Below, piece after piece: positions 1 to 64,000 of a stretch of 64,000 bases of DNA (positions are counted from its first letter, which is position 1; every line of letters begins with the position of its first letter). The notes under the pieces are model-generated. The model was not told the origin of the DNA, searched no databases, and saw only the letters and a list, made by a program, of their open reading frames with translations. The translations under genes were made by a program, and so were the position numbers. This DNA is from Rhodobacteraceae bacterium IMCC1909 (GTDB lineage: Bacteria > Pseudomonadota > Alphaproteobacteria > Rhodobacterales > Rhodobacteraceae): the NCBI GenBank assembly GCA_030704425.1, contig JAPDHM010000001.1, forward strand, positions 682,001-746,000, read 5' to 3'.

Positions 1-75
1 TTGAGGAATGAATTGGACCGTGAAGCTCTGACCTCAGTACTTAAAGCTCCTGTTCTTGGGACGATGGCACAGTAG
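1..75 (+). CDS. 3' end of an upstream gene (partial, unidentified)
   Basis: An open frame enters from the left edge and stops at TAG 73-75, giving a 24-residue tail that ends VLGTMAQ. Nothing in so short a piece identifies the product. It could also be a chance open frame, because a 24-codon run without a stop is not rare. The sequence to the left of the window would decide. Confidence 0.25.
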   Translation: MRNELDREALTSVLKAPVLGTMAQ

Positions 76-419
76 TTCGCAGGGTTAATAAAGTTTTGAT
101 AAGCCACAATAGGTGAGAGGGGGGGAGAAAAACAGCCGCCTTTTTGTAGTGATATGTCCTGCTCTCGCATTTTTTCTGGAAGTTTTCTTCGTAATTTTAA
201 TTATTTGGAATCAGCTTCCGAGGCGTTGCTGTGTGTTGTCTAAATCTTGGAGCACAATATTAACAAATATCCACTTGTGGCCAATGGCCCTAAATTGACC
301 TTGGAAGTCGGTACAGCGAATAGCAGAACAGGGCCTATGGTTGACGCTAACATTTACGGCATGCATTGAGACAAAATTGGATGTCCAATTAGTTTCTTTT
401 TACGTCGTCAAACATTAGT
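76..419. other. stretch without a supported gene
   Basis: I see no convincing coding frame here. A 61-residue frame exists on the plus strand (113-298) but it has no recognisable domain and does not fit any neighbour. No IS6 piece like those elsewhere in the window is recognisable. Confidence 0.4.
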
Positions 420-1850
420 TTAAACACTTTCTCGAGGCGTAATAGGCAGCTGTGTCGATATGCCAACAGCCTGTTCAAAGCGCTTTGCTGAGCGCAATAG
501 GGCGGCTTCTCCCCTCGGTTTACCCATGATTTGAATGCCAACTGGCAAGCCTTCAGATGTAAATCCGCAGGGCACGCTGATTGTTGGGCAGGCTGTCATT
601 GTCAGCGCAAAGGTGATCGAGAACCAGTCGATATAGGTCTCGCAGGGCTTGCCATCGATTTCTGTTACGTAGCGCTGATCGACTGGAAATGGGGCGATGG
701 ATGCAGCGGGGCAAATCAGCAAATCATGTGTCTCAAAGAAAGCTATGACCCTCTTGTACAGCTCTATCCTAGCCCGCTCTGCGTCAAATATTTGGGATGG
801 GGTAATATTCAAGCCGCGTTCGATATTACCAATGATTTCTGGTGCAATCTGTTCGCGATGCTTCGTTAAAATCGGCTCCATCATGGTTGCAAATAAAACG
901 GCTCGTAGGGTTTGGAATGCCTCAAGCACACCAGTGAAATCGGGAATGTCGTCTGTTACGTCTGCCCCGAGATCGGCAAAAATCGTAGCTGCACCACAGC
1001 AGACTTTTGCGATTTCCCTCTCCATCGAAACAATGGAGAGATCAGGGCTGAACGCGACCCGCTTTGGCATGCCCGTTCCCTGTAACGCTTCCACGAAGGA
1101 TGGCCCGGCATGATCAAAAGACAAAGGGTCATCAATCTGCTGGCCCACGCCCGCATCCAGCATAAGCGCTAGGTCGTCAACATTGCGCGCCATTGGCCCT
1201 TCTACCCAAAGGGTATCCATAGCCGGCAAGCGCGTGCCGCGTGGCACACGGCCCGGACCGGGACGCAAGCCGACAATTCCATTAAATGCAGCCGGTGTAC
1301 GCAAACTGCCGCCCAAGTCATTACCTGTGGCGAGCCATACCGATCCACTGGCTAGCGCTGCGCTCGATCCGCCAGAGGAGCCCCCCGCGCTTTTGCGCAT
1401 ATCCCAAGGATTGCGGGTTAGGCCGTTAAGGGGATTAAAAGTGTGACCGCCCGCCCACTCTGGAACATTGGATTTGGCCACGGCAATTGCCCCGTTGCGT
1501 TCCAACTGTCGGACTGTGGCGTCAGACTGTTGAGCGACATTTTCAGCAAATATGGGGGAGCCATACGTTGTTACAGCACCGCAGAGATCGTTATAGTCTT
1601 TTACAGCGATAGGTAAGCCACAGAGTGACTTAGGGTTCGCCGAATGCGCTTCTAAGTCTAGGGATTTTGCTTGATCGCGGGCTTGCTCAAAACAATGAAT
1701 GGGCAAAGCGTTAACCTTAGTATCAACAGCCTCAATGCGCTGGATGGATGCCTCAACCAAATCCAGGGGCGACACCGCTTTTGAACGAAGACGAGCAACA
1801 GCTTCGGTTGCTGTTAGTCTGAAAAGTTCATTGCTTGCATCGCTCATCAT
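420..1850 (-). CDS. amidase (amidase signature family)
   Basis: The 476-residue protein is a full-length member of the amidase signature family, which hydrolyses carboxamides in the cytoplasm. The signature core is present: Lys84 in AVKDYND, the Gly/Ser stretch GGSSGGSS with cis-Ser159, and the nucleophile Ser182 in DLGGSLRTP, which together form the Ser-cisSer-Lys triad. The start at 1850 is the first of two adjacent ATG codons, preceded by an AGGA box. The C-terminal GLPVGIQIMG segment is also typical. The natural substrate cannot be told from sequence; glutaminyl-tRNA amidotransferase GatA is unlikely because no gatB or gatC partner is nearby and the gene stands alone, flanked downstream by empty sequence and upstream by IS debris. 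Confidence 0.9.
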   Translation of the reverse strand: MMSDASNELFRLTATEAVARLRSKAVSPLDLVEASIQRIEAVDTKVNALPIHCFEQARDQAKSLDLEAHSANPKSLCGLPIAVKDYNDLCGAVTTYGSPIFAENVAQQSDATVRQLERNGAIAVAKSNVPEWAGGHTFNPLNGLTRNPWDMRKSAGGSSGGSSAALASGSVWLATGNDLGGSLRTPAAFNGIVGLRPGPGRVPRGTRLPAMDTLWVEGPMARNVDDLALMLDAGVGQQIDDPLSFDHAGPSFVEALQGTGMPKRVAFSPDLSIVSMEREIAKVCCGAATIFADLGADVTDDIPDFTGVLEAFQTLRAVLFATMMEPILTKHREQIAPEIIGNIERGLNITPSQIFDAERARIELYKRVIAFFETHDLLICPAASIAPFPVDQRYVTEIDGKPCETYIDWFSITFALTMTACPTISVPCGFTSEGLPVGIQIMGKPRGEAALLRSAKRFEQAVGISTQLPITPRESV

Positions 1851-1971
1851 TAAGTCCTGACTACGTTTTATTTCAATTTATAAATTGTGCGCTCTGAAAC
1901 AGTTTACTGATAGATATCGTGGCTGACTACTGCATTATTATTGATCGACTTTGAATGGAACGGCAGAGAAA

Positions 1972-2142
1972 ACTAACTTGAGCCGTGCAGGGCGGTTTCG
2001 TAGGCTTGCCGTATGACAAAACACTCCCGATTCAGGTACTTTAAAACGAGCCCTGAGATCATCCGTCTGGCTGTGATGCGTTACGTTCGGTTTCCGCTTT
2101 CATTCCGTAATGTGGAAGATCTTTTGTACGAACGAGGTATTG
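1972..2142 (+). mobile_element. IS6-family 5' fragment, tnp truncated at codon ~43
   Basis: The left part of an IS6-family element, with the transposase start ATG at 2013 (MTKHSRFRYF, then PEIIRLAVM and NVEDLLYERGI). The frame is identical in type to the fragments near 32.9, 26.3 and 57.0 kb. Homology stops abruptly after the bases GAGGTATTG (2142), and the following sequence is the end of a different mobile element. The outer boundary at 1972 is where similarity to the copy at 32,845 begins, so the terminal inverted repeat itself is already lost. Not functional. Confidence 0.8.
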
Positions 2143-2470
2143 GCTGGATGCCAAAGTAGAGCGGTGGAGCGAGTGGAGCAAATTCCATGTAACTTACGCA
2201 ACGCCACCGCGGTGTTAAACGCCGTTTCCCAATTACACCATAATATACGTTGTAAAACATAATGTTATATGTGCTGTTATTGTTTCGGTATAATCGCTCC
2301 AATCGCTCCCCTAGCTCCACCGCTCCCCCCTAATTGGGACGGAAAGCGCGTAACGGAGGCTTGCTCCACCGCTACGCTACCCTCTTTTTGCACCGTGGGG
2401 GCTATCGCGCCTCGCGCTGGACAAGCGCGAACTTCGTCATGCCCTTGTAGTCGCCGGCAAAGGGGGCATC
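2143..2470 (-). mobile_element. inverted, diverged copy of the end of a VirE/prim-pol element
   Basis: Read on the minus strand this segment parallels 56,610-56,914: the last codons of the VirE-type helicase gene (about 2460 to the stop at 2402-2404), then the GGTGGAGC-box region, then the junction into an IS6 fragment. Base-by-base comparison by eye gives clear but imperfect identity (the AT-rich middle has many substitutions), so it is a sister element, not a recent duplicate. Nothing else of that element is present: beyond about 2470 the sequence runs straight into the downstream flank of the sugar dehydrogenase gene. Confidence 0.75.
2150..2386. repeat. iteron-flanked AT-rich segment, candidate origin (sister copy)
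   Basis: GAGCGGTGGAGC and GAGTGGAGC stand side by side at about 2160-2180. The inverse boxes GCTCCAATCGCTCC and CTCCACCGCTCC follow at about 2296-2326, with a further TGCTCCACCGCT near 2370. The roughly 110 bp between the inverted clusters is AT-rich. The arrangement mirrors 56,697-56,894, where it lies directly downstream of the replication genes of a compact element. A role as replication origin is inferred from that position and from iteron-type origins in satellite elements such as P4; it is not shown by the sequence alone. Confidence 0.55.
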
Positions 2471-2479
2471 TGCCTCAAT

Positions 2480-3610
2480 TTATTCATTTGGCTTGGTGAA
2501 TTTTATCAACCTGCCAGATGAGCCATCCTCCAACACCCAAATAGCACCATCATGGCCCATTTCGACCTCTCTCACTCTTTTAGACCAACTGAAGCGTTCA
2601 GCTTCAAAAGGCTCTCCATTATTAAAGCCTATTCGGACTAGTGCCTTGCTTTTTAATCCACCAATAAATGCATTTCCATTCCATTCAGAAAATTCATCGC
2701 CTTCATAAAAAATTAGCCCTGATGGAGCCACCGTAGGCACCCAATAAAGTTTTGGGTCCATGAATTCTGGCCTTGTTTCATGCGCTGGAATTCTTGTTCC
2801 ACCGTAATGATTGCCTTCGGATACTATTGGCCATCCATAATTTTCACCGGCTAATATTAAATTAAGCTCATCTCCATGCCTTGGTCCCATTTCGTGCGCC
2901 CACAGTTGACCATCTTTGGCAAAAGCAATTCCAAGGGCATTTCTGTGACCGACTGTCCAAAAGGTTTTTGCGAGGTCACCTTTGTCCTGAAATGGGTTGT
3001 CCGTAGGTATGGTACCATCCTCGTTAAGACGGATAATTTTTCCTAGCGCCATGTCCCACTTTTGTGCGGGTGTTTGCTCTTGCCTGTCGCCAGATGTAAT
3101 GAACATCTTTCCTGCGTGTTGTGTGCCATCGAGGCCAAATGCAATTCTTTGGGAAAAATGCCCTTTCCCTGATTGAGCGGGTGTTTGCGTCCAAATGGTT
3201 TCAATATTTTTCAGCTGTGGTTTATCTAAGTTTTCTAATGTGCCTCGTATTACGGACGCATATCGTGTCCTCCCTGCATCGTCTGAATTGATGTAAGAAA
3301 CATAAACTAGTTTATTTTTTTTATAATTTGGATGAAGAACGACATCACCTAATCCTCCTTGACCACCTGCAAAAACGTTTGGAACACCAGACACCAAAGA
3401 CTGTGCACCACTAGTGTTTATGAGCCAAAGTTTTCCAGATTTTGTAGTTACCAGTAGGTTGTCGCTGTTTATGAAAGACATTGCCCAAGGACTGTTGAAT
3501 TGAGAAACAACTTTCCCTTCCAATCTGCCACCTGCGCTTCCAGTAACAACACTATTGGCCCAAGTATTTGAAGCAAAATTTATTAATAATATTAGTATAA
3601 CTGTACGCAT
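2480..3610 (-). CDS. PQQ-type aldose sugar dehydrogenase, periplasmic
   Basis: The 376-residue protein begins with a signal peptide (hydrophobic residues 3-16, cleavage likely after ASNTWA) and continues as a six-bladed beta-propeller of the soluble glucose/aldose dehydrogenase family (GSDH, YliI-like). The family hallmarks are SPWAMSF near the N-terminus, GGQGGLGDVVLHPNY, FSQRIAFGLDG, GHRNALGIAF and GPRHGDELN. Members oxidise aldoses in the periplasm with PQQ as cofactor and pass electrons to the respiratory chain. Length is normal for the family. No PQQ biosynthesis gene is visible in the window. The gene is isolated; just beyond its 3' end lies the element remnant ending at about 2470. Confidence 0.88.
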   Translation of the reverse strand: MRTVILILLINFASNTWANSVVTGSAGGRLEGKVVSQFNSPWAMSFINSDNLLVTTKSGKLWLINTSGAQSLVSGVPNVFAGGQGGLGDVVLHPNYKKNKLVYVSYINSDDAGRTRYASVIRGTLENLDKPQLKNIETIWTQTPAQSGKGHFSQRIAFGLDGTQHAGKMFITSGDRQEQTPAQKWDMALGKIIRLNEDGTIPTDNPFQDKGDLAKTFWTVGHRNALGIAFAKDGQLWAHEMGPRHGDELNLILAGENYGWPIVSEGNHYGGTRIPAHETRPEFMDPKLYWVPTVAPSGLIFYEGDEFSEWNGNAFIGGLKSKALVRIGFNNGEPFEAERFSWSKRVREVEMGHDGAIWVLEDGSSGRLIKFTKPNE

Positions 3611-3816
3611 CTAATACCTATCCCACACATTGTACTTCTTCCAAACCTTACAGGAAGAGTTGTTTATCATGTATCGCCCAAAGTCTGCACCGTTGATTTC
3701 ACAGTATCCGACTAGTCGGCTATAGGTTTTAGCCCCTTTAAGCTCACAGGTCGCTCATAAGCCCTGACACGGCTTTGTCAAAGTAAAGTCACTTATTTTT
3801 GAAGCGAGGAAAGAAG

Positions 3817-4713
3817 TCAGTGTTGATTTTTCTTACTCCATTCCCGCAAAACCACATAAACTCCAGTTGCAAAAATTATTGCTGAACCAAACCAAGTCCA
3901 TTGATCAGGAAACTGACCAAAGACTATCCAGCCGTAGGTGGTACCCCAAATTAATAATGTATAATGGATCGGTGCTAGAACTACAGTTTGCGTTAATTCG
4001 AGGGCTTTAATAACCAATATTTCAGCTGAGGCTGCTAGTATAGCCAAAGCTGCAATCAATAAAAATTCTTTGTTTCCAACTGGTGTGCGCCACACAAGCG
4101 GAAGTGGAGTAGATAGTAGAAAGCTCGCTGTCAGCCCTGTATACGCAACTGTTGTCATTGTGAGATCGGAACTGCTCAAAATTCGCGATACTATTTGGCG
4201 AAATGCATAAGCAAGCGCTGCGATCACAACCAAAAGTACTGCTGGTTGAAATGAACTAAAACCAGGTCGGATAATTATCAAACACGCAATAAAGCCGATG
4301 GCGATTGCTGTCCATCTTCGAACACCTACGCTTTCTTTCAGAACTAGTGCACCCAAAATTGTAACAAAAAAGGGTGCTACAAAGCTTACTGCCACTGCAT
4401 CAGCAATAGGCACCACTGATATTGCAAATATAAACATTAGGGCAGAAGCTGCTGCTAAACAGCCTCGCAAAACCTGTAGATAAAAGTGATCGGTCTTTAG
4501 TATGACTGTGCCTTTAATTACTAACAAAATTACAATTCCCATAAACAAGCCTAATTGCCTTGACCATGCTACTTGGAGAGGATGAAAACTTTCAGTAAGA
4601 ACTTTTGCCATGGTATCCACAGCAGCAAACAAGAACATGCCTGCGGCAAAATACAAAATCCCGATAAAGCTTTTTTGGGGGAATTTTCTAATTTTTGGAG
4701 TGAATGTTGGCAT
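3817..4713 (-). CDS. DMT-superfamily transporter (EamA type)
   Basis: The 298-residue protein is a ten-helix membrane protein built from two EamA repeats, the usual size for the drug/metabolite transporter family. The first repeat starts at about residue 15 (FIGILYFAAGMFLFAAVD) and the second at about residue 155. The charged C-terminal tail ends LREWSKKNQH. The substrate is unknown; many such proteins in marine alphaproteobacteria export amino acids or metabolites. It is transcribed alone, with no partner gene on either side. Confidence 0.85.
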   Translation of the reverse strand: MPTFTPKIRKFPQKSFIGILYFAAGMFLFAAVDTMAKVLTESFHPLQVAWSRQLGLFMGIVILLVIKGTVILKTDHFYLQVLRGCLAAASALMFIFAISVVPIADAVAVSFVAPFFVTILGALVLKESVGVRRWTAIAIGFIACLIIIRPGFSSFQPAVLLVVIAALAYAFRQIVSRILSSSDLTMTTVAYTGLTASFLLSTPLPLVWRTPVGNKEFLLIAALAILAASAEILVIKALELTQTVVLAPIHYTLLIWGTTYGWIVFGQFPDQWTWFGSAIIFATGVYVVLREWSKKNQH

Positions 4714-5520
4714 TATCTACTGTCCTGTCATGCAGTGTAAGCTGATTAACTTGCTACGACTATGGAAACCTTTTCCGGGTTTGATTTGCGTTCGGTGAAT
4801 TCTAAATTGCAACCATCGATGCCAATATCATTGGCACAAGCAAGGTGGCAAAAAAGAAAACTATGTTTAGATGGAATTAGGCAAGTTCCAAGCTGCGAGT
4901 CCACGTATGTCCTCTAATATTTATTTAAGTCAATAAATTAATGGTAATATTTCCTTATACCCATCTACCTATCCATCAAAGGTAAATGTGATTACTGAGA
5001 TTTAGTCTCAAGGTAGTTTCTAGCCCATAGGGGTAGGTACCGAGGGGGGTGGCGACCCACCCGCAGCCTATAGGGGTTCCGTTCATAGTGATCCCAAAAA
5101 TTATAAAATTGTAAAAATTTGCCGTATCAAGCTAAACTGTGCCGCTGCTCTCGCCGAGTGGCGTCAATTATTGAGCGCATGGATTTGGGTTATGCCAGTA
5201 ATCTGATGCGAGTTCGTGTTGGTTTGACAGCACCGGCTAAACAGAACTTCCAGTTTCCAGGGCTCAGTTAAAGTCTCTTTTTATGTTTGGATCGACTTGT
5301 TTCCCTATTGAAAAATGACACATGCTATGGGGCTGGATAAAGTGACAAAAGAATTTAACCAGCCTTTTTCGAATTTTCTCAATGAGATATGTCTGAATCG
5401 CTGCCTATACGTTCTGGAAGCTTTGGTCGTGTCGAACTACTTGACATGGACAAAATTTTGTCCGTCATGCGCACCTAAAAAAGATTACACAGCGCAGAAT
5501 GACTTTGCTATATTAATCTA
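4714..5520. other. 800-bp gene-poor gap with IS6 debris
   Basis: This gap holds no gene I can support. It contains a short GC-rich hairpin (GGGTGG / CCACCC around 5047-5062), repeated CCxATAGGGG words near 5024 and 5070, and an IS6 3'-end fragment (separate entry). A 68-residue frame at 5315-5521 stops on the A of the next gene's start codon but has no family resemblance and no ribosome binding site, so I leave it out. Confidence 0.5.
5127..5236 (+). mobile_element. IS6-family 3'-end fragment
   Basis: This is the transposase C-terminus (the equivalents of KLNRAAALSEWRQLLS, here mutated) and the right end, finishing with the GTTTGACAGCACC variant of the terminal repeat. It is one of several detached right ends in the window and encodes nothing functional. 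Confidence 0.65.
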
Positions 5521-6489
5521 ATGAGATACTTGAGCTCAAAATTGATGTTAGTGTTTGCGGCGCTGATATTAGGTGTGAATGTGGGTTTTGCTCAATCAGC
5601 ATGCCCATCGAACGGTAATTTTCATAATTGTTTTGGTACATTCATCTGGCATTATGGTGATAAATACGTTGGTGATTGGAAAGATGGCAAAAGAGCCGGA
5701 CAAGGCACCTATACTTATGCAAACGGTGACGAATATGTAGGAAAATGGGAAGATGGTAAAAAGAACGGATACGGCAGTTACACGTTTGTTGATGGTAGCA
5801 AATATTCCGGTGAGTGGGCTGACGGCGAAAAGAGCGGCAGGGGCGCTTTTACGTCCGCCATGGGTAACAAATATGTAGGCTATTGGAAAGGCGGTAAGAA
5901 AAATGGACACGGCAAACTAACTTTAGCCAACGGTGACACATACGTCGGTAATTGGAAAAACGGCAAAATGAATGGTCAAGGCACTTTCATCTGGCATAAT
6001 GGCGACGGATACATTGGTGATTGGAAAGACAGTAAAAAGAATGGGCATGGCACATTAACTTTAGCCAATAGCGACAAATACGTCGGCGATTGGAAGAGTG
6101 GCATGAGGAACGGACAAGGCACATATACTTTTGCTGATGGGGATAAATACGTCGGCCAATGGAAAGACAACAAAAGGAACGGTCAAGGCACTTTCACTGG
6201 GTATGATGGCTCAAAAATTGTTGGCGAGTGGAAGAATGACAAATTCCTTTATGGTGATAAAATCGCCCCACCGCTCTTGATAGCTTTCATTAACCTATCT
6301 GAAAAGGATCGCAAAAAAGTCCAGTCAGTCTTATTGGACTTGGGCTTTTATAATTCATTAATCGATGGAATGTATGGCAAATGGACGTCCGACGCTCTGA
6401 CTGCTTACTACGAAAAAAATTCAGGCATTGATGATGTTAAAAATACTGAAAACGCAATAAGGCTTCTTTCAGATTTATTGAAAATTTAA
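5521..6489 (+). CDS. secreted MORN-repeat protein with a peptidoglycan-binding-like tail
   Basis: The 322-residue protein has a signal peptide (about residues 1-24, ending GFAQS). Eight consecutive 23-residue MORN repeats follow (pattern GDKYVGDWKDGKxNGxGTxT), with a ninth partial one ending EWKNDKF at about residue 243. The last 70 residues (VQSVLLDLGFYNSLIDGMYG) resemble a peptidoglycan_binding_1 fold. MORN repeats form elongated beta-sheets used in protein or lipid contacts, so a structural or binding role at the cell envelope is likely; no enzymatic motif is visible. The near-identical repeats make this stretch internally repetitive at DNA level. A small cytochrome gene follows after 67 bp in the same direction. 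Confidence 0.85.
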   Translation: MRYLSSKLMLVFAALILGVNVGFAQSACPSNGNFHNCFGTFIWHYGDKYVGDWKDGKRAGQGTYTYANGDEYVGKWEDGKKNGYGSYTFVDGSKYSGEWADGEKSGRGAFTSAMGNKYVGYWKGGKKNGHGKLTLANGDTYVGNWKNGKMNGQGTFIWHNGDGYIGDWKDSKKNGHGTLTLANSDKYVGDWKSGMRNGQGTYTFADGDKYVGQWKDNKRNGQGTFTGYDGSKIVGEWKNDKFLYGDKIAPPLLIAFINLSEKDRKKVQSVLLDLGFYNSLIDGMYGKWTSDALTAYYEKNSGIDDVKNTENAIRLLSDLLKI

Positions 6490-6556
6490 TTAATATGTAT
6501 AACGTTTGATCAGGGAGATACACATTGCTTGCAGGCGTTGTTGGAGTGTATTGGCA

Positions 6557-6988
6557 ATGGTTATAATTGTAGTAACGGCGACTGGCGCGATTTTTTTCAT
6601 CAAAGGAACAACAACCGCCAGCAGTGATGAAAGAACTGCTATTGTTTTGAATGCAGCAGAACGGGCTTACGTCCTCAAAGAGATGCGGGGGTTGTTAGAG
6701 GCGATTGAGGCGATCACTCTGGGAATTTCACAGGATGATATGAAAGCAGTGTCGCTGGCTTCTCGAGAGGTTGGAATGGGCGCTACCCGCAGTGGCAATG
6801 AACCAATGACGTTGATTGTTAAGCTGCCACTAGAATTTAAGACCCTAGGTATGTCTGTCCACAGAAGTTTTGACGAGTTAGCACTGGAGGCGGATACTAT
6901 GAGAGATGGGAGTATTATTTTAGGCAAGCTTGGCGCAATTTTGAACACATGCATCACTTGTCACGCAAGTTACAAATTCGTTGATTAA
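6557..6988 (+). CDS. small membrane-anchored single-haem c-type cytochrome
   Basis: The protein has one N-terminal hydrophobic segment (MVIIVVTATGAIFFIKG) followed by a helical periplasmic domain and a single haem-binding CITCH motif ten residues from the C-terminus (CITCHASYKFVD). That placement is typical of the cytochrome c' type four-helix fold. I chose the ATG at 6557, with GGAG at 6543, over the upstream TTG at 6506, which has no ribosome binding site; an ATT at 6524 behind AGGGAG is a further possibility. It follows the MORN gene and may be cotranscribed. The partner is unknown. Confidence 0.7.
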   Translation: MVIIVVTATGAIFFIKGTTTASSDERTAIVLNAAERAYVLKEMRGLLEAIEAITLGISQDDMKAVSLASREVGMGATRSGNEPMTLIVKLPLEFKTLGMSVHRSFDELALEADTMRDGSIILGKLGAILNTCITCHASYKFVD

Positions 6989-7027
6989 CCCGCAACACAG
7001 TTCACCATTCTTGGCCGTTATGGTGCG

Positions 7028-7200
7028 CTCAAGGCGCTACACAAGCTGGGTGTGGGTGGAGGTACGCAACCGTTACTCCCGCACTCAATTTTAAGCTGAA
7101 CCGCGCCGCTGCTTTCGCTGAGTGGCGTTAATTATTGAGAGTGTAGACTTGGGTTGTGCTAGAGGTGTATTGCATGCGCTGATTGGTTTGAAAGCACCTT
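7028..7200 (+). mobile_element. IS6-derived miniature/3' fragment
   Basis: The right end of the IS6 family is present (CAATTTTAAGCTGAACCGC, then GAGTGGCGTTAATTATTGAG). It is joined on its left to a module beginning AAGGCGCTACACAAGCTGGG that recurs at 36.7, 40.0, 43.2 and 45.4 kb. The transposase centre is missing. It lies between the cytochrome and the peptidase operon. Confidence 0.6.
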
Positions 7201-7364
7201 TTGACAATTCTAGGCGTAATGTTCATGCTGCCCTGTACGTCGCTCTTCGGACTTGCGAAGTTAATTGAGGCGTTTGTAAACTTTCCTGCAAGAGGTCGTT
7301 TTCTTGCCTGCATGCCTGATTATTCAAGCTAACCTCTTGGGGAACCATTTTGTGAGACAAACTT

Positions 7365-8513
<1,149 letters not shown>

Positions 8514-8515
8514 TT

Positions 8516-9661
8516 ATGTTTGAAACCCGTATGAACATTTTTCGCGCCGAAATGGGCGAAAAAGGCCTCGACGTCGCTCTTATTACCGATGATGACAATG
8601 TATATTACCTCACAGGCTACTACGACTACTTGCACATGGAATTTGGCCGTCCGACCATACTTATAGTGTTACGCGACGGTCCTAGCCTATTGATCACGCC
8701 TACAATTGACCTCAACACGGCTCAATCTGCGGCGCGCGTGGACAAGATTGCGGCGTGGAACGATGGTATGGGGGCGGAATGGCGCGCTGAAATACCTGCT
8801 GCGGTAAAAGGGGCGGCGCTTATTGGGATAGAGCCAGATCACATGCCGGCTCTTGTACGCAGATATGTTGATGGACTGGTTAGTGCAAGACATCTCATTT
8901 CGATCACACCTATCCTATCTGAGATGCGTATGATCAAATCGACGCAAGAGCTACAGCTTGCCCGCCATGCGGGTCTGGTCGCAAACGCCATGATGGACGC
9001 CGGCCGCGCTGCCATTGGGGATCGTGTGCCTGAATACGAAATAGCAATTGCAACGTCGGAAGCAGGCACGCGCAAAGCGGCAGAACTTTTAACCACGCAT
9101 TATGGCGACGTCGATATGTCGCCGAATACGCATTTCCTGCAAATTATGGCATCCGGCGAGACGATTACTAAAACTCACCACCGTGCCACAACACGTGTTA
9201 TGCGTCGTGGCGAGCCAGTGTTTCTCTGCTTTTGTGGCATGACGAATTTTCACCGGTTCAAGTTAGGTTTTGACCGAACGTTCTGGATCGGTGAGATGAT
9301 GGATACGTCTCAAGCTGCTGTTTACGAAGTCGCATTGGCCAGCCAGCAAGCCGCGCTTGATGCGTTACGCCCCGGTGTTACGGCTGAAAGCGTTCACGCA
9401 GCTTACGCAGAAGTTATTCAAAGTGCAGGGTACGCGTATCCGTTCCGTTGCGGCCGTGCAACAGGTTTCAGTTTTCTGGAGGCCCCACAATTGGTCACGG
9501 GAGATACAACAATCCTTCAGCCAGGTATGGTTCTGGCAGTGGATGGATCTGTAGCAGTTGATGAATTTCGCGCCCAAATTGGTGATAGCTTTATCATCAC
9601 TCAAGACGGTTATGAGCCAGTTACCGAACACCCGAAGACTATTGACCAACTCATCGTATAA
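8516..9661 (+). CDS. M24-family (creatinase/aminopeptidase P fold) hydrolase lacking metal ligands
   Basis: The 381-residue protein has the creatinase N-terminal domain (about 1-125) and the pita-bread C-terminal domain. By eye, all five metal ligands of aminopeptidase P are replaced. The first Asp position reads FLCFCG, the second falls in KLGFDRTFW, the His position reads CGRATGF, the first Glu position reads LAVDGS and the second reads RAQIGDSF. This matches metal-independent creatinase-like members, which keep an active-site His (here probably in THHRATTR). It therefore more likely cleaves a C-N bond in a small guanidino or amide compound than a Xaa-Pro peptide. It starts two bases after the M20 gene and is certainly cotranscribed with it. 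Confidence 0.82.
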   Translation: MFETRMNIFRAEMGEKGLDVALITDDDNVYYLTGYYDYLHMEFGRPTILIVLRDGPSLLITPTIDLNTAQSAARVDKIAAWNDGMGAEWRAEIPAAVKGAALIGIEPDHMPALVRRYVDGLVSARHLISITPILSEMRMIKSTQELQLARHAGLVANAMMDAGRAAIGDRVPEYEIAIATSEAGTRKAAELLTTHYGDVDMSPNTHFLQIMASGETITKTHHRATTRVMRRGEPVFLCFCGMTNFHRFKLGFDRTFWIGEMMDTSQAAVYEVALASQQAALDALRPGVTAESVHAAYAEVIQSAGYAYPFRCGRATGFSFLEAPQLVTGDTTILQPGMVLAVDGSVAVDEFRAQIGDSFIITQDGYEPVTEHPKTIDQLIV

Positions 9662-9707
9662 TCTGAGCGCTATCAAAGTAAACTTGCTTGAAGCAGGCAA
9701 AGTGGGT

Positions 9708-9847
9708 TTGTGACGTGCGTGAAAGACAAAACACTCGCCATTCACCTCAACCGAAGCGCCGCTCTTACTGAGTGGCGCCAACTATTGAGCGCATAGATTC
9801 AGGCTACACCAGCAATCCGATGCGAGTTCTCATTCGTCTGACAGCTG
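9708..9847 (+). mobile_element. IS6-family fragment with both ends fused (internal part lost)
   Basis: A scrap of the left end (GACAAAACACTCGCCATTCA, the tnp start region with its ATG lost) is joined almost directly to the tnp C-terminus (CTTACTGAGTGGCGCCAAC) and the right end with its CTCATTCGTCTGACAG terminus. It is a minimal internal-deletion derivative that cannot encode transposase. Confidence 0.65.
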
Positions 9848-9915
9848 CCATAATCAGTATTGATAACCTCCAACCCAGGCATCCTCATCTTGCGCCTTGA
9901 AACCTCAGGGACCGA

Positions 9916-10542
9916 TCACACTTTCTTGAAAGTTACCACGATCGCCAAATCGTTACGATGGTCTGCTTTTGAGTTATTTCCGTATATCGAAACTTCGTGC
10001 AATAAGAGCCGTTCAATTTTATCATCGAGTTCTTGAAATTTAATGGAAAATCCATTTTTAAACCAATGATCTCTATTAACGGATAGCGCAATACAGGCTC
10101 CTTCTTGAGCTACTGCGAGCAAATTTTCGATCGCATCCGGCCCTACATGGCCATGAGTGAAGGTCCCTGAAGATATTATTCCCTGATATAAATAATTAAT
10201 TGTTTTTATTGGTTGAGTAATGTCTTCTGTAAAAAGGTTTTTATATATTTTTTTGTTAGATGCTACTTCCAGCATAGCGCCTGAAAGGTCTAGTGCATCA
10301 ATTGATTCAATACCTAATTTCAGTAGGGCCTCACCTGCCAAGCCGGTTCCTGCGCCGACGTCAAGAACTGGTCCGACCCCGCCAATTTCAACAAATATTT
10401 CGGCAACTTTTTGAGGTAAGACATAATCCATTTGATGAGCAAACTCAGTCTCATAATCTTTGGCCCATGCGGCATAAAGGTTACGGTTATCTTGCACTGT
10501 TCGCAGTGCGTAGGCCAAATTCAGATTAGGTTTTTTTATCAT
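9916..10542 (-). CDS. class I SAM-dependent methyltransferase
   Basis: The 208-residue protein carries a Rossmann-type methyltransferase fold. Motif I is VLDVGAGTGLAG at about residues 59-70, followed by the acidic strand-2 end DALDLS and the motif around LFTEDI. It belongs to the Methyltransf_11/25 type and its substrate cannot be named. It stands alone between an IS6 scrap and a truncated amidohydrolase gene. The composition is AT-rich compared with the genes beyond 11 kb. Confidence 0.8.
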   Translation of the reverse strand: MIKKPNLNLAYALRTVQDNRNLYAAWAKDYETEFAHQMDYVLPQKVAEIFVEIGGVGPVLDVGAGTGLAGEALLKLGIESIDALDLSGAMLEVASNKKIYKNLFTEDITQPIKTINYLYQGIISSGTFTHGHVGPDAIENLLAVAQEGACIALSVNRDHWFKNGFSIKFQELDDKIERLLLHEVSIYGNNSKADHRNDLAIVVTFKKV

Positions 10543-10657
10543 TTAAAATCTTGCACAATTATTTTATCAAAAGGCAAGGGTTGTAGTTTTGCTCTTTCAC
10601 AAACTTAGTTTGCTGTTGCCTTAGATGGTAACTTAATTAATTTTTATTGTTTGGCTG

Positions 10658-11025
10658 ATGGAGAAAATGATGGCAATTTTAAATCGCTTTTCCGAAATGT
10701 TTGAAGAAATATCGACTTGGCGCCGTGATCTGCATGCGCATCCAGAGCTACGCTTTGAAGAGTATCGTACGGCCGCTTTCGTTGCCTCCAAACTCAAAGA
10801 ATTTGGAGTTGATGAAATAGTGACCGGTTTTGGTGGAACGGGTGTAGTTGGCGTAATCCATGGTCAAAATAATACTTCTGGGCGTTCCATAGGATTTCGC
10901 GCTGATATGGATGCCTTGCCCATTCAAGAAGTCAATGATTTGCCACACGCATCAACCATACCGGGAAAAATGCATGCCTGTGGTCATGACGGGCATACCT
11001 CTATGCTGCTAGGTGCTGCGCTCAT
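10658..11025 (+). pseudogene. M20-family amidohydrolase, N-terminal third only
   Basis: The first about 122 codons are a good M20 amidohydrolase: WRRDLHAHPELRFEEYRTA, FRADMDALPIQE and MHACGHDGHTSMLLGAAL. After LLGAAL at about 11,025 the frame continues into unrelated residues and the dimerisation and C-terminal catalytic parts are absent. The break lies 120 bp before the 3' end of the enolase-superfamily gene, where base composition also changes from AT-rich to GC-rich, so this is probably a rearrangement junction. It is similar to but distinct from the intact M20 gene at 7365. Confidence 0.8.
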
Positions 11026-11142
11026 GTCGTGTTGCAATGGCGTTGTGCAGAGGTCTTTAGTTTCACACAAGGCGGACGGTTACCGTGGCCGGCATGAGGC
11101 CTATAGGGCAGGGCATTGGGCAACTCTAGGTGGGGGCATCCA

Positions 11143-12240
11143 TCAGCGGGTCAGCAGGTCCGCGGCCTCAAGTTTTTGCCAGTCGAATGTCACGCCGATC
11201 CCTGCGGTATCTGGGGCAAGGGCCATGTGGTTTTCAACGACGAGGGGGCGCTTTGTGTAGTGCTCAATGGGGAAGGAATGGACCTCGATCCAGCCAGCGT
11301 TCTTTTGGCCGGAAACGAGGCTCACATGCAGTTCTTGCATCCCATGGCTACAGATCGGCACACCGGCTTGTTCGGCCAGCGCGGCCACCTGAAGAAAGCC
11401 GGTGATGCCGCCGCAATTGGAGGCATCGGGTTGGATGAAACTCAGGTTAGACTGCGCAAACGCCTGCTCAAATTCATGGATGGTATGCAGGTTTTCCCCC
11501 ATCGCCAGGGGCATTCCAGTTGCCGCGCTGATCTTAGCGTAGCCTTTATAATTATCAGGGATGATTGGCTCTTCAAACCAGGTGATATCATAGGCGGCAA
11601 AGGCCTTGGCTGCGGTGATCGCTTCCTCGACCGTCATCGAATAATTTGCGTCCACCATGAATGTGATATCTGGCCCAATGAGCTCGCGAACCGCTTTTAT
11701 GCGGGCAATATCTTCCGCCAGGCTGGGTTGACCGATTTTGATTTTCACGCCGTTGAAACCACGGTCCAGGTAGCTTTGGATACTGTCCAAGAGTTTTGGC
11801 AAGGGAAAGCCAAGATCAATGCCACCGCAATAGGCTTTGCAGGACTGCGCGGCGCCACCGGCCATCTGCCAAAGCGCTTGGCCGCTGCGTTTGCCACGCA
11901 AATCCCATAGCGCAATATCCACCGCTGAAATGGCGAAAGAGGCAATGCCGCCGCGTGCCACATAATGCACATGCCATTGCATCGCATCATAAAGACCTTC
12001 CACATCTGTCGCCGATTGGCCCAGCAGAAACGGGGTTAAGTCATGGGAAATCATGGCGGCAATCGCATGTCCTCCTTTGCCGCCTGTATAGGTATAGCCG
12101 GTGCCAGAAGACCCATCTTCGAGGTGGACGGTTGCTGTGACCAACTCAAAAATATGATGGTCGCCATGTTTGGCATCCACCAGCACTTCAGCCAAGGGAA
12201 TGTGAAATAGGCGGACATCAATCGATACAATACTGCTCAT
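11143..12240 (-). CDS. mandelate racemase/muconate lactonizing enzyme family (enolase superfamily)
   Basis: The 365-residue protein has the capping domain (residues 1-about 125) and the barrel. The KxK base is in GVKIKIG at about residue 166. Metal ligands are Asp in MVDANYS, Glu in WFEEPI and Glu in MGENLH, and the second-half base is His in SHGMQELH. The Lys and His set is that of the mandelate racemase subgroup, which racemises or dehydrates hydroxy and sugar acids. The neighbouring lyxose-isomerase-like gene on the same strand suggests sugar-acid catabolism. The start ATG at 12,240 begins [15 protein letters not shown], typical of the family. Confidence 0.88.
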
Positions 12241-12352
12241 GCGGCGGACCTCTTAGAGAATAATTGAGGGGAGTATTTAAATGGGGTTACGCGTGGTAGT
12301 TTAGTGTCTTGGGACGCAAAATGTCACTATGTTTCATCTAGCGCACCGCTTT

Positions 12353-13045
12353 TTAGCCGGCGGGCAACATTTGATCATAATCACTGACCAGCAAATGCCT
12401 TGGGGCTTCATCCTCTTCAATGTTGGAGAAACGGCCGATGGGTTCGCGGAAAATATTGTCGGTGTTGTCATCGTTTACGGTGGACACCTCGCCGATCAAC
12501 ACATCCCCACCATCGCCCCAAAAGGCGTGCCAATCGCCAGGCATGAGGGTGACGCTTTCGCCAGGCATAAGGCGGAGTTTCTCGCCGGGGGTAAAATCAC
12601 GGCGCAGGCCATCGCAATAGACCGTGCCGCCCTGATCTTCGGCAAATCGGCCTTCAGCGTCAGAGCCAAACAACTCCACCACCAAAGTCGCGCCGCCACG
12701 GTTGATGATATCTTCGGCTTTGATCACATGGGTGTGCATCGGCGAAAGTTGATCTTGCCGCGAAATCAAGAGTTTTTCCGCATAGCACATGCCGCCACCG
12801 CGCTGCAAATCGGCCAAACGCCCATTGCGCAGGGTAAACAAAAACAAGCCCAAAGCCTCAAAATCACCGGTGCCGTAATCGGTAATATCCCAGCCGCATT
12901 GCGCCTCAATGATCGTCCGCGCTGCGGCGGCGTTGCGTTTGAACGTCTCAGGCGACCAATAGGCAAAAGGCGGCAGAGTAAAGCCAAAGCTGCGGATCAT
13001 ATCATCCGCTTGCACCATAATGTCGTTGACTTGCGAGCGTTTCAT
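12353..13045 (-). CDS. D-lyxose ketol-isomerase-like cupin
   Basis: From the ATG at 13,045, preceded by GGAGA, the protein is 230 residues and begins MKRSQVNDIMVQADDMI, the characteristic start of D-lyxose isomerase family proteins (FTLPPFAYWSPETFKR follows). The cupin metal site is visible as PMHTHVIKAEDIINRGG (two His and a Glu) and GDWHAFWG. Such enzymes interconvert D-lyxose and D-xylulose or D-mannose and D-fructose. An open frame extends 58 codons further upstream, but those residues do not look like the family and include no better start. It lies 112 bp upstream of the enolase-superfamily gene and points the same way, so the two may form an operon. Confidence 0.83.
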   Translation of the reverse strand: MKRSQVNDIMVQADDMIRSFGFTLPPFAYWSPETFKRNAAAARTIIEAQCGWDITDYGTGDFEALGLFLFTLRNGRLADLQRGGGMCYAEKLLISRQDQLSPMHTHVIKAEDIINRGGATLVVELFGSDAEGRFAEDQGGTVYCDGLRRDFTPGEKLRLMPGESVTLMPGDWHAFWGDGGDVLIGEVSTVNDDNTDNIFREPIGRFSNIEEDEAPRHLLVSDYDQMLPAG

Positions 13046-13248
13046 ACGTTCTCCGATTGACTGACAAACTCGATAACCATCGCCGCCGTCCACGTGAATT
13101 CCCCTACAGGCCGCGCCTATCATGGGATCATAAATTTTGGACAAACCGCGCTGGTTTATGAGGGTCAGACTATCATCTGTTTGCTTCTGCGCCACTGTGA
13201 AACGCATAGTGTGGAGCAAACGGGCTGCAAATCTGTCATGTCAGAGGT

Positions 13249-14616
13249 TCATATGTCCAGCAAAGAAAAGCTCAGCTTGATTTTAGCGCCATGGGGGGAG
13301 GGCAGGATGCTCAACTGCCCGCCATGATTTTTCATCACACGGGCCGCAATGGCGAGGCCAAGCCCGCTGCCAGGGCTGCCGCCGGCTTGTGAAAAACGGC
13401 TTAACGCCTCGATCTGGCGATGCTCGGGTATTCCAATACCATCATCTTGGATGAGCATTTCCGCCCTGGCGCCGTTCTTGCGGAGTGTGACCCAAATTCG
13501 CGTCAGCTTTGGCCCGCCATCCACCAAACAATTGCTGAAGATATTTAAAACAGCCTCTTGGAGCATGGTTTGATCGGCCTGAATCAAGAGGCTTTCGCGC
13601 GGCAGATCTTGGGTGACCGTCAAGCTGGCCTTTGGGTGGTTTTGCTCAAAGGTGCTGACGGCATGTGCGATAAGCTGGTTCAGATCCATTGGGCGGCCGG
13701 TTTGCGAGACATCGGTGCCACTTGCGCGTTCAAAGGACAAAAGCTTATTGGTCAAATCGCTGGCCTCGCGCGCGGCTTGCAAGAGCTCAGCGCTGCGCTT
13801 CTGCGCGGTTTGCGGGTTTGGTGCTGTGGTGACCGCTTCGGCCAGCGCAAGGACACCCGCCATAGGGTTGCGCAGCTGATGGGCCGCGTTAGAGATGAAT
13901 TCGTCTTTCGAGCTGATGCGCCGGGACACCCTATTTAATAGACCATTTAAAGTGGTCACCAGCCCCTGAGCCTCGGTTGGGACAGCCCTGCGGATCGGCT
14001 CCAATTCGCTTGGCGTGCGCTTTGCAATGGCGCGCTCAAGCTCTAACAGCGGGCGCAGCCCCAAACGCACCCCGAACCACACAACAATGGCAGCGCTCAT
14101 CACCAGCGCGGCAATCACTGCAAAGGAGCGCGACAAGACATTGCGCACAAAGCTGCTGCGCACGCTCGCGTTTTGCCACACGGTGATGTTGAAAATTCCG
14201 GCAATGCCGCTGACCAAGGTCACATCTTGGAAGCGCAGAACCCGCACATTTTCGCCCTGATAGACACTGTTGTAGTAAAAAGGATCTGTGGCGCCTTTGG
14301 GGGCCATACTCGGTAAGACGGGTGGGGTGGAATAGCCTGTGACAAACACACCATCGGGAGCAAACACATGATAAAATATCGTGCCGCCAGAGGTATCGGC
14401 CAGCAGGCGACGGGTCGAGGGGCTAATGGCGTCCCCATCCGACAGCGCGACGTCGCGCGATATCGCAATTGCGGCGGAGAGCAAGCCTTTGTCAAAGATG
14501 CTTTCGGCCCGCAGGGTCGTATTGTGGAACTGCCAAGCACCGGCAATCAGCGAAATGATGAGCAAAGGGGGCAGGATGATCAATGTCAGCCGGGCCCTCA
14601 AAGAGCTGGGTTTCAT
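13249..14616 (-). CDS. tctE: TctE-type sensor histidine kinase
   Basis: The 455-residue kinase has a first membrane segment at about 10-28, a periplasmic sensor of the 2CSK type (about 30-155), a second membrane helix (AVIAALVMSAAIVVWFG) and a HAMP-like linker. The phospho-acceptor His is in AAHQLRNPM at about residue 244. The catalytic domain has N box NIFSNCL, G1 DDGIGIP and G2 GSGLGLAIA. TctE kinases respond to tricarboxylates and control TctABC transporters. The ATG at 14,616 overlaps the TGA of the regulator gene (ATGA), so the two are translationally coupled. The regulator has lost its receiver N-terminus, so this kinase probably has no functional cognate partner here. Confidence 0.88.
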   Translation of the reverse strand: MKPSSLRARLTLIILPPLLIISLIAGAWQFHNTTLRAESIFDKGLLSAAIAISRDVALSDGDAISPSTRRLLADTSGGTIFYHVFAPDGVFVTGYSTPPVLPSMAPKGATDPFYYNSVYQGENVRVLRFQDVTLVSGIAGIFNITVWQNASVRSSFVRNVLSRSFAVIAALVMSAAIVVWFGVRLGLRPLLELERAIAKRTPSELEPIRRAVPTEAQGLVTTLNGLLNRVSRRISSKDEFISNAAHQLRNPMAGVLALAEAVTTAPNPQTAQKRSAELLQAAREASDLTNKLLSFERASGTDVSQTGRPMDLNQLIAHAVSTFEQNHPKASLTVTQDLPRESLLIQADQTMLQEAVLNIFSNCLVDGGPKLTRIWVTLRKNGARAEMLIQDDGIGIPEHRQIEALSRFSQAGGSPGSGLGLAIAARVMKNHGGQLSILPSPHGAKIKLSFSLLDI

Positions 14617-15100
14617 GCGCTCTCCTGCACCTTGATGTGATATCCCAATCCACGTCGCGCTTGGATCAAAACACCGTGGTCTTTCAGTCTTTGGCGGAGC
14701 CGTGAGATATAAACTTCGACGACTTTTTCCTCAATATCAGTCCCGACGCCGTAGACGTGATCGAGTACCGCGCTTTTGGATACAAGCCGTCCGTCCGCAC
14801 TCAGTAAACATTCAAAGACCGACATTTCTCGGCGCGGAATCTCCAATTTGGTTTCGCCATCAAACAATTGCCGTGCATTTGGATCGTAATGCAAAGAACC
14901 AATTTTGCGCAGTTTTTGCTGGGGCATAGCCCGGCGGCGCAGGAGGGCGCGAACCCGTGCCTCCAACTCTGCCATCTCGAAGGGCTTGATCAAATAATCA
15001 TCCGCCCCGGCATCCAATCCTTTGACTCGATCTTGCGTTTCCGCGCGGGCGGTCAGCAAGATCACGGGCCGCGCATCGCCGCTGTCATTCAAACGCCTGG
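14613..15100 (-). pseudogene. tctD: TctD-type response regulator, receiver half deleted
   Basis: The C-terminal part is intact. It has the end of the receiver (RPVILLTARAETQDRVKGL, then DDYLIKPFEM with the conserved Lys) and a complete OmpR-type winged helix (RREMSVFECLL, VVEVYISRLRQRL, RRGLGYHI). The N-terminal receiver strands with the phosphorylated Asp are missing. From about 15,100 upward the frame no longer resembles a receiver, and the opposite strand becomes a PrpF-family gene that is also missing its start. A deletion has joined the two. Without the Asp it cannot be phosphorylated. Confidence 0.85.
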
Positions 15101-15773
15101 GCGACAGGTCAGCTATGAGGGCGTCGCGCGCATTGATGGCGTGCCGGGAACCTCTGCGCCCATTGCCGTTCAATTCATGGAGACGGTCGGGGGGGTCACG
15201 GGCGCCTTTTTGCCCACAGGTAACCGGGTTGATGAGATTGACGGAATTGCCGTGACTTGCATGGATGTTGCGATGCCCATGGTGATTGCAAAGGCCGAGA
15301 GCTTTGGGCTGACGGGCTATGAAACGGCGGTTGAGCTGGATGAAAATCGCGCATTTTTTGATCAGATGGAATCTCTACGGCAAAAGGCAGGGGCTTTGAT
15401 GGGGATGGGGGATGTCACAAAATCGGTGACGCTAAAATTTGGCCTGCTGGCCCCCGCCAAGGCCGGCGGCACAATTGCGACCCGCTATTTCATGCCCTGG
15501 AGTACACATCCTTCCATGGCCGTCACGGGCGCGCAATGCCTTGCGTCTTGTATTTTGACCCCAGGGACGATTGCAGAGGGCATGGCTGCCAAATCAAATG
15601 AGACCCTGGCCAATGTCATTTTGGAACATGCCTCGGGCAAGATTGAAGTGGCGGTTGATTACGCCGATACGGCGACAGGTTTCGAAATAAAATCGGCAGG
15701 TCTCATACGCACCGCTCGAAAAATTGCGGCGGGAGAGGTGTTTATTCCAAGGTCAATTTGGGCCGGTCATTAA
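15095..15773 (+). pseudogene. PrpF-family isomerase, N-terminal third deleted
   Basis: From about YEGVARIDGVPGTSAPI to the end (FIPRSIWAGH) this matches the second and third parts of PrpF-family proteins, which isomerise 2-methylaconitate or 4-oxalomesaconate-type tricarboxylates. Hallmarks are GAFLPTGNRVDEIDG and SWTHPSMAV-like WSTHPSMAVTGAQCLA. The N-terminal domain with the first catalytic Cys is missing; the upstream sequence is the truncated tctD reading the other way. The 3' end is followed 27 bp later by the 2-hydroxyacid dehydrogenase gene, so the original operon was probably prpF plus dehydrogenase, divergent from tctDE. Confidence 0.83.
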
Positions 15774-15800
15774 CCGCGTTTACAGAAGGGTGATAGGGCG

Positions 15801-16769
15801 ATGAAGGTTCATATTCTTGATGATTGGTTCGATACCCTGCGCAGCTTGCCGTGCTTTGCCAAATTGGCCGATCACGAAGTTCGCGTCTGGACGGATCATG
15901 AGCCTGATCCCGTCAAACTGGCCGCGCGATTGCAAGAGGCAGAGGCTTTGGTGCTCTTTCGTGAGCGCACCAAGGTTGGGTCTGACATATTGGCGGGCCT
16001 GCCAAATCTCAAACTCATCTCACAGCGCAGTGTCTACCCGCATGTTGATGTGCTGGCCTGTACGGCCCATGGTGTTCTGCTTTGCTCAAATATGCATTCA
16101 GATACGCCATCCTATGCGGCCGCAGAGCATACTCTGGCGTTGATTTTGGCCAGTTATCGGCAAATCCCGCAGCAGGTGACCTCAATCAAAGCGGGCCGGT
16201 GGCAATCGGGGGTCGGCAGGACCCTGCGGGGCAGAACATTGGGGCTTTATGGATATGGGCGCATTGCAGGCGTGGTTGCGGGATACGCCAAAGCGCTGGG
16301 GCTCAATGTGCAATGGTGGGGATCAGAGGCAGGGCGCGCACGGGCCGCTGCCGCGGGTGAAACCGTGGCTGTCTCCCGTGAGGCCTTTTTTAGAGAATCC
16401 GATATCGTTAGCCTGCATGTTCGGTTGAATTCCGCGACCCGGGGTTTGATCACCGCCGAGGACCTTGCATTGATGCCGCCACGCGCTTTATTCGTGAACA
16501 CGTCGCGCTCCAGTCTTGTGGCTCCCGGTGTATTAGAAGCGGAGATTGCGAAGGGTCAGCTTCATGCCGCTGTGGATGTGTTCGATCACGAGCCGCTTTC
16601 GGATTGCGAAAATATACTTCTCACACACCCGAATGTTCTGGCCACGCCCCATATTGGCTTTGTGACCGAGGATGAGTTTGACATGCAATTTTTGGATATT
16701 TTTGATCAAATCAATGCCTATGCCGCAGGCGCACCAAGTCATATGATCAATCCAGAAGCCTATCGGTGA
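15801..16769 (+). CDS. D-isomer-specific 2-hydroxyacid dehydrogenase
   Basis: The 322-residue protein has the NAD-binding domain with GLYGYGRIAG at about residues 148-157. The catalytic Arg is in NTSRSSLV, the acid/base pair is Glu in FDHEPL and His in TPHIGF. It is of the phosphoglycerate-dehydrogenase-like group, which reduces or oxidises 2-keto/2-hydroxy acids; it lacks the ACT domain of true SerA. It directly follows the PrpF remnant in the same direction, and a carboxylate-catabolic role fits the surrounding Tct, GntR and flavoprotein genes. The ATG at 15,801 has GGGTGATAGGG upstream. Confidence 0.88.
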   Translation: MKVHILDDWFDTLRSLPCFAKLADHEVRVWTDHEPDPVKLAARLQEAEALVLFRERTKVGSDILAGLPNLKLISQRSVYPHVDVLACTAHGVLLCSNMHSDTPSYAAAEHTLALILASYRQIPQQVTSIKAGRWQSGVGRTLRGRTLGLYGYGRIAGVVAGYAKALGLNVQWWGSEAGRARAAAAGETVAVSREAFFRESDIVSLHVRLNSATRGLITAEDLALMPPRALFVNTSRSSLVAPGVLEAEIAKGQLHAAVDVFDHEPLSDCENILLTHPNVLATPHIGFVTEDEFDMQFLDIFDQINAYAAGAPSHMINPEAYR

Positions 16770-16833
16770 CGCGCGTGTTCTGGCAGGCGCGGCCCTGATT
16801 TTTGTTTAGAAATGGCATAGTCAGAGGGTTTGC

Positions 16834-17871
16834 TTATGGCTTTCGGTCGCCAGTTTTCGGGCGGAACAGGCGCGCAAAGAGCGGCGCACCCAGAATGACA
16901 ATAAATATTCGCAAGACATGATGGGCCACCACAAAGGCCATATCTGCCCCAACAATGAGCGCAAGCACGGTCAATTCCGCTTGTCCGCCCGGAGCGAAGG
17001 CAAGAACGGTCTCTAAAGGTGGCGCCAGCCCTGCTAGGTGGATCACTTCGGCGAAGATGACAGCCAGTAGCAATAGCAGCACGCAAAACCCTAGTCCGGC
17101 CGTCACATCCCGTCTGATTTCGGCCATGGTGACGCCGGCGTATTTGCACCCTACGCTCATTCCGATAAAAAATTGTGCCGCCCAGATGGCTTCTGACGGA
17201 GGGCGGTGTTGTAGTACGCCTGTAAGGGACAAGAGCGCAGCCAGCAAAAGTGGCCCAAGGATTGAGGCTCCAAACATGCCGGCACGTTTTGCCAGCTGCC
17301 AGCCAATCAGCCCGCAGAAAATCATCCACCCAAGCTGTGAGAGCGCAATGCTGGCGGCCGGAGCGCCCGGGGGGTTGGTTAGATCTGCGTTCCAAATCCA
17401 GGTCAGTAGAAAAGGCAGGGTCACGACGATGACCAAGACCCTCGTGGCGTGAATCAGCGCGAGTGTGCGCAGATTACCGCCTGCCTCTTCGCCAAAAACG
17501 AGCATGTCCTGTAGGCCGCCTGGCATTGCGGAATAATAGCTGGTGGCAAAATCAAACCCCCATAGACGCTGGAAGTAAAAAACACCAACGAGTCCAATGC
17601 AAGTGGTCATCACCGGGATCAACAAAAGCGTTGGCCACATGCCGCCTATGGAGACCAGCAGCGAAAGGGAAAATGTTGCGCCCACGGCCACGCCGAGAAT
17701 ACTGCGCATAGCCTCATTGATCACTTTGAACCCACGCATGGGCACGCCGAGCAGGGCGGCAATCAAGCAAGAAAAGATTGGCCCTAAGAGCCAAGGCAGC
17801 GGCAGATGCAAAAATTTGAACGCAAGGACGCCGAGACCCGCAACCGTATAGGCGTAGAGATGAGCGCTCAT
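16834..17871 (-). CDS. AbrB-family membrane protein (PF05145)
   Basis: The 345-residue protein has about ten membrane helices in two repeats, with the family motifs PWLLGP near residue 27, PGG in SAMPGGLQDM and PGGQAEL in FAPGGQAELTVLAL. Despite the common label, this is not a DNA-binding AbrB regulator; the family is a membrane protein often listed as ammonia-monooxygenase-like and is suspected to be a transporter. Its start overlaps the stop of the GntR gene upstream (ATGA), so both form an operon controlled by the GntR palindrome. Confidence 0.82.
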   Translation of the reverse strand: MSAHLYAYTVAGLGVLAFKFLHLPLPWLLGPIFSCLIAALLGVPMRGFKVINEAMRSILGVAVGATFSLSLLVSIGGMWPTLLLIPVMTTCIGLVGVFYFQRLWGFDFATSYYSAMPGGLQDMLVFGEEAGGNLRTLALIHATRVLVIVVTLPFLLTWIWNADLTNPPGAPAASIALSQLGWMIFCGLIGWQLAKRAGMFGASILGPLLLAALLSLTGVLQHRPPSEAIWAAQFFIGMSVGCKYAGVTMAEIRRDVTAGLGFCVLLLLLAVIFAEVIHLAGLAPPLETVLAFAPGGQAELTVLALIVGADMAFVVAHHVLRIFIVILGAPLFARLFRPKTGDRKP

Positions 17872-18518
17872 CGGTCCAGCCCCTTGAGCCTGTGGCGCAA
17901 AGAGGTTTGCAAATGGGCCTCGGCCGCATCGCCAGCTGCCGTTTGATCGCCCGCGCGGATCGCCTCTATGATCCGAGCATGTTCCGCGCTCACAGTTTTT
18001 ATACGCGCTTCATCATCCAAAGTTGTGGGCCCCAACAGCATCAGCGCATTGTTGAGCCCCCGGGCCGAGGCCAATAAAAAGCGGTTGCGGCTGGCCAGAT
18101 AAATGCGGTGATGGAAATCTTGATTTAAGGCCGCAGCCTGTTGCGTGTCATCGCCGAGCGCTGCAATTTGATCATTTATGTCATTGAACAGGTCAATCTC
18201 AGCATCATTGGCATGTTTTGCAGCCATCTGTGCCGCTGTGCGCTCAAGAACAAGCCGCATTTCGTAAAGTTCTACAACTTCGGAGGGGGTCAAGGTGCGG
18301 ATCACGGCTCCTAAACGGGGGCGATGTTCGACAATCCCGTCGCTTTCGAGCTTGCGCAGGGCTTCACGCACGGGCGTACGAGACAGATCCAACCTTTTGG
18401 CCACCTCAATCTCGCGCAATCTGTCGCCGGGGCGGAAATCGCCGGAGCATATGGCCTCGTAAAGCCGATGATAGGCAGCTTCTCCTTGGGACATAACTTG
18501 CAATTCTGTTTTGGTCAT
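17868..18518 (-). CDS. GntR-family (FCD subgroup) transcriptional regulator
   Basis: From the ATG at 18,518 the protein is 216 residues. It has an N-terminal winged helix (AYHRLYEAICSGDFRPGDRL, then DLSRTPVREALRKL) and a C-terminal FCD ligand-binding domain (about 80-210) with the usual Asp/His metal positions in NQDFHHRIY and AEHARIIEAI. The ATG at 18,518 is preferred over one at 18,554 because the latter lies inside the palindromic operator. FCD regulators usually sense carboxylic acids. It probably represses itself with the AbrB-family gene, and the divergent flavoprotein gene. Confidence 0.88.
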   Translation of the reverse strand: MTKTELQVMSQGEAAYHRLYEAICSGDFRPGDRLREIEVAKRLDLSRTPVREALRKLESDGIVEHRPRLGAVIRTLTPSEVVELYEMRLVLERTAAQMAAKHANDAEIDLFNDINDQIAALGDDTQQAAALNQDFHHRIYLASRNRFLLASARGLNNALMLLGPTTLDDEARIKTVSAEHARIIEAIRAGDQTAAGDAAEAHLQTSLRHRLKGLDR

Positions 18519-18533
18519 TTTAAAGAGTCCTAA

Positions 18534-18555
18534 ATTGTATCCACCTGGATACAAT
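18534..18555. promoter_or_regulatory. perfect palindromic operator for the GntR regulator
   Basis: Two perfect 10-bp arms, ATTGTATCCA and TGGATACAAT, surround the two bases CC. The site lies between the GntR start (18,518, minus) and the flavoprotein start (18,567, plus). The core TGTATCCANNTGGATACA has the TGTxxxxxxxxACA style of FCD-type GntR operators. Binding by the adjacent regulator is inferred from position and symmetry. Confidence 0.75.
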
Positions 18556-18566
18556 ACTTTAGTCGA

Positions 18567-19262
18567 ATGGGAAAGCCAATGTCAAAATCTGTCATCGTTG
18601 TTGGAACTGGAAATGCCGCCCTTTGTGCAGCGCTCGCGGCTTTGGAAAGTGGTGCTGGTGTTACGCTGCTTGAAAAGGCTGATAAATCCTTGTCGGGTGG
18701 CAATACAAAATACACAGCAGGGGCGATGCGGTTTGCCTATGATGGCGCTGACGATCTATTGCCGCTGCTGCGCAATCCAGAGGATCCGCGGGTGAAGAGG
18801 GCAGATTTTGGCAGCTACACGACAGAAAAATTTGCCAACGACCTGCTGGGGTTCAATGATGGGCGGCCCTTGTCCGAAGAGCAGGAGGCGTTGGTCCATC
18901 AGTCCGGGGCAACGCTGCGCTGGCTGGCCTCGCATGGTGTGAAATTTGAACCCATCTACAGCCGGCAGAGTTTCGAAAAAGATGGCCGTCATGTCTTTTG
19001 GGGCGGTTTAACCTTGGCGGCAGAAAATGAAGGTGTTGGCCTTTTTGATATGGAATTGGCGGCAGTTGAGCGGCTCGGGGGAACGGTCCGTTACAACAGT
19101 GCGGTCACTGGTTTGGTCACTGACGCGGGGCGTGTCTGCGGTGTGCAGATTGGGCAAGAGCGGCTGCTTGCGGACGCTGTTATCCTGGCCTGTGGCGGCT
19201 TTGAGGCCAATGGTGCGCTGCGGGTCAAGCATATGGGAGAAAATTGGGAAGCGGCCAAGGCG
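18567..19262 (+). pseudogene. FAD-dependent tricarballylate dehydrogenase-like (TcuA/FRD type), 3' truncated
   Basis: The first about 230 codons are a good fumarate-reductase-type flavoprotein: SVIVVGTGNAALCAALAAL at the N-terminus, LLEKADKSLSGGNTKYTAGAM, and AVILACGGFEAN. The N-terminal FAD segments resemble tricarballylate dehydrogenase TcuA. After HMGENWEAAK (about 19,262) the residues stop resembling the family. The frame runs on to 19,448 in unrelated sequence rich in Cys and Arg, and the capping domain and C-terminal FAD motif are missing. It starts just after the GntR operator, so its promoter and control survive although the enzyme is lost. Confidence 0.78.
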
Positions 19263-19493
19263 CCGCGGGATCCTAGAAAGAGTTTGGGGGCCTTGGGTCT
19301 CAGGCCTGCGGCGAAAACCACGGGCGAGCATCTCTGCGCACATTGCACCAGAACATTTTGCGCAAACATAAGCTGCGCTCGTTTGCGCATAAATAGATCA
19401 CTTAGGAGCTGGACATTTTATCCTTTGCAATCGCATCCTTGCCGGTAAAGCGGTCCGCCCGTATATCACACCAAGAGGCATAAAGGGTTCAAC

Positions 19494-20669
19494 ATGAAGA
19501 CAGTTTCAAATTTCGATCGAATTGGTGAAGAGAATGCGTTTGCCGTTTTGGGCCGCGCGGGGGTTTTGGCCGCGGGTGGCATGGATGTTATCAACCTTGG
19601 AATCGGTCAACCGGATTTCCCTACGCCTGAAAATATCGTTGAAGCGGCGGTTAAAGCCCTGCGCGATGGGCATCATGGCTATACGGATGCGACTGGAATT
19701 TTGCCGCTGCGCGAAGCGGTCAGTGCGGATTTGCACCGCCGATACAACACCGAGGTCAGCCCGGCCAATGTGCTGGTCGTGCCGGGGGGGAAGGTGACGA
19801 TGTTCACCGCGATCTTGATGTTTGGCGAAGCTGGTGGGGATATATTGTATCCTGATCCGGGCTTCCCAATCTATCGTTCGATGATTGAGTATACCGGAGC
19901 AACTCCCGTTGCCATTCCGATCCGCGAGGAGAATGGGTTTGCGTTTTCGGCGGAGGAGACATTGAAGCTGATTGGTCCCAACACAAGGTTGATCATTCTA
20001 AACTCCCCGGCAAATCCTTGCGGCGGCATCACCCCAAAGGCGGAAATTGATAAATTGGTGGCCGGTCTTGCGGATTATCCAGATGTGGCGATCCTGTCTG
20101 ACGAAATTTATGACCAAATGCTCTATGATGGGGAGCAGCACGTCAGCCTATTGACCTACCCCGAAATTCGCGACCGGTTGATTGTGCTCAATGGCTGGTC
20201 AAAGACCTATGCGATGACGGGCTGGCGATTGGGCTATTCGATTTGGCCGGATAGATTGTATAACATGGCCCGAAAATTGGCTGTGAATGCATGGTCTTGC
20301 GTCAATGCACCCGCGCAATATGCAGCATTGGAGGCGTTGACCGGACCGCAAACCGCAGTCGGAGAGATGGTGGCGCAGTTCGACGCGCGGCGCAAATCGG
20401 TGGTCACGCAGCTCAATGACATCCCAAGGGTCTCTTGCATCACGCCGAAGGGCGCCTTTTATGCCTTTCCCAATGTCTCCCAAACCGGCTGGAAAGCTAA
20501 GCAATTGGCCAGCGAGCTGCTTGAGCAAACGGGTGTGGCCACGATTGGGGGGCCGGATTTTGGCACGCTGGGGGAGGGGTACATTCGTATTTCCTATGCC
20601 AATAGTCAGGAAAATATCACCCGTGCGCTGACGCGCATGAAAGAGTTTTTGGCACAACATCCAGGCTAA
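19494..20669 (+). CDS. PLP-dependent aminotransferase, class I/II
   Basis: The 391-residue aspartate-aminotransferase-fold enzyme is complete. The N-terminal INLGIGQPDFPTPENI is typical, NSPANPCGG carries the conserved Asn, SDEIYDQM the Asp and Tyr, and NGWSKTYAMTGWRLGY the Schiff-base Lys. Amino donor specificity cannot be read from sequence. It lies 45 bp after the end of the flavoprotein remnant frame and is in the same direction; it may originally have belonged to that transcription unit. Confidence 0.9.
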   Translation: MKTVSNFDRIGEENAFAVLGRAGVLAAGGMDVINLGIGQPDFPTPENIVEAAVKALRDGHHGYTDATGILPLREAVSADLHRRYNTEVSPANVLVVPGGKVTMFTAILMFGEAGGDILYPDPGFPIYRSMIEYTGATPVAIPIREENGFAFSAEETLKLIGPNTRLIILNSPANPCGGITPKAEIDKLVAGLADYPDVAILSDEIYDQMLYDGEQHVSLLTYPEIRDRLIVLNGWSKTYAMTGWRLGYSIWPDRLYNMARKLAVNAWSCVNAPAQYAALEALTGPQTAVGEMVAQFDARRKSVVTQLNDIPRVSCITPKGAFYAFPNVSQTGWKAKQLASELLEQTGVATIGGPDFGTLGEGYIRISYANSQENITRALTRMKEFLAQHPG

Positions 20670-20736
20670 TCTCTGCCCATTGGATCGCCCGCCTATGTCA
20701 CCGGAGCTTGCATGCCGCGCGGTGGGATCGGTAGGC

Positions 20737-21390
20737 TCAACGCGCTGTTTCGATACGCAGATTGGAGACGCGTGCCCTGATCTGTGTATCGGTGTCATCA
20801 CTGTCGGCTGAAATGGCAATGCCGACGAGACCTGTTGGCTCTGTGCCAAAGGCGCGTTGGAAATCGGTTCTTAGGTTGACCCGTTCGCTTGCCTGCCCGG
20901 TGCTGGCCGGTCGCAAAATGAGGGTTCTGCCGAGCTCATTTAGATAGGGCGTTGGCAATATGTCTCCGCGCATGTGATTGCCCCCCCAAACATACATCAA
21001 TATGCGGGCGCTGTCATCGCCAAGTAAATCTGTGAGTTTTGCATTTGCCGCTGGTATTGAGGTCTCCGGCATGAACACAAAATAAACTGACAAATTTCGA
21101 TCATCACCGCCTTTGAGTGTCAGGTCTGTGGGCGGCACGGATGACGTGACCTCCCAATCCCAACGCGCCTGATTGCTGCCCCAGAGCCTGGCTGGTAGGC
21201 GGCTCCAGAACATTGAGACGGTCCCATCCGAACCAATACCCAGGATTTCGCCGCTTGGTTCAAATTCATTGCTAGAAAACAATGAAAAACGCTGTTCACG
21301 CCAACCGTCAGAAAAATCAACCTGATCCGCAGCGATATAGGTCCAGCTGCATAGGAACATAAGCAGTGAAATGAGTTTAGCCTTAATCAT
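20737..21390 (-). CDS. DUF3047 secreted protein
   Basis: From the ATG at 21,390 this is a 217-residue protein with a signal peptide (MIKAKLISLLMFLCSWTYIA) and a DUF3047 domain, recognisable by WRFxF-like positions, RLPARLWGSNQARWDWEV, LMYVWGG and GIAISADSDDT. DUF3047 proteins are periplasmic, function unknown. A GTG 11 codons upstream is an alternative start but would place the signal peptide internally. The gene is single, tail-to-tail with the aminotransferase. Confidence 0.78.
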   Translation of the reverse strand: MIKAKLISLLMFLCSWTYIAADQVDFSDGWREQRFSLFSSNEFEPSGEILGIGSDGTVSMFWSRLPARLWGSNQARWDWEVTSSVPPTDLTLKGGDDRNLSVYFVFMPETSIPAANAKLTDLLGDDSARILMYVWGGNHMRGDILPTPYLNELGRTLILRPASTGQASERVNLRTDFQRAFGTEPTGLVGIAISADSDDTDTQIRARVSNLRIETAR

Positions 21391-21540
21391 AGATCTAAAA
21401 TGATATATCACCTCACAAAACACAAGGGCCGTGCTCAGCCACTACGCGAACAATTGCTTGCTTTTACACATAAAAACAAAAGTGTATGTGTTTACAGGGG
21501 TGCATTGCGGGCCCTGCAATTGGCCGCGCAAACTTGGCTG

Positions 21541-23010
21541 CTAGGTCCCGCTCGCAGGCAATCGGCGCTGCATCCAGTTCTGCAACCTCTCAATCTGTGC
21601 ATTGGTGAGCCGCAGCCCTAGTTTACTGCGGCGCCAGATCACGTCTTCGGCGGTCTGGGCAAATTCTTTGTCCATCAACCAAGCAACTTCGCGCGCCGTC
21701 AAAAAGGGAAATTTTTTGATCAGCAGCTGGATGATATCATCCACCCCGCCCACTGGAAAATCGTCTCCGGGCAGAGCGACCCCTGCTGTCCAAGCTTGCC
21801 CCATCTGCGGGGTGTCGTCCGAAATCTGCTGCAAGGCCTGTTCTGCCAGTTTGCGGTAGGTCGTAATTTTCCCGCCAAAGACGTTTAACATTGGTGCTTC
21901 GGCAGTTTTGTCGAGCTTTAATAAATAGTCTCGTGTGGCGGCCGTCGCGGAGCTGGCCGCATCGTTGTAGAGCGGGCGCACGCCGGAGTAGGTGGCCACC
22001 ACGTCTTCAGCAGTGATGGATGTTTTGAGATAGGTTGAAGCAAGTTCCAGTAAATAGTCTTGCTCTTCGGGGCTACAGACCAGTTTTTCCACAAGATCTT
22101 GATGGTCAATATCCGTTGTGCCAATCAAAGTGAAATCAGTTTCATAGGGAATTGTGAAAATGATCCGACCATCTTCCCCTTGGAAAAAATAGTATTTGTA
22201 ATGATCGTAAAGTTTGGGGGGTTATGATGTGACTGCCCCGCACCAGGCGCACCCCTTCTTTGGTGTTAAGGTCGGTGGTGTTGCGAATGATGTTTTTAAC
22301 CCAGGTCCCTCCGGCTTTGACCAAAAACCGCGCCCGCACAATCCGGCGCGTGCCGCTGTTTTGGTCTTGCAGTGTGACGTACCAGATGCCGTCCACCACT
22401 TGGGCCATCGTGACTTTGGTTCTGGTGGTGATGCGCGCGCCGCGCGCTGCTGCATCGCGGGCGTTTAATACAACCAAACGGCTGTCCTCGACCCAGCAAT
22501 CAGAATATTCATAAGCTTTTGTAAAACGGTCTTTCACAGGCGCGCCTTCTGGACCATGGCGCAAATCAATCGCCCGTGTTGGTGGCAATATATTTCTTCC
22601 GCCAAGCCTTTCGTATAGAAATAGGCCGAGGCGAATGAGCCAAGTCGGGCGACGCCTTTTCATCCAGGGCATGAGGGCGTTGAGAGTTTTGACGTCGGTG
22701 TGTTGCTCTTAAATCGCATATCTTTGTGATAGGGGAGCACAAAGCGCATGGGCCAAGAAATATGGGGCATGGCTTTGAGCAGGGTTTCACGCTCCACCAG
22801 CGCCTTGCGCACCAGCCGCAGTTCCCAATATTCAAGATATCGCAGGCCACCGTGAAACAATTTGGTTGAAGCGGATGAGGTTGCCGCGGCCAAGTCGTTC
22901 ATTTCTGCAAGCCCAACACGCAAACCGCGCCCCGCCGCATCGCGCGCGGTACCGCTGCCGTTGATGCCGCCGCCGATCACGAAAAGATCGATGATGTCAT
23001 TTTCATTGGG
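21541..23010 (-). pseudogene. glpD: glycerol-3-phosphate dehydrogenase, two frameshifts
   Basis: Three consecutive frames together make one GlpD. The FAD-binding start is VIGGGINGSGTARDAAGRG, with the initiation region lying near 22,980-23,010. The middle is LIRLGLFLYERLGGRNILP through VKAGGTWVKNIIR. The C-terminal domain runs from LIGTTDIDHQDL through MLNVFGGKITTYRKLAEQAL. The first frame changes near 22,690 (after NTPTSKL) and the second near 22,200 (after RGSHIITP). GlpD oxidises glycerol-3-phosphate to dihydroxyacetone phosphate at the inner membrane. Two independent shifts make sequencing error an unlikely explanation for both, so the gene is probably dead. Confidence 0.85.
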
Positions 23011-23384
23011 TGTCGTCGCGCTCCGTCGGGTTCAGGTTGTTAGAGTCGACCCCCTATCACCTTGGCTGCAATGACTTCAATACGATGCTCTGGTGCTTCA
23101 GTGATTACACTGCCGCGTAGACGCGCCCGCCCAGGCAGGCGCTGTCATACCCTCTGGTGTGGTCAACATCATGTATCATGAGAGGCGGCGTCTTAACCCC
23201 CGGGGTAAGGCCGCCATTGGGTAAGCCTGGGCGAATCCTCCAAAATATTTGAAGCAACTGCCCCACGCGGCGGACCACTCGCAGGGGATATTCCACTATG
23301 AATTTGCGTGATAGCGAGGGCACATGTTGCTTTGCTGACCGGAATTGGCGTCAACTTTCCAGTATAATAGTCCTCAGTATCTGA
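23011..23384. other. gap without a supported gene
   Basis: About 370 bp without a recognisable gene. On the minus strand at about 23,042-23,107 there is a short frame EAPEHRIEVIAAKVIGGRL ending in a stop, which may be the tail of a lost gene upstream of glpD, but I cannot identify it. A GC-rich hairpin-like CCCCCGGGG lies near 23,198. Confidence 0.35.
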
Positions 23385-23696
23385 TTAGATTTGCCGTTCT
23401 GGCAGTTGAAGAAGCGTCCAGCTATTAACCTTGCCAACAATCTTTGCCCCTCCGTTCTTGCGATCCTCAATCGCACCGAGGTCGTGATCAGGACAGCCAA
23501 GCAAAATAGCTGAATGATCCAAATATTCCACTGTTGCAGGGCTTTCACCAAAAATTTGGCAAACATCATTGGGTTGTTGGTATGGTCGGACACTGACGAG
23601 CCCAGAATTTTCAGCTGACTTATAGCTTCCAACTTGCTGCATGCAGGCACTTAGGAGCCCTGATATCAGTAAAATACAGTAAATAGATTTATACAT
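23385..23696 (-). CDS. small lipoprotein of unknown function
   Basis: From the ATG at 23,696, with GAAGGAA directly upstream, this is a 103-residue protein with a lipoprotein signal sequence: MYKSIYCILLISGLLSAC, the lipobox LLSAC giving lipidation at Cys18. The mature part contains a short region QIFGESPATVEYLDHSAILLG that I do not recognise. It is probably anchored in the outer membrane. It stands alone between broken glpD and the phosphoethanolamine transferase. Confidence 0.7.
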   Translation of the reverse strand: MYKSIYCILLISGLLSACMQQVGSYKSAENSGLVSVRPYQQPNDVCQIFGESPATVEYLDHSAILLGCPDHDLGAIEDRKNGGAKIVGKVNSWTLLQLPERQI

Positions 23697-23921
23697 TTCC
23701 TTCTCCAAATCTTAACCTGGGCTTGCCTAAATACCACGGCAGTACTTGCTTTATCTGGCCCTGCCTACGCCCATTGCTGATGGCCGTGAGCACGCGGGTC
23801 AAATAAGAGGCTACAAAATTCAACGTTCAACCCCAAAGGTTTTTTGGCGGGATTACAAAACGATCGGCCATGAAGTCCATCGACTATGTTTGGTTGGGCA
23901 GGTCAGAGGGGCTAAGACAGT

Positions 23922-25535
23922 CTACCGCACCTGGAAGATATCGCGCTGTGGGTCATAGGGGCCATCTATGACATTCAATAGGCCAAGGACCGAATGGAAG
24001 ATGGCATCCTGTGCGGCCACATTCGTATTTACAACCTGAGAGATGTCATGGGTCTTTTTGAGCGTTTCGGATGTCCAGAGCAGAAACGGAATTTCTAATT
24101 GCTCAATTGGAGCTTCATCGATAGGCAAACCGTGCATGTAAAGGCCGTCTTCTCCCAAAGATTGTCCATGATCTGATAGGTAAAGAACGGCTGCATTTAG
24201 ATTTTGCCTTTGGGCGATTGTCTTGGCCAAATTTTCTAAAATTTGATCAGTGAAGGCCGTCGAATTGTCGTAGCTATTTGTCAGCGTTTCAAGGCTGCAT
24301 TTTGTTACATGATCATCACATGCTGGAGTGAAAGGACGAAACTCTATTGGTGATCTGTCTGCATAATTTGGGCCATGACTTCCGCGCAAATGCAGCAACA
24401 AAAAGACTTTTTCTTGCTGCGCCAAGTCTAAAATGGGATCCATGTTTGCAAGTAACATGTTATCAAAATAGCTTTCCTGGCAAAGCTGGTTCTCACAGCT
24501 TCTTGCGTTATAAGCTTTGCAATAATCCGTTTCGCATAGCTCTGCCAGCTCTGATGTCGTCTTGTAATCTCCAACCTTCAGTCGCGGCATTTCCGTATTA
24601 TTAGTTCGTACAAAGGTTTTTATACCTAAACGATGCAAATATGAGGGCAAAGGTTCCACTGGCTCTTTTTTCCAGTCGTCTCGACCGTGGGGCGAAAGAA
24701 TGCAGCCGGTTGTAATCATAGTGCTGGTGGCGCAGGCTGCGCTAATTGGCAAAGCGACGTAGCCCACGTTTTGCGTTGCTTTGTTTACTGCGCGCTCATA
24801 TCCATAATAGCTGTAACTGGCTCCCCGCGAGGATTCCCCTATAACCAGGACAACCAACCCCGGCGTATCATCGGCGATGACGCCATCTGGCAATTGAGCA
24901 AACTCGCCAAAATACCGACCATAGTATCCACTTGTCGAATCTCTTACGTAGTTTATGGTTTTGCCAATATACGACCATGGCAATAACCGACTGCCCAGTT
25001 GAGATCCATTTGCATTGACCCAACTGGTCAAATTTGGGGCGAGACTTGTCGCCGTGAAGATTAGTGCGACTGAAAAAATAGGATAGAGGCACAAGACACG
25101 TCTCTTGAAAGGTGCAATGGGCACGAGAACAACCACGACAGAAGGTAAAATACCCAAAAGAACCAGATGCAGCATATAGTCATCGTTCAGAAAACCTGAA
25201 GCTTCCGAGTAATCCGTAAAAAATAGGCTGGCGATAACTGCCTTGGTCATGACCACACCAAGACTTGTCATCCAAAACAATGCAGTGGCATTCAGTATCA
25301 ATAATATAACAGCAATCAATTTCCCCAGTTTAATGGAAATAATAAAGAAAGGAGTTAAGAGTAAAACCCAGAGTGAAAAGCTGAGAAATTCGATAAAAAG
25401 TAAGGCGGACAAACCCGAGATTGTGGAAAAATCAGTAAACCTATTGAGCCAGCTTAACAGTGGAGCTTGGTGAAATATGAGGGAAAAGCCAATGTATACT
25501 AAGAGGAAAATGCTTAAAGGAACGTTTTTTAACAT
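23922..25535 (-). CDS. EptA-type phosphoethanolamine transferase
   Basis: The 537-residue inner-membrane enzyme has five N-terminal helices (to about residue 180) and a periplasmic alkaline-phosphatase-fold domain. The zinc and catalytic motifs are present: GESSRGASYSYYGY with the first Glu, the nucleophilic Thr in ACATSTMITTGCILS, HLRGSHGPNYADR, and YLSDHGQSLGEDGLYMHG. Cys pairs around CETDYCKAYNARSCENQLC match the family's disulfides. Such enzymes transfer phosphoethanolamine from phosphatidylethanolamine to lipid A or another envelope glycan. Which acceptor is used is not evident. A motif resembling an IS3 end (GGGGCTAAGACA) lies just past the stop. Confidence 0.88.
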   Translation of the reverse strand: MLKNVPLSIFLLVYIGFSLIFHQAPLLSWLNRFTDFSTISGLSALLFIEFLSFSLWVLLLTPFFIISIKLGKLIAVILLILNATALFWMTSLGVVMTKAVIASLFFTDYSEASGFLNDDYMLHLVLLGILPSVVVVLVPIAPFKRRVLCLYPIFSVALIFTATSLAPNLTSWVNANGSQLGSRLLPWSYIGKTINYVRDSTSGYYGRYFGEFAQLPDGVIADDTPGLVVLVIGESSRGASYSYYGYERAVNKATQNVGYVALPISAACATSTMITTGCILSPHGRDDWKKEPVEPLPSYLHRLGIKTFVRTNNTEMPRLKVGDYKTTSELAELCETDYCKAYNARSCENQLCQESYFDNMLLANMDPILDLAQQEKVFLLLHLRGSHGPNYADRSPIEFRPFTPACDDHVTKCSLETLTNSYDNSTAFTDQILENLAKTIAQRQNLNAAVLYLSDHGQSLGEDGLYMHGLPIDEAPIEQLEIPFLLWTSETLKKTHDISQVVNTNVAAQDAIFHSVLGLLNVIDGPYDPQRDIFQVR

Positions 25536-25717
25536 ACTTATCCTTAAATCGACCTTTTAGAAGACCTATATGATCGTAAGAATATAATCAATTTTGAATA
25601 CACGCAAGTGATGGCGCCCGTGGTTAGTGGGTCACTTTGAAATATCTTTCTTGCGTGGCTTATAAGGGCCGCGTTTTTTGGGCGCAGGTTCGTTTGCGTC
25701 AGCCATAGCGACCAGAT

Positions 25718-25817
25718 CAGCAATATCTTCAGCGCATCCTCATCCGAATACCGTTTCCGTCCCGTTTTTCCCAACTCCCTTGGTCAACAAAACCTGGCAC
25801 AGTTTTAGGGGGCTAAG
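25718..25817 (-). mobile_element. IS3-family left-end remnant
   Basis: The terminal repeat TGTCTTAGCCCCCTAAAAC (reading down from 25,817) and the start of the orfA gene (GRKRYSDEDALKILL) match the IS3-family element at 45,587-46,787. Similarity ends near 25,718, so only about 100 bp remain. Its outer end cuts into a helicase gene tail at 25,820, showing that an IS3 insertion broke that gene. Confidence 0.75.
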
Positions 25818-25819
25818 AC

Positions 25820-25966
25820 AAAGATTATTGCAATTGGTTTGCCTCCACTGGTCTGTGCGGTCAGCTGGGCCGCAAACAGTTTGCTAACCGCATTGAGGCT
25901 GCTGGCGTCACAAAATCCCCACGGCGCAGTCAGGGCTACTTCTTCATGAATGTGAACCTGCGATGA
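25820..25966 (+). pseudogene. C-terminal tail of a second VirE/primase-helicase-type protein
   Basis: An open frame from the IS3 end to TGA 25,964-25,966 reads CGQLGRKQFANRIEAAGVTK and ends SQGYFFMNVNLR. This resembles the basic C-terminal end of VirE-type element helicases (compare ALNAAGFESTGRKF in the intact gene at 55,320). Directly downstream is an iteron-flanked AT-rich segment, as in the intact element. The match is by pattern and position, not close identity, so it would belong to a different member of the element family. Confidence 0.5.
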
Positions 25967-26256
25967 GTGCATCGGATGTACAAAGTGTACTTTGTGTAGG
26001 TTCTTCTGGAACCTCAAATAACAGGGATATTGGTCTTAATTTATCTACTAGTTTTTCTAGAAAGTACACAAAGTACACTCCTTGGCCTACGCCATGCGAA
26101 GTGGCAGTTGAAATGCAGAGAATGGTGAGTTGCGAGCATTTAGCAGCGGCAACTCAAGACTGGCCAGCATTCGACTGGGCTGAGCATTGCCTTAAACAAG
26201 AGCGTGGCATCAAAGAGTGCGACGTATGCGTGCGTTATATTTGGCGACAGTGGTAA
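25963..26256 (+). CDS. possible small protein at the element end
   Basis: A 97-residue frame runs through the iteron region. Only its second half (PWPTPCEVAVEMQRM to VCVRYIWRQW) looks protein-like, with a helical, Cys-containing composition. A real gene, if any, may start around 26,080-26,116 with a non-obvious start codon. No family is recognised. It ends 18 bp before the IS6 junction. Confidence 0.25.
   Translation: MSASDVQSVLCVGSSGTSNNRDIGLNLSTSFSRKYTKYTPWPTPCEVAVEMQRMVSCEHLAAATQDWPAFDWAEHCLKQERGIKECDVCVRYIWRQW
25975..26085. repeat. inverted iterons around an AT-rich core, candidate origin of a third element
   Basis: The word AGTGTACTTTGTGTA at about 25,986-26,000 is repeated in inverse orientation as GTACACAAAGTACACT at about 26,064-26,079, with about 60 bp of AT-rich sequence between. 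The layout (helicase tail, inverted boxes, AT-rich core, IS6 junction) equals that at 56,664-56,915 although the box sequence differs. An origin role is inferred. Confidence 0.5.
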
Positions 26257-26274
26257 ATCGAGTAATGCCAGCAT

Positions 26275-26459
26275 CAATACCTCGTTCGTGCAAAAGATCT
26301 TCCAAATTACGGAGTGAGAGCGGAAAACGAACTTACAGCATCACAGCCATGCGGATGATCTCTGGATTTGTTTTGAAGTATTTGAATGGAGGCCGTTTTG
26401 TCATACGGCGAGGCTAAGAGACCAGCCTGCACGGCTCAAGCTCGTTTTGTCCGACAGTA
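26275..26459 (-). mobile_element. IS6-family 5' fragment, tnp broken at the same site as at 2142 and 56,915
   Basis: Read on the minus strand, the left end and the first about 43 codons of tnp (start codon complement at 26,402-26,404) are present and end after GAGGTATTG at 26,275. That is the same tnp nucleotide at which the fragments at 2142 and 56,915 end. The adjoining sequence here is the end of the third element. Several substitutions show that it is old. Confidence 0.75.
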
Positions 26460-26653
26460 CAGAGTGGAGAGTGTTCTATCATCAACGTACGCTGCAAATA
26501 CACTCTGCCCGCTTAAAGCAAGTTCAATATGATAGTGGTAAAAATAGGCCTGTACATTTTTATCATAAAAATTGCATATTTTCCAAGCCAAACAAAATGC
26601 CTAATAACCAATATAGAACGAGCAAGCTAGTTCAGCCAACAAGGGAGTTTTCA

Positions 26654-28234
26654 ATGGAGGAAACCGTCACAATCATTACGGTATCTTACAATAGTACGGA
26701 TGTGATTGAAGATATGCTGTCATCTGTACCAAGTGATGTCTCCGTTTTGGTTGTCGACAATGCCTCTACCGACCTGAGTATACTTAAAAAAATATGTTCA
26801 AAAAGCAATGTCAAGCTACTAGAAAACGATACAAACATTGGATTTGGCGCCGCATGTAATATCGGCGCAGAATGCGCTACCACGGATTATTTATTCTTTG
26901 TTAATCCAGACTGTGTGCTTGAAGAAAATTGTATTGATGAGCTGGTCGCTACAGCATTGCGCAATCCGAGAGCAGTCGCTTTTAATCCCAGAATAATGCA
27001 GCGTGACGGGAAACCGACTTTCAATTATAAAAGCTCCTTATTGCCCCGTTCCCAATGGATGGCACGAGGTTGGCCCGAAGATGATCAAGCTATAAATATT
27101 TTATCTGGCTGCGCTTTATTTGTAAGGCAATTTGATTTTAATGCGGTTGGCGGCTTCGACTCCAATATTTTTTTGTATCATGAGGACGATGACTTATCTC
27201 TCCGCCTGAGTGACAGAGGCACTCTGATGTTCTCATATAATTCAATAGCTTCACACACCATCGCATCTTCTTCTGGTCACAGTGAGCAAATTTCTGCATT
27301 CAAAGCATGGCATCTTGGATATTCACGAATTTATACGATGAACAAGCACTCTATGCTGTTGTCTATATTGATAGTATTTCTTTTAGCATTAAGCAAAGCC
27401 CTGCTGCCTGATATAATTTTTTCTAGCTACAAAAGGCAAAAAAGATGGGCTTTTCTTGCAGGCATTAGTTCAAGTATAATCAGTCTCTTACAGATAGCGC
27501 GATACAAAAAAATTAAGCGCGAGTTATATTTAAAAATCTTTAATAGAAATGGCGAAAATGTATATCAGCCACATGGGGTTTCGGTTAAGATTCCTCGATA
27601 CGGCGATGTTAGCATTCGTTATTCCCTTTCAAAACAAAGGCCTTATGAGGAGAGTGAGGCTAATTTAATTCGGAAATATCTGAAATTCGGTACAAATGTA
27701 GTCGAATTGGGTGGTTGCTATGGCGTGATCTCTGCACTTGTCAGAAAGATTATTGGACCAAATGCGCAACACGTTATAGTAGAGGCCGATCCTGGTTTGG
27801 CGGCCATATGTTCGTTGAACGCAAATCCCGATTTACGGAGTTCGAATACAAATATTGTTATTGCAGCAGTAGACTACTCGGGCACAGATTACGTTGAATT
27901 TTTAACAGGAAATCATCCACATGGTGGACAAGTTTCGTTAAAATCTAAATCAGAAATTTCTTTGCGTGTTAGAACGACCACGCTCTCTAAACTCGCTCTA
28001 AGCATACCTCAAGGTCCGTTTGCGCTGATTTGTGATATCGAGGGAGCGGAACTTCAGTTATTTGAAAAAGAAGATGAAGTTTTATCAAGATTGTCAGTTA
28101 TAATTCTAGAGACCCATCCAAGTTTATATCCTAACGGGCTAGTTGATGAGCATAAAATATTGGAAAAAATTAAAAATTTAGGCCTGCAGGAGATAGGACG
28201 CGACAAGAATGTAGTTTGCTTCGCACGGAAATAG
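26654..28234 (+). CDS. bifunctional glycosyltransferase family 2 - FkbM methyltransferase fusion
   Basis: From the ATG at 26,654, behind AAGGGAG with six bases of spacing, the protein is 526 residues. The N-terminal GT2 domain (about 1-240) has TIITVSYNSTD, VVDNASTD, NIGFGAACNIG and the acidic FVNPDC, as in rhamnosyltransferase-type enzymes. Two hydrophobic segments lie around 235-285. The C-terminal domain (about 320-526) is FkbM-type: NVVELGGCYGVIS, HVIVEADP and ICDIEGAE. It would add a sugar to an envelope glycan and methylate it. An upstream extension to 26,447 runs through IS debris and is not coding. No other glycan genes are adjacent. Confidence 0.83.
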   Translation: MEETVTIITVSYNSTDVIEDMLSSVPSDVSVLVVDNASTDLSILKKICSKSNVKLLENDTNIGFGAACNIGAECATTDYLFFVNPDCVLEENCIDELVATALRNPRAVAFNPRIMQRDGKPTFNYKSSLLPRSQWMARGWPEDDQAINILSGCALFVRQFDFNAVGGFDSNIFLYHEDDDLSLRLSDRGTLMFSYNSIASHTIASSSGHSEQISAFKAWHLGYSRIYTMNKHSMLLSILIVFLLALSKALLPDIIFSSYKRQKRWAFLAGISSSIISLLQIARYKKIKRELYLKIFNRNGENVYQPHGVSVKIPRYGDVSIRYSLSKQRPYEESEANLIRKYLKFGTNVVELGGCYGVISALVRKIIGPNAQHVIVEADPGLAAICSLNANPDLRSSNTNIVIAAVDYSGTDYVEFLTGNHPHGGQVSLKSKSEISLRVRTTTLSKLALSIPQGPFALICDIEGAELQLFEKEDEVLSRLSVIILETHPSLYPNGLVDEHKILEKIKNLGLQEIGRDKNVVCFARK

Positions 28235-28324
28235 TAAAAAAACAATCAAAACTACTTTAAAATTAACACTAGATTAACAGTTTTGAATTCACTCATTATA
28301 AAAAAGACAAAGCTGGAGAAAACA

Positions 28325-28657
28325 ATGGCAATTCGAATGACTTACATAACTTATACGCCAGAGGCGCATAGAGCGATTATTGAAGGCAAGCAGAATAGAG
28401 AGCCTGTTATGAGAGCGCTCATAGAGGACGCTGGAGGAAAATTTATCGGATTTTATGGGCTGATTGGCCGACCAGAAGGAGACGGCGTAGTTATAAGCGA
28501 TTTTGCCAACCTTAGTGATTATATGAGTGTTGTTGCTAAAACTATGCTATCTGGAGCTATATCTGACATTACGACGGCGCATTGCTACACTGGTGAAGAT
28601 GTTGTGGCCGCGTCCACTAAAGCTGCGGGCATGGAATATAAACCGCCCACACCTTAA
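28325..28657 (+). CDS. GYD-domain protein
   Basis: From the ATG at 28,325 (GGAG ten bases upstream) this is a 110-residue single-domain GYD protein: PEAHRAIIEGKQNREPVMRALIEDAGGK, then FYGLIGRPEGDGVVISDF. GYD proteins have a ferredoxin-like dimeric fold and no known reaction. A SnoaL-like gene follows after 63 bp in the same direction; both may be cotranscribed. Confidence 0.75.
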   Translation: MAIRMTYITYTPEAHRAIIEGKQNREPVMRALIEDAGGKFIGFYGLIGRPEGDGVVISDFANLSDYMSVVAKTMLSGAISDITTAHCYTGEDVVAASTKAAGMEYKPPTP

Positions 28658-28720
28658 CTTGATTTTTGTAGTCTGGCCACATTCAGGTAATATCTTATTG
28701 TCGATAAAAGAAGGAGACAT

Positions 28721-29098
28721 ATGATGACTGCTGAAGAAATTGTGATGGGCGGCTACGCGGCCTTTGGTTCCGGCGACATGGAGGCATTGGGAAAATTATA
28801 CCATCCAGAATGTAAAACTACTTTCCATGCAAACCATGCATTGGGAGGAGAGTATATTGGATTTGACGATTTGCTTAATAATATGCTTGCTAGGCTTAAT
28901 GATGCATGGCCAGGCTTTAATCTAAACGTAGACAATGTCGTTTCCAATGATACTGAAGTTTGCGTATTTTGTACCTTCACCGCAGACGGCGGCTTAAGTG
29001 GGAAAGGCGTTCACCATTTTGTCATAGAAGACGGGTTAGAAGTGAGTTTCGATCTTTACTGGGACAGTGCTTACTGGGCTGAGCATTGTAAAATCTAA
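28721..29098 (+). CDS. SnoaL-like (NTF2-fold) protein
   Basis: The 125-residue protein has an NTF2-like cone fold: AEEIVMGGYAAFGSGDMEAL, then FDDLLNNMLARL, and VCVFCTFTADG. AAGGAG sits just upstream of two consecutive ATG codons. Members include polyketide cyclases, isomerases and many proteins of unknown activity; no catalytic assignment is possible here. It follows the GYD gene. Confidence 0.75.
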   Translation: MMTAEEIVMGGYAAFGSGDMEALGKLYHPECKTTFHANHALGGEYIGFDDLLNNMLARLNDAWPGFNLNVDNVVSNDTEVCVFCTFTADGGLSGKGVHHFVIEDGLEVSFDLYWDSAYWAEHCKI

Positions 29099-29199
29099 AT
29101 TGGGCTTTTTCTAAATTAGATATATCGTTTAAAGATAAGAGACAGTAAGCTCCGATACCACTCAGCTATGGCTGCTGTCATATCAACACCTGTCGTCGT

Positions 29200-29375
29200 A
29201 TTAACAAGTGGCATCGCAGTTGCTGCTGATAGGCACTCAGTAAGAGCGGCGGTTCGATTGAGCTTGAAATTGTATCGTGAGTAGAAATGGCGTTCATTTA
29301 TGGCTGTACAATCAACCTAGCCCCATACCCAGCCTATTTGGCTCCTTAGGCAAGCCACAGTGGATGTCGCAACAT
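29200..29375 (-). mobile_element. IS6-derived miniature fragment
   Basis: The minus strand carries the tnp C-terminus and the module with CCCCATACCCAGCC that also occurs at 7.0, 40.0, 43.2 and 45.4 kb. Only part of the right end is left. The whole gap 29,099-29,527 holds no gene. Confidence 0.55.
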
Positions 29376-29527
29376 TCTCTTTTACATCAAAATAGATGTG
29401 ACATCCGCTACGCGCTCGCGCGTTGCTGCAAACTGGACTGGTTTATTCTAGTGCTCTTTTCTTTTCCTATCTGTCAATGAATGCCAGCTGCACTGGATAA
29501 AATTGATGAAAACAGACTTAAAAACCT

Positions 29528-30427
29528 CTAAGCCAACTCTTTTTTCATTTGATTAATAAGAGAGACTGAATAGACGACTAAAGCTAGCCAAATCATTGGG
29601 AAAGCAATCATACGCTCCCGTCCAAACGGCTCATCAAAAACAAATACTGCACATAAAAAGATCATAGTTGGTGCGATGTACTGTAATATCGCGATGGTAG
29701 TTAGGCGCAATCGTTTAGCACCATTTGCATAGAGCATTAGAGGAACTGCTGTTACTAAGCCGCAGCCTAGCAAGAGAAAGCCATCACCGAAGCTTAAAGT
29801 GAAAAAATGGCTCTCGTTGCGAATGGCATACCAAGTCGCTATCAAGAGAGCGAATGGTAATAATATCAGAGTTTCTAGTAAAAACCCTTGGTTTGGTCCG
29901 ATTGGCAATTTCTTCTTACAAAGAGCATAAAATCCCCAGCTCATAAATAGTCCGATGGCAACCCATGGCAGCTTTCCCGCAGCCCATGTTAAAACAACAA
30001 CCGCGGAAGTCGCCAAAGCAATGGCAACTATTTGCCATTTATTCGGTCGCTCACCCATAAACAAAGTTCCAAGAGCAATACTGAATAGTGGATTAATATA
30101 GTAACCTAAAGCGGCGTCTAAGGCATGACCAGAGCTGATCGCCCACACATAAATGCCCCAATTCACCGCTATGAGAGCCGCTGCAACCGCGCCCATTGAA
30201 ATTGCTTGAGAACTGGAAAATGCTGCTCGCAAATCAGACGTACGTCCCATAACTAGCAAAGCCAAACCAGCAATAGGGACAGACCAAATGACTCTATGAG
30301 CTACGATTTCCAATGCTGGAATATGATCCAACAGCTTCATATACAGCGGTAGAAATCCCCAAAGGACATAAGCTGAGACCGCAAATGCGAGGCCTGCAGG
30401 ACTATCATTGTCTTTTTGCAAACGCAT
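29528..30427 (-). CDS. rarD: RarD-type EamA transporter
   Basis: From the ATG at 30,427 this is 299 residues with ten predicted helices, opening GLAFAVSAYVLWGFLPLYMK and VAHRVIWSVP, which are hallmarks of the RarD subfamily. LNWGIYVWAI-like NWGIYVWAISSGHALDAALGY and the final MIWLALVVYS fit as well. Substrate unknown; the family was linked to chloramphenicol sensitivity. An upstream extension to 30,571 would add 48 residues not seen in RarD and is probably untranslated. Confidence 0.85.
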   Translation of the reverse strand: MRLQKDNDSPAGLAFAVSAYVLWGFLPLYMKLLDHIPALEIVAHRVIWSVPIAGLALLVMGRTSDLRAAFSSSQAISMGAVAAALIAVNWGIYVWAISSGHALDAALGYYINPLFSIALGTLFMGERPNKWQIVAIALATSAVVVLTWAAGKLPWVAIGLFMSWGFYALCKKKLPIGPNQGFLLETLILLPFALLIATWYAIRNESHFFTLSFGDGFLLLGCGLVTAVPLMLYANGAKRLRLTTIAILQYIAPTMIFLCAVFVFDEPFGRERMIAFPMIWLALVVYSVSLINQMKKELA

Positions 30428-30612
30428 GAAAATACCAGCGCAATAAAACGGATTGAAGGTCAAGTCGAAATTGTGAGTTATTGAAAAATATAAGCAAGTG
30501 GATAAGAAAAGGAATGGTGACACATAGGCTGGGTGCAACCTTTTTAATATTAATACTCTAGCAAAATCCATAGCGTTTGAATTGCATCTAAAAGCTTTGT
30601 ATTTGAAGTTAG

Positions 30613-31428
30613 CTAAACCCCAAAATTTTCTCGCGGCACCGTAAATCTACTGCCTTTGGCCGGAGGGTTTTCAGGCTGTCCGGCAAAGCATTGGGCTATT
30701 TTCATCCATTTTTTCGCAATTGCACCCTCGGATGCTAGCCTCGTGTCTTGAACATTACGAACTTGCGTGACTACTTCGGCAAACTCCGATGCTTTTCCCT
30801 TGATCGATGACGGTGATACGCTGTCACCCCATTCCCATATGTGCCCTGAGGGACTGATTAACCTAACATACGGAATATGGTCTGGAACTTTAAGGCCTCT
30901 ATTAGTGAAACTCCAACCAAACGTAGCGACTCCAAGATGGCAAATATTTTTTATTCTATCATGCGCGGTACGCTTTACTCCCAAAGCATCAAATATTTCT
31001 TGACCATGCGCCCATGTTTCCATTTGACGCGCGGTTATACTAGATTTGGCGCTCATTTCTGGTCCAAACCACTTGAGACGCATACTGGGGTCCGCATGAG
31101 CAAAAGCCACCCCCAATTTTCTGCTATTACCATACCACCGCTCAAACAAATTTTTCCCACTAAGCTCATTCAAAAAAGGATATTGGCTCTCTAAAAGTGA
31201 CATCCCTTGATCTAGATGAGATGAAACGTTTGAATAGATCTTTGCAAACTCATCTTCGTTTTGCAGTGACTTTAAAGCTGCCAAATCGAACATGTATAAA
31301 TGTCCAATCACGTCATTTACGGTCCACGATTTAAAAAGAGTTTTTTTAAAAAAGATACTTTCGAGTTGATCGCGCAACAAATTTGACAATTCGTCAACCT
31401 CGGCCAGGTAATCGTGAGCTTGTTGCAT
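30613..31428 (-). CDS. TIGR03084-type protein (maleylpyruvate-isomerase N-terminal fold)
   Basis: The 271-residue protein belongs to the DinB/mycothiol-maleylpyruvate-isomerase-like metal-binding group: WTVNDVIGHLYMFD carries the first His, and METWAHGQEIFDALG carries Glu and His ligands. The C-terminal part (IPYVRLISPSGHIWEWG) is the usual extension of TIGR03084. The biochemical role is unknown. It sits between two transporter genes on the same strand, with 185 bp to RarD. Confidence 0.75.
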   Translation of the reverse strand: MQQAHDYLAEVDELSNLLRDQLESIFFKKTLFKSWTVNDVIGHLYMFDLAALKSLQNEDEFAKIYSNVSSHLDQGMSLLESQYPFLNELSGKNLFERWYGNSRKLGVAFAHADPSMRLKWFGPEMSAKSSITARQMETWAHGQEIFDALGVKRTAHDRIKNICHLGVATFGWSFTNRGLKVPDHIPYVRLISPSGHIWEWGDSVSPSSIKGKASEFAEVVTQVRNVQDTRLASEGAIAKKWMKIAQCFAGQPENPPAKGSRFTVPRENFGV

Positions 31429-31536
31429 TGTTATTCCTAAACCGGTTCATTTGTATTTTACCAACACTAAAGATGTTTTGTTCAAAAATTTAAGAGGGAA
31501 TTTGTGGAATTTTTGAGTCAAAGTGGTCTAGTTGGC

Positions 31537-32733
31537 TTAATTATCGGCAATACGCAGTAAGATAACCAATAACAAACAACCCAGCGAACCAGTCAATCCA
31601 AGCGCTGGCACTACACCCAGGTTATCAGTGAACCATCCTAAAAAAACTGCGCCTAATGCCGTACCACCAATTGCAGCCATGGTCCAAAGGCTCATTACAC
31701 GCCCACGCAAACTGTCTTCCAGTTCCATTTGTATAGCACTTTGGAGCGATATCCCGGAAAGAGTCCCAGCAAATCCCAAGTAAGAAATAAAACCTAGCGT
31801 TAGAGACCACGAACCGCACAGACCAATGAGTGGAATAAATGCAAAACCAAAGAAAATACTTACAGGCACATACTTAGGCAATATCCCAGGAGGCTGACCA
31901 GAGGAACACGCTTTAACCATACCCGCTAATAGTGCGCCAAATCCAGCGCATGACGTCAGCAGCCCCAGCCCTGTTGCTCCACGTCCAAAGAAGCCATCCG
32001 CGATCACGGGCAGAATTTCGAGAACACTGCGCAGTAAAAAAGAAGACAATGCAGTTATTAAAAGGGCCCTTAAAATTAATGGGTTTTTAATTGAATATAA
32101 AATTCCTGAAGTGAGCGCTTTAATGAATGCCTCTTTTTGTGCATTCAAAGCCAATTCACGCCGTGGTCGCAGAAAGCTTAAAGCTACGAGAAATGGGGGG
32201 TAGCAAAGTATTTGAACGAAAAGTGAGGCCTGTATTCCATAAAACGCAATAATCCATCCTGCAATTGCTGGTCCTGTTAATCTTGCTAAATTAAAATTGA
32301 TAGCGCCTAGAGTCACAACTGAAGCGACTGAAGTACTGTCCACCAGGCGTGGTCCCAGCGACATTCGAACGGGGGAATGTGCTGAGACCACCGTTCCAGC
32401 ACACAGTGTTAAAAACAATAAATTAAGCTCGTTCAAAATCCCAAGAACGAAAAATGCATAAAAACTGATAGCGATCATAAACGATAGGAATTGAGTAAAG
32501 ATGGCAGCCTGCTTAACTCTTACTCGGTCCACAAGTACGCCAAAAAGTGGGCCGGCCAGTAACGACGGTATGAAGTTTGCAAATGCAACCATGCCAACAA
32601 AAGATGCCGATGCGGTCAAATCCCATGCGATCCAACCTATAGTGACCCTTTGCATCCAAACAGCGTTAGATGCAAAAATATTACCACAAATATATATCCG
32701 GAAATCTTTAAAGGTTAAGGCTGATAGGTTCAT
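31537..32733 (-). CDS. MFS transporter (MFS_3 type)
   Basis: The 398-residue protein has about twelve helices and resembles enterobactin-exporter-type MFS proteins. It has FRIYICGNIFASNAVWMQRV near the N-terminus, GPLFGVLVDRVRVKQAA as the loop 2-3 motif, and RGRVMSLWTMAAIGGTALGA near residue 340. Substrate unknown. It is followed by the TIGR03084 gene on the same strand. It begins close to the IS6 derivative at 32.85 kb. Confidence 0.82.
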   Translation of the reverse strand: MNLSALTFKDFRIYICGNIFASNAVWMQRVTIGWIAWDLTASASFVGMVAFANFIPSLLAGPLFGVLVDRVRVKQAAIFTQFLSFMIAISFYAFFVLGILNELNLLFLTLCAGTVVSAHSPVRMSLGPRLVDSTSVASVVTLGAINFNLARLTGPAIAGWIIAFYGIQASLFVQILCYPPFLVALSFLRPRRELALNAQKEAFIKALTSGILYSIKNPLILRALLITALSSFLLRSVLEILPVIADGFFGRGATGLGLLTSCAGFGALLAGMVKACSSGQPPGILPKYVPVSIFFGFAFIPLIGLCGSWSLTLGFISYLGFAGTLSGISLQSAIQMELEDSLRGRVMSLWTMAAIGGTALGAVFLGWFTDNLGVVPALGLTGSLGCLLLVILLRIADN

Positions 32734-32844
32734 GCTCGAGAGCTAATGGATCGATTGAACCGTTACAATATGATATTGGTCCAGCCTATGTGAACGCTAC
32801 GGGCGTTTAACTCTATCGCCTATGTCAGCACTATACGCGTCTAA

Positions 32845-33269
32845 GGTGCTGTCAAACACACCTAACTTGAGACGGGCAGGGCGGTTTCGTAGCCTCTCCG
32901 TATGACAAAACACTCCCCATTAAGGTACTTTAAAACGAGCCCAGAGATCATCCGCTTGGCGGTGATGCTTTATGTTCGGTTTCCGCTCTCACTCCGTAAT
33001 GTGGAAGATCTTTTGCACGAACGAGGCATTGAGATCAGCCATGAAACAGTTCGGTTTTGGTGGAACAGATTTGGACCGATGTTTGCAAAAGTTCGCTGCC
33101 GCCCACTTTTCAGTCCACAACCATTTCAATAAAGAACGCCAGCTCTACTCACGCTTCAATTTTAAGCTGAACCGCGCTGCCGCTCTCTCTGAGTGGCGCC
33201 AATTATTGAGCGTATAGGTTCCGGCTGTACCTGCGATCTGATGCGAATTCTTAGCTGTCTGTCTGCACC
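32845..33269 (+). mobile_element. IS6-family internal-deletion derivative with both ends
   Basis: Terminal inverted repeats are visible: GGTGCTGTC at the left and the complement of GTCTGCACC at the right. The 425-bp element keeps tnp codons 1-62 (start 32,902, ending NRFGPMFAK). These are fused out of frame to the C-terminal part, which reads LQKFAAAHFSVHNHFNKERQ and then KLNRAAALSEWRQLLS. The junction lies in TTTGCAAAAG, a word occurring at both deletion edges of the family, so it arose by short-repeat deletion of the DDE core. It cannot transpose by itself but could be mobilised by an intact IS6 relative. Confidence 0.8.
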
Positions 33270-33406
33270 ATGGGCTATCCACAGTTAAATAATTGTGCCC
33301 CCAGAGCGTCCCTAGGAATTTTTGGACATAAAAAACACGGCTAATCACGGGCTATCTTAGAAGTTTCCATAAAAAAACACCCCGCGAAATTCGCTAAGGT
33401 ATTGTT

Positions 33407-33431
33407 TTAAATGGCTCCGGCGGTAGGGATC
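33407..33431. other. attR-like core, partial tRNA-Asn 3' end
   Basis: These 25 bases are identical to 51,424-51,448 and reproduce the last 20 nucleotides of tRNA-Asn including CCA, plus five bases beyond it. Identity stops on both sides. No rest of a tRNA is present, as expected for the distal attachment site of an island. Confidence 0.88.
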
Positions 33432-33489
33432 ATTTATTATTTATTTATTATTTAAATACAATACTTAAGGGTAGGGCGCTTGTATTTTT

Positions 33490-33520
33490 GTGTACCGAAA
33501 GTGTACCTGATTTGTGTACC
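33490..33520 (+). repeat. integrase arm-type boxes (distal side)
   Basis: Three direct TGTACC words start at 33,491, 33,502 and 33,515, each preceded by G. The spacing (11, 13) and the linking bases (GATTT between boxes two and three) match the set at 51,345-51,374. Their position just inside the island makes them likely accessory binding sites of the integrase; that role is inferred. Confidence 0.7.
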
Positions 33521-33564
33521 GATATTGAACGCTGTGGCTGAAAAATTATTTCTGGTGCGCCGCT

Positions 33565-34179
33565 TTATTTCCAGTTAACATGATACATGGCTTCGTTTCT
33601 TCTCATAAATGGTAGAGTGAACGGGCCGTTATAGGTCGCCATCATCGGATCACCAATTGTGAGTACATTATCTTTCCTCAGGGCTTCAAATAGACGGGCA
33701 GAGTGCTTGATATAGTTTTGATCAGTGGAGCGCCCTGAATATTTAGTGACGGCGTAAAAACCACCCTTGACGGTAATCAGTTCTACATCGTCTCTATCTG
33801 GCAACGGAGCTGATTGTTTGGTGAAACTTTTGGGCAAGAAAAAAATCATAGATGCGCCATTACTATCTTTTGACTGTATCACGGGAACAGTCATAGCAAT
33901 CTTTGACGAACTTTTGTTAGAACCGGCGATATAGCTAAATAGCTTTCTAAATGCGCCATTTTGGCTTTTTGACTGGGTAGTTTTCACTGCGAGCCGGTCG
34001 TCATACTGCCGTATTTCATAAACATCCGTAGATTTGATTAGTTTGTATTCAGGTTCTTCATATGCCATGGCGTTACCCGTCGAGAGAAAGAATATCGTTA
34101 GTGTTGCACTTATAAAGTTATAGATAGGTGTTCTTAGTAGTATGTTCACACTTTTGCCCTTCGTCCTTTTATATTCCAA
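33565..34179 (-). CDS. SOUL-family haem-binding protein, exported
   Basis: The 204-residue protein has an N-terminal hydrophobic segment (FISATLTIFFLSTGNAMA) that looks like a signal peptide, then a SOUL domain: EEPEYKLIKSTDVYEIRQYD, GAFRKLFSYIAG, KIAMTVPVI and the C-terminal RRNEAMYHVNWK. SOUL/HBP proteins bind haem or tetrapyrroles. It is the first gene inside the left end of the island. Its presence with flavin photoreceptors in the same island fits a role in light or tetrapyrrole stress, but this is only an inference. Confidence 0.83.
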   Translation of the reverse strand: MEYKRTKGKSVNILLRTPIYNFISATLTIFFLSTGNAMAYEEPEYKLIKSTDVYEIRQYDDRLAVKTTQSKSQNGAFRKLFSYIAGSNKSSSKIAMTVPVIQSKDSNGASMIFFLPKSFTKQSAPLPDRDDVELITVKGGFYAVTKYSGRSTDQNYIKHSARLFEALRKDNVLTIGDPMMATYNGPFTLPFMRRNEAMYHVNWK

Positions 34180-34216
34180 CTAACTTTATCGTTTTCTATC
34201 CATACCAGCGCATTTT

Positions 34217-34504
34217 CTACCTGTCCAAGACGAGCTGTGAGCATTTGTGCTGTTTGCGTCTTTTTTCCGCTTCTTTTGCCTTTGATAGCCACTCAGTCCC
34301 TTCAGGATCTTCTTTGTACAAAGCAGCGGCAATACTTTCTAAAGCACGGTAGGATTTACATTTTGTAGAATTATCACGTTCGGCCTGTTGAGCTACAAAA
34401 TATTTAGGTACCAGAACATAAATCAAACCTCCCAACACAGTCATTAAAAGTAAGGAACATACAATGATTATGATTTTTCTATGTTGCCGCATCGTTCCTA
34501 ACAA
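34217..34504 (-). CDS. small single-pass membrane protein, unknown
   Basis: The 95-residue protein (or 91 from the second ATG) has one membrane helix (IIIIVCSLLLMTVLGGLIYVLV) followed by a charged soluble tail with two Cys and the stretch ALESIAAALYKEDPEGTEWL. No family is recognised. It is read in the same direction as the SOUL gene, 37 bp upstream of it, so the two may be one transcript. Confidence 0.5.
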   Translation of the reverse strand: MLGTMRQHRKIIIIVCSLLLMTVLGGLIYVLVPKYFVAQQAERDNSTKCKSYRALESIAAALYKEDPEGTEWLSKAKEAEKRRKQHKCSQLVLDR

Positions 34505-34775
34505 TCGATGACTCCAGTTTATGCTGTTTTAAGGTTAACCGAGAAATTCCATCAAGCCCAGCGCCCCAAGACTAATACCCTTGCTTGCTTGGGATAACAC
34601 TTCTGTGGTTTGCGGTATGATCGTGGGTGGAGTGCTAATGTTGGTACGACAAATCTCTGTTTGTCCTAGTAATGGGAAAGTGCTAAATCTTTACACTATT
34701 AGTCTCAAATGCTGAACTAAGCTAATTGGATCACACATGTGGTCGAAAGCTAAATGATCGAAGGTGCCGCTGCAA

Positions 34776-35240
34776 ATGTTTTCCAAACCAACGACCGAAG
34801 ACCTTACACCTGCAAGCAGTTTCTCCAAGGAACCTAGGCAACGTCGATCACTTTTGCATGATGGCATAGTTATCCAAGGCGATTGGCAAAGTGACGGTAC
34901 GGTAGAGTTTGGTGGGAGGATTACAGGCGATTTAACTGTAGATGTACTCGTAGTGACAGGTACAGGCAATGTGGATGGCAACGTGCGAGCAAGGTCTGTC
35001 ACAGTAGAAGGCTATTTGAACGGCACTATAGCTGCTGTGGAAGTGCGGCTTGGTTCAACAGCTGTTGTTAGAGGTGAAGTGGTTGCAGAAAAAATACGAA
35101 TAGATTTTGGAGCAAATGTTGAAGGTCGTTTATTAGCTACTGGTAAACCAGCAACTGGTGGCGTTCTGACCCAAGATAAAGCCTCTGATGTGGACACTGA
35201 AATTAACGAGAGTTTACCATCAACCCCAAGGTTGCTTTAA
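34776..35240 (+). CDS. bactofilin
   Basis: From the ATG at 34,776 this is a 154-residue protein with a short disordered N-terminus, a bactofilin beta-helix (about 30-125; repeats such as [49 protein letters not shown]) and a disordered tail. Bactofilins polymerise into cytoskeletal filaments near the membrane and can organise cell-wall enzymes. A GTG at 34,764 is a less likely start. The last 21 bp overlap the 3' end of htpX on the other strand. Confidence 0.85.
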
Positions 35241-36122
35241 ACGGCCTCTACGTCTTGTCTTTGGTGCAGAAGATTGACGGATCGGTTGAACAGGTTCCAC
35301 TTTCCCAATCATGGCTTCCAAAGCGGCAACTCGGTTTGCAGTACTGGGATGCGTTGAGAATAGCTTATCATGCGCGTGAGCATGGAGAGGGTTAATGATA
35401 AACATATGTGCTGTTGCCGGGTTTTTTTCCGCCCGGTGATTGTCGATTTTGGAAGCGAAACCCTGAATGGACTTGAGTGCGGATGCTAGCCACAAAGGAT
35501 TGCCGCAAATCTCAGCACCAACTCTGTCAGCGACATATTCCCTACTGCGGCTTATAGCCATTTGGATCAACGAAGCAGCCAATGGAGCTAGGATCATCAT
35601 TGCTATCAGGCCAATGAAGCCCATATTATTGTTTCTGCGCCCACCAAAGAATATTGCAAAGTTAGCCAACATAGAAATTGCACCGGCAAAAGTTGCTGCT
35701 ACAACCATGATAGTGGTATCTCTGTTCTTAATATGGGCTAGTTCATGGGCCATTACAGCTGCTATTTCGTTCTGATTTAGCCTTTTTAAAAGTCCTGTAG
35801 TTGCAGCGACTGCGGCGTTTTCAGGGTTACGGCCAGTTGCAAACGCATTAGGCTGGTCGCTTTGTATCTCGTAAACCTTCGGCATTGGTAGCTGCGCATT
35901 GAGCGATAGATTGGCTACCATTTCATATAGAGGATGCTCTTGGGGAACCTTCTTAGCTCCGTACATCCGAAGAACCATCTTGTCTGAATTGTACCAAGCG
36001 AACAGATTCATCACCATGGCCAGTATGATAGCTATTAGGAGACCCTCAAAGCCGCCGAGCATAATACCTGCAAAGCCGAACAAGGCAGTCATAGCAGCCA
36101 TAAGCATTGCGGTTTTTATCAT
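35220..36122 (-). CDS. htpX: HtpX-type membrane zinc metalloprotease (M48)
   Basis: The 300-residue protein has two N-terminal membrane helices, the zinc motif HELAH at about residues 130-134 ([16 protein letters not shown]), two more hydrophobic segments, and the third ligand Glu in [11 protein letters not shown]. HtpX degrades misfolded membrane proteins under envelope stress. Length and motifs are normal and the protein seems functional. Its tail overlaps the bactofilin gene convergently. HtpX is usually a core gene, so finding it on an island suggests an extra copy. Confidence 0.9.
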
Positions 36123-36274
36123 GATGGGGCCTTTAATCGGGTCACCTGGTTAGCAAATATATAATTTAACTGAGTATTCAATGATAGAGTTTGGTTTAAA
36201 TGATTTCGCTTGTTTCTCAAACTCCGTGACTTAACTGAATGATAATTAAGTGATAGGTAAAGCGAGGAAATTAG

Positions 36275-36651
36275 ATGAGACTGATAGTTTGCCTAATAAT
36301 GGTTCTGCCTCTGCACCAAGATGGCGTTTCTATAAGTCTAATCGTTGATAAGATAATTCAAACAGGTTCGGACGAGAGCAGTATCGCAAACTCTATAATT
36401 GACTACAACAGCTTCGAAGAATGGCTTGAAGACTTCAAAATCGATGTGATAGAATCGAAGCAGGAGTATCGCCGTTCTTAGAGTTCATGGATACTTCAAA
36501 TCTGCAAAATGCCTATGAATCTGGGAAAGATCCGAAAAACATTGTATATCACTTTGCCAAGGATTTTGATCCAATGAACATCTCCTGATGAAGCAATGAT
36601 ATTAAATCCGATCTACAACAATCTTTTTCGAGAAATCGGTTTACCAAATTA
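36275..36651 (+). pseudogene. possible broken small gene
   Basis: A 68-residue frame (36,275-36,481; MRLIVCLIMVLPLHQDG, later NSFEEWLEDFKIDVIES) has a weak GCGAGG box upstream. It is followed by a 33-codon frame (MDTSNLQNAYESGKDPKN, 36,487-36,588) and by a short piece with LNPIYNNLFREIGLPN and a stop at 36,651. The pieces look like remnants of one or two genes broken by stops and frame changes, but I recognise no family. Confidence 0.25.
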
Positions 36652-36699
36652 ATTGATTATTTCTCTTGAGCTAACATCGGCTTCTCCGAAACGTGCTGT

Positions 36700-36860
36700 A
36701 GCGCCTTAAGCGCCAGAGTGGCCTCAGCCCGCAAACGGCATTACAGCAAGGCGGATAATCTCTGGGCTTGTTTTAGAGCAGTGTAATGGGGAATGTTTTG
36801 TCGTTTGCCGACGCGATAAACTCTCTTACCCGCTTCAACCGAGTTTAATCTGACAGTTAC
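36700..36860 (-). mobile_element. IS6-derived miniature, left end plus module
   Basis: The minus strand has the left end (complement of GAGTTTAATCTGACAG at about 36,842-36,857), the altered tnp start region, and then the CGCCTTAAGCGCCAGAGTGG module shared with copies at 40.0, 43.2 and 45.4 kb. No coding capacity remains. Confidence 0.6.
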
Positions 36861-36897
36861 AAGCGGTGGTTTTACCAACGTTCGATATTTTTTTTGG

Positions 36898-37449
36898 TTA
36901 TCTAAATACTGGTCCATGCGCCCATAGTGTAAGCGAATAGCGGACCCCGCTTTGTACTGGGGCCACCTGATGCAATGTAAAACTAGGAAAGATACTTACA
37001 CAGCCTTGGCCGCGGTTAGCAGATAGTATTTGTGCGCTTGGCATAACCTCAAGGTCACCTCCTTCATAAGAATCTGGCTCGCTGAGCTGTACGACGAGTG
37101 TAAGCTTACGCTTGCGCGCCAAAATGCCTTCGCCAACGTCAGAATGCCACGCAAAGTGACCATTATCAGACGCATCATATCTTGCTACCTGCGGGCTTTC
37201 AGCGAATTCGCGAAGATCAAAATCAAATTGATCAATATTGGAAGTACGGATGATTTCAATCAACCGATCCATGACCCAGCCAAGCCCATCGACCTCATCA
37301 AGCCATACCAAACTTGCAGTCCGCAGTGCAGGGTTTCTTTTTTTCTGCACAAGCATAGCATTTTTGAACGGTACTGCGGTTATAGCCGCTATGATCCTGT
37401 CACATTCAGCCGCACTAAATGCCTCTGGCTTGGAATAGAGAAGTTTAAT
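36898..37449 (-). CDS. 2OG-Fe(II) oxygenase with an apparent ATT start
   Basis: The protein is a small prolyl-hydroxylase-like dioxygenase. The iron ligands are His and Asp in FAWHSDVG and His in FTLHQVAPV, and the 2-oxoglutarate Arg is in GVRYSLTLW. The frame is open all the way from the stop of the upstream cytidylyltransferase gene, which is in the same frame. Family-like sequence (LYSKPEAFSAAECDRII) lies upstream of the first ATG (37,356), and no ATG, GTG or TTG is available there. An ATT at 37,449 lies exactly six bases behind AGGAG, so I take it as the start, giving 183 residues. It may be a rare start or a mutated ATG. Confidence 0.7.
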   Translation of the reverse strand: MKLLYSKPEAFSAAECDRIIAAITAVPFKNAMLVQKKRNPALRTASLVWLDEVDGLGWVMDRLIEIIRTSNIDQFDFDLREFAESPQVARYDASDNGHFAWHSDVGEGILARKRKLTLVVQLSEPDSYEGGDLEVMPSAQILSANRGQGCVSIFPSFTLHQVAPVQSGVRYSLTLWAHGPVFR

Positions 37450-37512
37450 TTCACGCTCCTGTGTGCTTGTTGGAAAGAACCATGTTAATAAGGGGGCAAT
37501 TTCAAGCGACCC

Positions 37513-37944
37513 TCAATGTAGTTCAGCGCAGACATTGTGTTGCTCCAGCACCATCTCTTTGATTTTTGTGGATGACGTACGTGGGTTATAGCGCACCTGT
37601 ACTATTTCTTTCCCCATCTCTTTCAGGTAGCCGGAAACATCCAGATTGTGGGAATTACTCCCCCAATCTTCACCTATCACAAAGATATCTGCTCCCACCG
37701 CTTTGCATCCGGAGACATATTCTAACGTGTGATACGGGCGTACAATGTCAACACAGCTAAGCGCTTCTAGCATCTCAACCCTCTGCTCTAATGGAATAAT
37801 CGGTGTGTTTGGCTTGTACTGGTTCACTACATCATCAGAGGCTACGCCAACTGCCAAAATATCGCCTAAAGATTTACAGTGGTTCAACAAGGCCAAATGA
37901 CCGACGTGAAGCAGGTCGAAAGTACCAACGGTATAGACAATCAT
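37513..37944 (-). CDS. cytidylyltransferase of the TagD/glycerol-3-phosphate type
   Basis: From the ATG at 37,944 this is a 143-residue nucleotidyltransferase: VYTVGTFDLLHVGHLALL with the GxFDxxHxGH signature, and the ISSTxIK equivalent RTSSTKIKEM. It activates a phosphorylated small alcohol with CTP. Divergently upstream lies a CDP-alcohol phosphatidyltransferase gene that could use its product. Downstream is the 2OG oxygenase with a 63-bp gap. Together they look like a lipid or surface-polymer headgroup module; substrate identity is unknown. Confidence 0.85.
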   Translation of the reverse strand: MIVYTVGTFDLLHVGHLALLNHCKSLGDILAVGVASDDVVNQYKPNTPIIPLEQRVEMLEALSCVDIVRPYHTLEYVSGCKAVGADIFVIGEDWGSNSHNLDVSGYLKEMGKEIVQVRYNPRTSSTKIKEMVLEQHNVCAELH

Positions 37945-38183
37945 TTTCGGTTTATCCTTTTCCACACCTGGCTTCGATGATAACGAACAAGAACAGAGTC
38001 TTCTCGTGCGTACAGTTAGTAAATTATTCAGAAACAATTGCGTTGATATGTCTCCACACGCTCAGGCGTATGGAGTAGCTTAAAGTTTTGAAACCATAAG
38101 TTTCAAATGCACTACGAATGGAAATAGAGCTTGCCTGTCGAGTTTTGACGAGCAGCCAGTTTTCTTAACCCAAAGGATGTCAC

Positions 38184-38834
38184 ATGACAATCAAAAACGG
38201 CGCCGCGCCAAAACCTTCGATACTGTCATACGCCAAAGATCTACCAAACATTTGCTCACTCGCAGGATTGGGATGTTCCTTGTTGGCGATATATTGTTTG
38301 ATCATCGGATTCTATCCCGCTGCGATGATCGGCATGATTTGGGCTGTTGGATTTGATTGGGCGGATGGATTGATTGCCCGCAGTATGAAGGGACGCACAG
38401 GCGATGACCGTGCCTTCGGTGGCACGCTTGATCTGTTAATCGATATCGTAAGTTATGGCATTACACCCGCTATTTTAATCCTAAGTTTTGGAGATTTCAG
38501 CCCATGGTTTTTGCCTGTTGTGTTTATCACCCTAGTTTTCGGTGTGATACGTTTGAGCTATTTCAGCACATTCGGTTTGTCAGATGATGCAAAATACACA
38601 GGACTTGCGATTGACAATAACAGCATCAGCCTCGTTTTCATTGTAATGTTTGCAGATTATTTTGAACATTCCACATTCGCTATTATTCTAGCTTTCAGCG
38701 GACTATGCCTAGCAGTTTTGAACGTTTCTCAAATCAAGACGCCTAAACTTTCTAGTAACCCAATTAATGTTGTCGTTCTTGCCGTGTACACACTAATGAT
38801 AACTCTATTTTATGCCTGGTCCATACTGCGATGA
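38184..38834 (+). CDS. CDP-alcohol phosphatidyltransferase family membrane enzyme
   Basis: The 216-residue protein has about six membrane helices and the CDP-alcohol phosphotransferase signature: DWADGLIAR followed by GGTLDLLID. The spacer between AR and the first Gly is 12 residues, longer than the usual 8, although all Asp positions are kept. The family joins an alcohol phosphate from a CDP-activated donor to a lipid or polyol. It is divergent from the TagD-type cytidylyltransferase with a 239-bp intergenic region, so the two probably act in one pathway. PssA (phosphatidylserine synthase) is the nearest common relative, but the spacer argues for another alcohol. Confidence 0.82.
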   Translation: MTIKNGAAPKPSILSYAKDLPNICSLAGLGCSLLAIYCLIIGFYPAAMIGMIWAVGFDWADGLIARSMKGRTGDDRAFGGTLDLLIDIVSYGITPAILILSFGDFSPWFLPVVFITLVFGVIRLSYFSTFGLSDDAKYTGLAIDNNSISLVFIVMFADYFEHSTFAIILAFSGLCLAVLNVSQIKTPKLSSNPINVVVLAVYTLMITLFYAWSILR

Positions 38835-39400
38835 TCAATGAAAAATCACTTCAAAATTGAAGCTATTCTACTCAAGCAGCGGCAAGGCTTATCTCCGAGT
38901 TAATGCCTATGCCACGACAAGCTGTGCAACAAAATTGCGCCAGAATGAATTTACACGTCTAATATCAACGGTAAGGTGTGCTGGACGCGGGACCAGAGGA
39001 TAGGGCGGTGCGGTCCACGAGCCTGGGCAAGATGGTCCAGTAACCCCGAGCCAGCTTTAATGTATCCAAATATGGAGCGTTTTGTAATCAGAAGTGTTTT
39101 GTCATCAAGAGACGCTAAAAACCCACCCTGCGCACGTCAAGCAGGTTTAATCTGACAATAACTACTTCAGCTTTCTGGAGGGTTCCATCGCGGTTGAAGA
39201 ACTGATGACGGATACCTTTAAAATATTGTTATATATATTTTTTAATAACAAACAAAGCACTGTATCATGGGATACTTAAACTGCGCCTCATATCTGACAG
39301 AGGAAGAAATCTTAAGATTTCATTATTTAGAACATTTGTGTTATGAGTCATCTACAGCATACGATAATGTGTGTATTTTTTTTTAGATTGGAATAATTTT
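38835..39400. other. gene-poor stretch with IS6 left-end debris
   Basis: No gene is supported. At about 39,082-39,170 there is a heavily mutated IS6 left end on the minus strand (TTTTGTCATCAAGAGACGC, then CAGGTTTAATCTGACAATA). The remainder is anonymous; a GC-rich patch around 38,985-39,045 has no recognisable content. Confidence 0.45.
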
Positions 39401-39751
39401 TTGGAACTTCCTAAATGGACGGTGCCTGCACTTCAAGGTGCAGCGGCAGGAGCTGTAACCTTAGCAATCGCAGGCTTTAACTGGGGAGGCTGGGTTACAG
39501 GTGGAACAGCCTCGAAAATGATCAAAGACGCTTCAAATACAGCAGTTGCAGCTGCACTGACACCACATTGCCTTGCTCGCTCTGCCGCTGATCCAGAAGT
39601 CATTACTATCATGGCCACATTGGATAAAGCTAGCACTTGGAAAAAGCGCAGTATTATTGAAAAATCAGGATGGGCGACCCCACTAGGCACTAATAAGCCG
39701 TCTTGGGAATTAGCTGAAGCTTGCCTTAAAGAACTTGAAAAAGATACTTGA
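39401..39751 (+). CDS. conserved alphaproteobacterial membrane-anchored protein of unknown function
   Basis: From a TTG at 39,401 the protein reads MELPKWTVPALQGAAAGAV, then FNWGGWVTGGTA and ends ELAEACLKELEKDT, 116 residues. I recognise this as a family found in many alphaproteobacteria: one N-terminal membrane helix, then a small domain with a conserved Cys (CLAR) and WKRR-like WKKRSIIE and GWATPLG motifs. Function unknown. The frame continues upstream to 39,371 through a run of T residues without a better start. A terminator-like hairpin follows. Confidence 0.65.
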   Translation: MELPKWTVPALQGAAAGAVTLAIAGFNWGGWVTGGTASKMIKDASNTAVAAALTPHCLARSAADPEVITIMATLDKASTWKKRSIIEKSGWATPLGTNKPSWELAEACLKELEKDT

Positions 39752-39781
39752 GAAGTTTTCTCCAAATATCATTACATAAAT

Positions 39782-39804
39782 CACCAGTGAGAGCTGGTGG
39801 TTTT
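39782..39804 (+). terminator. rho-independent terminator-like hairpin
   Basis: CACCAG (39,782-39,787) and CTGGTG (39,794-39,799) pair around a six-base loop and are followed by G and TTTT. It lies 31 bp after the stop of the conserved unknown gene. The stem is short, so efficiency may be modest. Confidence 0.55.
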
Positions 39805-39824
39805 AACAAAAAATAGATTTTCGT

Positions 39825-40115
39825 AGTGCTAATTGGTGCTGATAGACAAATCAAAACGCGTATCGCACGGCTCGTGCGGCCTGAACCTACGCGCTCAATA
39901 ATTGGTGCCACTCAGTAAAAGCGGCGGTTCGATTGAACTTGAAATTGTCTCGTGAGTAGAAGTGGCGTTCCTGTATGCTCTCACAGTCAACTTAACCCCA
40001 CATCCAGCCTGCGTAGCGCCTTCAGCGGACCTGAGTGGCATCAGCCGGCAAACAGCCGCGCAACCGCACGCAAAACCACACATGTTTGCAACGACGCGCA
40101 GGCGCATGGAGGAAA
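39825..40115 (-). mobile_element. IS6-derived miniature, right end plus module
   Basis: On the minus strand it contains the module (about 40,110 to 39,980, including AAGGCGCTACGCAGGCTGGA) and then the tnp C-terminus (TTCAATCGAACCGCCGCTTT) and part of the right end at about 39,850-39,830. The same junction between module and right end occurs at 45.3 kb, so this is a recurrent derivative, not a unique wreck. Confidence 0.65.
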
Positions 40116-40169
40116 TGCTTCTTCTAACGGACTAAGCAATACGCCCTTAAATGCTAAAAATAACTTTAA

Positions 40170-40544
40170 TCAATTGAAGAGAATCGTAAACTGCGAGGTA
40201 GCTAAGGCAATTGCTATACCCAAGTTCATCAGTCTTAATAAGCCATATGGCTGGGCAGAAACATCCTTGTAAGCATTCGTTTTTTTTGCTGCGGCTGAAG
40301 TATCTTTTATGTTGGCAATTTGTGATCTCAGCGTTGCATCACCCCAAACAATTGTAAAAAGCGCGGTAGCAAGGATTGGGACGCTCAAGGCAAACTCATG
40401 GCCAGCGGTGTCCGCAAATAAAAGAAACGCGTAATTCACGCTGCTTGCCATAAATGAAATTATAATCCCCACAATCTGAAAGCTTATAGCATAGAATAAG
40501 CCACTTAGGCTCGTATCTCTTGTTTGTGTAACCAAATCATTCAT
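40170..40544 (-). CDS. small polytopic membrane protein, unknown
   Basis: The 124-residue protein has about three to four hydrophobic segments (LFYAISFQIVGIIISFMASSV, FALSVPILATALFTIVWG, LLRLMNLGIAIALATSQFTILF). No family is recognised. It lies 39 bp downstream of nothing on its strand but immediately after the photolyase-like gene in coordinate order, reading the same way from 40,544; that gene starts at 41,825, so this is a separate downstream member of the same strand cluster. Confidence 0.5.
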   Translation of the reverse strand: MNDLVTQTRDTSLSGLFYAISFQIVGIIISFMASSVNYAFLLFADTAGHEFALSVPILATALFTIVWGDATLRSQIANIKDTSAAAKKTNAYKDVSAQPYGLLRLMNLGIAIALATSQFTILFN

Positions 40545-40583
40545 TACTAAACCTTTCGTTCAGACATTTAGTGAGTAGATGCG

Positions 40584-41825
40584 TCAAAGCTTGAAGCCTA
40601 ATTTTTCTAAAATTGCGGGGACATTCTTCTTCATTGCAAAAAAGCCTTTGTTCGCGTGAGGCCACGCAATCGTATCGAACTGGCGGCGTAGGAAAAGAAC
40701 CTGAATGCCGGCCAGTTTCAAATCAACCTGAGCATTTAAAATGGCAGTAGATGTCGGCCCGACTGGCGCATAGCTTGTGACAATCGTTTTTGCCTGATTG
40801 CGTTTACAGTCTTCTATTAATTTATCTGACCAAGCGTTATCATTTATAATATGATGATCCATACAAACAGCTCTCAATGCATTTGCAGCAAACTGTTTTG
40901 GAACGTCGCCAATCGCCATAGGAGACCTACCTTCGGTTGCCAGCGCTCCAATTGTTGCAATTGGCGGGTGCGGTAGCTCTTCTGCTATTTGCATGTCATC
41001 TTCCGTCACTAAAAGTAGAAATTCTGGCGGAATATCTTCGGCCTGAGCCACGTCCGGCAGCGACCTTCGTAGATGATTAAGTGGGTCCTGCTTAGAAACT
41101 ATTTTTGTTTCTAATTGATGTACTGGACAAAATTTCTGATTTGTAAATTTATTAATATTAGAAGCCCTTGCGATGTATGGCCGTCCTCTAGTTTGAATGC
41201 CAGCAACCCACCGCCAGGCTAACGTATTTGACGCTGGATCGCCGTCGATGAGATGTCGCAAGAAAAAGTCTGCACCTAATGTCCATGGTAATTGCAAAGT
41301 GAATATCCAGATCGATGCAAACCACATACGCGCGTGGTTGTGGAGATATCCTGTGCGGACTAACTCACCAACCCATGCATCAAAGCAATCAATGCCAGTC
41401 TCTCCGTCCATAGCTTGCATATAGTTTGCAGCTAAACGTCGATCTTTGCTTACACTTTTCATCTGTCCGTGCAGATCAGACTGATATGCAGTCCAAACTC
41501 CAGGGTGCTGTTCCAACCAACCTTTGAAATAAGTCCGCCAAAAGATTTCATGCACGAACCGCTCTGCCGCCTGAAAGCCATGTTGTCCCAAGATGACTTC
41601 TAGCACTTCAACTTCCGTTATCAAACGATGTCTGATCCATGGAGAAAGAGCGGACACATTCGTCCGTTTATCAGCGCCCAGGTCATAATTACGGCAACGA
41701 TCGTAGATATCACCAGCCCGGCCTGAAAAAGTTGCAAGCCTCGCAAGGCCTGCAGCTCTGTCCGGCCTGAAATTCGGTATTTCAGAACGTGTGGTCAGTT
41801 CAGCTATTAGGTCTTTTGTTTTCAT
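40584..41825 (-). CDS. photolyase/cryptochrome-like FAD protein with swapped domain order
   Basis: The 413-residue protein begins directly with the helical FAD-binding domain of the photolyase family. Visible are LSPWIRHRLITEVEVL, ERFVHEIFWRTYFKGWLE, TGYLHNHARMWFASIW and the DGDPASNTLAWRWVAGIQT segment, which are the regions that hold FAD and the Trp relay. The antenna-type alpha/beta domain that normally precedes it is absent from the N-terminus. Instead about 130 C-terminal residues (AKTIVTSYAPVGP, VLFLRRQFDTIAWPHANKGFF) look like an alpha/beta domain of that kind. It could repair DNA or sense blue light. The methyltransferase gene follows upstream with a 2-bp gap, so the two form an operon. 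Confidence 0.82.
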   Translation of the reverse strand: MKTKDLIAELTTRSEIPNFRPDRAAGLARLATFSGRAGDIYDRCRNYDLGADKRTNVSALSPWIRHRLITEVEVLEVILGQHGFQAAERFVHEIFWRTYFKGWLEQHPGVWTAYQSDLHGQMKSVSKDRRLAANYMQAMDGETGIDCFDAWVGELVRTGYLHNHARMWFASIWIFTLQLPWTLGADFFLRHLIDGDPASNTLAWRWVAGIQTRGRPYIARASNINKFTNQKFCPVHQLETKIVSKQDPLNHLRRSLPDVAQAEDIPPEFLLLVTEDDMQIAEELPHPPIATIGALATEGRSPMAIGDVPKQFAANALRAVCMDHHIINDNAWSDKLIEDCKRNQAKTIVTSYAPVGPTSTAILNAQVDLKLAGIQVLFLRRQFDTIAWPHANKGFFAMKKNVPAILEKLGFKL

Positions 41826-41827
41826 AT

Positions 41828-42646
41828 TTAAGAGCTGCCTTTTGAACGCGGCCGATGTGGCAACGCATAAGGAACTTCATGTCGATATTGTTCAAATCGT
41901 TTCCCGTAGCGTTTTGAGAAGCGGCGTTCTTTGAAACGAGGTGCAAATAGGCAATAAGCTGTCAGGACAATTGCGAGACAGAACTGATCGGGAGTCCAAA
42001 CAGGAACTGTCCAAGTTGTGAGCGCAAAAGCTACATAGATAGGCTGGCGTATAATACTGAACAAACCCTGGGTTGGCATATCAGGAAATACTGGCTTGAT
42101 GTTTTGCGCGAGGGACAACCATCCCAAAGCACCTGATTGCACTTCGACCCCAGCATCATAGCTGGCCCACACCAATAATAACCAAGAAACTAGATATAAA
42201 AAGCAAAGTCCAAAAAAAACAAAACCTTCAGCTTGCCACCAAATAATCCCACTAGGGGTCCATAAAGCAAAAAGCATAAGTAATTGGATGGATGCAATAA
42301 TCGCATATGTGGTCGTGGCCAGGGTTGGCGCGAACACAGCTGGTGCCAATTTAGCCAATACAAAAGTGCCACGCCTGGATAGTAGAAGTGAATGTACAAT
42401 TGGAAATTGTAAAATCAGAAAAATATTAACAATAATCGACCAAGGTTGCAAAATTGTGCCGAGGCTTTTTGACATGCCAAAAAACATTGCCACGATCATC
42501 GCCAACACCGCAGCGATGAATACAGAATGACAAACAACGCCATAGAATAATGCAATCGATATGCGAAACGCACCAGCGGGCGCACGAGAGGCTCCAAACG
42601 CGAGTGACAACAATCGCTTCAGGGGGTCAGATCCAGATAACTTCAT
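41828..42646 (-). CDS. ICMT-fold membrane methyltransferase (MddA/NnrU-like)
   Basis: The 272-residue protein has about six membrane helices and a C-terminal ICMT-type motif: GLFSIIRQPIYVAFALTTW followed by RFKERRFSKRYGKRFEQYRHEVP. The R(H/Q)P and E/RY elements bind S-adenosylmethionine. The nearest known group is the methanethiol S-methyltransferase (MddA) type, but the usual RHP reads RQP here. Its stop lies 2 bp before the start of the photolyase-like gene on the same strand, so both are cotranscribed. Confidence 0.72.
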   Translation of the reverse strand: MKLSGSDPLKRLLSLAFGASRAPAGAFRISIALFYGVVCHSVFIAAVLAMIVAMFFGMSKSLGTILQPWSIIVNIFLILQFPIVHSLLLSRRGTFVLAKLAPAVFAPTLATTTYAIIASIQLLMLFALWTPSGIIWWQAEGFVFFGLCFLYLVSWLLLVWASYDAGVEVQSGALGWLSLAQNIKPVFPDMPTQGLFSIIRQPIYVAFALTTWTVPVWTPDQFCLAIVLTAYCLFAPRFKERRFSKRYGKRFEQYRHEVPYALPHRPRSKGSS

Positions 42647-42757
42647 GTACTCGAGGTAGGTGCAAATAATTGATAGTCGAGGCCTACCACCCTAACGATA
42701 ATCAATTATGTTTAAAAAGCGGTTGGGCGCTACTTTTACAATACATAGAGGTTCATA

Positions 42758-43078
42758 ATGACAAATGTTGAGCTAACTCGCGAAAGGCTAGTAGCATATT
42801 ACATTGAAATGACGAAAGAAACGATGCCACAGCTTGCAAGTGCCACACACAAGAACTGGCCAGTACGCAACGATCATTGTTTTCAACGCATCATTTTAGA
42901 CACGCTATGTGGAGGCATTTGGTATGATCATTTGCCTCGTCCTGCTTACAAACACCTAAGCCATGAACAGGCTCTGCAAGCCGTAAATTTGTGTAACGAT
43001 ATAATAGCAGGAACAGTTGATCTGGTCGCTTTGAATCGACAATCGTTATTATGGCGAGGCAAAATACGCTTAAGATAA
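42758..43078 (+). CDS. small conserved protein (photolyase-neighbour type), unknown
   Basis: The 106-residue protein reads LTRERLVAYYIEMTKET, then NWPVRNDHCFQRIILDTLCGGIWYDHL and ends SLLWRGKIRLR. I recognise this as a widespread small family often mislabelled as an acetyltransferase; the pattern WPVRxDHCFxRIxLDxxxGGxWYD is its hallmark. No N-acetyltransferase fold is evident. It is divergent from the methyltransferase/photolyase operon with 111 bp between. Confidence 0.7.
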   Translation: MTNVELTRERLVAYYIEMTKETMPQLASATHKNWPVRNDHCFQRIILDTLCGGIWYDHLPRPAYKHLSHEQALQAVNLCNDIIAGTVDLVALNRQSLLWRGKIRLR

Positions 43079-43196
43079 ACGTAAGCGGACTAGAGCTAGT
43101 ATGATGAAGCTTATACTATGCCACCCAGCCTTGTGGCCGTTCATCTATAAAAACAGCATAGTTCTTTATAAATAATTAAAACCTTGGCAGGTTAAC

Positions 43197-43350
43197 TTGC
43201 GTCCGTCCACGACGCAGTCAACCCCACACCCAGCCTGTGTAGCGCCTTAAGCGAACCAGAGTGGACTCAGCGGGCAAACAGCTGCGTAACCGCATGCCAA
43301 AACAAACATGTTTGCATCGATGCGCAGGCGCACGGGCGCGTGGCGGATAT
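43197..43350. repeat. IS6-derived module, isolated
   Basis: About 150 bp carrying the GCAGTCAACCCCACACCCAG module and the CGGGCAAACAGCTGCGTAAC block shared with 40.0 kb, but no transposase end. The gap 43,079-43,480 has no gene otherwise. Confidence 0.55.
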
Positions 43351-43480
43351 AGCGTATAGTTAAATATTGTGCAGTCCAAGTGTTGCGGATAGGGGATTTC
43401 TGTTGCATTTGTACTAACTTTTGGTAGTGTTTTTATACCATAAGTTCTGCTGTGTTACAGTTGGTAAGTACTAGGTTTTA

Positions 43481-43924
43481 ATGGCCATAAAAGGAGAAGA
43501 TATTATCTCACAATTAGTGCAACTCATTTATTCATCCCAACCATTTGGGTATGATAGCACAACATTACAAACCATCTTAAATGATGCACGGAGATGCAAC
43601 ACGCGAGATGGTATTTCCGGTGCGCTTGTTTGTAGACACGACATTTATGTCCAATTACTCGAAGGTTCTAAAGAGGCTGTTCATGCTGCCTACATGCGAA
43701 TTAGTCGTGATGATCGTCATGTTGGAGTTAAGAAGCTCGTTGGTCGGCCAATTACTGAGCGCTTTTTTGGGGAGTGGGCTATGCTACATGACCCAGCAAT
43801 ATCCTTGATTTGGAACCAACAACAAATCAAAGATGGTATTGTTGACCTAACACCACAAACAGAAATTATAGACATGTTTCAATCCATTTCCAGCCGATCT
43901 AGATTTGAGAAGTTTGACCATTAA
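43481..43924 (+). CDS. BLUF-domain blue-light sensor
   Basis: The 147-residue protein is a stand-alone BLUF domain with a short C-terminal tail. The flavin photocycle residues are present: Tyr17 in QLIYSS, Asn40 in RRCNTRDG, Gln58 in IYVQLLEG, and the Trp/Met pair in GEWAMLH. DGISGALVC is the central strand. BLUF proteins sense blue light through FAD; short ones act on a separate partner. No GGDEF, EAL or cyclase gene is adjacent. Other flavin proteins of the island are nearby on the opposite strand. Confidence 0.88.
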   Translation: MAIKGEDIISQLVQLIYSSQPFGYDSTTLQTILNDARRCNTRDGISGALVCRHDIYVQLLEGSKEAVHAAYMRISRDDRHVGVKKLVGRPITERFFGEWAMLHDPAISLIWNQQQIKDGIVDLTPQTEIIDMFQSISSRSRFEKFDH

Positions 43925-43928
43925 ATTG

Positions 43929-44055
43929 TGGGTGCTGGCAGACGAATGAGAACTCGCATCAGATTGCTGGAATAGCCTAAATCTAGGCGTTCAATAATTG
44001 ACATCATTCAGCTAGCGCGGCGGCCTGTGCGTCTCAACCAGTTTTAGTCCAACCA
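43929..44055 (-). mobile_element. very short IS6-derived element
   Basis: A right end (GGTGCTGGCAGACGAATGAG on the plus strand) and a left end (AACCAGTTTTAGTCCAACC) are almost fused, giving about 125 bp. Everything between has been lost apart from a piece of the tnp C-terminus. Confidence 0.55.
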
Positions 44056-44167
44056 AACATTGAAATTAAATATTTTTAATTCAATTATTTGAATAAATAG
44101 AAATGTATTTCTTGACTTCTCTGCCAAAAATAGCACGCTGATGACTTTATAACTGTGGAGTATCGTA

Positions 44168-45106
44168 ATGATGACAACGCTTAATTTATTAAAACTGAGC
44201 GTTATTCTTTCTTTTCTTGCAACCGCGCTTTTTGCTCAGACTGGCGGTGAGCGGATCAGCTTGGCTGGAACCGTTGTTGCAGACAACATGACTGGGCTGT
44301 CTTATCGCGTTCGTGGTTGTATAACGTCCATTTCAAAAGAGGCTACAAACACAGGCATCGCTGCCATTAACCAAGAACTTATTAAGTTGGACGATCGTGT
44401 GGCTAAGATGGCAGTAGCAACGGCCGTAGCTCGAGTTAAAGATTTAGAGGCTGAAGTTGGCGATAGCGAATTCAGCATTACCACAGTCCACGCAGAAATC
44501 ATTCGCGTCCAAGAAGAGCAAGACTTTGTGGTACGAGAATTTGAGAGGACACGTCTCTTGTTTCAAAGAGGGCTCGTGAATGAGACTACTTTGGAAGCGG
44601 CAGCACGGCGAAAAATGGAGGCAAGCTTCGCCTTGGAGAGGATACAAGAGGACTTGCAACGCGCTCTATCTGGAAAATCGCGCGCTGAAATAGCTTTGGA
44701 TATTGGGATTTTAGAGCTGAATGCTCGTCAGTCTGACCTCGAAGAATTAACAATCCAAGCGCCCTTCAGAGGAGTTTTATTGAATTTTAATCCAAAAGTT
44801 GGTGACTGCGTATCACAAGGCGCCTTAGCGGCACAAATTTATAAGCCAAACGACAAGAGCGTAGAGACCTTTGCATTCATGAACAACCTTGTTGATGCAA
44901 ACCAATTTGGCCTTACTGTAGGGAATCCTGTGCAGGTGATCCGTGTGAATGGTGAGAGCTGTCCAGGAAAAATTTCGCTCGTAGGAACGGAGGCGAATTT
45001 GGAGACCCAGAGCGTCAAGGTCAAAATAAAATTGGATCCCAATTGCGCAGTCGAAATGTTCTTGAATGAGGGCGTCAAAATAGACCTGACACTTAACGCA
45101 AGATGA
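44168..45106 (+). CDS. orphan HlyD/RND-type periplasmic adaptor protein
   Basis: The 312-residue protein has a signal peptide (about 1-24, ending LFAQT), a half biotinyl-lipoyl motif (VRGCITSISKEA), a long coiled-coil hairpin (about 60-180, ending RQSDLEELTIQAPF), the second lipoyl half (FRGVLLNFNPKVGDCV) and a beta-barrel (VGNPVQVIRVNGESCPGKI). This is the layout of membrane-fusion proteins of efflux pumps. No inner-membrane pump or outer-membrane channel gene is adjacent, so its partner must be elsewhere or lost. The repeats next to it are IS6 debris. Confidence 0.82.
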   Translation: MMTTLNLLKLSVILSFLATALFAQTGGERISLAGTVVADNMTGLSYRVRGCITSISKEATNTGIAAINQELIKLDDRVAKMAVATAVARVKDLEAEVGDSEFSITTVHAEIIRVQEEQDFVVREFERTRLLFQRGLVNETTLEAAARRKMEASFALERIQEDLQRALSGKSRAEIALDIGILELNARQSDLEELTIQAPFRGVLLNFNPKVGDCVSQGALAAQIYKPNDKSVETFAFMNNLVDANQFGLTVGNPVQVIRVNGESCPGKISLVGTEANLETQSVKVKIKLDPNCAVEMFLNEGVKIDLTLNAR

Positions 45107-45164
45107 ATCGTCATAACAACATTTGGACCTGTCAAAATAAATGAGAACGCGCATATGATTTCTT

Positions 45165-45520
45165 GAGCTACGTGAACCTATGCAATCAATCTGCTGTCAA
45201 ACAGATAAAAACTCGTATCGGATTGCTGACGCAGCTTGAATCTATGCGTTCAATAGTTGGCGCAACTCAGTAAGAGCGGCGGTTCGATTGAGCTTGAAAG
45301 TGTCTCGTGAGTAGAAGTGGCGCTCCTGTACCCCCTTACAGTCAACCTGACCCAACACCCTGCCTGTGTAGCGTCCTTAGCGGACCAGAGTGGCCTCGGC
45401 GGGCAAAAAGCATTGCGGCCAGACGGATAATCTCTGGGCTTGTTTTAAAGTAGCGCAATGGGGGGCATTCACGCACGCGATAAACTCGCCCGCCCACTTC
45501 AACCAAGTTTAATATGACAA
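45165..45520 (-). mobile_element. IS6-derived miniature with both ends, right end duplicated
   Basis: Reading the minus strand, the left end is at about 45,520 (TTAATATGACA complement), followed by a degenerate tnp start region, then the shared module, then the tnp C-terminus (TTCAAGCTCAATCGAACCGC) and the right end near 45,195. A second, mutated right end lies beyond it at about 45,165. The total is about 350 bp. It is the most complete copy of the module-type derivative. Confidence 0.65.
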
Positions 45521-45597
45521 AGCCAATGCATATCGTAAAAAGTTACATTGACATAATTGTTATTGCGTCGCCTTGTGACATTATGGTGTCTAGCCCC

Positions 45598-46450
45598 CTA
45601 AATTCGTCCATTGATTTTTGGTTTCTCTAATAAGGTTTCTGGTACGGGTGGGCGCATGTTCAATGCATGATGAGGTCTGATCTGGTTGTATTGCCTGAGC
45701 CAAACATTGATAGCGACCTGGGCTTGCCGTGTGGTGTGAAACCATTCGGCGTTGAGCACTTCTTTTCGCAAGGTGCCGTTAAAGCGTTCGTTGTATCCAT
45801 TTTCCCAAGGGCTGCCCGGATAGATTTGCATTGGTTTGATCCCAACCTTCTTCAGCCAGTCCTGCAGATGCGTGGCAATGAACTCGGGTCCGTTGTCAGA
45901 GCGAATAAACTCTGGCTTACCATGTTTGATCAGCAGCGGGTGCAGTGTCTCCAAAACGTCGTTCGCATTCATTTTTGGGGTCTCACTGCCACGCAGAGCG
46001 CTTCACGGGTATATTCATCTAGAACCGTGAGCATTTTATAGCTGCGCCCATTGCTAAGCTTATCGTGCACAAAGTCGATCGCCCAAATATGGTTGGGGTG
46101 TGTGGGCCGCAGCCTGATGATGGAGCTGTCTTTATGATAAAGCCGTTTGCGCTTGTTGTGCCGGCGCGGCAGCTGCAAACCTTCTTCGTTCCATAAGCGC
46201 TCGATCCTCTTGTGGTTAACACGCCAGCCTTCCATGCGCAGCAGAGCTGTGACTTTCCTATAGCCATACCACCCATATTGCTTGGCCAGCCGGATCATCG
46301 CCAAGCGAAGTTCGTTGTCATCTGTGGGTTGGGCTTGATAGCGCAGAGTTGAGCGGGCTACATCCAGAACAGCGCAAGCACGCCGCTCAGAAATATCCAG
46401 CTTTTGACGCGTATGAATAACAGCCTGACGAAGCTGAGCCCGCGTCAGGC
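45598..46450 (-). pseudogene. IS3-family transposase OrfB (rve integrase), frameshifted
   Basis: The first part reads LRQAVIHTRQKLDISERRAC, then YGWYGYRKVTALLRMEGW and WAIDFVHDKLSNGR with the first catalytic Asp. It ends in a stop after CVAVRPQK at about 45,970. In another frame the rest follows at once: MNANDVLETLHPLL, FIRSDNGPEF with the second Asp, and WENGYNERFNGTLR with the Glu. One base is missing in the run ACCCCAAAAATG (reading the minus strand) relative to an open frame. All DDE residues are kept, so a single mutation inactivated it. Confidence 0.85.
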
Positions 46451-46732
46451 CCGCGGCTTTAGATGATCAAGGCTCTCCTTCAGGATCACCTTGTCTAACT
46501 GCAAGTCAGCGACGATCTTCTTCAAGCGCTCGTTTTCTTTCTTGAGCGATTTCATCTCAGAAACCTGCGAACGAGAAAGGCCTCCAAACTTCTTACGCCA
46601 GTAATAATAACTCTTATCTGAAATCCCAGCTTTGCGACACGAACTCACAACGTCCAAACCATCGTGCAAATGAACATCAATCTCGCGCAATAACTTCAAC
46701 ACATCTTCATCAGAATAACGCTTTCGAGCCAT
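46445..46732 (-). CDS. IS3-family transposase OrfA
   Basis: The 95-residue protein is a helix-turn-helix transposase subunit (KRYSDEDVLKLLREIDVHL, then CRKAGISDKSYYYWRKKFGG) with a C-terminal leucine zipper (EMKSLKKENERLKKIVADLQLD). It recognises the element ends and forms part of the fusion transposase after frameshifting into orfB. The gene is intact, although orfB is not. Confidence 0.88.
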   Translation of the reverse strand: MARKRYSDEDVLKLLREIDVHLHDGLDVVSSCRKAGISDKSYYYWRKKFGGLSRSQVSEMKSLKKENERLKKIVADLQLDKVILKESLDHLKPRA

Positions 46733-46787
46733 GTTTCCTTACTCCCTTTGCCAAAATATACTGGCACAGTTCTAGGGGGCTAAGACA

Positions 46788-47047
46788 CTCTTGGTTTTGC
46801 TGAACCCAATGCTGAGGGATGGGTCTTTGAGCCAGTTTACATAGAGGTCGAGTATAAGAACTCTCAGGCTCTCCTTAACTGTTCGTTTGGGATTACGATT
46901 GCCCTTGCCCTTGGATTCTACAGAGGTCAGGCCAGCAGCATCGTAAAGGTCATTACACAGCTTCTTTATCTCAGGGTGATCTGACCATGTATGGACATCT
47001 AAGGGTTCAGAGTGCCATCGGTCTATCTTAGGCAGGTCGTCTTCCAT
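46788..47047 (-). pseudogene. truncated Rhodobacterales plasmid/phage-type conserved protein
   Basis: The N-terminal 86 residues (DDLPKIDRWHSEPLDVHTWS, KRTVKESLRVLILDLYVNWL, PSLSIGFSKTK) are cut by the IS3 end at 46,788. As far as I recall, proteins with LYVxxxxDPxLxIGxSR at this place are common next to replication genes of plasmids and prophages in this order; function unknown. The remaining part is not found on the other side of the IS, so a deletion followed the insertion. Confidence 0.5.
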
Positions 47048-47268
47048 AGCGTCTCTCTTGGTTTGATCATTTCGGGTAACTTACCACTACAGTAGCGACC
47101 CATCCCATTGAATAACAATAGTTAACAACCCCAATGCTATGATTGTCGTTCTCACATGGCAATATAACCAGTGCTTTAGCCTGTTAGCTTACGAAGTATT
47201 ATCAGGGGTTTAGCGTGTGTGCTTTGCCGTGGGCTTTAATTTTCATCGGGGGGGAGTGTTTTGCTTTT

Positions 47269-47649
47269 TTATGCTGGAAACACGATGTCCGAAATTGCAA
47301 ACATTTTCCATTCACCGCTCACTTTTTTGTAAGCATAGAAACCCGTGGCTTCTTCAATCAACGAACCATCTTTGCGAAGCCTTCGAGTATTTCGCATTAA
47401 AAGATGGGCTTTGTTCTCGCCTACAGCCACGACGTCGATCTCAAATGAATCGCTTCTATCCCAGCCCTTAGAAGCCTTCATATCTGCTGGGTTAATCGGA
47501 AACTGATCCAACATAGTTACACTGTCGCCACCTATGTATGCTAATGGATAACTGATACAGTTGTTAATGGCATCTAAGTCGTTAGCATTAAATGCTGCTA
47601 AGTACCTTTGGTAAGCAACAAGTAGGCTAGCACGTTCCACTTTATCCAT
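47269..47649 (-). CDS. SnoaL-like (NTF2-fold) protein
   Basis: From the ATG at 47,649, with AAAGGA just upstream, this is a 126-residue NTF2-fold protein: VERASLLVAYQRYLAAFNAND, then VVAVGENKAHLLMRNTRRLR and EWKMFAISDIVF. The catalytic role is unknown. It is a lone gene; a short palindrome (GTCACATAGGTGAC) lies 36 bp upstream and may be an operator. Confidence 0.7.
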   Translation of the reverse strand: MDKVERASLLVAYQRYLAAFNANDLDAINNCISYPLAYIGGDSVTMLDQFPINPADMKASKGWDRSDSFEIDVVAVGENKAHLLMRNTRRLRKDGSLIEEATGFYAYKKVSGEWKMFAISDIVFPA

Positions 47650-47684
47650 CATCAAAATCCTTTTTCTAACCATAACATTTAAGC

Positions 47685-47698
47685 GTCACATAGGTGAC
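47685..47698. promoter_or_regulatory. small palindrome upstream of the SnoaL-like gene
   Basis: GTCAC and GTGAC surround ATAG. The site lies between the SnoaL gene (start 47,649, minus) and the divergent serine recombinase gene. An operator role is a guess from position; five-base arms can occur by chance. Confidence 0.3.
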
Positions 47699-47745
47699 TA
47701 CGTCAACTGATTATCCAGCTAATTCAGGCTTTATTCTATTTTAAC

Positions 47746-47862
47746 GGTAACACTCTAGTGTACTTAAAGTGTGCTACTGAATGTTACCATATAGTAGTAA
47801 CATAAAGGTACAAATTTATTTACTTGTAACTAGAATCACTTTAATCTAGACTCATATGTTAC
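47746..47862. repeat. cluster of TGTTAC/GTAACA words before the serine recombinase gene
   Basis: GGTAACA (47,746), TGTTACC (47,782), GTAACA (47,797), TTGTAAC (47,824) and TGTTAC (47,857) lie in 117 AT-rich bases directly upstream of the recombinase start, in both orientations. The first two form a 7-bp inverted repeat. Serine recombinases usually bind such paired sites near their own gene, so this may be a res-like site. That is inferred from position and repetition. Confidence 0.45.
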
Positions 47863-47876
47863 TAATGAGGTATGTG

Positions 47877-48431
47877 ATGTCTTTAATCGGGTACAAACGA
47901 GTTAGCTCCGACAGTCAGTCCACGGATCGTCAGGACTTGGGTGAACTTGATAAGGTCTTTGAGGAGAAGCTATCGGGCAAGAGCGCATCTGATCGACCAG
48001 CCTTAGTTGCCATGATTGATTACGCTCGTGAGGGCGATACTGTTAAAGTTCACTCCATAGACCGACTGGCAAGAGACTTACGTGATCTACAGTCGATCAT
48101 CAGTCAGCTTAACGACAAGGGTGTCACTATCTCATTCTTAAGTGAGAACCTGACGTTTAGTGCTGGTGCCGATGATGCCTTCGCTAAACTACAACTACAG
48201 ATGATGGGCGCTTTTGCTGAGTTTGAGCGTAACATTATACGCAAGCGTCAGGCGGAGGGCATCGCCAAAGCCAAAGAGCGTGGTGTGTACAAGAACCGCA
48301 AGCGTAAGCCTGTCATAGACCGTGATGAGGTACGCAAGCTCAAGGCTGAGGGTCTGTCCACGTACAAGATAGCTGACCAGATGGGCATCTCACGTATGTC
48401 TGTACATAGGATACTCAATAACGCTGCCTGA
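47877..48431 (+). CDS. serine recombinase (resolvase/invertase family)
   Basis: From the ATG at 47,877 (GAGG upstream) this is a 184-residue small serine recombinase. The nucleophile region is IGYKRVSSDSQSTDRQ, the catalytic Arg region is HSIDRLARDLRDLQ, and the long helix includes AFAEFERNIIRKRQAEGI. The C-terminal helix-turn-helix (GLSTYKIADQMGISRMSVHR) binds DNA. Such proteins resolve cointegrates or invert DNA. It is intact and has a repeat cluster upstream. Confidence 0.88.
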   Translation: MSLIGYKRVSSDSQSTDRQDLGELDKVFEEKLSGKSASDRPALVAMIDYAREGDTVKVHSIDRLARDLRDLQSIISQLNDKGVTISFLSENLTFSAGADDAFAKLQLQMMGAFAEFERNIIRKRQAEGIAKAKERGVYKNRKRKPVIDRDEVRKLKAEGLSTYKIADQMGISRMSVHRILNNAA

Positions 48432-48633
48432 TGCACCAAACTCCCTAGCTCACCACTTAATAAACCTATGCAATCGTGCTTGTAAGAGGCTCTCTGTGAG
48501 GCTGATGGGGCCCTTAGATTCATAGCCAAACGAATTGGGTTGGCCCGGTTTGCAGGTGTGAATCCAAGGTGATGATCAATATAGAACTGGTTCTAAGATC
48601 GAATGCCTCACTTATTACAAAGTAAATCGCTGC

Positions 48634-48996
48634 CTATGGTAACCGTCTAAAGCCACCTTGCATTACTTGATAAGTGAAACCAAATGCAGCAACCCTTTCT
48701 TTAACGACATCGGTCACCGCACCCAAATAGGTAAATTTTTGTGGATTAGTACATGCCATGAAAGTTTCGCCATACGTTTCAATATTTTTCATATGAACCG
48801 CCTGTGCTTCTTCGTCAGCAAATGTTTCAATAAGCGTAGCTTGGCTTTTGTTCTCTGAAATATACCATTCAAACATTAAAGTGCCGGAACAACCCTGTTC
48901 AGTGGCTGACCATTCCTCAACCAACTGCTCAAATGTTTTGTAATCTGTGATTTCCAATTCCACATATGCAGTCATGTGTTTTGGTTGAGCTTTCAT
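48634..48996 (-). CDS. antibiotic-biosynthesis-monooxygenase-like (ABM) protein
   Basis: From the ATG at 48,996 this is a 120-residue single-domain protein of the dimeric alpha-beta barrel type: MTAYVELEITDYKTFEQLVEEW, then LMFEWYISENKSQATLIETF and HMKNIETYGETF. ABM-type proteins oxidise or bind small aromatic compounds without cofactors. It is divergent from an HxlR regulator gene (117 bp between), which is the usual arrangement for HxlR-controlled stress genes. Confidence 0.7.
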   Translation of the reverse strand: MKAQPKHMTAYVELEITDYKTFEQLVEEWSATEQGCSGTLMFEWYISENKSQATLIETFADEEAQAVHMKNIETYGETFMACTNPQKFTYLGAVTDVVKERVAAFGFTYQVMQGGFRRLP

Positions 48997-49113
48997 GTTA
49001 TGTCCAATCCTCTGTCTGTTGATTTTATCAAGTCTCTTAAACAGCTTAAATTGCATCATTAACGAAAATATACTAACGTTGCTAAACCAGTTTTATAATG
49101 AAAGGGGTTCAGC

Positions 49114-49587
49114 GTGATACAAGGAAGCATTGAAAGAGACATCTGCCCGATTGGTCTCGCTGCGGATTTGATTGGCGATAAGTGGTCGCTCGTAATTCTC
49201 AGGGACATTTCTATACTCAGCCGCCGGAATTTTAATCAGCTGTTTAAGCAAAACTTGGAAGGCATTTCGTCAGGAACCCTCGCCAAACGTTTAAAACGTC
49301 TGATGGATATTGGCTTATTAACTGTGTCAAAAGATCAGGCCCATTCGCAAAAAAAGCTTTATTGCTTAACGGAATCCGCAATCCAGTTTATCCCAATCAT
49401 ATTTAATTTGGCGCATTGGGCCGATGTGCATCATCATCCAAGCCAAATATTTATTAAGCCAATCGAAGCCTATCTCGGGGATGATAAAGGCCTAATAGAT
49501 AATTTTTTAAATGGACTGCGACAAATACATTTGGAACACAAACCTTTAGCTGAGGTTGATGAGATCTTTTTGGAGCTTGCTTCATAA
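49114..49587 (+). CDS. HxlR-family transcriptional regulator
   Basis: From a GTG at 49,114 with AAAGGGG upstream, this 157-residue winged-helix protein has the HxlR signature: CPIGLAADLIGDKWSLVILRDI, RRNFNQLF, GISSGTLAKRLKRLMDIGLL. The N-terminal Cys is typical of redox- or electrophile-sensing members. It probably regulates itself and the divergent ABM gene. A TATAAT-like box lies just before its start (TTTTATAATG at about 49,090). Confidence 0.85.
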   Translation: MIQGSIERDICPIGLAADLIGDKWSLVILRDISILSRRNFNQLFKQNLEGISSGTLAKRLKRLMDIGLLTVSKDQAHSQKKLYCLTESAIQFIPIIFNLAHWADVHHHPSQIFIKPIEAYLGDDKGLIDNFLNGLRQIHLEHKPLAEVDEIFLELAS

Positions 49588-49793
49588 GGTCGCCTTAATT
49601 TTAAATCTTGTTTAAATACAGAAGTGGTTATTCAACCCGATGTTACAGCCCATGAGGTACGACAGACAGCCAGATGCCATAACTGTGGCGTGGAGGGTAA
49701 CAACACGTATCAGATCGTTTACACGGGCAACTCAAGTAGTCGGAGACTACGCCCCCTTGATATTGCTATGGATGGTGCTGGGGTTAGGTCGGA

Positions 49794-51338
49794 TCAGTTC
49801 TCGTAGAAACCCCAGTCTGACACCGCAAATATAGCAGTCATATCATCAAATAGTATTTCAGGTGGCGTCTTGGTGCCGTACTCTTTGTGTATCTTGGAGC
49901 TACCATCGGAAATGTGTCCCATGATGTATTCCGCTCTAGCCAAATCTATTCTTGCTGCTGCACTCCTGTCTCTTAGCGTGTGCCTTGCTGAGTAGGGGAC
50001 GACTGCTCTGTCTGATATTCCCATGACATTATTTACGATGTTTCTGAGGGCTGCTGAGGCGTTCTCATGGCCCTTCTTACGGTAATGTCTCGGGAATAAA
50101 GGGGCGTCACCTGCAGTTGGTAATTTGTATGATCGAAAGGCATCCAGCACAGGCGACAACAAGGGAACGGCCCTCTCTAGATCACTCTTTTCCATGCGCC
50201 TAATTGAGTTTGTACGATACACAACATGAGGCATATTGCTATCAATTCGTAGGTCTCTGACTTGTAGACCCGCTGCTTCGCTTGTTCTACAACCAGTGTA
50301 GATCATAAGCAGTCCAATCAGTTTAACTTCTTCATCTGATATATTGATAATATTATTTAAATACTCACTTAATTCTTCTGGCTTAAACGAACGTCGTTCT
50401 TCACGCTCATCCTTTTCACGTTTCTTATTGGACAGTCCAGAGAATGGATTGAAGATCGACTGACCCTTCTTCTCTCGGTTCCAACAATTAACCACTGCAC
50501 TAAGTGTATTATTGTATCGGTTGCGTGTACCTGCCTTGGGATACGTTTTCCAAAGCCAGTCCTTCACAGTTTGTCTGTCGAGGTCTTCAAGCCGCATGTT
50601 GTCGCCACCCATGGCTTTTTCAAATCGTTTGAGCAGCCCTCTGGTTTTGGTCTCCCATTTGGCCTCAACATCAGGCAAGCGAATCTTCTCTTGCTTGTTC
50701 GTTTTAATGTAAAGCTCCGCAGCGTCTGACCATGTGGCGTGGGAGGTTACTTTGGTTTCACCTGATACAATTAGGTACTGGGCTATAAGGGGATCATTCG
50801 GGTCTGCTGGTTTGTAGGGGGTCTGGTATCCATATTCTCCCCAGCGACCCGACTGATAGTCTTTTGCTCGTTGTTCTTCATCAATGTACTCATCTAAAAT
50901 GAAATCTAGCAGTAGCTCCTCATGCTCTCGGACTTTAAGTTTCCATTCTTTGATTTTCTGCGGAAAGTTTTGAATTTCTTCGTCGGTGGCGTCTACACCT
51001 AAGGTAGGAGCTTGATCTGGATGAACTCCATATTTGACAGCCATTTGCTTTGCCGACGAAATAGCTGACTGATTAGACGGTTGCGTCTTTGGAACTTCTC
51101 CGTGCAATAATTCCTCTGCTTTACGCTTAGTAGCCTCAAAGCGTTCGTTTTCAGCCGCCCATCTACGCTGAGCAACGGATTCAATCTTGGTATCAAGCGC
51201 CTTCTTCCATTCTGTGAGTAATTTCCCTTTTGAACTTCGGGGGAAATGTTCTTGCAGAGACGGGGGAACACGACGCCGGTACTCAAAGAAGCCTGTTTTG
51301 GACTGGAACAAATAGCTAATTTTGGGAGCCATAGACAA
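49794..51338 (-). CDS. tyrosine integrase of the tRNA-Asn island
   Basis: The 514-residue integrase has an N-terminal DUF6538-like domain (SYLFQSKTGFFEYRRRVPPSLQ), a core-binding domain around 260-330 and a catalytic domain. The catalytic residues are Arg in YTGCRTSEAAG, His and Arg in SARHTLRDR, His in GHISDG and Tyr in HKEYGT. It lies 90 bp from the tRNA-Asn 3' end and reads away from it, the standard layout for an integrase that uses that site. The arm-type boxes lie between it and the tRNA. It appears intact, so the island may still excise. Confidence 0.92.
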   Translation of the reverse strand: MSMAPKISYLFQSKTGFFEYRRRVPPSLQEHFPRSSKGKLLTEWKKALDTKIESVAQRRWAAENERFEATKRKAEELLHGEVPKTQPSNQSAISSAKQMAVKYGVHPDQAPTLGVDATDEEIQNFPQKIKEWKLKVREHEELLLDFILDEYIDEEQRAKDYQSGRWGEYGYQTPYKPADPNDPLIAQYLIVSGETKVTSHATWSDAAELYIKTNKQEKIRLPDVEAKWETKTRGLLKRFEKAMGGDNMRLEDLDRQTVKDWLWKTYPKAGTRNRYNNTLSAVVNCWNREKKGQSIFNPFSGLSNKKREKDEREERRSFKPEELSEYLNNIINISDEEVKLIGLLMIYTGCRTSEAAGLQVRDLRIDSNMPHVVYRTNSIRRMEKSDLERAVPLLSPVLDAFRSYKLPTAGDAPLFPRHYRKKGHENASAALRNIVNNVMGISDRAVVPYSARHTLRDRSAAARIDLARAEYIMGHISDGSSKIHKEYGTKTPPEILFDDMTAIFAVSDWGFYEN

Positions 51339-51344
51339 AACCTG

Positions 51345-51374
51345 TGTACCGTTTATGTACCGATTTTGTGTACC
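51345..51374 (+). repeat. integrase arm-type boxes (tRNA side)
   Basis: Three direct TGTACC words start at 51,345, 51,356 and 51,369. The spacing equals that of the set at 33,491-33,520 inside the other end. They overlap the promoter region of the integrase gene, so integrase binding here could also repress its own transcription. Confidence 0.7.
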
Positions 51375-51423
51375 TTGTCTGTAAATAAGTCAACAATCAT
51401 TGAACATTAGGGGAAATATTATG

Positions 51424-51448
51424 TTAAATGGCTCCGGCGGTAGGGATC
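51424..51448. other. attL-like core within tRNA-Asn
   Basis: These 25 bases are identical to 33,407-33,431. They cover the CCA end, the acceptor strand and part of the T arm of the tRNA and extend five bases beyond it. Confidence 0.88.
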
Positions 51449-51503
51449 GAACCTACGACCAATTGATTAACAGTCAACTGCTCTACCGCTGAGCTACGCC
51501 GGA
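51429..51503 (-). tRNA. tRNA-Asn (GTT)
   Basis: Read on the minus strand, a complete 75-base cloverleaf: acceptor TCCGGCG paired with CGCCGGA, then discriminator G and encoded CCA. The D arm is GCTCAGCGGTAGAGC, the anticodon loop is CTGTTAA with anticodon GTT, and the T arm has GGTTCGATCC. It is the attachment gene of the island to its left. The integrase gene of the second element begins 111 bp from its 5' end. Confidence 0.97.
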
Positions 51504-51510
51504 CCACTGG

Positions 51511-51540
51511 GGGCGGATATATATAACACCATATTTTATT
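51511..51540 (-). promoter_or_regulatory. likely promoter of tRNA-Asn
   Basis: On the minus strand, TTGCAA and TATATA are separated by about 16 bases, with about 14 bases from the latter to the mature tRNA 5' end. This fits a normal sigma-70 promoter, suggesting that the 5' flank of the tRNA is still its own. Confidence 0.5.
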
Positions 51541-51613
51541 GCAATAATTGTTTCTATACTTTACGCTAACCAAACATAAGCTTCCATAACTTGTCTGGCT
51601 GAATGTCTGGCTC

Positions 51614-52852
51614 ATGCTCTCTATAATACATTGCAACATTGATCGCCGCGCAATCGAGAAGGCTACCAAGCAACGAAAGGCTTTGGGGACGAAGGTAACT
51701 CTCGTCGATCCGTCTGGGCTTCGATTGGCCATAAACGCCCAGAGCGCCAGTTGGACATACAATTATCGCCAGCGTGGTGTTGATTACTACGGCAAGCGTC
51801 ATCCACAAAAAACTATTAAGGTTGGTGATCCTGTCACAATGACGCCGCAAGAGGCTAGGTTTCGTGTTGAGGAAATTAAGGCTGAGGTGAGGGCAGGGGG
51901 CGACCCAGTTCACACTATCGAGCAGGCAAAATTAAAGGCTGAACAAGCTGATTTCAAACAACGTGCTTCGTCTTTTTGGTTGGAAACTTATCGCGTTGCC
52001 TTTTTGGGTGATGGTTCAAAGCATAAAAATGATGAGTTCATGCACGCAAGAACAGCTTTGCTTGAGCTGAACCTACTAGAAGCCCCCCCTCAAAGCATTT
52101 CGGCCAAGGTATTACGTGAATTAGTTATGTTACACGAAGCCAAGTTATCCACTGGCCGGCACAGGTTTGGCGCGCTCTCTCGCTTTTTGGACTTTTTAGT
52201 AGATGAGGATGTGATCGAACATAATCCTGCAAGAGATTTATCACGACGCCATAGACCAAAAACGCCGAAGCCGCGCGATACATTTTATTCGATTGATGAA
52301 TTGAAAAAGCTTTGGCAGCCTAGGGAGAAGTTGAGTAGCAATTATTTGTTGTTCGTTAGGTTCATGATTGCCTGCCCCCTGCGTATGTCCGAGGCTGCAA
52401 ATTTAACTGTTAACGAGGTTCTCTTGCCTGAAAAAGAAATCAGGCTTTCCTCATCGATGACAAAAAATAGTGAGTCATTTTCAATGCCGTTAACTGGACT
52501 TATGATTGAACAATTGAATTTTGATAATTCTGACAATGCTTCGCGCCTTTTCCAGCTATCGAGTAAAGTTGGTCAGCCGATGAGCGCTTGGTCTTATTTT
52601 AACAAAACAGTGCGAGTCAGCACTGGCGTCCTGGAGTTCAATTTACACGATTTGAGGCGAACCTTTTCGAGTTTGATGTCAGAGCATTCTGACTTTTCAG
52701 AAAGTCTTGTGGACAGTCTCTTAAATCACAAACGCTCCGCTACACGGCAGGGTGTTATGCGCCATTATCAACATGCAAAAAACCTCAAGCAGCGGCGAGA
52801 GGTTATGGAGTGGTGGTGCGATTTCTTGGAGCGTGAGATAATCAATGGATGA
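51614..52852 (+). CDS. tyrosine integrase with DUF4102 arm-binding domain
   Basis: The 412-residue P4-type integrase has an N-terminal DUF4102 arm-binding domain (VTLVDPSGLRLAINAQSA, then MTPQEARFRVEEIKAEVRAG), a SAM-like core-binding domain (about 115-210) and a catalytic domain. Catalytic residues are Arg in ACPLRMSEAANL, His and Arg in HDLRRTFSS, His in LNHKRSA and Tyr in MRHYQHA. It overlaps the next gene by 8 bp. Integrases of this type normally use tRNA 3' ends, yet this gene lies on the 5' side of tRNA-Asn, so its attachment site is not clear. Confidence 0.9.
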   Translation: MLSIIHCNIDRRAIEKATKQRKALGTKVTLVDPSGLRLAINAQSASWTYNYRQRGVDYYGKRHPQKTIKVGDPVTMTPQEARFRVEEIKAEVRAGGDPVHTIEQAKLKAEQADFKQRASSFWLETYRVAFLGDGSKHKNDEFMHARTALLELNLLEAPPQSISAKVLRELVMLHEAKLSTGRHRFGALSRFLDFLVDEDVIEHNPARDLSRRHRPKTPKPRDTFYSIDELKKLWQPREKLSSNYLLFVRFMIACPLRMSEAANLTVNEVLLPEKEIRLSSSMTKNSESFSMPLTGLMIEQLNFDNSDNASRLFQLSSKVGQPMSAWSYFNKTVRVSTGVLEFNLHDLRRTFSSLMSEHSDFSESLVDSLLNHKRSATRQGVMRHYQHAKNLKQRREVMEWWCDFLEREIING

Positions 52853-53489
52853 AGAATTTGACACTGATATTCTTGCGCTTGCAACGTTGCTTGAATGTGA
52901 TCCGGCTATAGTCCGGATATACTATGAGAAGCACAAAATTAGCGAAGTCTTAGACACCCAAGAAAGTTCAAGATTACTTACTGATGCAAACAACTATTCA
53001 TTGGCTTTCGATAAAGTTCGGTCAGCACGAGCGGCCATTTCTAATTTGTCAAACTTTGAAAAGGCAGTCCTCTCAATTCAAGAATTTGATCCAGAGAGGA
53101 GCCTGAGGGAATTGGAAAAATTTTTGAGTGAAAAAGTTGAGACGCGGCGTGCGATGAGGGCTGAATACTCAATTCAAGGGGGCAAGAACGTCAAAGCCAA
53201 TGCTGTCGCAAATATGGTGCTGGATTTATTTCTTCACTTAAAATTGGAAATCAACTTAACCAAAACTTCCGCAACCAAACACACTTCCGGAAATGCTCCA
53301 AGTTCACATTTTGCTCGCTGTGTAAACGAAGCACTCAAAATTACTCATACAGATGGCCGCCGAAAGAATGTAAACTTTAAAACAAGCGACGGTGAAACTG
53401 CTGTTGGTTCTCATGTCCAGTATGCACATTGGCAAGAGCCAGCTCGTCAAGCAATTGAATTATGGAAAAATAGAACTTCTAAAAAATAA
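52845..53489 (+). CDS. unknown element protein
   Basis: The 214-residue protein is mostly helical and charged (DEEFDTDILALATLLECDPA, later SNFEKAVLSIQEFDPERSLRE). The last part is basic. No domain is recognised. It overlaps the integrase stop by 8 bp, so the two are translated together; this is unusual for an integrase and suggests a role in integration, excision or immunity of the element. Confidence 0.55.
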   Translation: MDEEFDTDILALATLLECDPAIVRIYYEKHKISEVLDTQESSRLLTDANNYSLAFDKVRSARAAISNLSNFEKAVLSIQEFDPERSLRELEKFLSEKVETRRAMRAEYSIQGGKNVKANAVANMVLDLFLHLKLEINLTKTSATKHTSGNAPSSHFARCVNEALKITHTDGRRKNVNFKTSDGETAVGSHVQYAHWQEPARQAIELWKNRTSKK

Positions 53490-53564
53490 AAGAAGTTCCC
53501 CCGTCCCAAGGTGAAGCGCTTTTAGCAACGATAAGTCATCAGACTCTACGAAAAGGATATCGTG

Positions 53565-53807
53565 ATGACTTTTAAGACTGCTCACTGGGAGCCAGAATTG
53601 CCATTGCCACGCAATGCTGACCGCAAAACGCTCGCCGCCATTATCACTCACCATTATTTTCCGATCAGTCATCGGACACTACAGACGTGGCCTTTAACCG
53701 TGCGTCGACCTAACCGCGCATCAGTTTATGACGTGCAAGAGGCCATGGAGTTTGCTGAGAAGAAACTTTTGTCGGCGACAACTTACAAGCAAGCGGCAGA
53801 TTACTAA
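53565..53807 (+). CDS. small putative DNA-binding protein (excisionase/AlpA-like)
   Basis: From the ATG at 53,565, with AAAAGGA upstream, this is an 80-residue protein. ADRKTLAAIITHHYFPISHR followed by TLQTWPLTVRRPN resembles an AlpA/excisionase winged helix with its wing (RRPNRASVYDV). Its stop TAA shares its last base with the next ATG. Proteins of this sort control excision or early transcription in satellites. The assignment rests on pattern only. Confidence 0.5.
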   Translation: MTFKTAHWEPELPLPRNADRKTLAAIITHHYFPISHRTLQTWPLTVRRPNRASVYDVQEAMEFAEKKLLSATTYKQAADY

Positions 53808-54157
53808 TGGCCTTGCATCTCAAAGCCCCCCCGTCTTCGCTATATACCGGCTTAACCCCAGTATATAATCCCAGCCACAGAGAGCGCGATGATAGCTACG
53901 GCAAAGTCATCCTCCAACTTGCCCCACGCTGGCGCATTATCGAATGCCGCAACGCTGAGCAGTGGATCATCCAAAAGCGCTCTGCAGAACCCTTGGACCA
54001 AGGCAAGTGGACTGGCGTCAGCTATGTCGTGTCCCGAGACAAGCTAATCGCGCTCAGTACAAGCGTAGGATTGCTCTCAGAGCCATCTAAGCGGGCTGTG
54101 CTGCAGGCATTACCGCCAACAGCTCGAGAACATACTCTGAAGCAGGTTCGCCTATAA
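53807..54157 (+). CDS. unknown element protein
   Basis: The 116-residue protein has no recognised domain. Its centre (KVILQLAPRWRIIECRNAEQW, then IIQKRSAEPLDQGKWTG) looks like a small beta-rich fold and may be DNA- or RNA-binding. It overlaps the preceding gene by one base and is followed by a stem-loop. It is part of the compact element operon. Confidence 0.5.
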   Translation: MALHLKAPPSSLYTGLTPVYNPSHRERDDSYGKVILQLAPRWRIIECRNAEQWIIQKRSAEPLDQGKWTGVSYVVSRDKLIALSTSVGLLSEPSKRAVLQALPPTAREHTLKQVRL

Positions 54158-54161
54158 CGAA

Positions 54162-54185
54162 ACCGCGCGCCCGAAGGCACGCGGT
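54162..54185. terminator. stem-loop after the small element genes
   Basis: ACCGCGCGCC and GGCACGCGGT pair (one mismatch) around the tetraloop CGAA. No run of T follows, so it may be a processing or attenuation hairpin and not a true terminator. It separates the small early genes from the replication genes. Confidence 0.4.
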
Positions 54186-54270
54186 CTATGAGGCAGGTAA
54201 AGTTTGTAAGCTACTACCGATGCCATCATAGCATGTGTTGCTCGGCGCCGCATCATAAAAGGATGCTATT

Positions 54271-55320
54271 ATGCTGAATTATTTCGAACTTGTCCTGATC
54301 AAGGGACACAAAGACACGCGCGTCAAAAGCGGCCAAAGCTATGACACCATAACGCTCGCTGAAATCGCACAAATGGCTGAAGTGCCAAATCGCCTGTGCA
54401 AGCTGGACGCACCTGCGCTTATCGCCTCGACCTACAATGCCCCAGATGCGCGCTCCCATGCCGCTCAACGCAAGCATGGATGTTTCCACGCATTTGTTCT
54501 GGACGTGGACGAAGGCAATACTGGCCTCAAACAGCTCAATCAGGCTTTATCAGCGATCTGCGGCAACTGCGCACGCATAGTCTACTCAACCAGCAGTGCG
54601 ACGGTTGATGCGCCTAAATGGCGTGCCATCATTCCGTTCAAATCTCCGGTAACTGGGCAGCAATATGAACAGCTACAACAGGCCCTGTTCGCATCACTTG
54701 CAGCCCACAACATCACATGTGATCAGGCTATGAAGGGTGCAGCTCAAATGTCGTTCTTGCCGAATGTACCGCCAGACAAGCGCGGTGAGGATGGTGCGCC
54801 AAAATATTATGAATATTTAGTGTGCTTAGCAGACAATCTTTCGCATCCACCTCAATGCCTTTTGGACTTGGCAGAGCAAATTGCACAGCGAGATGTAGAG
54901 GCACAGTTAATTGCTGCTGAAGTTGCTAAAGATAGAGCGCAACAAAGGCGGAAGCATCGTGAACATTCGGAGATGCTATCACCCATTGAGCAGTTCAATG
55001 CAGACCATGATCTAACACAGGTGCTGTTAGAATGCGGCTGGGAGCCACGAGGGCGGGCTTGCTATGCGTCGCCCTATTCTCATAGCAAAGGGCCATCAGT
55101 CTATGTTTACGACCAGCGTGCAGTAAGTTTCACCAGCAGTGATGCTGGACAGCTTGGTAAAGAGACGGCCAACGGCTGGACGACCTATGACGCTTGGGAC
55201 GTCTTTGTGGCGCGCGTACACGGCGGTAGCGAGCGGGCTGCTCTTGAGAATTACTGCGAAGTGTCCGGCTACAACCAAGTCAAACTGCATACCATTGTTA
55301 AAAAGTGGGGGCAGTCGTGA
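54271..55320 (+). CDS. primase-polymerase-like replication protein
   Basis: The 349-residue protein has an archaeo-eukaryotic-primase-like N-terminal domain. The acidic pair is in AFVLDVDEG at about residue 78, STSSATVDAPKWRAIIPF corresponds to the next conserved strand, and QMSFLPN is the third element. A PriCT-like C-terminal domain (GWEPRGRACYASPYS, then DAWDVFVARVHGG) follows. Such proteins prime and start replication of satellites and plasmids. Its TGA overlaps the ATG of the VirE-type helicase gene, so the pair is translationally coupled and works as one replication module. Confidence 0.75.
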   Translation: MLNYFELVLIKGHKDTRVKSGQSYDTITLAEIAQMAEVPNRLCKLDAPALIASTYNAPDARSHAAQRKHGCFHAFVLDVDEGNTGLKQLNQALSAICGNCARIVYSTSSATVDAPKWRAIIPFKSPVTGQQYEQLQQALFASLAAHNITCDQAMKGAAQMSFLPNVPPDKRGEDGAPKYYEYLVCLADNLSHPPQCLLDLAEQIAQRDVEAQLIAAEVAKDRAQQRRKHREHSEMLSPIEQFNADHDLTQVLLECGWEPRGRACYASPYSHSKGPSVYVYDQRAVSFTSSDAGQLGKETANGWTTYDAWDVFVARVHGGSERAALENYCEVSGYNQVKLHTIVKKWGQS

Positions 55321-56663
55321 TGGAACCGAATAAACTTCAACACACCGCAGTCGATACATCGAAAAAACCTGTTGAGTTCGGCGATGGTCGTGTGGCGCCT
55401 AACCTCGAGCAGTTGAAACTCGACGTTTCTAAAGATGGTATAGTGAAATCTCTCAGTAACATGGTCACGATACTGGACGGATTGAGTTGTTGGTCTGGAG
55501 TGTTTGCTTTCGACGAGCTTGCAGAACAGATTATGGTCCTCCGGCCCCTATCCAACAGCCGCGGCAATCCGAACTTCCACAATCCTCGGCCATTGCGAGA
55601 TGAAGATATCAGCACCGTCAAGATTTGGCTAAATCGTAAACTAAAATGGGCGACAGTGACTGGAAGTGATATATTCGATGCCATTCAGCTAGCAGCTCGT
55701 GAACGTATTATCTCACCCATCCGTCATTATCTTGAGGGTCTGCCCCCCATGGAGGTGGACGAGGCGCGTGATTTTCTCACAGAGGTGTTGAACACGCACT
55801 TCAGCCTACGCCGTTACGGCGAGCATCCAGATGCAATACGATATTCGGAACTGGTATTTCGCAAATGGTTAATCTCGGCTGTTGCACGCGCTCTGCGGCC
55901 TGCGTGTAAGGCTGACCACGTGTTGATACTTGAAGGCGCACAGGGCGCAGGTAAATCGACAGCCATACGTATTTTGTGCGGTGACGCATACTTTGGAGAC
56001 AGCCTACCAAAGCTCGATAGTAAAGATGCGGCTGACTACGTGCGCGGCAAGTGGATAATTGAGCTGGCAGAACTGTCATCCGTGTCGAAGACGGAGGTCG
56101 AGCATGTGAAGGCCTTTATCACTCGCACAGAGGAGAAGTTCAGGCCAGCCTATGGGCGCAACGAAATCGCCTACCAGCGCCGCTGCGTGTTCATTGGAAC
56201 CACAAACCGCACGGACTACCTGCGTGATGAGACAGGCAACCGCCGTTTTTGGCCCATTAAGCTGGAGACAGTCGACACAAAAGCAATAGAGCGGGACCGT
56301 GATAAGATTTGGGCAGCGGCGAAGGCGCTCTATGGTGCTGGCGAGCAGTGGTGGTTGACAGATGCCGAGGCGCTGCTGGCAGAGGCACAGCAGGAACGGC
56401 GCACAGCCGTGGACCCTCTTTACGATGAGGTGGCAGAATGGCTCAGCTCAACTAAAAAGATGGAAACCTGCATGCGAGAAATTATGCAACAGGTAGCCTT
56501 TGTCGATGAGGCGACATCAGCCGCTGCTATAACACCACTTCTGCAGCATCGCATCCGCGGCGCGTTAAATGCGGCAGGCTTTGAAAGCACGGGACGGAAG
56601 TTCAGCGCAGGCGACTACAAGGGCATGACGAAGTTCGCGCTTGTGCATCGCGAGGCGCGATAG
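55320..56663 (+). CDS. VirE-type (virulence-associated E) superfamily 3-like helicase
   Basis: From the ATG at 55,320, which overlaps the primase stop, this is 447 residues; an alternative GTG lies at 55,305. The C-terminal half is the VirE domain: Walker A in EGAQGAGKST at about residue 208, Walker B-like GKWIIELAELSSVSKTEVE, sensor-type CVFIGTTNRTDYLRDETG and the arginine-finger segment NRRFWPI. Proteins like this unwind origin DNA in satellites and prophages. The putative origin lies directly behind the stop codon. The final residues MTKFALVHREAR are duplicated at 2402-2440. Confidence 0.88.
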   Translation: MEPNKLQHTAVDTSKKPVEFGDGRVAPNLEQLKLDVSKDGIVKSLSNMVTILDGLSCWSGVFAFDELAEQIMVLRPLSNSRGNPNFHNPRPLRDEDISTVKIWLNRKLKWATVTGSDIFDAIQLAARERIISPIRHYLEGLPPMEVDEARDFLTEVLNTHFSLRRYGEHPDAIRYSELVFRKWLISAVARALRPACKADHVLILEGAQGAGKSTAIRILCGDAYFGDSLPKLDSKDAADYVRGKWIIELAELSSVSKTEVEHVKAFITRTEEKFRPAYGRNEIAYQRRCVFIGTTNRTDYLRDETGNRRFWPIKLETVDTKAIERDRDKIWAAAKALYGAGEQWWLTDAEALLAEAQQERRTAVDPLYDEVAEWLSSTKKMETCMREIMQQVAFVDEATSAAAITPLLQHRIRGALNAAGFESTGRKFSAGDYKGMTKFALVHREAR

Positions 56664-56696
56664 CGCCCCACGGTCCAAAAAGAGGGGAGCGTAGTG

Positions 56697-56894
56697 GTGG
56701 AGCAAGCCTCCGTTACGCGCTTTCCGCCCCTATTAGGGGGGAGCGGTGGAGCGGGTGGAGCAAATATACCAAAACAATTACAGCATATATAACATTATGT
56801 TTTACATAGTTTATTACGGTCTAATAGGGAAACGGTATCTTGGACCGCGGAGGCGTTGCGTAAGTTACATGGAATTTGCTCCACTCGCTCCACC
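56697..56894. repeat. iteron-flanked AT-rich segment, candidate element origin
   Basis: GGTGGAGC occurs at 56,697, 56,746 and 56,755, and its inverse GCTCCACC (or GCTCCACT) at 56,878 and 56,887. About 115 bp between the inverted clusters is very AT-rich (for example around ATATATAACATTATG). It sits just downstream of the primase/helicase genes, where P4-like satellites keep their origin or cis-replication region. A related copy with conserved boxes and a diverged core lies at 2150-2386, suggesting the boxes are under selection. Confidence 0.62.
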
Positions 56895-56914
56895 GCTCTA
56901 CTTTGGCATTCAGA

Positions 56915-57099
56915 CAATGCCTCGTTCGTGCAAAAGATCTTCCACATTACGGAATGAGAGCGGAAACCGAACGTACAGCGCCACAGCCAAGCGGATTGTC
57001 TCAGGGCTCGTTTTAAAGTACCTGAATGGAGAGTGTTTTGTCATTTGCGGATTCTACAAATACACCCTGCTCGCTTCAACCGAGTTTAATCTGACAGTA
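56915..57099 (-). mobile_element. IS6-family 5' fragment, tnp broken after codon ~43
   Basis: On the minus strand the IS6 left end (complement of GAGTTTAATCTGACAGTACC, to 57,099) and tnp start (codon complement at 57,042-57,044) run to GAGGCATTG at 56,915, where the element end begins. The gap from here to the SDR gene (57,100-57,364) holds no gene. Confidence 0.8.
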
Positions 57100-57364
57100 C
57101 CCACAGACGCAATTCTTTGGTTTGCTTTGTTTGTGAAACTTGTCTTTACATCTATCGTTGTGGATGGCTGCTTTCAGAATTCTTTTACGTCAATGACAAT
57201 CTCCGACTGGGCAAAGTTCTTTGGATAGCAGGAGACCTTCTGAGATGAGTCGCCGCACATTGCCACGAGGATCAGTGACCAATATACCTGTTAACTACGG
57301 GTTTTGGCTTGAAAGCCAGTAGGAGGTATGCCTTTATTTGTTTGAACAAAATTGGAACTTGCTG

Positions 57365-58144
57365 ATGGATTTAGATATCGCCGGGAGAAAAGCATTGTTG
57401 TGTGCATCCAATGCGGGGCTCGGATTGGCCTGTGCCAAGGCGGTGGCTGCAGAAGGTGTTGATGTTGTCATAAATGGTCGCAATCCTGAAAAAATAAGAG
57501 CGGCACAGGCTGAAGTTGAAGCCGTTGCCCGGGGGCGCGTTTCCGCTGTTCAGGCCGATGTTTCGACCGAGGAAGGAAGAGCGGCTCTGCTCGCGGCCTG
57601 CCCGGATGCGGACATCCTGTTGAACAATAATGCCGGTCCAAAGCCAAAACGTTTTCTGGATACAAAGCGGCAAGATTGGGAAGAGACGTACCATTCCAAC
57701 TATTTGGCGCCCATTCTTTTAGTACACGCGGTAATTCCCGGAATGATCGAACGGGGGTTCGGACGCATCATTAATATTACCTCTGCCATGGTTACAACTC
57801 CGAGGCCACATTTAACGTTAAGTGCGGGTGCCCGAGCGGGCCTTACGGCCTCGTTGAAAGCATTATCATTCGAAGTCGCGCCTCACAATGTGACCATCAA
57901 CAACATGTTGCCCGAACGCATCGACAGTCCGCGGCAAATCGAAATGGCTTATGCTGTGATGAAACGCGACGGTTTGACCTTTGAGGAAGCGCGGGCAGCA
58001 CAGGTACAATCAATTGCAGCAAAACGCCTGGGCCGGCCAGAAGAATTCGGTGCTATGTTTGCTTTTTTGTGTTCTAGTTATGCAGGTTACATTTCCGGCA
58101 GCAATATGCATCTCGATGGCGGCTCTTATCCAGGGTTGGTGTAA
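57365..58144 (+). CDS. atypical SDR oxidoreductase (Tyr/Lys replaced)
   Basis: From the ATG at 57,365 this is a 259-residue SDR with a Rossmann core: ALLCASNAGLGLACAKAVAAEG, NGRNPEK, NNNAGP and the C-terminal SGSNMHLDGGSYPGLV. The catalytic Ser is in INITSAM, but the normal Tyr and Lys of YxxxK are Ser and Arg (LTLSAGARAGL). This matches an SDR subfamily with LxLSNxxRxG that I recall from alphaproteobacteria, so the change is probably functional. Its stop overlaps the start of the DUF3500 gene by one base. Confidence 0.83.
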   Translation: MDLDIAGRKALLCASNAGLGLACAKAVAAEGVDVVINGRNPEKIRAAQAEVEAVARGRVSAVQADVSTEEGRAALLAACPDADILLNNNAGPKPKRFLDTKRQDWEETYHSNYLAPILLVHAVIPGMIERGFGRIINITSAMVTTPRPHLTLSAGARAGLTASLKALSFEVAPHNVTINNMLPERIDSPRQIEMAYAVMKRDGLTFEEARAAQVQSIAAKRLGRPEEFGAMFAFLCSSYAGYISGSNMHLDGGSYPGLV

Positions 58145-59400
58145 TGGCTGACTTTGCGGATTACCGCCCATATTTGCCCACTGCGGAGCAATCACGAATA
58201 GTGGGTGACGATGCGATCTCCCATGCGAAGGGGCGGCTGGCAATTCCACGCATCGAGAACCTGTTCAACCAATGGGGTGAACTTGCAAAGCAGGAGTTTC
58301 GAGGCATCACCGTTGATGGTGAACGTACATCAGGTCTTTACTCCTTACGGGATGAGGGCGCCCCCGTTGACGATATGGTTGCAGCGGCGGGAAGGTTGCT
58401 CGAGAGTCTCAGTGCAGACGAGCGGAAGCGGGGATTACAGGAGGTCGACAGCAATTTGTGGCGGCAGTGGCAGAATACCGAGATTTTTGTCGAAAAACAC
58501 GGATTGCGGCTCGAATTTCTTTCCGATGAAACTCGCGAACTGGTCTTACGGCTTCTACGTAGCTCCCTTAGTGACCAGGGCTACCAAAACACAGTTGGAG
58601 TGATGCAACTGAATGCTTTTCTGGGCAATGCCATCGGCGCGCCAGGTGTGCTTGGCGAATGGAGTTACAATTTCTGCATTTATGGCAAGCCTTCTAACGT
58701 TAACCCCTGGGGTTGGCAGCTTTGGGGACATCACCTTGGCCTAAATTGCCTGGTGATTGGCGGGCAAATGGTACTCACGCCAAGCTTTCAGGGCGCTGAG
58801 ATCTGCTTCGCCGATGAAGGCCGCTTCAAGGGATTGCAGATGTTTCAGGATGAGCACCGCCGGGGGCTGGATCTGTTCAATTCCCTATCGGCTCAAAACC
58901 AACAAAAGGCGCGATTGGGTTTTGATTTGGGTGGCTCTGATCTTCCGGAAGGTCGTGTGCATTTCGCGGATTACCTCATGTTGGGAGGCGCACATCAGGA
59001 CAACAGGGTCGTGCCTTTAGAGGGCCTTAACGCAGCAAAAATGACGGGGTCGCAATGCAAATGCCTGCTTGATCTTGTGAATGCCTATGTCGGAGCCATG
59101 CCGGATGGACCGCGCCAGGCGAAAATGGCGGACGTTGAGCGGCATCTAAATCATACGCATTTTTGCTGGATCGGAGGAAATGGTCCCACCACGCCCTTTT
59201 ACTACCGTATTCAAAGTCCGGTGATATTCATCGAGTTCGATCATCATGCAGGTGTGTTCTTGACCAATAAAGAACCGCTGGGCTTCCATGTGCATACTGT
59301 GGTCCGCAGTCCCAATGGAAACGATTATGGGTTGGACGTTTTACGACAACACTATGCGCACTCTCACAAAAACGCTCACAACCATGTTAACCACGCCTGA
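58144..59400 (+). CDS. DUF3500 protein
   Basis: The 418-residue protein matches DUF3500: FRGITVDGERTSGLYSL, WNFCIYG-like WSYNFCIYGKPS, GWQLWGHHLGLN, and the C-terminal HTHFCWIGG, FIEFDHHAGV and PLGFHVHTVVRSPNGNDYG, rich in His and Asp that could bind metal. The function is unknown; members occur in catabolic clusters. It is translationally coupled to the SDR gene and faces the LysR gene tail-to-tail. Confidence 0.8.
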   Translation: MADFADYRPYLPTAEQSRIVGDDAISHAKGRLAIPRIENLFNQWGELAKQEFRGITVDGERTSGLYSLRDEGAPVDDMVAAAGRLLESLSADERKRGLQEVDSNLWRQWQNTEIFVEKHGLRLEFLSDETRELVLRLLRSSLSDQGYQNTVGVMQLNAFLGNAIGAPGVLGEWSYNFCIYGKPSNVNPWGWQLWGHHLGLNCLVIGGQMVLTPSFQGAEICFADEGRFKGLQMFQDEHRRGLDLFNSLSAQNQQKARLGFDLGGSDLPEGRVHFADYLMLGGAHQDNRVVPLEGLNAAKMTGSQCKCLLDLVNAYVGAMPDGPRQAKMADVERHLNHTHFCWIGGNGPTTPFYYRIQSPVIFIEFDHHAGVFLTNKEPLGFHVHTVVRSPNGNDYGLDVLRQHYAHSHKNAHNHVNHA

Positions 59401-59415
59401 GGTCGGGTGCTGATC

Positions 59416-60318
59416 CTAACGTTCGGAATATTTGGCCGTTGCCGACTTGACGCATTCCATGAAACCGGTCAGTGCCCTGGAGGGTTTGGTGAAACTACGA
59501 ATGGCCAGGCCTGCGTTTGATTGCCACAAAGTGCCGTTGAAATCGATTTTCACAAGACCTTTTTGTTGTGCAAGTTCCAACATCTGATCGGGAATGTGCG
59601 CGACGTAATTCCCACCTCTTAGAGTTTCAAGAAGACTATTGATCGAAGTGGTTTCCAGGCTGATTTTTGGTGGTTTGAGACCGAATGTGGCGAAGAAAGC
59701 GGATATTCGATGGGTGCCCACAAAATCGTCCTTCAAAGCCAGCCAGCGTTGTGGAGCCAGGTCGATTGCAGAGACATTGCCTTGTGATGCCAAAGGATGG
59801 CTGGCATCGCTGACAATGATATGATCCATCTTAAACAAAGGAATTTTTGTGAGCTCTGATCTGTCTGGAAAATCTAGCGAAATGCAAATCAGATCCAGAT
59901 CACCCGAAACCAATGCCGGAACCAATGTGTCGATAACGCCTCCCACCAATATCATGCGGATATCTGGATATGTCTTCTGAAATTCAGCGACGACAGGTGG
60001 CAGAATCCTGACCAGCCAGTTTGGAGTTGCGCCAATCCGAAGTCTGCCATGCTCCGCGCCCGACAGTTCGCCAATACGTGTTATGGCATGCCGATATTCG
60101 TTTTCCATAACCCGAGCGTGGTGTTCCAGTATTTCGCCAGCCTTGTTCAGTTGCACACCTTTTGAAATTCGCGTGAACAATTTCGTGCCGAGGTCGTTTT
60201 CCAGTTTTCGAATACTCTTGGTCAGGGCCGGCTGGCTGACATTTAATGCGTCGGCTGCAGCCGTTATGCTGCCCATGTCGACCACCTTCAAGAAATTGCG
60301 AAGCACCCGAGAAAACAT
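59416..60318 (-). CDS. LysR-type transcriptional regulator
   Basis: From the ATG at 60,318 this is a 300-residue LysR protein: winged helix with FLKVVDMGSITAAADALN, VSQPALTKSIRKLENDLG and LFTRISKGVQLNKAGE, then a type-2 periplasmic-binding-like sensor domain. A frame start at 60,354 falls inside the palindromic operator and is less likely. It is divergent from the FAD hydroxylase gene, with the operator between, and should control that gene, probably in response to the aromatic substrate. Confidence 0.9.
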   Translation of the reverse strand: MFSRVLRNFLKVVDMGSITAAADALNVSQPALTKSIRKLENDLGTKLFTRISKGVQLNKAGEILEHHARVMENEYRHAITRIGELSGAEHGRLRIGATPNWLVRILPPVVAEFQKTYPDIRMILVGGVIDTLVPALVSGDLDLICISLDFPDRSELTKIPLFKMDHIIVSDASHPLASQGNVSAIDLAPQRWLALKDDFVGTHRISAFFATFGLKPPKISLETTSINSLLETLRGGNYVAHIPDQMLELAQQKGLVKIDFNGTLWQSNAGLAIRSFTKPSRALTGFMECVKSATAKYSER

Positions 60319-60351
60319 ATTCAGCTCCAGCCTCTTAAAAACGTCAACTGA

Positions 60352-60368
60352 CATAACCGTTGGTTATG
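60352..60368. promoter_or_regulatory. palindromic LysR-type operator
   Basis: Perfect 7-bp arms CATAACC and GGTTATG surround GTT. This is a T-N11-A type site lying upstream of both the LysR gene (start 60,318) and the FAD hydroxylase gene (start 60,504). Binding is inferred from symmetry and place. Confidence 0.7.
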
Positions 60369-60503
60369 GCATCGATGATAATTAGAATTTGACCATACAC
60401 TCCCTGCTGCATAATTTTGGTAAACCACTCCAAAAATCATAGTAATTTGATACACAACTGGCTCTCAAACCCGGCTTCACAGAAAATTAAGGCCATAAAT
60501 TCC

Positions 60504-62030
60504 ATGCATGCAACCATTAAGAATGAAAATCTTATCTATGATGCTCTGATCGTAGGCTATGGCCCCGTCGGGGCGACGCTGGCCAATTTGCTGGGTCAGG
60601 GCGGTTATCGCGTCGCAATTGCCGATACTTACCGCGATGTATTCGATAAGCCTCGTGCCATTAATCTTGACCATGAAGCGCTGCGCCTTTTTCAACGCAT
60701 TGATCTTGCGGAGCAAATTTCTGATGGTAGTGCTCTTCATCCCGGTACCGAATATCGCGGCGTGGACGGCGGGGTGATCAAGGCGATGGGTTCTGCGCCG
60801 CCGCCCTATCTGCTGGGTTGGCCTCCCAATATCATGTTTGTTCAGCCTGAGGCTGAGCGAAAGCTGCGATCCCGCGTTGATGCCCTCGAATCAGTCGACG
60901 TTTTTTTGGAGCATAAGGCCACTGTCTTCGAGCAAACCAGTGAACAGGTGAGTGTGACTTTCGACGCACCATTAGGGCAAACGACACTGCATGCCCGCTA
61001 TCTGATCGGCTGTGATGGAGCGAACAGCCCTACAAGGGAGTGGATGGGTACCACTATGACTGATTTGGGATTTTCCGAACATTGGGTGGTTGTTGATGCT
61101 CGGGTCGAGCGCGATATACCCTTGCCATCACTGACTACTCAATATTGCTTCCCAGACGGCCCGACTACTTATGTGATTTGTTCAGGCAATTTACGCCGCT
61201 GGGAAATGAGAATCATGCCTGGTGAAAACGTCGATGATTATCGCGATCTGGACAAGATCAAGGCGCGCCTGGAGCCATTCGTGGATGTTACGGCGTTGGA
61301 ATTCTGGCGCAAATCTGTTTATCATTTCAATGCGCGAGTGGCAGATGTCTGGCGCGATCGACGTGTTTTCCTTGCCGGTGATGCAGCGCACACGATGCCG
61401 CCATTTTTTGCGCAGGGTCTGAATTCGGGCCTGCGCGATGCGGCCAATCTGTTTTGGAAACTATCGTATGTTTTAGACAGTAAAGCGAATGACAGTTTGC
61501 TGGACACATACCAAACGGAGCGACGACCACACATACTGGTGCTGACTGAAATAGCCAAGGATCTGGGTAAGATAATCGGTGAAACCGATATGGAGAAAGC
61601 TGTCAATCGTGATGCGTTGTTGCGCAAGGAAATGGAAAATAAAACCCAGATAGTAAACCGGCAATCATTGGTTCCCCCAATCGCTGACGGGTTTTTGGAC
61701 GACAAGGGTGGGGAATTTTCGGGCGCGCTGGCACCACAGCCGCGTGTTTCAAAAGAAGATAAAGAATTTTTGCTGGACGACTTATTGTCTGGGTTTTCGA
61801 TGGTTGAGCTTAGTGGATCGGACGGAGCACTCCGGATCACAATTGATCTTGAGACCGCCAATCCCCAACAATCAAGTTGCCAGGACACTGGAGCTATGTT
61901 GACCCAATGGATGCACGAACGGGGGTTAACGATGATGATTATTCGCCCTGATGGTGTTGTCTGGACAGCTGGAACCGATGCCGCTGGATCGGTCAACAGA
62001 TTTCAGACCGCTTTCTTCAACCTGCGATAG
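60504..62030 (+). CDS. MhpA-like FAD-dependent aromatic hydroxylase
   Basis: From the ATG at 60,504 this is 508 residues. The FAD motifs of class A flavoprotein monooxygenases are present: ALIVGYGPVGATLANLLG, RAINLDHEALRLFQRIDL, CDGANSPTREWMG and GDAAHTMPPFFAQGLNSGLRD. QYCFPDGPTTYVICSG and RRWEMRIMPGE are close to 3-(3-hydroxyphenyl)propionate hydroxylase. It adds oxygen to a phenolic ring using NAD(P)H. An upstream extension to 60,417 is possible but not family-like. The sulfatase gene follows after 11 bp, so they form an operon. Confidence 0.86.
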   Translation: MHATIKNENLIYDALIVGYGPVGATLANLLGQGGYRVAIADTYRDVFDKPRAINLDHEALRLFQRIDLAEQISDGSALHPGTEYRGVDGGVIKAMGSAPPPYLLGWPPNIMFVQPEAERKLRSRVDALESVDVFLEHKATVFEQTSEQVSVTFDAPLGQTTLHARYLIGCDGANSPTREWMGTTMTDLGFSEHWVVVDARVERDIPLPSLTTQYCFPDGPTTYVICSGNLRRWEMRIMPGENVDDYRDLDKIKARLEPFVDVTALEFWRKSVYHFNARVADVWRDRRVFLAGDAAHTMPPFFAQGLNSGLRDAANLFWKLSYVLDSKANDSLLDTYQTERRPHILVLTEIAKDLGKIIGETDMEKAVNRDALLRKEMENKTQIVNRQSLVPPIADGFLDDKGGEFSGALAPQPRVSKEDKEFLLDDLLSGFSMVELSGSDGALRITIDLETANPQQSSCQDTGAMLTQWMHERGLTMMIIRPDGVVWTAGTDAAGSVNRFQTAFFNLR

Positions 62031-62041
62031 GAGCGCTCCGT

Positions 62042-63652
62042 TTGAATATTCTATTCCTGATGGTGGATCAGCTTCGTTACGATTATCTGGGCTGCACTGG
62101 TCATAAAACCATCAAGACACCCAACATTGATGCTCTCGCCAGACAAGGTGTTCGGTTTGACAGAGCTTATGTCCAGTCACCCCTTTGTGGCCCGAGCCGA
62201 ATGAGTGCATATACCGGGCGCTATTGTCGAAGCCACGGTGCCACCTTCAACGGCACGCCGATAGGTGTAGGAGAATTGACTTTAGGCGACCATTTACGGC
62301 TGGTCGGTATGGATACGGTGTTGTGCGGCAAAACGCATGCAGCGCCGGACAAGCGCGGAATGCAACGGCTTGGAATCGAGGCCGATAGCAAGATAGGTCG
62401 CAGAATTGCTGAATGTGGATTTGATGTGTGGGAAAGAATGGATGGTGAGTTTCCAGCCACTCAGCCTGACCCCAACAACGCTTACCAGATCTATCTGCGT
62501 TCAAAAGGCTATGACAGCGACAATCCGTGGCACGATTTTGCCAATTCCGGAGAGGATTCGGATGGTAAGATCTTGAGCGGCTGGCAGCTGCAGAATGCGA
62601 CCAAACCTGCCCGTATTGCAGCAGAGGACAGTGAAACGGCATGGCTCACAACCCGAGCGATGGATTACCTGGATCAAGTTGGCGACATGCCCTGGTGCCT
62701 GCATGTGAGCTATATCAAACCGCATTGGCCTTATGTTGCGCCTACTCCTTACCATCAGATGTATGGCCCCGAAGACATCCAACCTGTTGTGCGCTCCGAA
62801 GGCGAACATACCGACCCGCACCCGGTGTTGGGCGCGTTTCAAGCCGAGCGGGTTGGAAGGGCATTCTCAAGGGCGGAGGTCCGCGAAGCAGTGATTCCAG
62901 CCTATATGGGATTGATTACTGAGATCGATGATCAAATAGGGCGGCTGATTGCGCAATTGGAGACCACTGGCCAACGCGACAATACTCTGATTGTCTTCAC
63001 GTCCGACCATGGTGACTATTTGGGTGATCACTGGCTCGGGGAGAAGGAGTTGTTTCACGATGCCTCTGTTCGCGTGCCATTGATCGTGGTGGATCCACGT
63101 GCTGAAGCGATGGCAACTCGTGGCACTGTCTGCAATGCGCTTGTTGAGGCGATCGACCTTGTGCCGACATTCGTGGAATACGCCGGTGGTGAACCACGGA
63201 CTGAAATTTTGGAAGGCAAATCACTGAAACCATTAATCCAGGGGCAGGCCACCGAAGTGCGACAGCATGTATTCAGCGAGTATGACTATTGCTTCAAATC
63301 CGCCCGCAAAAAACTAAACCAACCTATTGGTGATTGTCGTCTGGCGATGATCTGTGATGACCAGTTCAAGCTAATCCACGCCGAGGGATTCCGTCCGATG
63401 CTCTTTGATTTAAAGAAGGACCCCGGTGAACTGACCGATCTGGGCAAAAGTTTGGATCACAAAGAGATCTGCGACAACCTGATGGAGCAACTAAACTCCT
63501 GGTACAGACAACATCACAATAAAACGATGCACTCCAACGCAGACATTGTTGCGCGCGAAAACGGCGCGGTACGACGTGGTATTTATCTGGGGTTTTGGGA
63601 CCAGGAAGAGATAGACGAGGCCGCGCAGTTAGCCGCGTCGAAAAATTATTAG
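62042..63652 (+). CDS. sulfatase/phosphonate-monoester-hydrolase family enzyme
   Basis: The 536-residue hydrolase starts at a TTG with AGGAG upstream. The nucleophile motif is SPLCGPSRMSAYTGR with Cys49 in CxPSR, which is converted to formylglycine. Metal ligands are Asp9 and Gln10 in MVDQLRYD (DQ in place of DD) and FTSDHGDYLGDHWLGEKEL. DQ and the SDHGDYLGDHWLGEKELFHD block are typical of choline-sulfatase/phosphonate-monoester-hydrolase types. Together with the aromatic hydroxylase it suggests removal of a sulfate or phosphonate group from a substituted aromatic compound; no formylglycine-generating enzyme gene is in the window. Confidence 0.87.
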   Translation: MNILFLMVDQLRYDYLGCTGHKTIKTPNIDALARQGVRFDRAYVQSPLCGPSRMSAYTGRYCRSHGATFNGTPIGVGELTLGDHLRLVGMDTVLCGKTHAAPDKRGMQRLGIEADSKIGRRIAECGFDVWERMDGEFPATQPDPNNAYQIYLRSKGYDSDNPWHDFANSGEDSDGKILSGWQLQNATKPARIAAEDSETAWLTTRAMDYLDQVGDMPWCLHVSYIKPHWPYVAPTPYHQMYGPEDIQPVVRSEGEHTDPHPVLGAFQAERVGRAFSRAEVREAVIPAYMGLITEIDDQIGRLIAQLETTGQRDNTLIVFTSDHGDYLGDHWLGEKELFHDASVRVPLIVVDPRAEAMATRGTVCNALVEAIDLVPTFVEYAGGEPRTEILEGKSLKPLIQGQATEVRQHVFSEYDYCFKSARKKLNQPIGDCRLAMICDDQFKLIHAEGFRPMLFDLKKDPGELTDLGKSLDHKEICDNLMEQLNSWYRQHHNKTMHSNADIVARENGAVRRGIYLGFWDQEEIDEAAQLAASKNY

Positions 63653-63658
63653 CAGCTA

Positions 63659-64000
63659 GACGGGTGCTGTCAGACGAATGAGAACTCGCATCGGATCGCT
63701 GGCTCAGCCTGAATCTATGCGCTCAATAATTGGCGCCACTCAGTAAGAGCGGCGGTTCGATTGAGCTTGAAATTGTCTCGTGAGTAGAAGTGGCGCTCCT
63801 GATTGAAATGGTTGTGGACTGAAGAGTGGACGGCAGCGAACTTTTGCAGACATCGCATCTGTCGGAAGCGGAGCATAGCAAGTTCTCGTCGTCAAAACGG
63901 CAAGTGGGAATTTTCCGCCCTATTGTTTACCCAGCGGCCCGTTTCCTGCCGATCCGCGGTGCCAACAACTTTCATTGCAGCGCCATAGGAACGTAGTTTG
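63659..64000 (-). pseudogene. IS6-family transposase, right part, with nonsense codon (runs off the edge)
   Basis: Reading the minus strand from 64,000, the frame gives SYGAAMKVVGTADRQETG, RWVNNRAENSHLPF, a TGA, then RRELAMLRFRQMRCLQKFA, VHSSVHNHFNQERHF and KLNRTAALTEWRQLLSA, stop at 63,715-63,717. The TGA stands where the family has CGA for Arg in PFRRRE. The right end with CATTCGTCTGACAGC lies at 63,659-63,680. Unlike the other copies here, this one keeps the central transposase region, so it may be nearly full length, but the nonsense codon kills it. Confidence 0.83.

Follow-up and report, generated by a model that had tools for sequence, protein, structure and literature searches.

Genes and candidate origin of the core

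In the window, a 64,000-nt stretch of DNA from Rhodobacteraceae bacterium IMCC1909, an integrase gene, three small ORFs, a primase-like gene, and a helicase gene lie head to tail on the plus strand, and an origin-like segment follows (Table 1). All of the genes named in the first-pass annotation are real. They had been called tightly overlapping, which holds for overlaps of 8 nt (int and 52845), 1 nt (53562 and 53807), and either 16 or 1 nt (primase and vapE, from GTG at 55305 or ATG at 55320), but gaps of 72 and 113 nt are also present within the row. As had been claimed, structural and conjugation genes were not recognised in the core, and neither was a terminase.

Table 1. Features of the element and of a relic copy, in window coordinates
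Feature	Position	Strand	Basis or remark
Relic of another copy: last vapE codons, origin, same transposase junction	2082..2455	-	89% identity over 375 nt
tRNA-Asn copy, int-proximal island end	51429..51503	-	ARAGORN; 98-nt stretch 98% identical to native copy
Putative arm-type repeat TGTCTGGCTGAATGTCTGGCT, paired	51592..51612	+	One base ahead of int start codon; partner C1:752418-752438
Tyrosine integrase with P4-type arm domain (int2)	51614..52852	+	PF00589 3.6e-12, PF13356 9.2e-10
int-overlapping gene	52845..53489	+	Covers int stop by 8 nt; position of PICMI gene iolg
alpA-position protein (81 aa), putative excisionase or activator	53562..53807	+	Gene position; conserved in other elements
Conserved core ORF, between alpA-position gene and primase	53807..54157	+	Homologues in other elements
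Putative primase-polymerase, archaeo-eukaryotic primase (AEP) fold	54271..55320	+	Structure model, Foldseek, acidic residues
VapE/Rep-type AAA+ helicase, likely initiator	55305..56663	+	PF05272 1.4e-75, PF19263 6.3e-8
Candidate replication origin, GGTGGAGC-type boxes in inverted sets round A+T-rich spacer	56691..56908		Repeats, conserved copies
Truncated 5' part of IS6-type transposase gene, inside island, outside core	56915..57102	-	Own-genome matches
Cargo: short-chain dehydrogenase	57338..58144	+	PF13561 4.4e-38
Cargo: DUF3500 protein	58144..59400	+	PF12006 5.6e-98
Cargo: LysR-type regulator	59416..60354	-	PF03466, PF00126
Cargo: FAD-binding protein, probably monooxygenase	60417..62030	+	PF01494 6.6e-57
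Cargo: sulfatase	62042..63652	+	PF00884 5.7e-47

The integrase, int2, is 46 to 48% identical to the integrases of elements in the named Rhodobacteraceae strain HTCC2083 and in genomes G242 and G422. The protein of the int-overlapping gene had no match in Pfam, NCBIfam, or PADLOC and hit one weak PHROG with no assigned function. The next gene also overlaps int in HTCC2083 (8 nt) and G011 (4 nt); homology of the window gene to the int-overlapping genes of other elements was not detectable. The alpA-position protein is 61% (HTCC2083), 58% (G242), and 51% (G422) identical to its counterparts. It matched no Pfam family, AlpA families included, and the G011 counterpart matched both AlpA families (PF05930/PF12728) below the cut-off. 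A two-sequence model, tried for an AlpA-like structure, was too poor for use (pLDDT 50.7). By blastp, the core ORF is homologous to genes of four other elements, those of HTCC2083, G011, G242, and G422 (E 2e-36 to 8e-7).

The primase-like protein had no Pfam match. Its structure model (pLDDT 86.6) gave as best Foldseek hit the PrimPol of cyanophage S-2L (6zp9, E 3e-5, probability 1.00). Residues D78, D80, and D151 are invariant among the 51 sequences of alignment A5, which holds the window protein, that of HTCC2083, and 49 viral primase loci (53 of 80 were taken, and 4 of the 53 were dropped as duplicates). The first-pass annotation had named loss of the acidic catalytic residues as evidence against its reading; the modelled fold and these residues instead suggest a primase-polymerase of the AEP fold. 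The protein is 34 to 36% identical to five roseophage proteins and matched 82 phage records (5 Roseobacter, 77 Vibrio) and no plasmid. It was found in 4 of 195 relatives, its own genome included and two of the four being weak, and one relative appeared in a search of genome contigs. A defence role for the core proteins was considered and set aside, the PADLOC hits among nine proteins being unconvincing (only JetA2 at E 0.001 for the primase and GajA at 0.041 for VapE).

The helicase had been called VirE. It is VapE, with a virulence-associated protein E-like domain, and not the VirE of Agrobacterium; its best PDB sequence match is 7pds_A ("Similar to D. nodosus vapE", E 6.4e-33). The vapE gene is under purifying selection, with a dN of 0.030, a dS of 0.258, and a dN/dS of 0.12 against G011. 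VapE matched 744 phage and 120 plasmid records, all at less than 60% identity. Derivation of the element from a plasmid or phage by direct match was rejected on these identities and on the lack of a plasmid match for the primase. A 4.3-kb Gluconobacter plasmid also carries a VapE protein; this demonstrates no more than that a small replicon can have one.

An A+T-rich segment between inverted boxes had been noted after the primase-helicase pair, and we see the same. The window has eight GGTGGAGC boxes against 1.35 expected (maximum of 100 shuffles, 5): four at 56696-56894, three in the relic copy at 2163-2370, and one elsewhere. A 25-nt inverted repeat (56741-56765 and 56874-56898) is 96% complementary over arms 108 nt apart, and the spacer between the inverted boxes is 65% A+T. 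In all five origin copies the spacer is 113 to 115 nt long and 63 to 70% A+T, with degenerate box edges in some. This conservation counts for a replicating element; a single genus supplies four of the five copies, which leaves HTCC2083 as the one distant case. The boxes were rejected as a trait of related phages, since they are absent from phage CRP-821 (25.7 of 30.3 kb) and an 8.7-kb Vibrio phage stretch. Plasmid pGO128 has none, and each of 85 viral-contig loci has at most two. Nor do the boxes occur in the G422 element or in the part of G242 examined, both of which have other replication proteins.

Island borders, arm repeats, and cargo

The element had been described as compact, ending at 56914. 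However, the DNA there enters the truncated transposase gene, and the repeats place the end beyond the window. The tRNA-Asn copy at 51429 is paired with the native copy at C1:752487-752561, outside the window, and the putative integrase arm sites at 51592 and C1:752418 are paired likewise. Therefore, the element is about 19.1 kb long (51429 to C1:752561; 19,133 bp) and includes metabolic cargo; its far end lies 6.6 kb past the window end. Inside the island there is no further arm pair (up to 2 mismatches allowed) and no further tRNA-Asn piece (BLAST E ≤ 0.001), so core and cargo look like one unit. The native tRNA-Asn has the same gene as 5' neighbour in all six congeners fetched, and the island proteins had no match within about 10 kb on each side of the tRNA in these genomes.

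The arm pair TGTCTSGCTNNNYGTCTSGCT is rare: among 121 genomes, only four have it exactly, at seven sites, and these four belong to this genus; a control with the reversed pattern gave one site in the 121 genomes. One of the seven sites is directly ahead of int2. In four cases an intact tRNA has its 3' end 47 to 49 nt away (tRNA-Asn in G000, G001, and G017; tRNA-Lys in G000), and the other two sites are beside broken tRNA-Asn or tRNA-Thr ends, the tRNA-Thr judged by eye. As judged from HTCC2083, G422, and the native tRNA, int sits at the island end away from the native tRNA. The element is on the 5' side of the tRNA-Asn at 51429, and on that ground this tRNA was rejected as a plain 3'-end attachment site for int2. 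This left copy adjoins a different integrase (49794-51338), and it may belong to the island of that integrase.

The intact G011 homologue of the transposase matches DDE_Tnp_IS240 (PF13610, 5.2e-42), the group also known as IS6. Of 43 own-genome matches to the query, 40 are only to the transposase piece, and 18 of these begin exactly at 56915. The genome carries several broken ends and two origin relics. Past the window end, the cargo continues with a second sulfatase (PF00884 1.1e-49) and a DctM/NMT1-type transporter (DctM, NMT1_3 at L023). The cargo at 57338-63652 had only partial matches, none of full length, in 60 other genomes (19 of them congeners), with up to four candidates scored per genome; this suggests recent arrival.

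Related elements and known satellites

The same plan, which the first-pass annotation had proposed to seek in related genomes, recurs in HTCC2083 and in G422, of another genus. The HTCC2083 island is 29.2 kb long at a tRNA-Thr, with the arm pair just ahead of int (L020:7486) and again 46 nt from the intact tRNA-Thr. The G422 element is 9.2 kb long at a tRNA-Arg; its arm pairs, each with one mismatch, lie before int and 46 nt from the tRNA-Arg, and a second tRNA-Arg lies past int. The tRNA piece on the left measures about 62 nt in HTCC2083 and has its full length in the window and G422. G242 has an exact arm pair ahead of an int that is split by a transposase, plus a tRNA-Arg piece. The integrase, int-overlapping gene, alpA-position gene, and core ORF stay together, and the replication genes vary. 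The module types include an AEP primase and VapE with an iteron origin, a fused Prim-Pol/D5-type protein, and a zinc/Toprim/AAA_25 protein.

Distribution is narrow, with int2 in 2 of 293 genomes (E ≤ 1e-40) and the alpA-position protein in 3 of 394 (E ≤ 1e-6), the own genome included in both counts. The 85 viral-contig loci (80 of at least 134 primase relatives, plus 5 VapE relatives) contained neither the primase and VapE together nor any match to int2, the alpA-position protein, or the core ORF. One of them, L131, has a G011-type integrase beside a primase relative. Viral contigs scanned with the window primase or int2 alone gave no relative. The family had been judged little described, and we found no description of it among the titles and opening lines of abstracts listed.

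P4-type satellites have a single alpha primase-helicase protein and P4 capsid-size genes. In the window, the predicted AEP primase and the VapE helicase are instead separate genes, and no capsid gene was recognised. A closer parallel is the phage-inducible chromosomal island (PICI) of Gram-negative bacteria, for which sections of PMC6092414 give int, alpA, a primase and Rep helicase, and an origin with two iteron sets round an A+T-rich region; a passage of PMC7581432 places SaPI origins directly downstream of rep. The window element has a similar predicted primase-helicase pair, followed by a candidate origin with two box sets flanking an A+T-rich region. PICIs also have phage-interference genes, and sometimes terS, and are induced and transferred by helper phages. 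The window element differs in its tRNA-Asn site, in some 13 kb of additional DNA that includes metabolic genes, in an alpA-position protein that matches no AlpA family, and in having no packaging or interference gene, terS included, recognised in the proteins scanned (past the window, ORFs of at least 120 aa).

The PICMI minimalist satellites of Vibrionaceae, in the parts of PMC10803314 used here, lie next to fis, average 6.7 kb, have been found complete in Vibrio genomes only, and are packaged as concatemers by a virulent helper phage. The order int, int-overlapping gene, alpA, often one gene, and primase is shared, and neither has a capsid-remodelling gene. Among the families of the PICMI model given there (int, PF00589 and others; AlpA, PF05930/PF12728; primase, PF13148 and PF19263), the window matched PF00589 and, in VapE, PF19263 (DUF5906; 33.7 bits, cut-off 27.6); PF13148 and the AlpA families were unmatched. 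In contrast to PICMIs, the window island is at tRNA-Asn, has separate primase and helicase genes, and is 19.1 kb long, with sister elements of 9.2 and 29.2 kb.

Tycheposons (Prochlorococcus; Methylophilaceae too) are described, in a quotation within PMC10872708, by a tRNA border, a tyrosine recombinase, metabolic cargo, and a size of 4 to 200 kb. The window island shares all four; by that description, its PICI/SaPI-type replication module and origin set it apart. The Pseudomonas tmRNA islands I23/I44/I55 resemble it in a tyrosine integrase at an RNA gene, AlpA, variable cargo, and the satellite behaviour of I55, which a jumbo phage transduces (PMC12595487, in part). However, their target is tmRNA, their AlpA is at the end opposite the integrase, all three carry predicted phage defence, and the word "primase" is absent from the main text of that paper.

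Mobility, alternatives, and meaning

The integrase, putative AEP primase, VapE, and origin architecture support the earlier claim that the element is integrative, carries a replication module and origin of its own, and has a satellite-like gene order. We consider it probable that a 19.1-kb satellite-type replicating island with cargo lies in tRNA-Asn, that the locus is its int-proximal part, and that this island would be excised and spread by phage. The integrase and the alpA-position protein, perhaps with the int-overlapping gene, would excise the island as a circle. VapE, likely the initiator, would bind the inverted GGTGGAGC boxes, melt the A+T-rich spacer, and load as helicase, and the AEP primase would prime replication. 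The replicated DNA and its cargo could then reach other cells, most likely in helper-phage particles, because the island showed no recognisable genes for packaging or conjugation. There the island would integrate at a tRNA gene and leave an intact tRNA. Several observations count against this reading: the alpA-position protein without a family match, the int-overlapping gene lacking a detectable homologue in the other elements, the unequal left tRNA pieces, the second integrase beside the left tRNA-Asn copy, the loss of homology to G011 and HTCC2083 near 56908, which a compact element would also show, and the viral-contig loci, none of which has both the primase and VapE. The cargo, too, could have been gained in separate events.

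A larger prophage with capsid genes had been named as the finding that would count against the earlier reading, and no capsid gene was recognised. It seems quite improbable that the element is a compact 5.4-kb unit (51504-56914) beside unrelated, accreted island DNA. Satellites of about this size are known (PICMI115, 6.1 kb, in a section of PMC10803314), core and origin end near 56908, G011 and HTCC2083 share window sequence only to about there, and an 11-nt direct repeat in HTCC2083 (7453 and 12640) would frame a 5.2-kb unit. However, HTCC2083 has 9 pairs of 11-mers against 5.4 in shuffles, so that its repeat is near chance. A search for direct repeats framing 51.5-56.9 kb in the window gave shared words of 9 to 11 nt. 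The longest common to the int flank (51339-51700) and 56601-64000 has 11 nt (51680/58719), and 65 of 200 shuffles contain one as long; none is therefore conspicuous as a framing repeat. Both the arm pairs and the tRNA copies are found at 51.4-51.6 kb and again past the window; two other islands also have them at their far ends.

Two further alternatives are compatible with the 19.1-kb reading. Movement by natural transformation, vesicles, or conjugative mobilisation, with replication serving only stability after excision, is possible but rather doubtful. It would fit two negative results: the proteins scanned included none recognisable as a packaging, terminase, capsid, or interference product, and the viral-contig loci fetched contained no whole element. 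However, a relaxase was likewise not recognised, the primase is related to roseophage proteins, and both the order int, overlapping gene, alpA, one gene, primase and a Rep helicase followed by an origin are those of phage satellites, as laid out in portions of PMC10803314 and PMC6092414. That the island is a dead relic, as the truncated transposase within it and the broken ends and origin relics of the genome might indicate, is unlikely: every core ORF is open, vapE is under selection, both arm pairs are intact, and the partly matched cargo suggests recent arrival.

We tentatively suggest, at slightly less than an even chance, that the 19.1-kb island is a member of a family of satellite-like elements in Rhodobacteraceae that has so far gone undescribed. 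Its fixed mobility module would comprise the integrase, int-overlapping gene, alpA-position protein, core ORF, arm repeats, and tRNA targets, combined with interchangeable replication modules and metabolic cargo, for instance genes for transport and catabolism. Such a family would parallel the tycheposons, from which a recognisable origin and recognisable replication proteins would set it apart. If this is true, roseobacter-type bacteria own a family of self-replicating tRNA islands of minimal-satellite build, with room for metabolic clusters. The repeat pair just outside tRNA 3' ends would be a simple signature for finding such islands, and the conserved origin would make it possible to assay a VapE helicase biochemically and directly on its cognate origin. 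The island may thus be a vehicle for metabolic genes that moves traits between bacteria.

Core genes and the candidate origin

The core of the window element contains, on the + strand (51614-56663), an integrase gene (int2), three genes that are small or of no known kind, a primase-like gene and vapE, the same set that the first-pass annotation had listed. The int2 product matches Phage_integrase and Arm-DNA-bind_3 in Pfam, and the vapE product matches a VapE-like domain (1.4e-75) plus DUF5906; the remaining four core genes gave no match in the Pfam search. The int2 stop is overlapped by 8 nt by the gene at 52845. The counterpart overlap is 8 nt in Rhodobacteraceae strain HTCC2083 and 4 nt in the congener G011. 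VapE, the "VirE helicase" of the original call, has strong helicase matches in PHROGs; the name is replaced by VapE on the Pfam match. By sequence, its closest PDB chain is 7pds_A (6.4e-33), one that its depositors call 'Similar to D. nodosus vapE' and that we take to be a SaPI Rep. Between the window and G011, vapE has a dN of 0.030 and a dS of 0.258, which points to purifying selection.

The primase-like gene has weak primase matches in PHROGs (best, 1.7e-10). Its structural model (pLDDT 86.6) matched the AEP domain of cyanophage S-2L PrimPol (E 3e-5, probability 1.00). No other PDB match had an E of 0.001 or less; the next in rank were LigD polymerase domains and Prim-PolC. On the original test of the primase reading, the presence of acidic residues, D78, D80 and D151 are invariant across 51 aligned sequences. 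By the fold, these three are predicted metal ligands.

The AT-rich segment between inverted boxes that had been placed right after the primase/VapE pair was also confirmed. It lies 3' of vapE, where GGTGGAGC boxes form inverted sets flanking an A+T-rich spacer. The spacer (113 to 115 nt, 63 to 70% A+T) is kept in five origin copies. Four of the five belong to a single genus and some have degenerate box edges, and the evidential weight therefore falls on the HTCC2083 copy, in which the spacer sequence has diverged and its length is unchanged. We take this segment as a candidate replication origin, with VapE as its putative binder. SaPI origins immediately follow rep (PMC7581432), and in those of Gram-negative PICIs two iteron sets flank an A+T-rich region (PMC6092414).

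Probable ends of the island at tRNA-Asn

The pair of short repeats TGTCTGGCTGAATGTCTGGCT, the presumed integrase arm sites, ends one base 5' of the int2 start codon. The one other copy in the region, with different middle bases, is separated by 48 nt from the 3' end of another tRNA-Asn, which is intact. We take this tRNA-Asn to be the native copy, because its 5' neighbour is the same gene in 6/6 congeners (G017, G011, G001, G002, G008 and G012) and no match to island proteins was found within about 10 kb on each side of tRNA-Asn in the same six. Over 98 nt at the left copy, 18 nt of them leader, identity to the native locus is 98%. The distance from copy to copy is 19,133 bp. Between the two ends, neither a further arm pair, with up to 2 mismatches allowed, nor a tRNA-Asn piece was found.

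Coordinates of the features (bare numbers, window positions; C1 and C2, contigs of the window's own genome, G000)
Feature	Position	Remarks
Second integrase, int1	49794-51338	DUF6538 + Phage_integrase; 3' side of the tRNA-Asn copy
Left tRNA-Asn copy	51429-51503	Complete; adjoins int2
int2	51614-52852	
int-overlapping gene	52845-53489	
alpA-position gene	53562-53807	
Core ORF	53807-54157	
Cargo	57338-63652	
Right arm pair	C1:752418-752438	
Native tRNA-Asn	C1:752487-752561	
vapE-end-through-origin relic	2455-2082	89% identity; same transposase junction
Second vapE-end/origin relic	C2:812316-812713	86% identity
Further copies of the 82-nt transposase piece from beside the origin	26275-26356, 32950-33031	
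tRNA-Asn 3' end, exact 25 nt	33407-33431 (stretch 33370-33431)	Preceded by a terminator-like stretch resembling one at the native tRNA-Asn
G+C-rich stretch	43260-43345	Like the conserved DNA 5' of far-end arm pairs, without a pair; perhaps the truncated end of another element
tRNA-Lys locus on C2	L022:6481-9714	47 nt between the tRNA 3' end and the arm pair; vapE-end/origin relic 2.7 kb on
Stretch beside the G011 core	L021:685-5900	DNA methylase (PF01555); large serine recombinase (PF00239, PF07508); protein just under the Terminase_6C cut-off (22.2 vs 22.6 bits)

The first-pass annotation had ended the element at 56914. However, a transposase gene fragment, its 5' part, starts at 56915, and an intact homologue in G011 matches DDE_Tnp_IS240 (5.2e-42), presumably of the IS6 group. 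The query had 43 matches in its own genome; 40 of these were the transposase piece alone, and 18 of the 40 start at the identical base. Given this repeated junction and start base, 56914 marks where the transposase piece begins, and nothing there marks an attachment site.

The pattern TGTCTSGCTNNNYGTCTSGCT occurs exactly at seven sites. These fall in 4 of the 121 genomes searched, each of the four from the window's genus, and the reversed-pattern control has one site in the 121. One of the seven is 5' of int2. Three lie by intact tRNA-Asn in G000, G001 and G017 (gaps of 48, 48 and 49 nt), and one lies by tRNA-Lys in G000 (gap of 47 nt), with the second origin relic 2.7 kb away. The last two are in G011, beside 64 nt of the tRNA-Asn locus, and at C1:70716 in G000, beside about 18 nt that, compared by eye, match the 3' end of a tRNA-Thr. 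Outside these 121, HTCC2083 and G242 also have exact pairs; G422 has two pairs with one mismatch each (G242 and G422 are from two other genera). We read the tRNA-Lys locus of G000 as a decayed element of the same kind. Because the repeat beside tRNA-Asn is a different one in G011 and G002, this gene is probably a target of other integrases too. In the window, int1 and the 25-nt tRNA-Asn 3' end suggest that successive islands accreted at tRNA-Asn. At five island far ends (L077, L078, L080, L082 and L083), the arm pair comes after about 110 nt that include a conserved G+C-rich block; the block is weaker in L079 and L073, and might serve as a site for an excision factor or for packaging.

Elements of the same plan in other genomes

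The same gene order, which the first-pass annotation had proposed to look for in related genomes, is found in HTCC2083. Its locus (L020) has a tRNA-Thr piece of about 62 nt, an arm pair, int, the overlapping gene, the alpA-position gene, the core ORF, primase, VapE and the origin. Identity to the window is 46% for int, 63% for the alpA-position gene, 50% for the core ORF, 55% for the primase and 69% for VapE. Genes after the origin include a DctM transporter, an amidase and hydantoinase A and B proteins. At the far end an arm pair is followed by 46 nt and then an intact tRNA-Thr, giving an island of 29.2 kb.

The G422 element (9.2 kb) is bounded on each side by a tRNA-Arg copy and an arm pair, with int, the overlapping gene, the alpA-position gene and the core ORF. 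The G242 element has a tRNA-Arg piece and a pair; a transposase interrupts its int, and it shares the small genes and also has a DctM transporter. No far end of it was seen in the 10.5 kb examined. Their replication proteins differ, being a fused Prim-Pol/D5-type protein in G242 and a zinc/Toprim/AAA_25 protein in G422, and the GGTGGAGC boxes are absent from both stretches.

In G011, the primase is 76% and VapE 95% identical to those of the window, and the origin is present. Its integrase is only 22% identical to int2, and no tRNA was found within the 20 kb examined near the core. By DNA identity the G011 primase gene is a mosaic: a stretch by the N terminus is 81% identical to HTCC2083 and 54% to the window, and one by the C terminus is 97% identical to the window. 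The neighbouring stretch of G011 is perhaps another mobile element or prophage remnant.

The window cargo was not matched over its full length in any of 60 other genomes, of which 19 are congeners, with at most 4 candidates scored per genome. On the same scoring, partial matches occur in 25 of the 60, mostly to the sulfatase part (63 to 83% identity).

Possible transfer, and classification

Among the proteins scanned (beyond the window, ORFs of at least 120 aa), none was recognised as a terminase, capsid, relaxase or conjugation product; the refuting case raised at first, a larger prophage with capsid genes, gained no support from them. Relatives of the primase occur in roseophages CRP-811, CRP-821, CRP-822, CRP-823 and CRP-831 (34 to 36% identity) and in at least 134 viral-contig stretches. 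We examined 85 viral loci, 80 with a primase (of the at least 134 relatives) and five with VapE; none had both, and none contains the core. On one viral contig (L131), a primase relative adjoins a G011-type integrase (39% identical). PICMIs likewise have no identifiable packaging genes and are spread by a virulent phage (PMC10803314), and the integrase is missing from almost all CRP-822-type roseophages (PMC12629253). A virulent helper phage for the island is therefore plausible.

The replication module of the window element is like that of PICIs, but the island proteins scanned gave no sign of interference or packaging genes of PICI type. Its gene order is like that of PICMIs, but its integration site and size are not. 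It fits tycheposons as far as their quoted description goes. We conclude that the window element is an integrative island at a tRNA gene that combines metabolic cargo with a replication core of satellite type, and that may move between cells.
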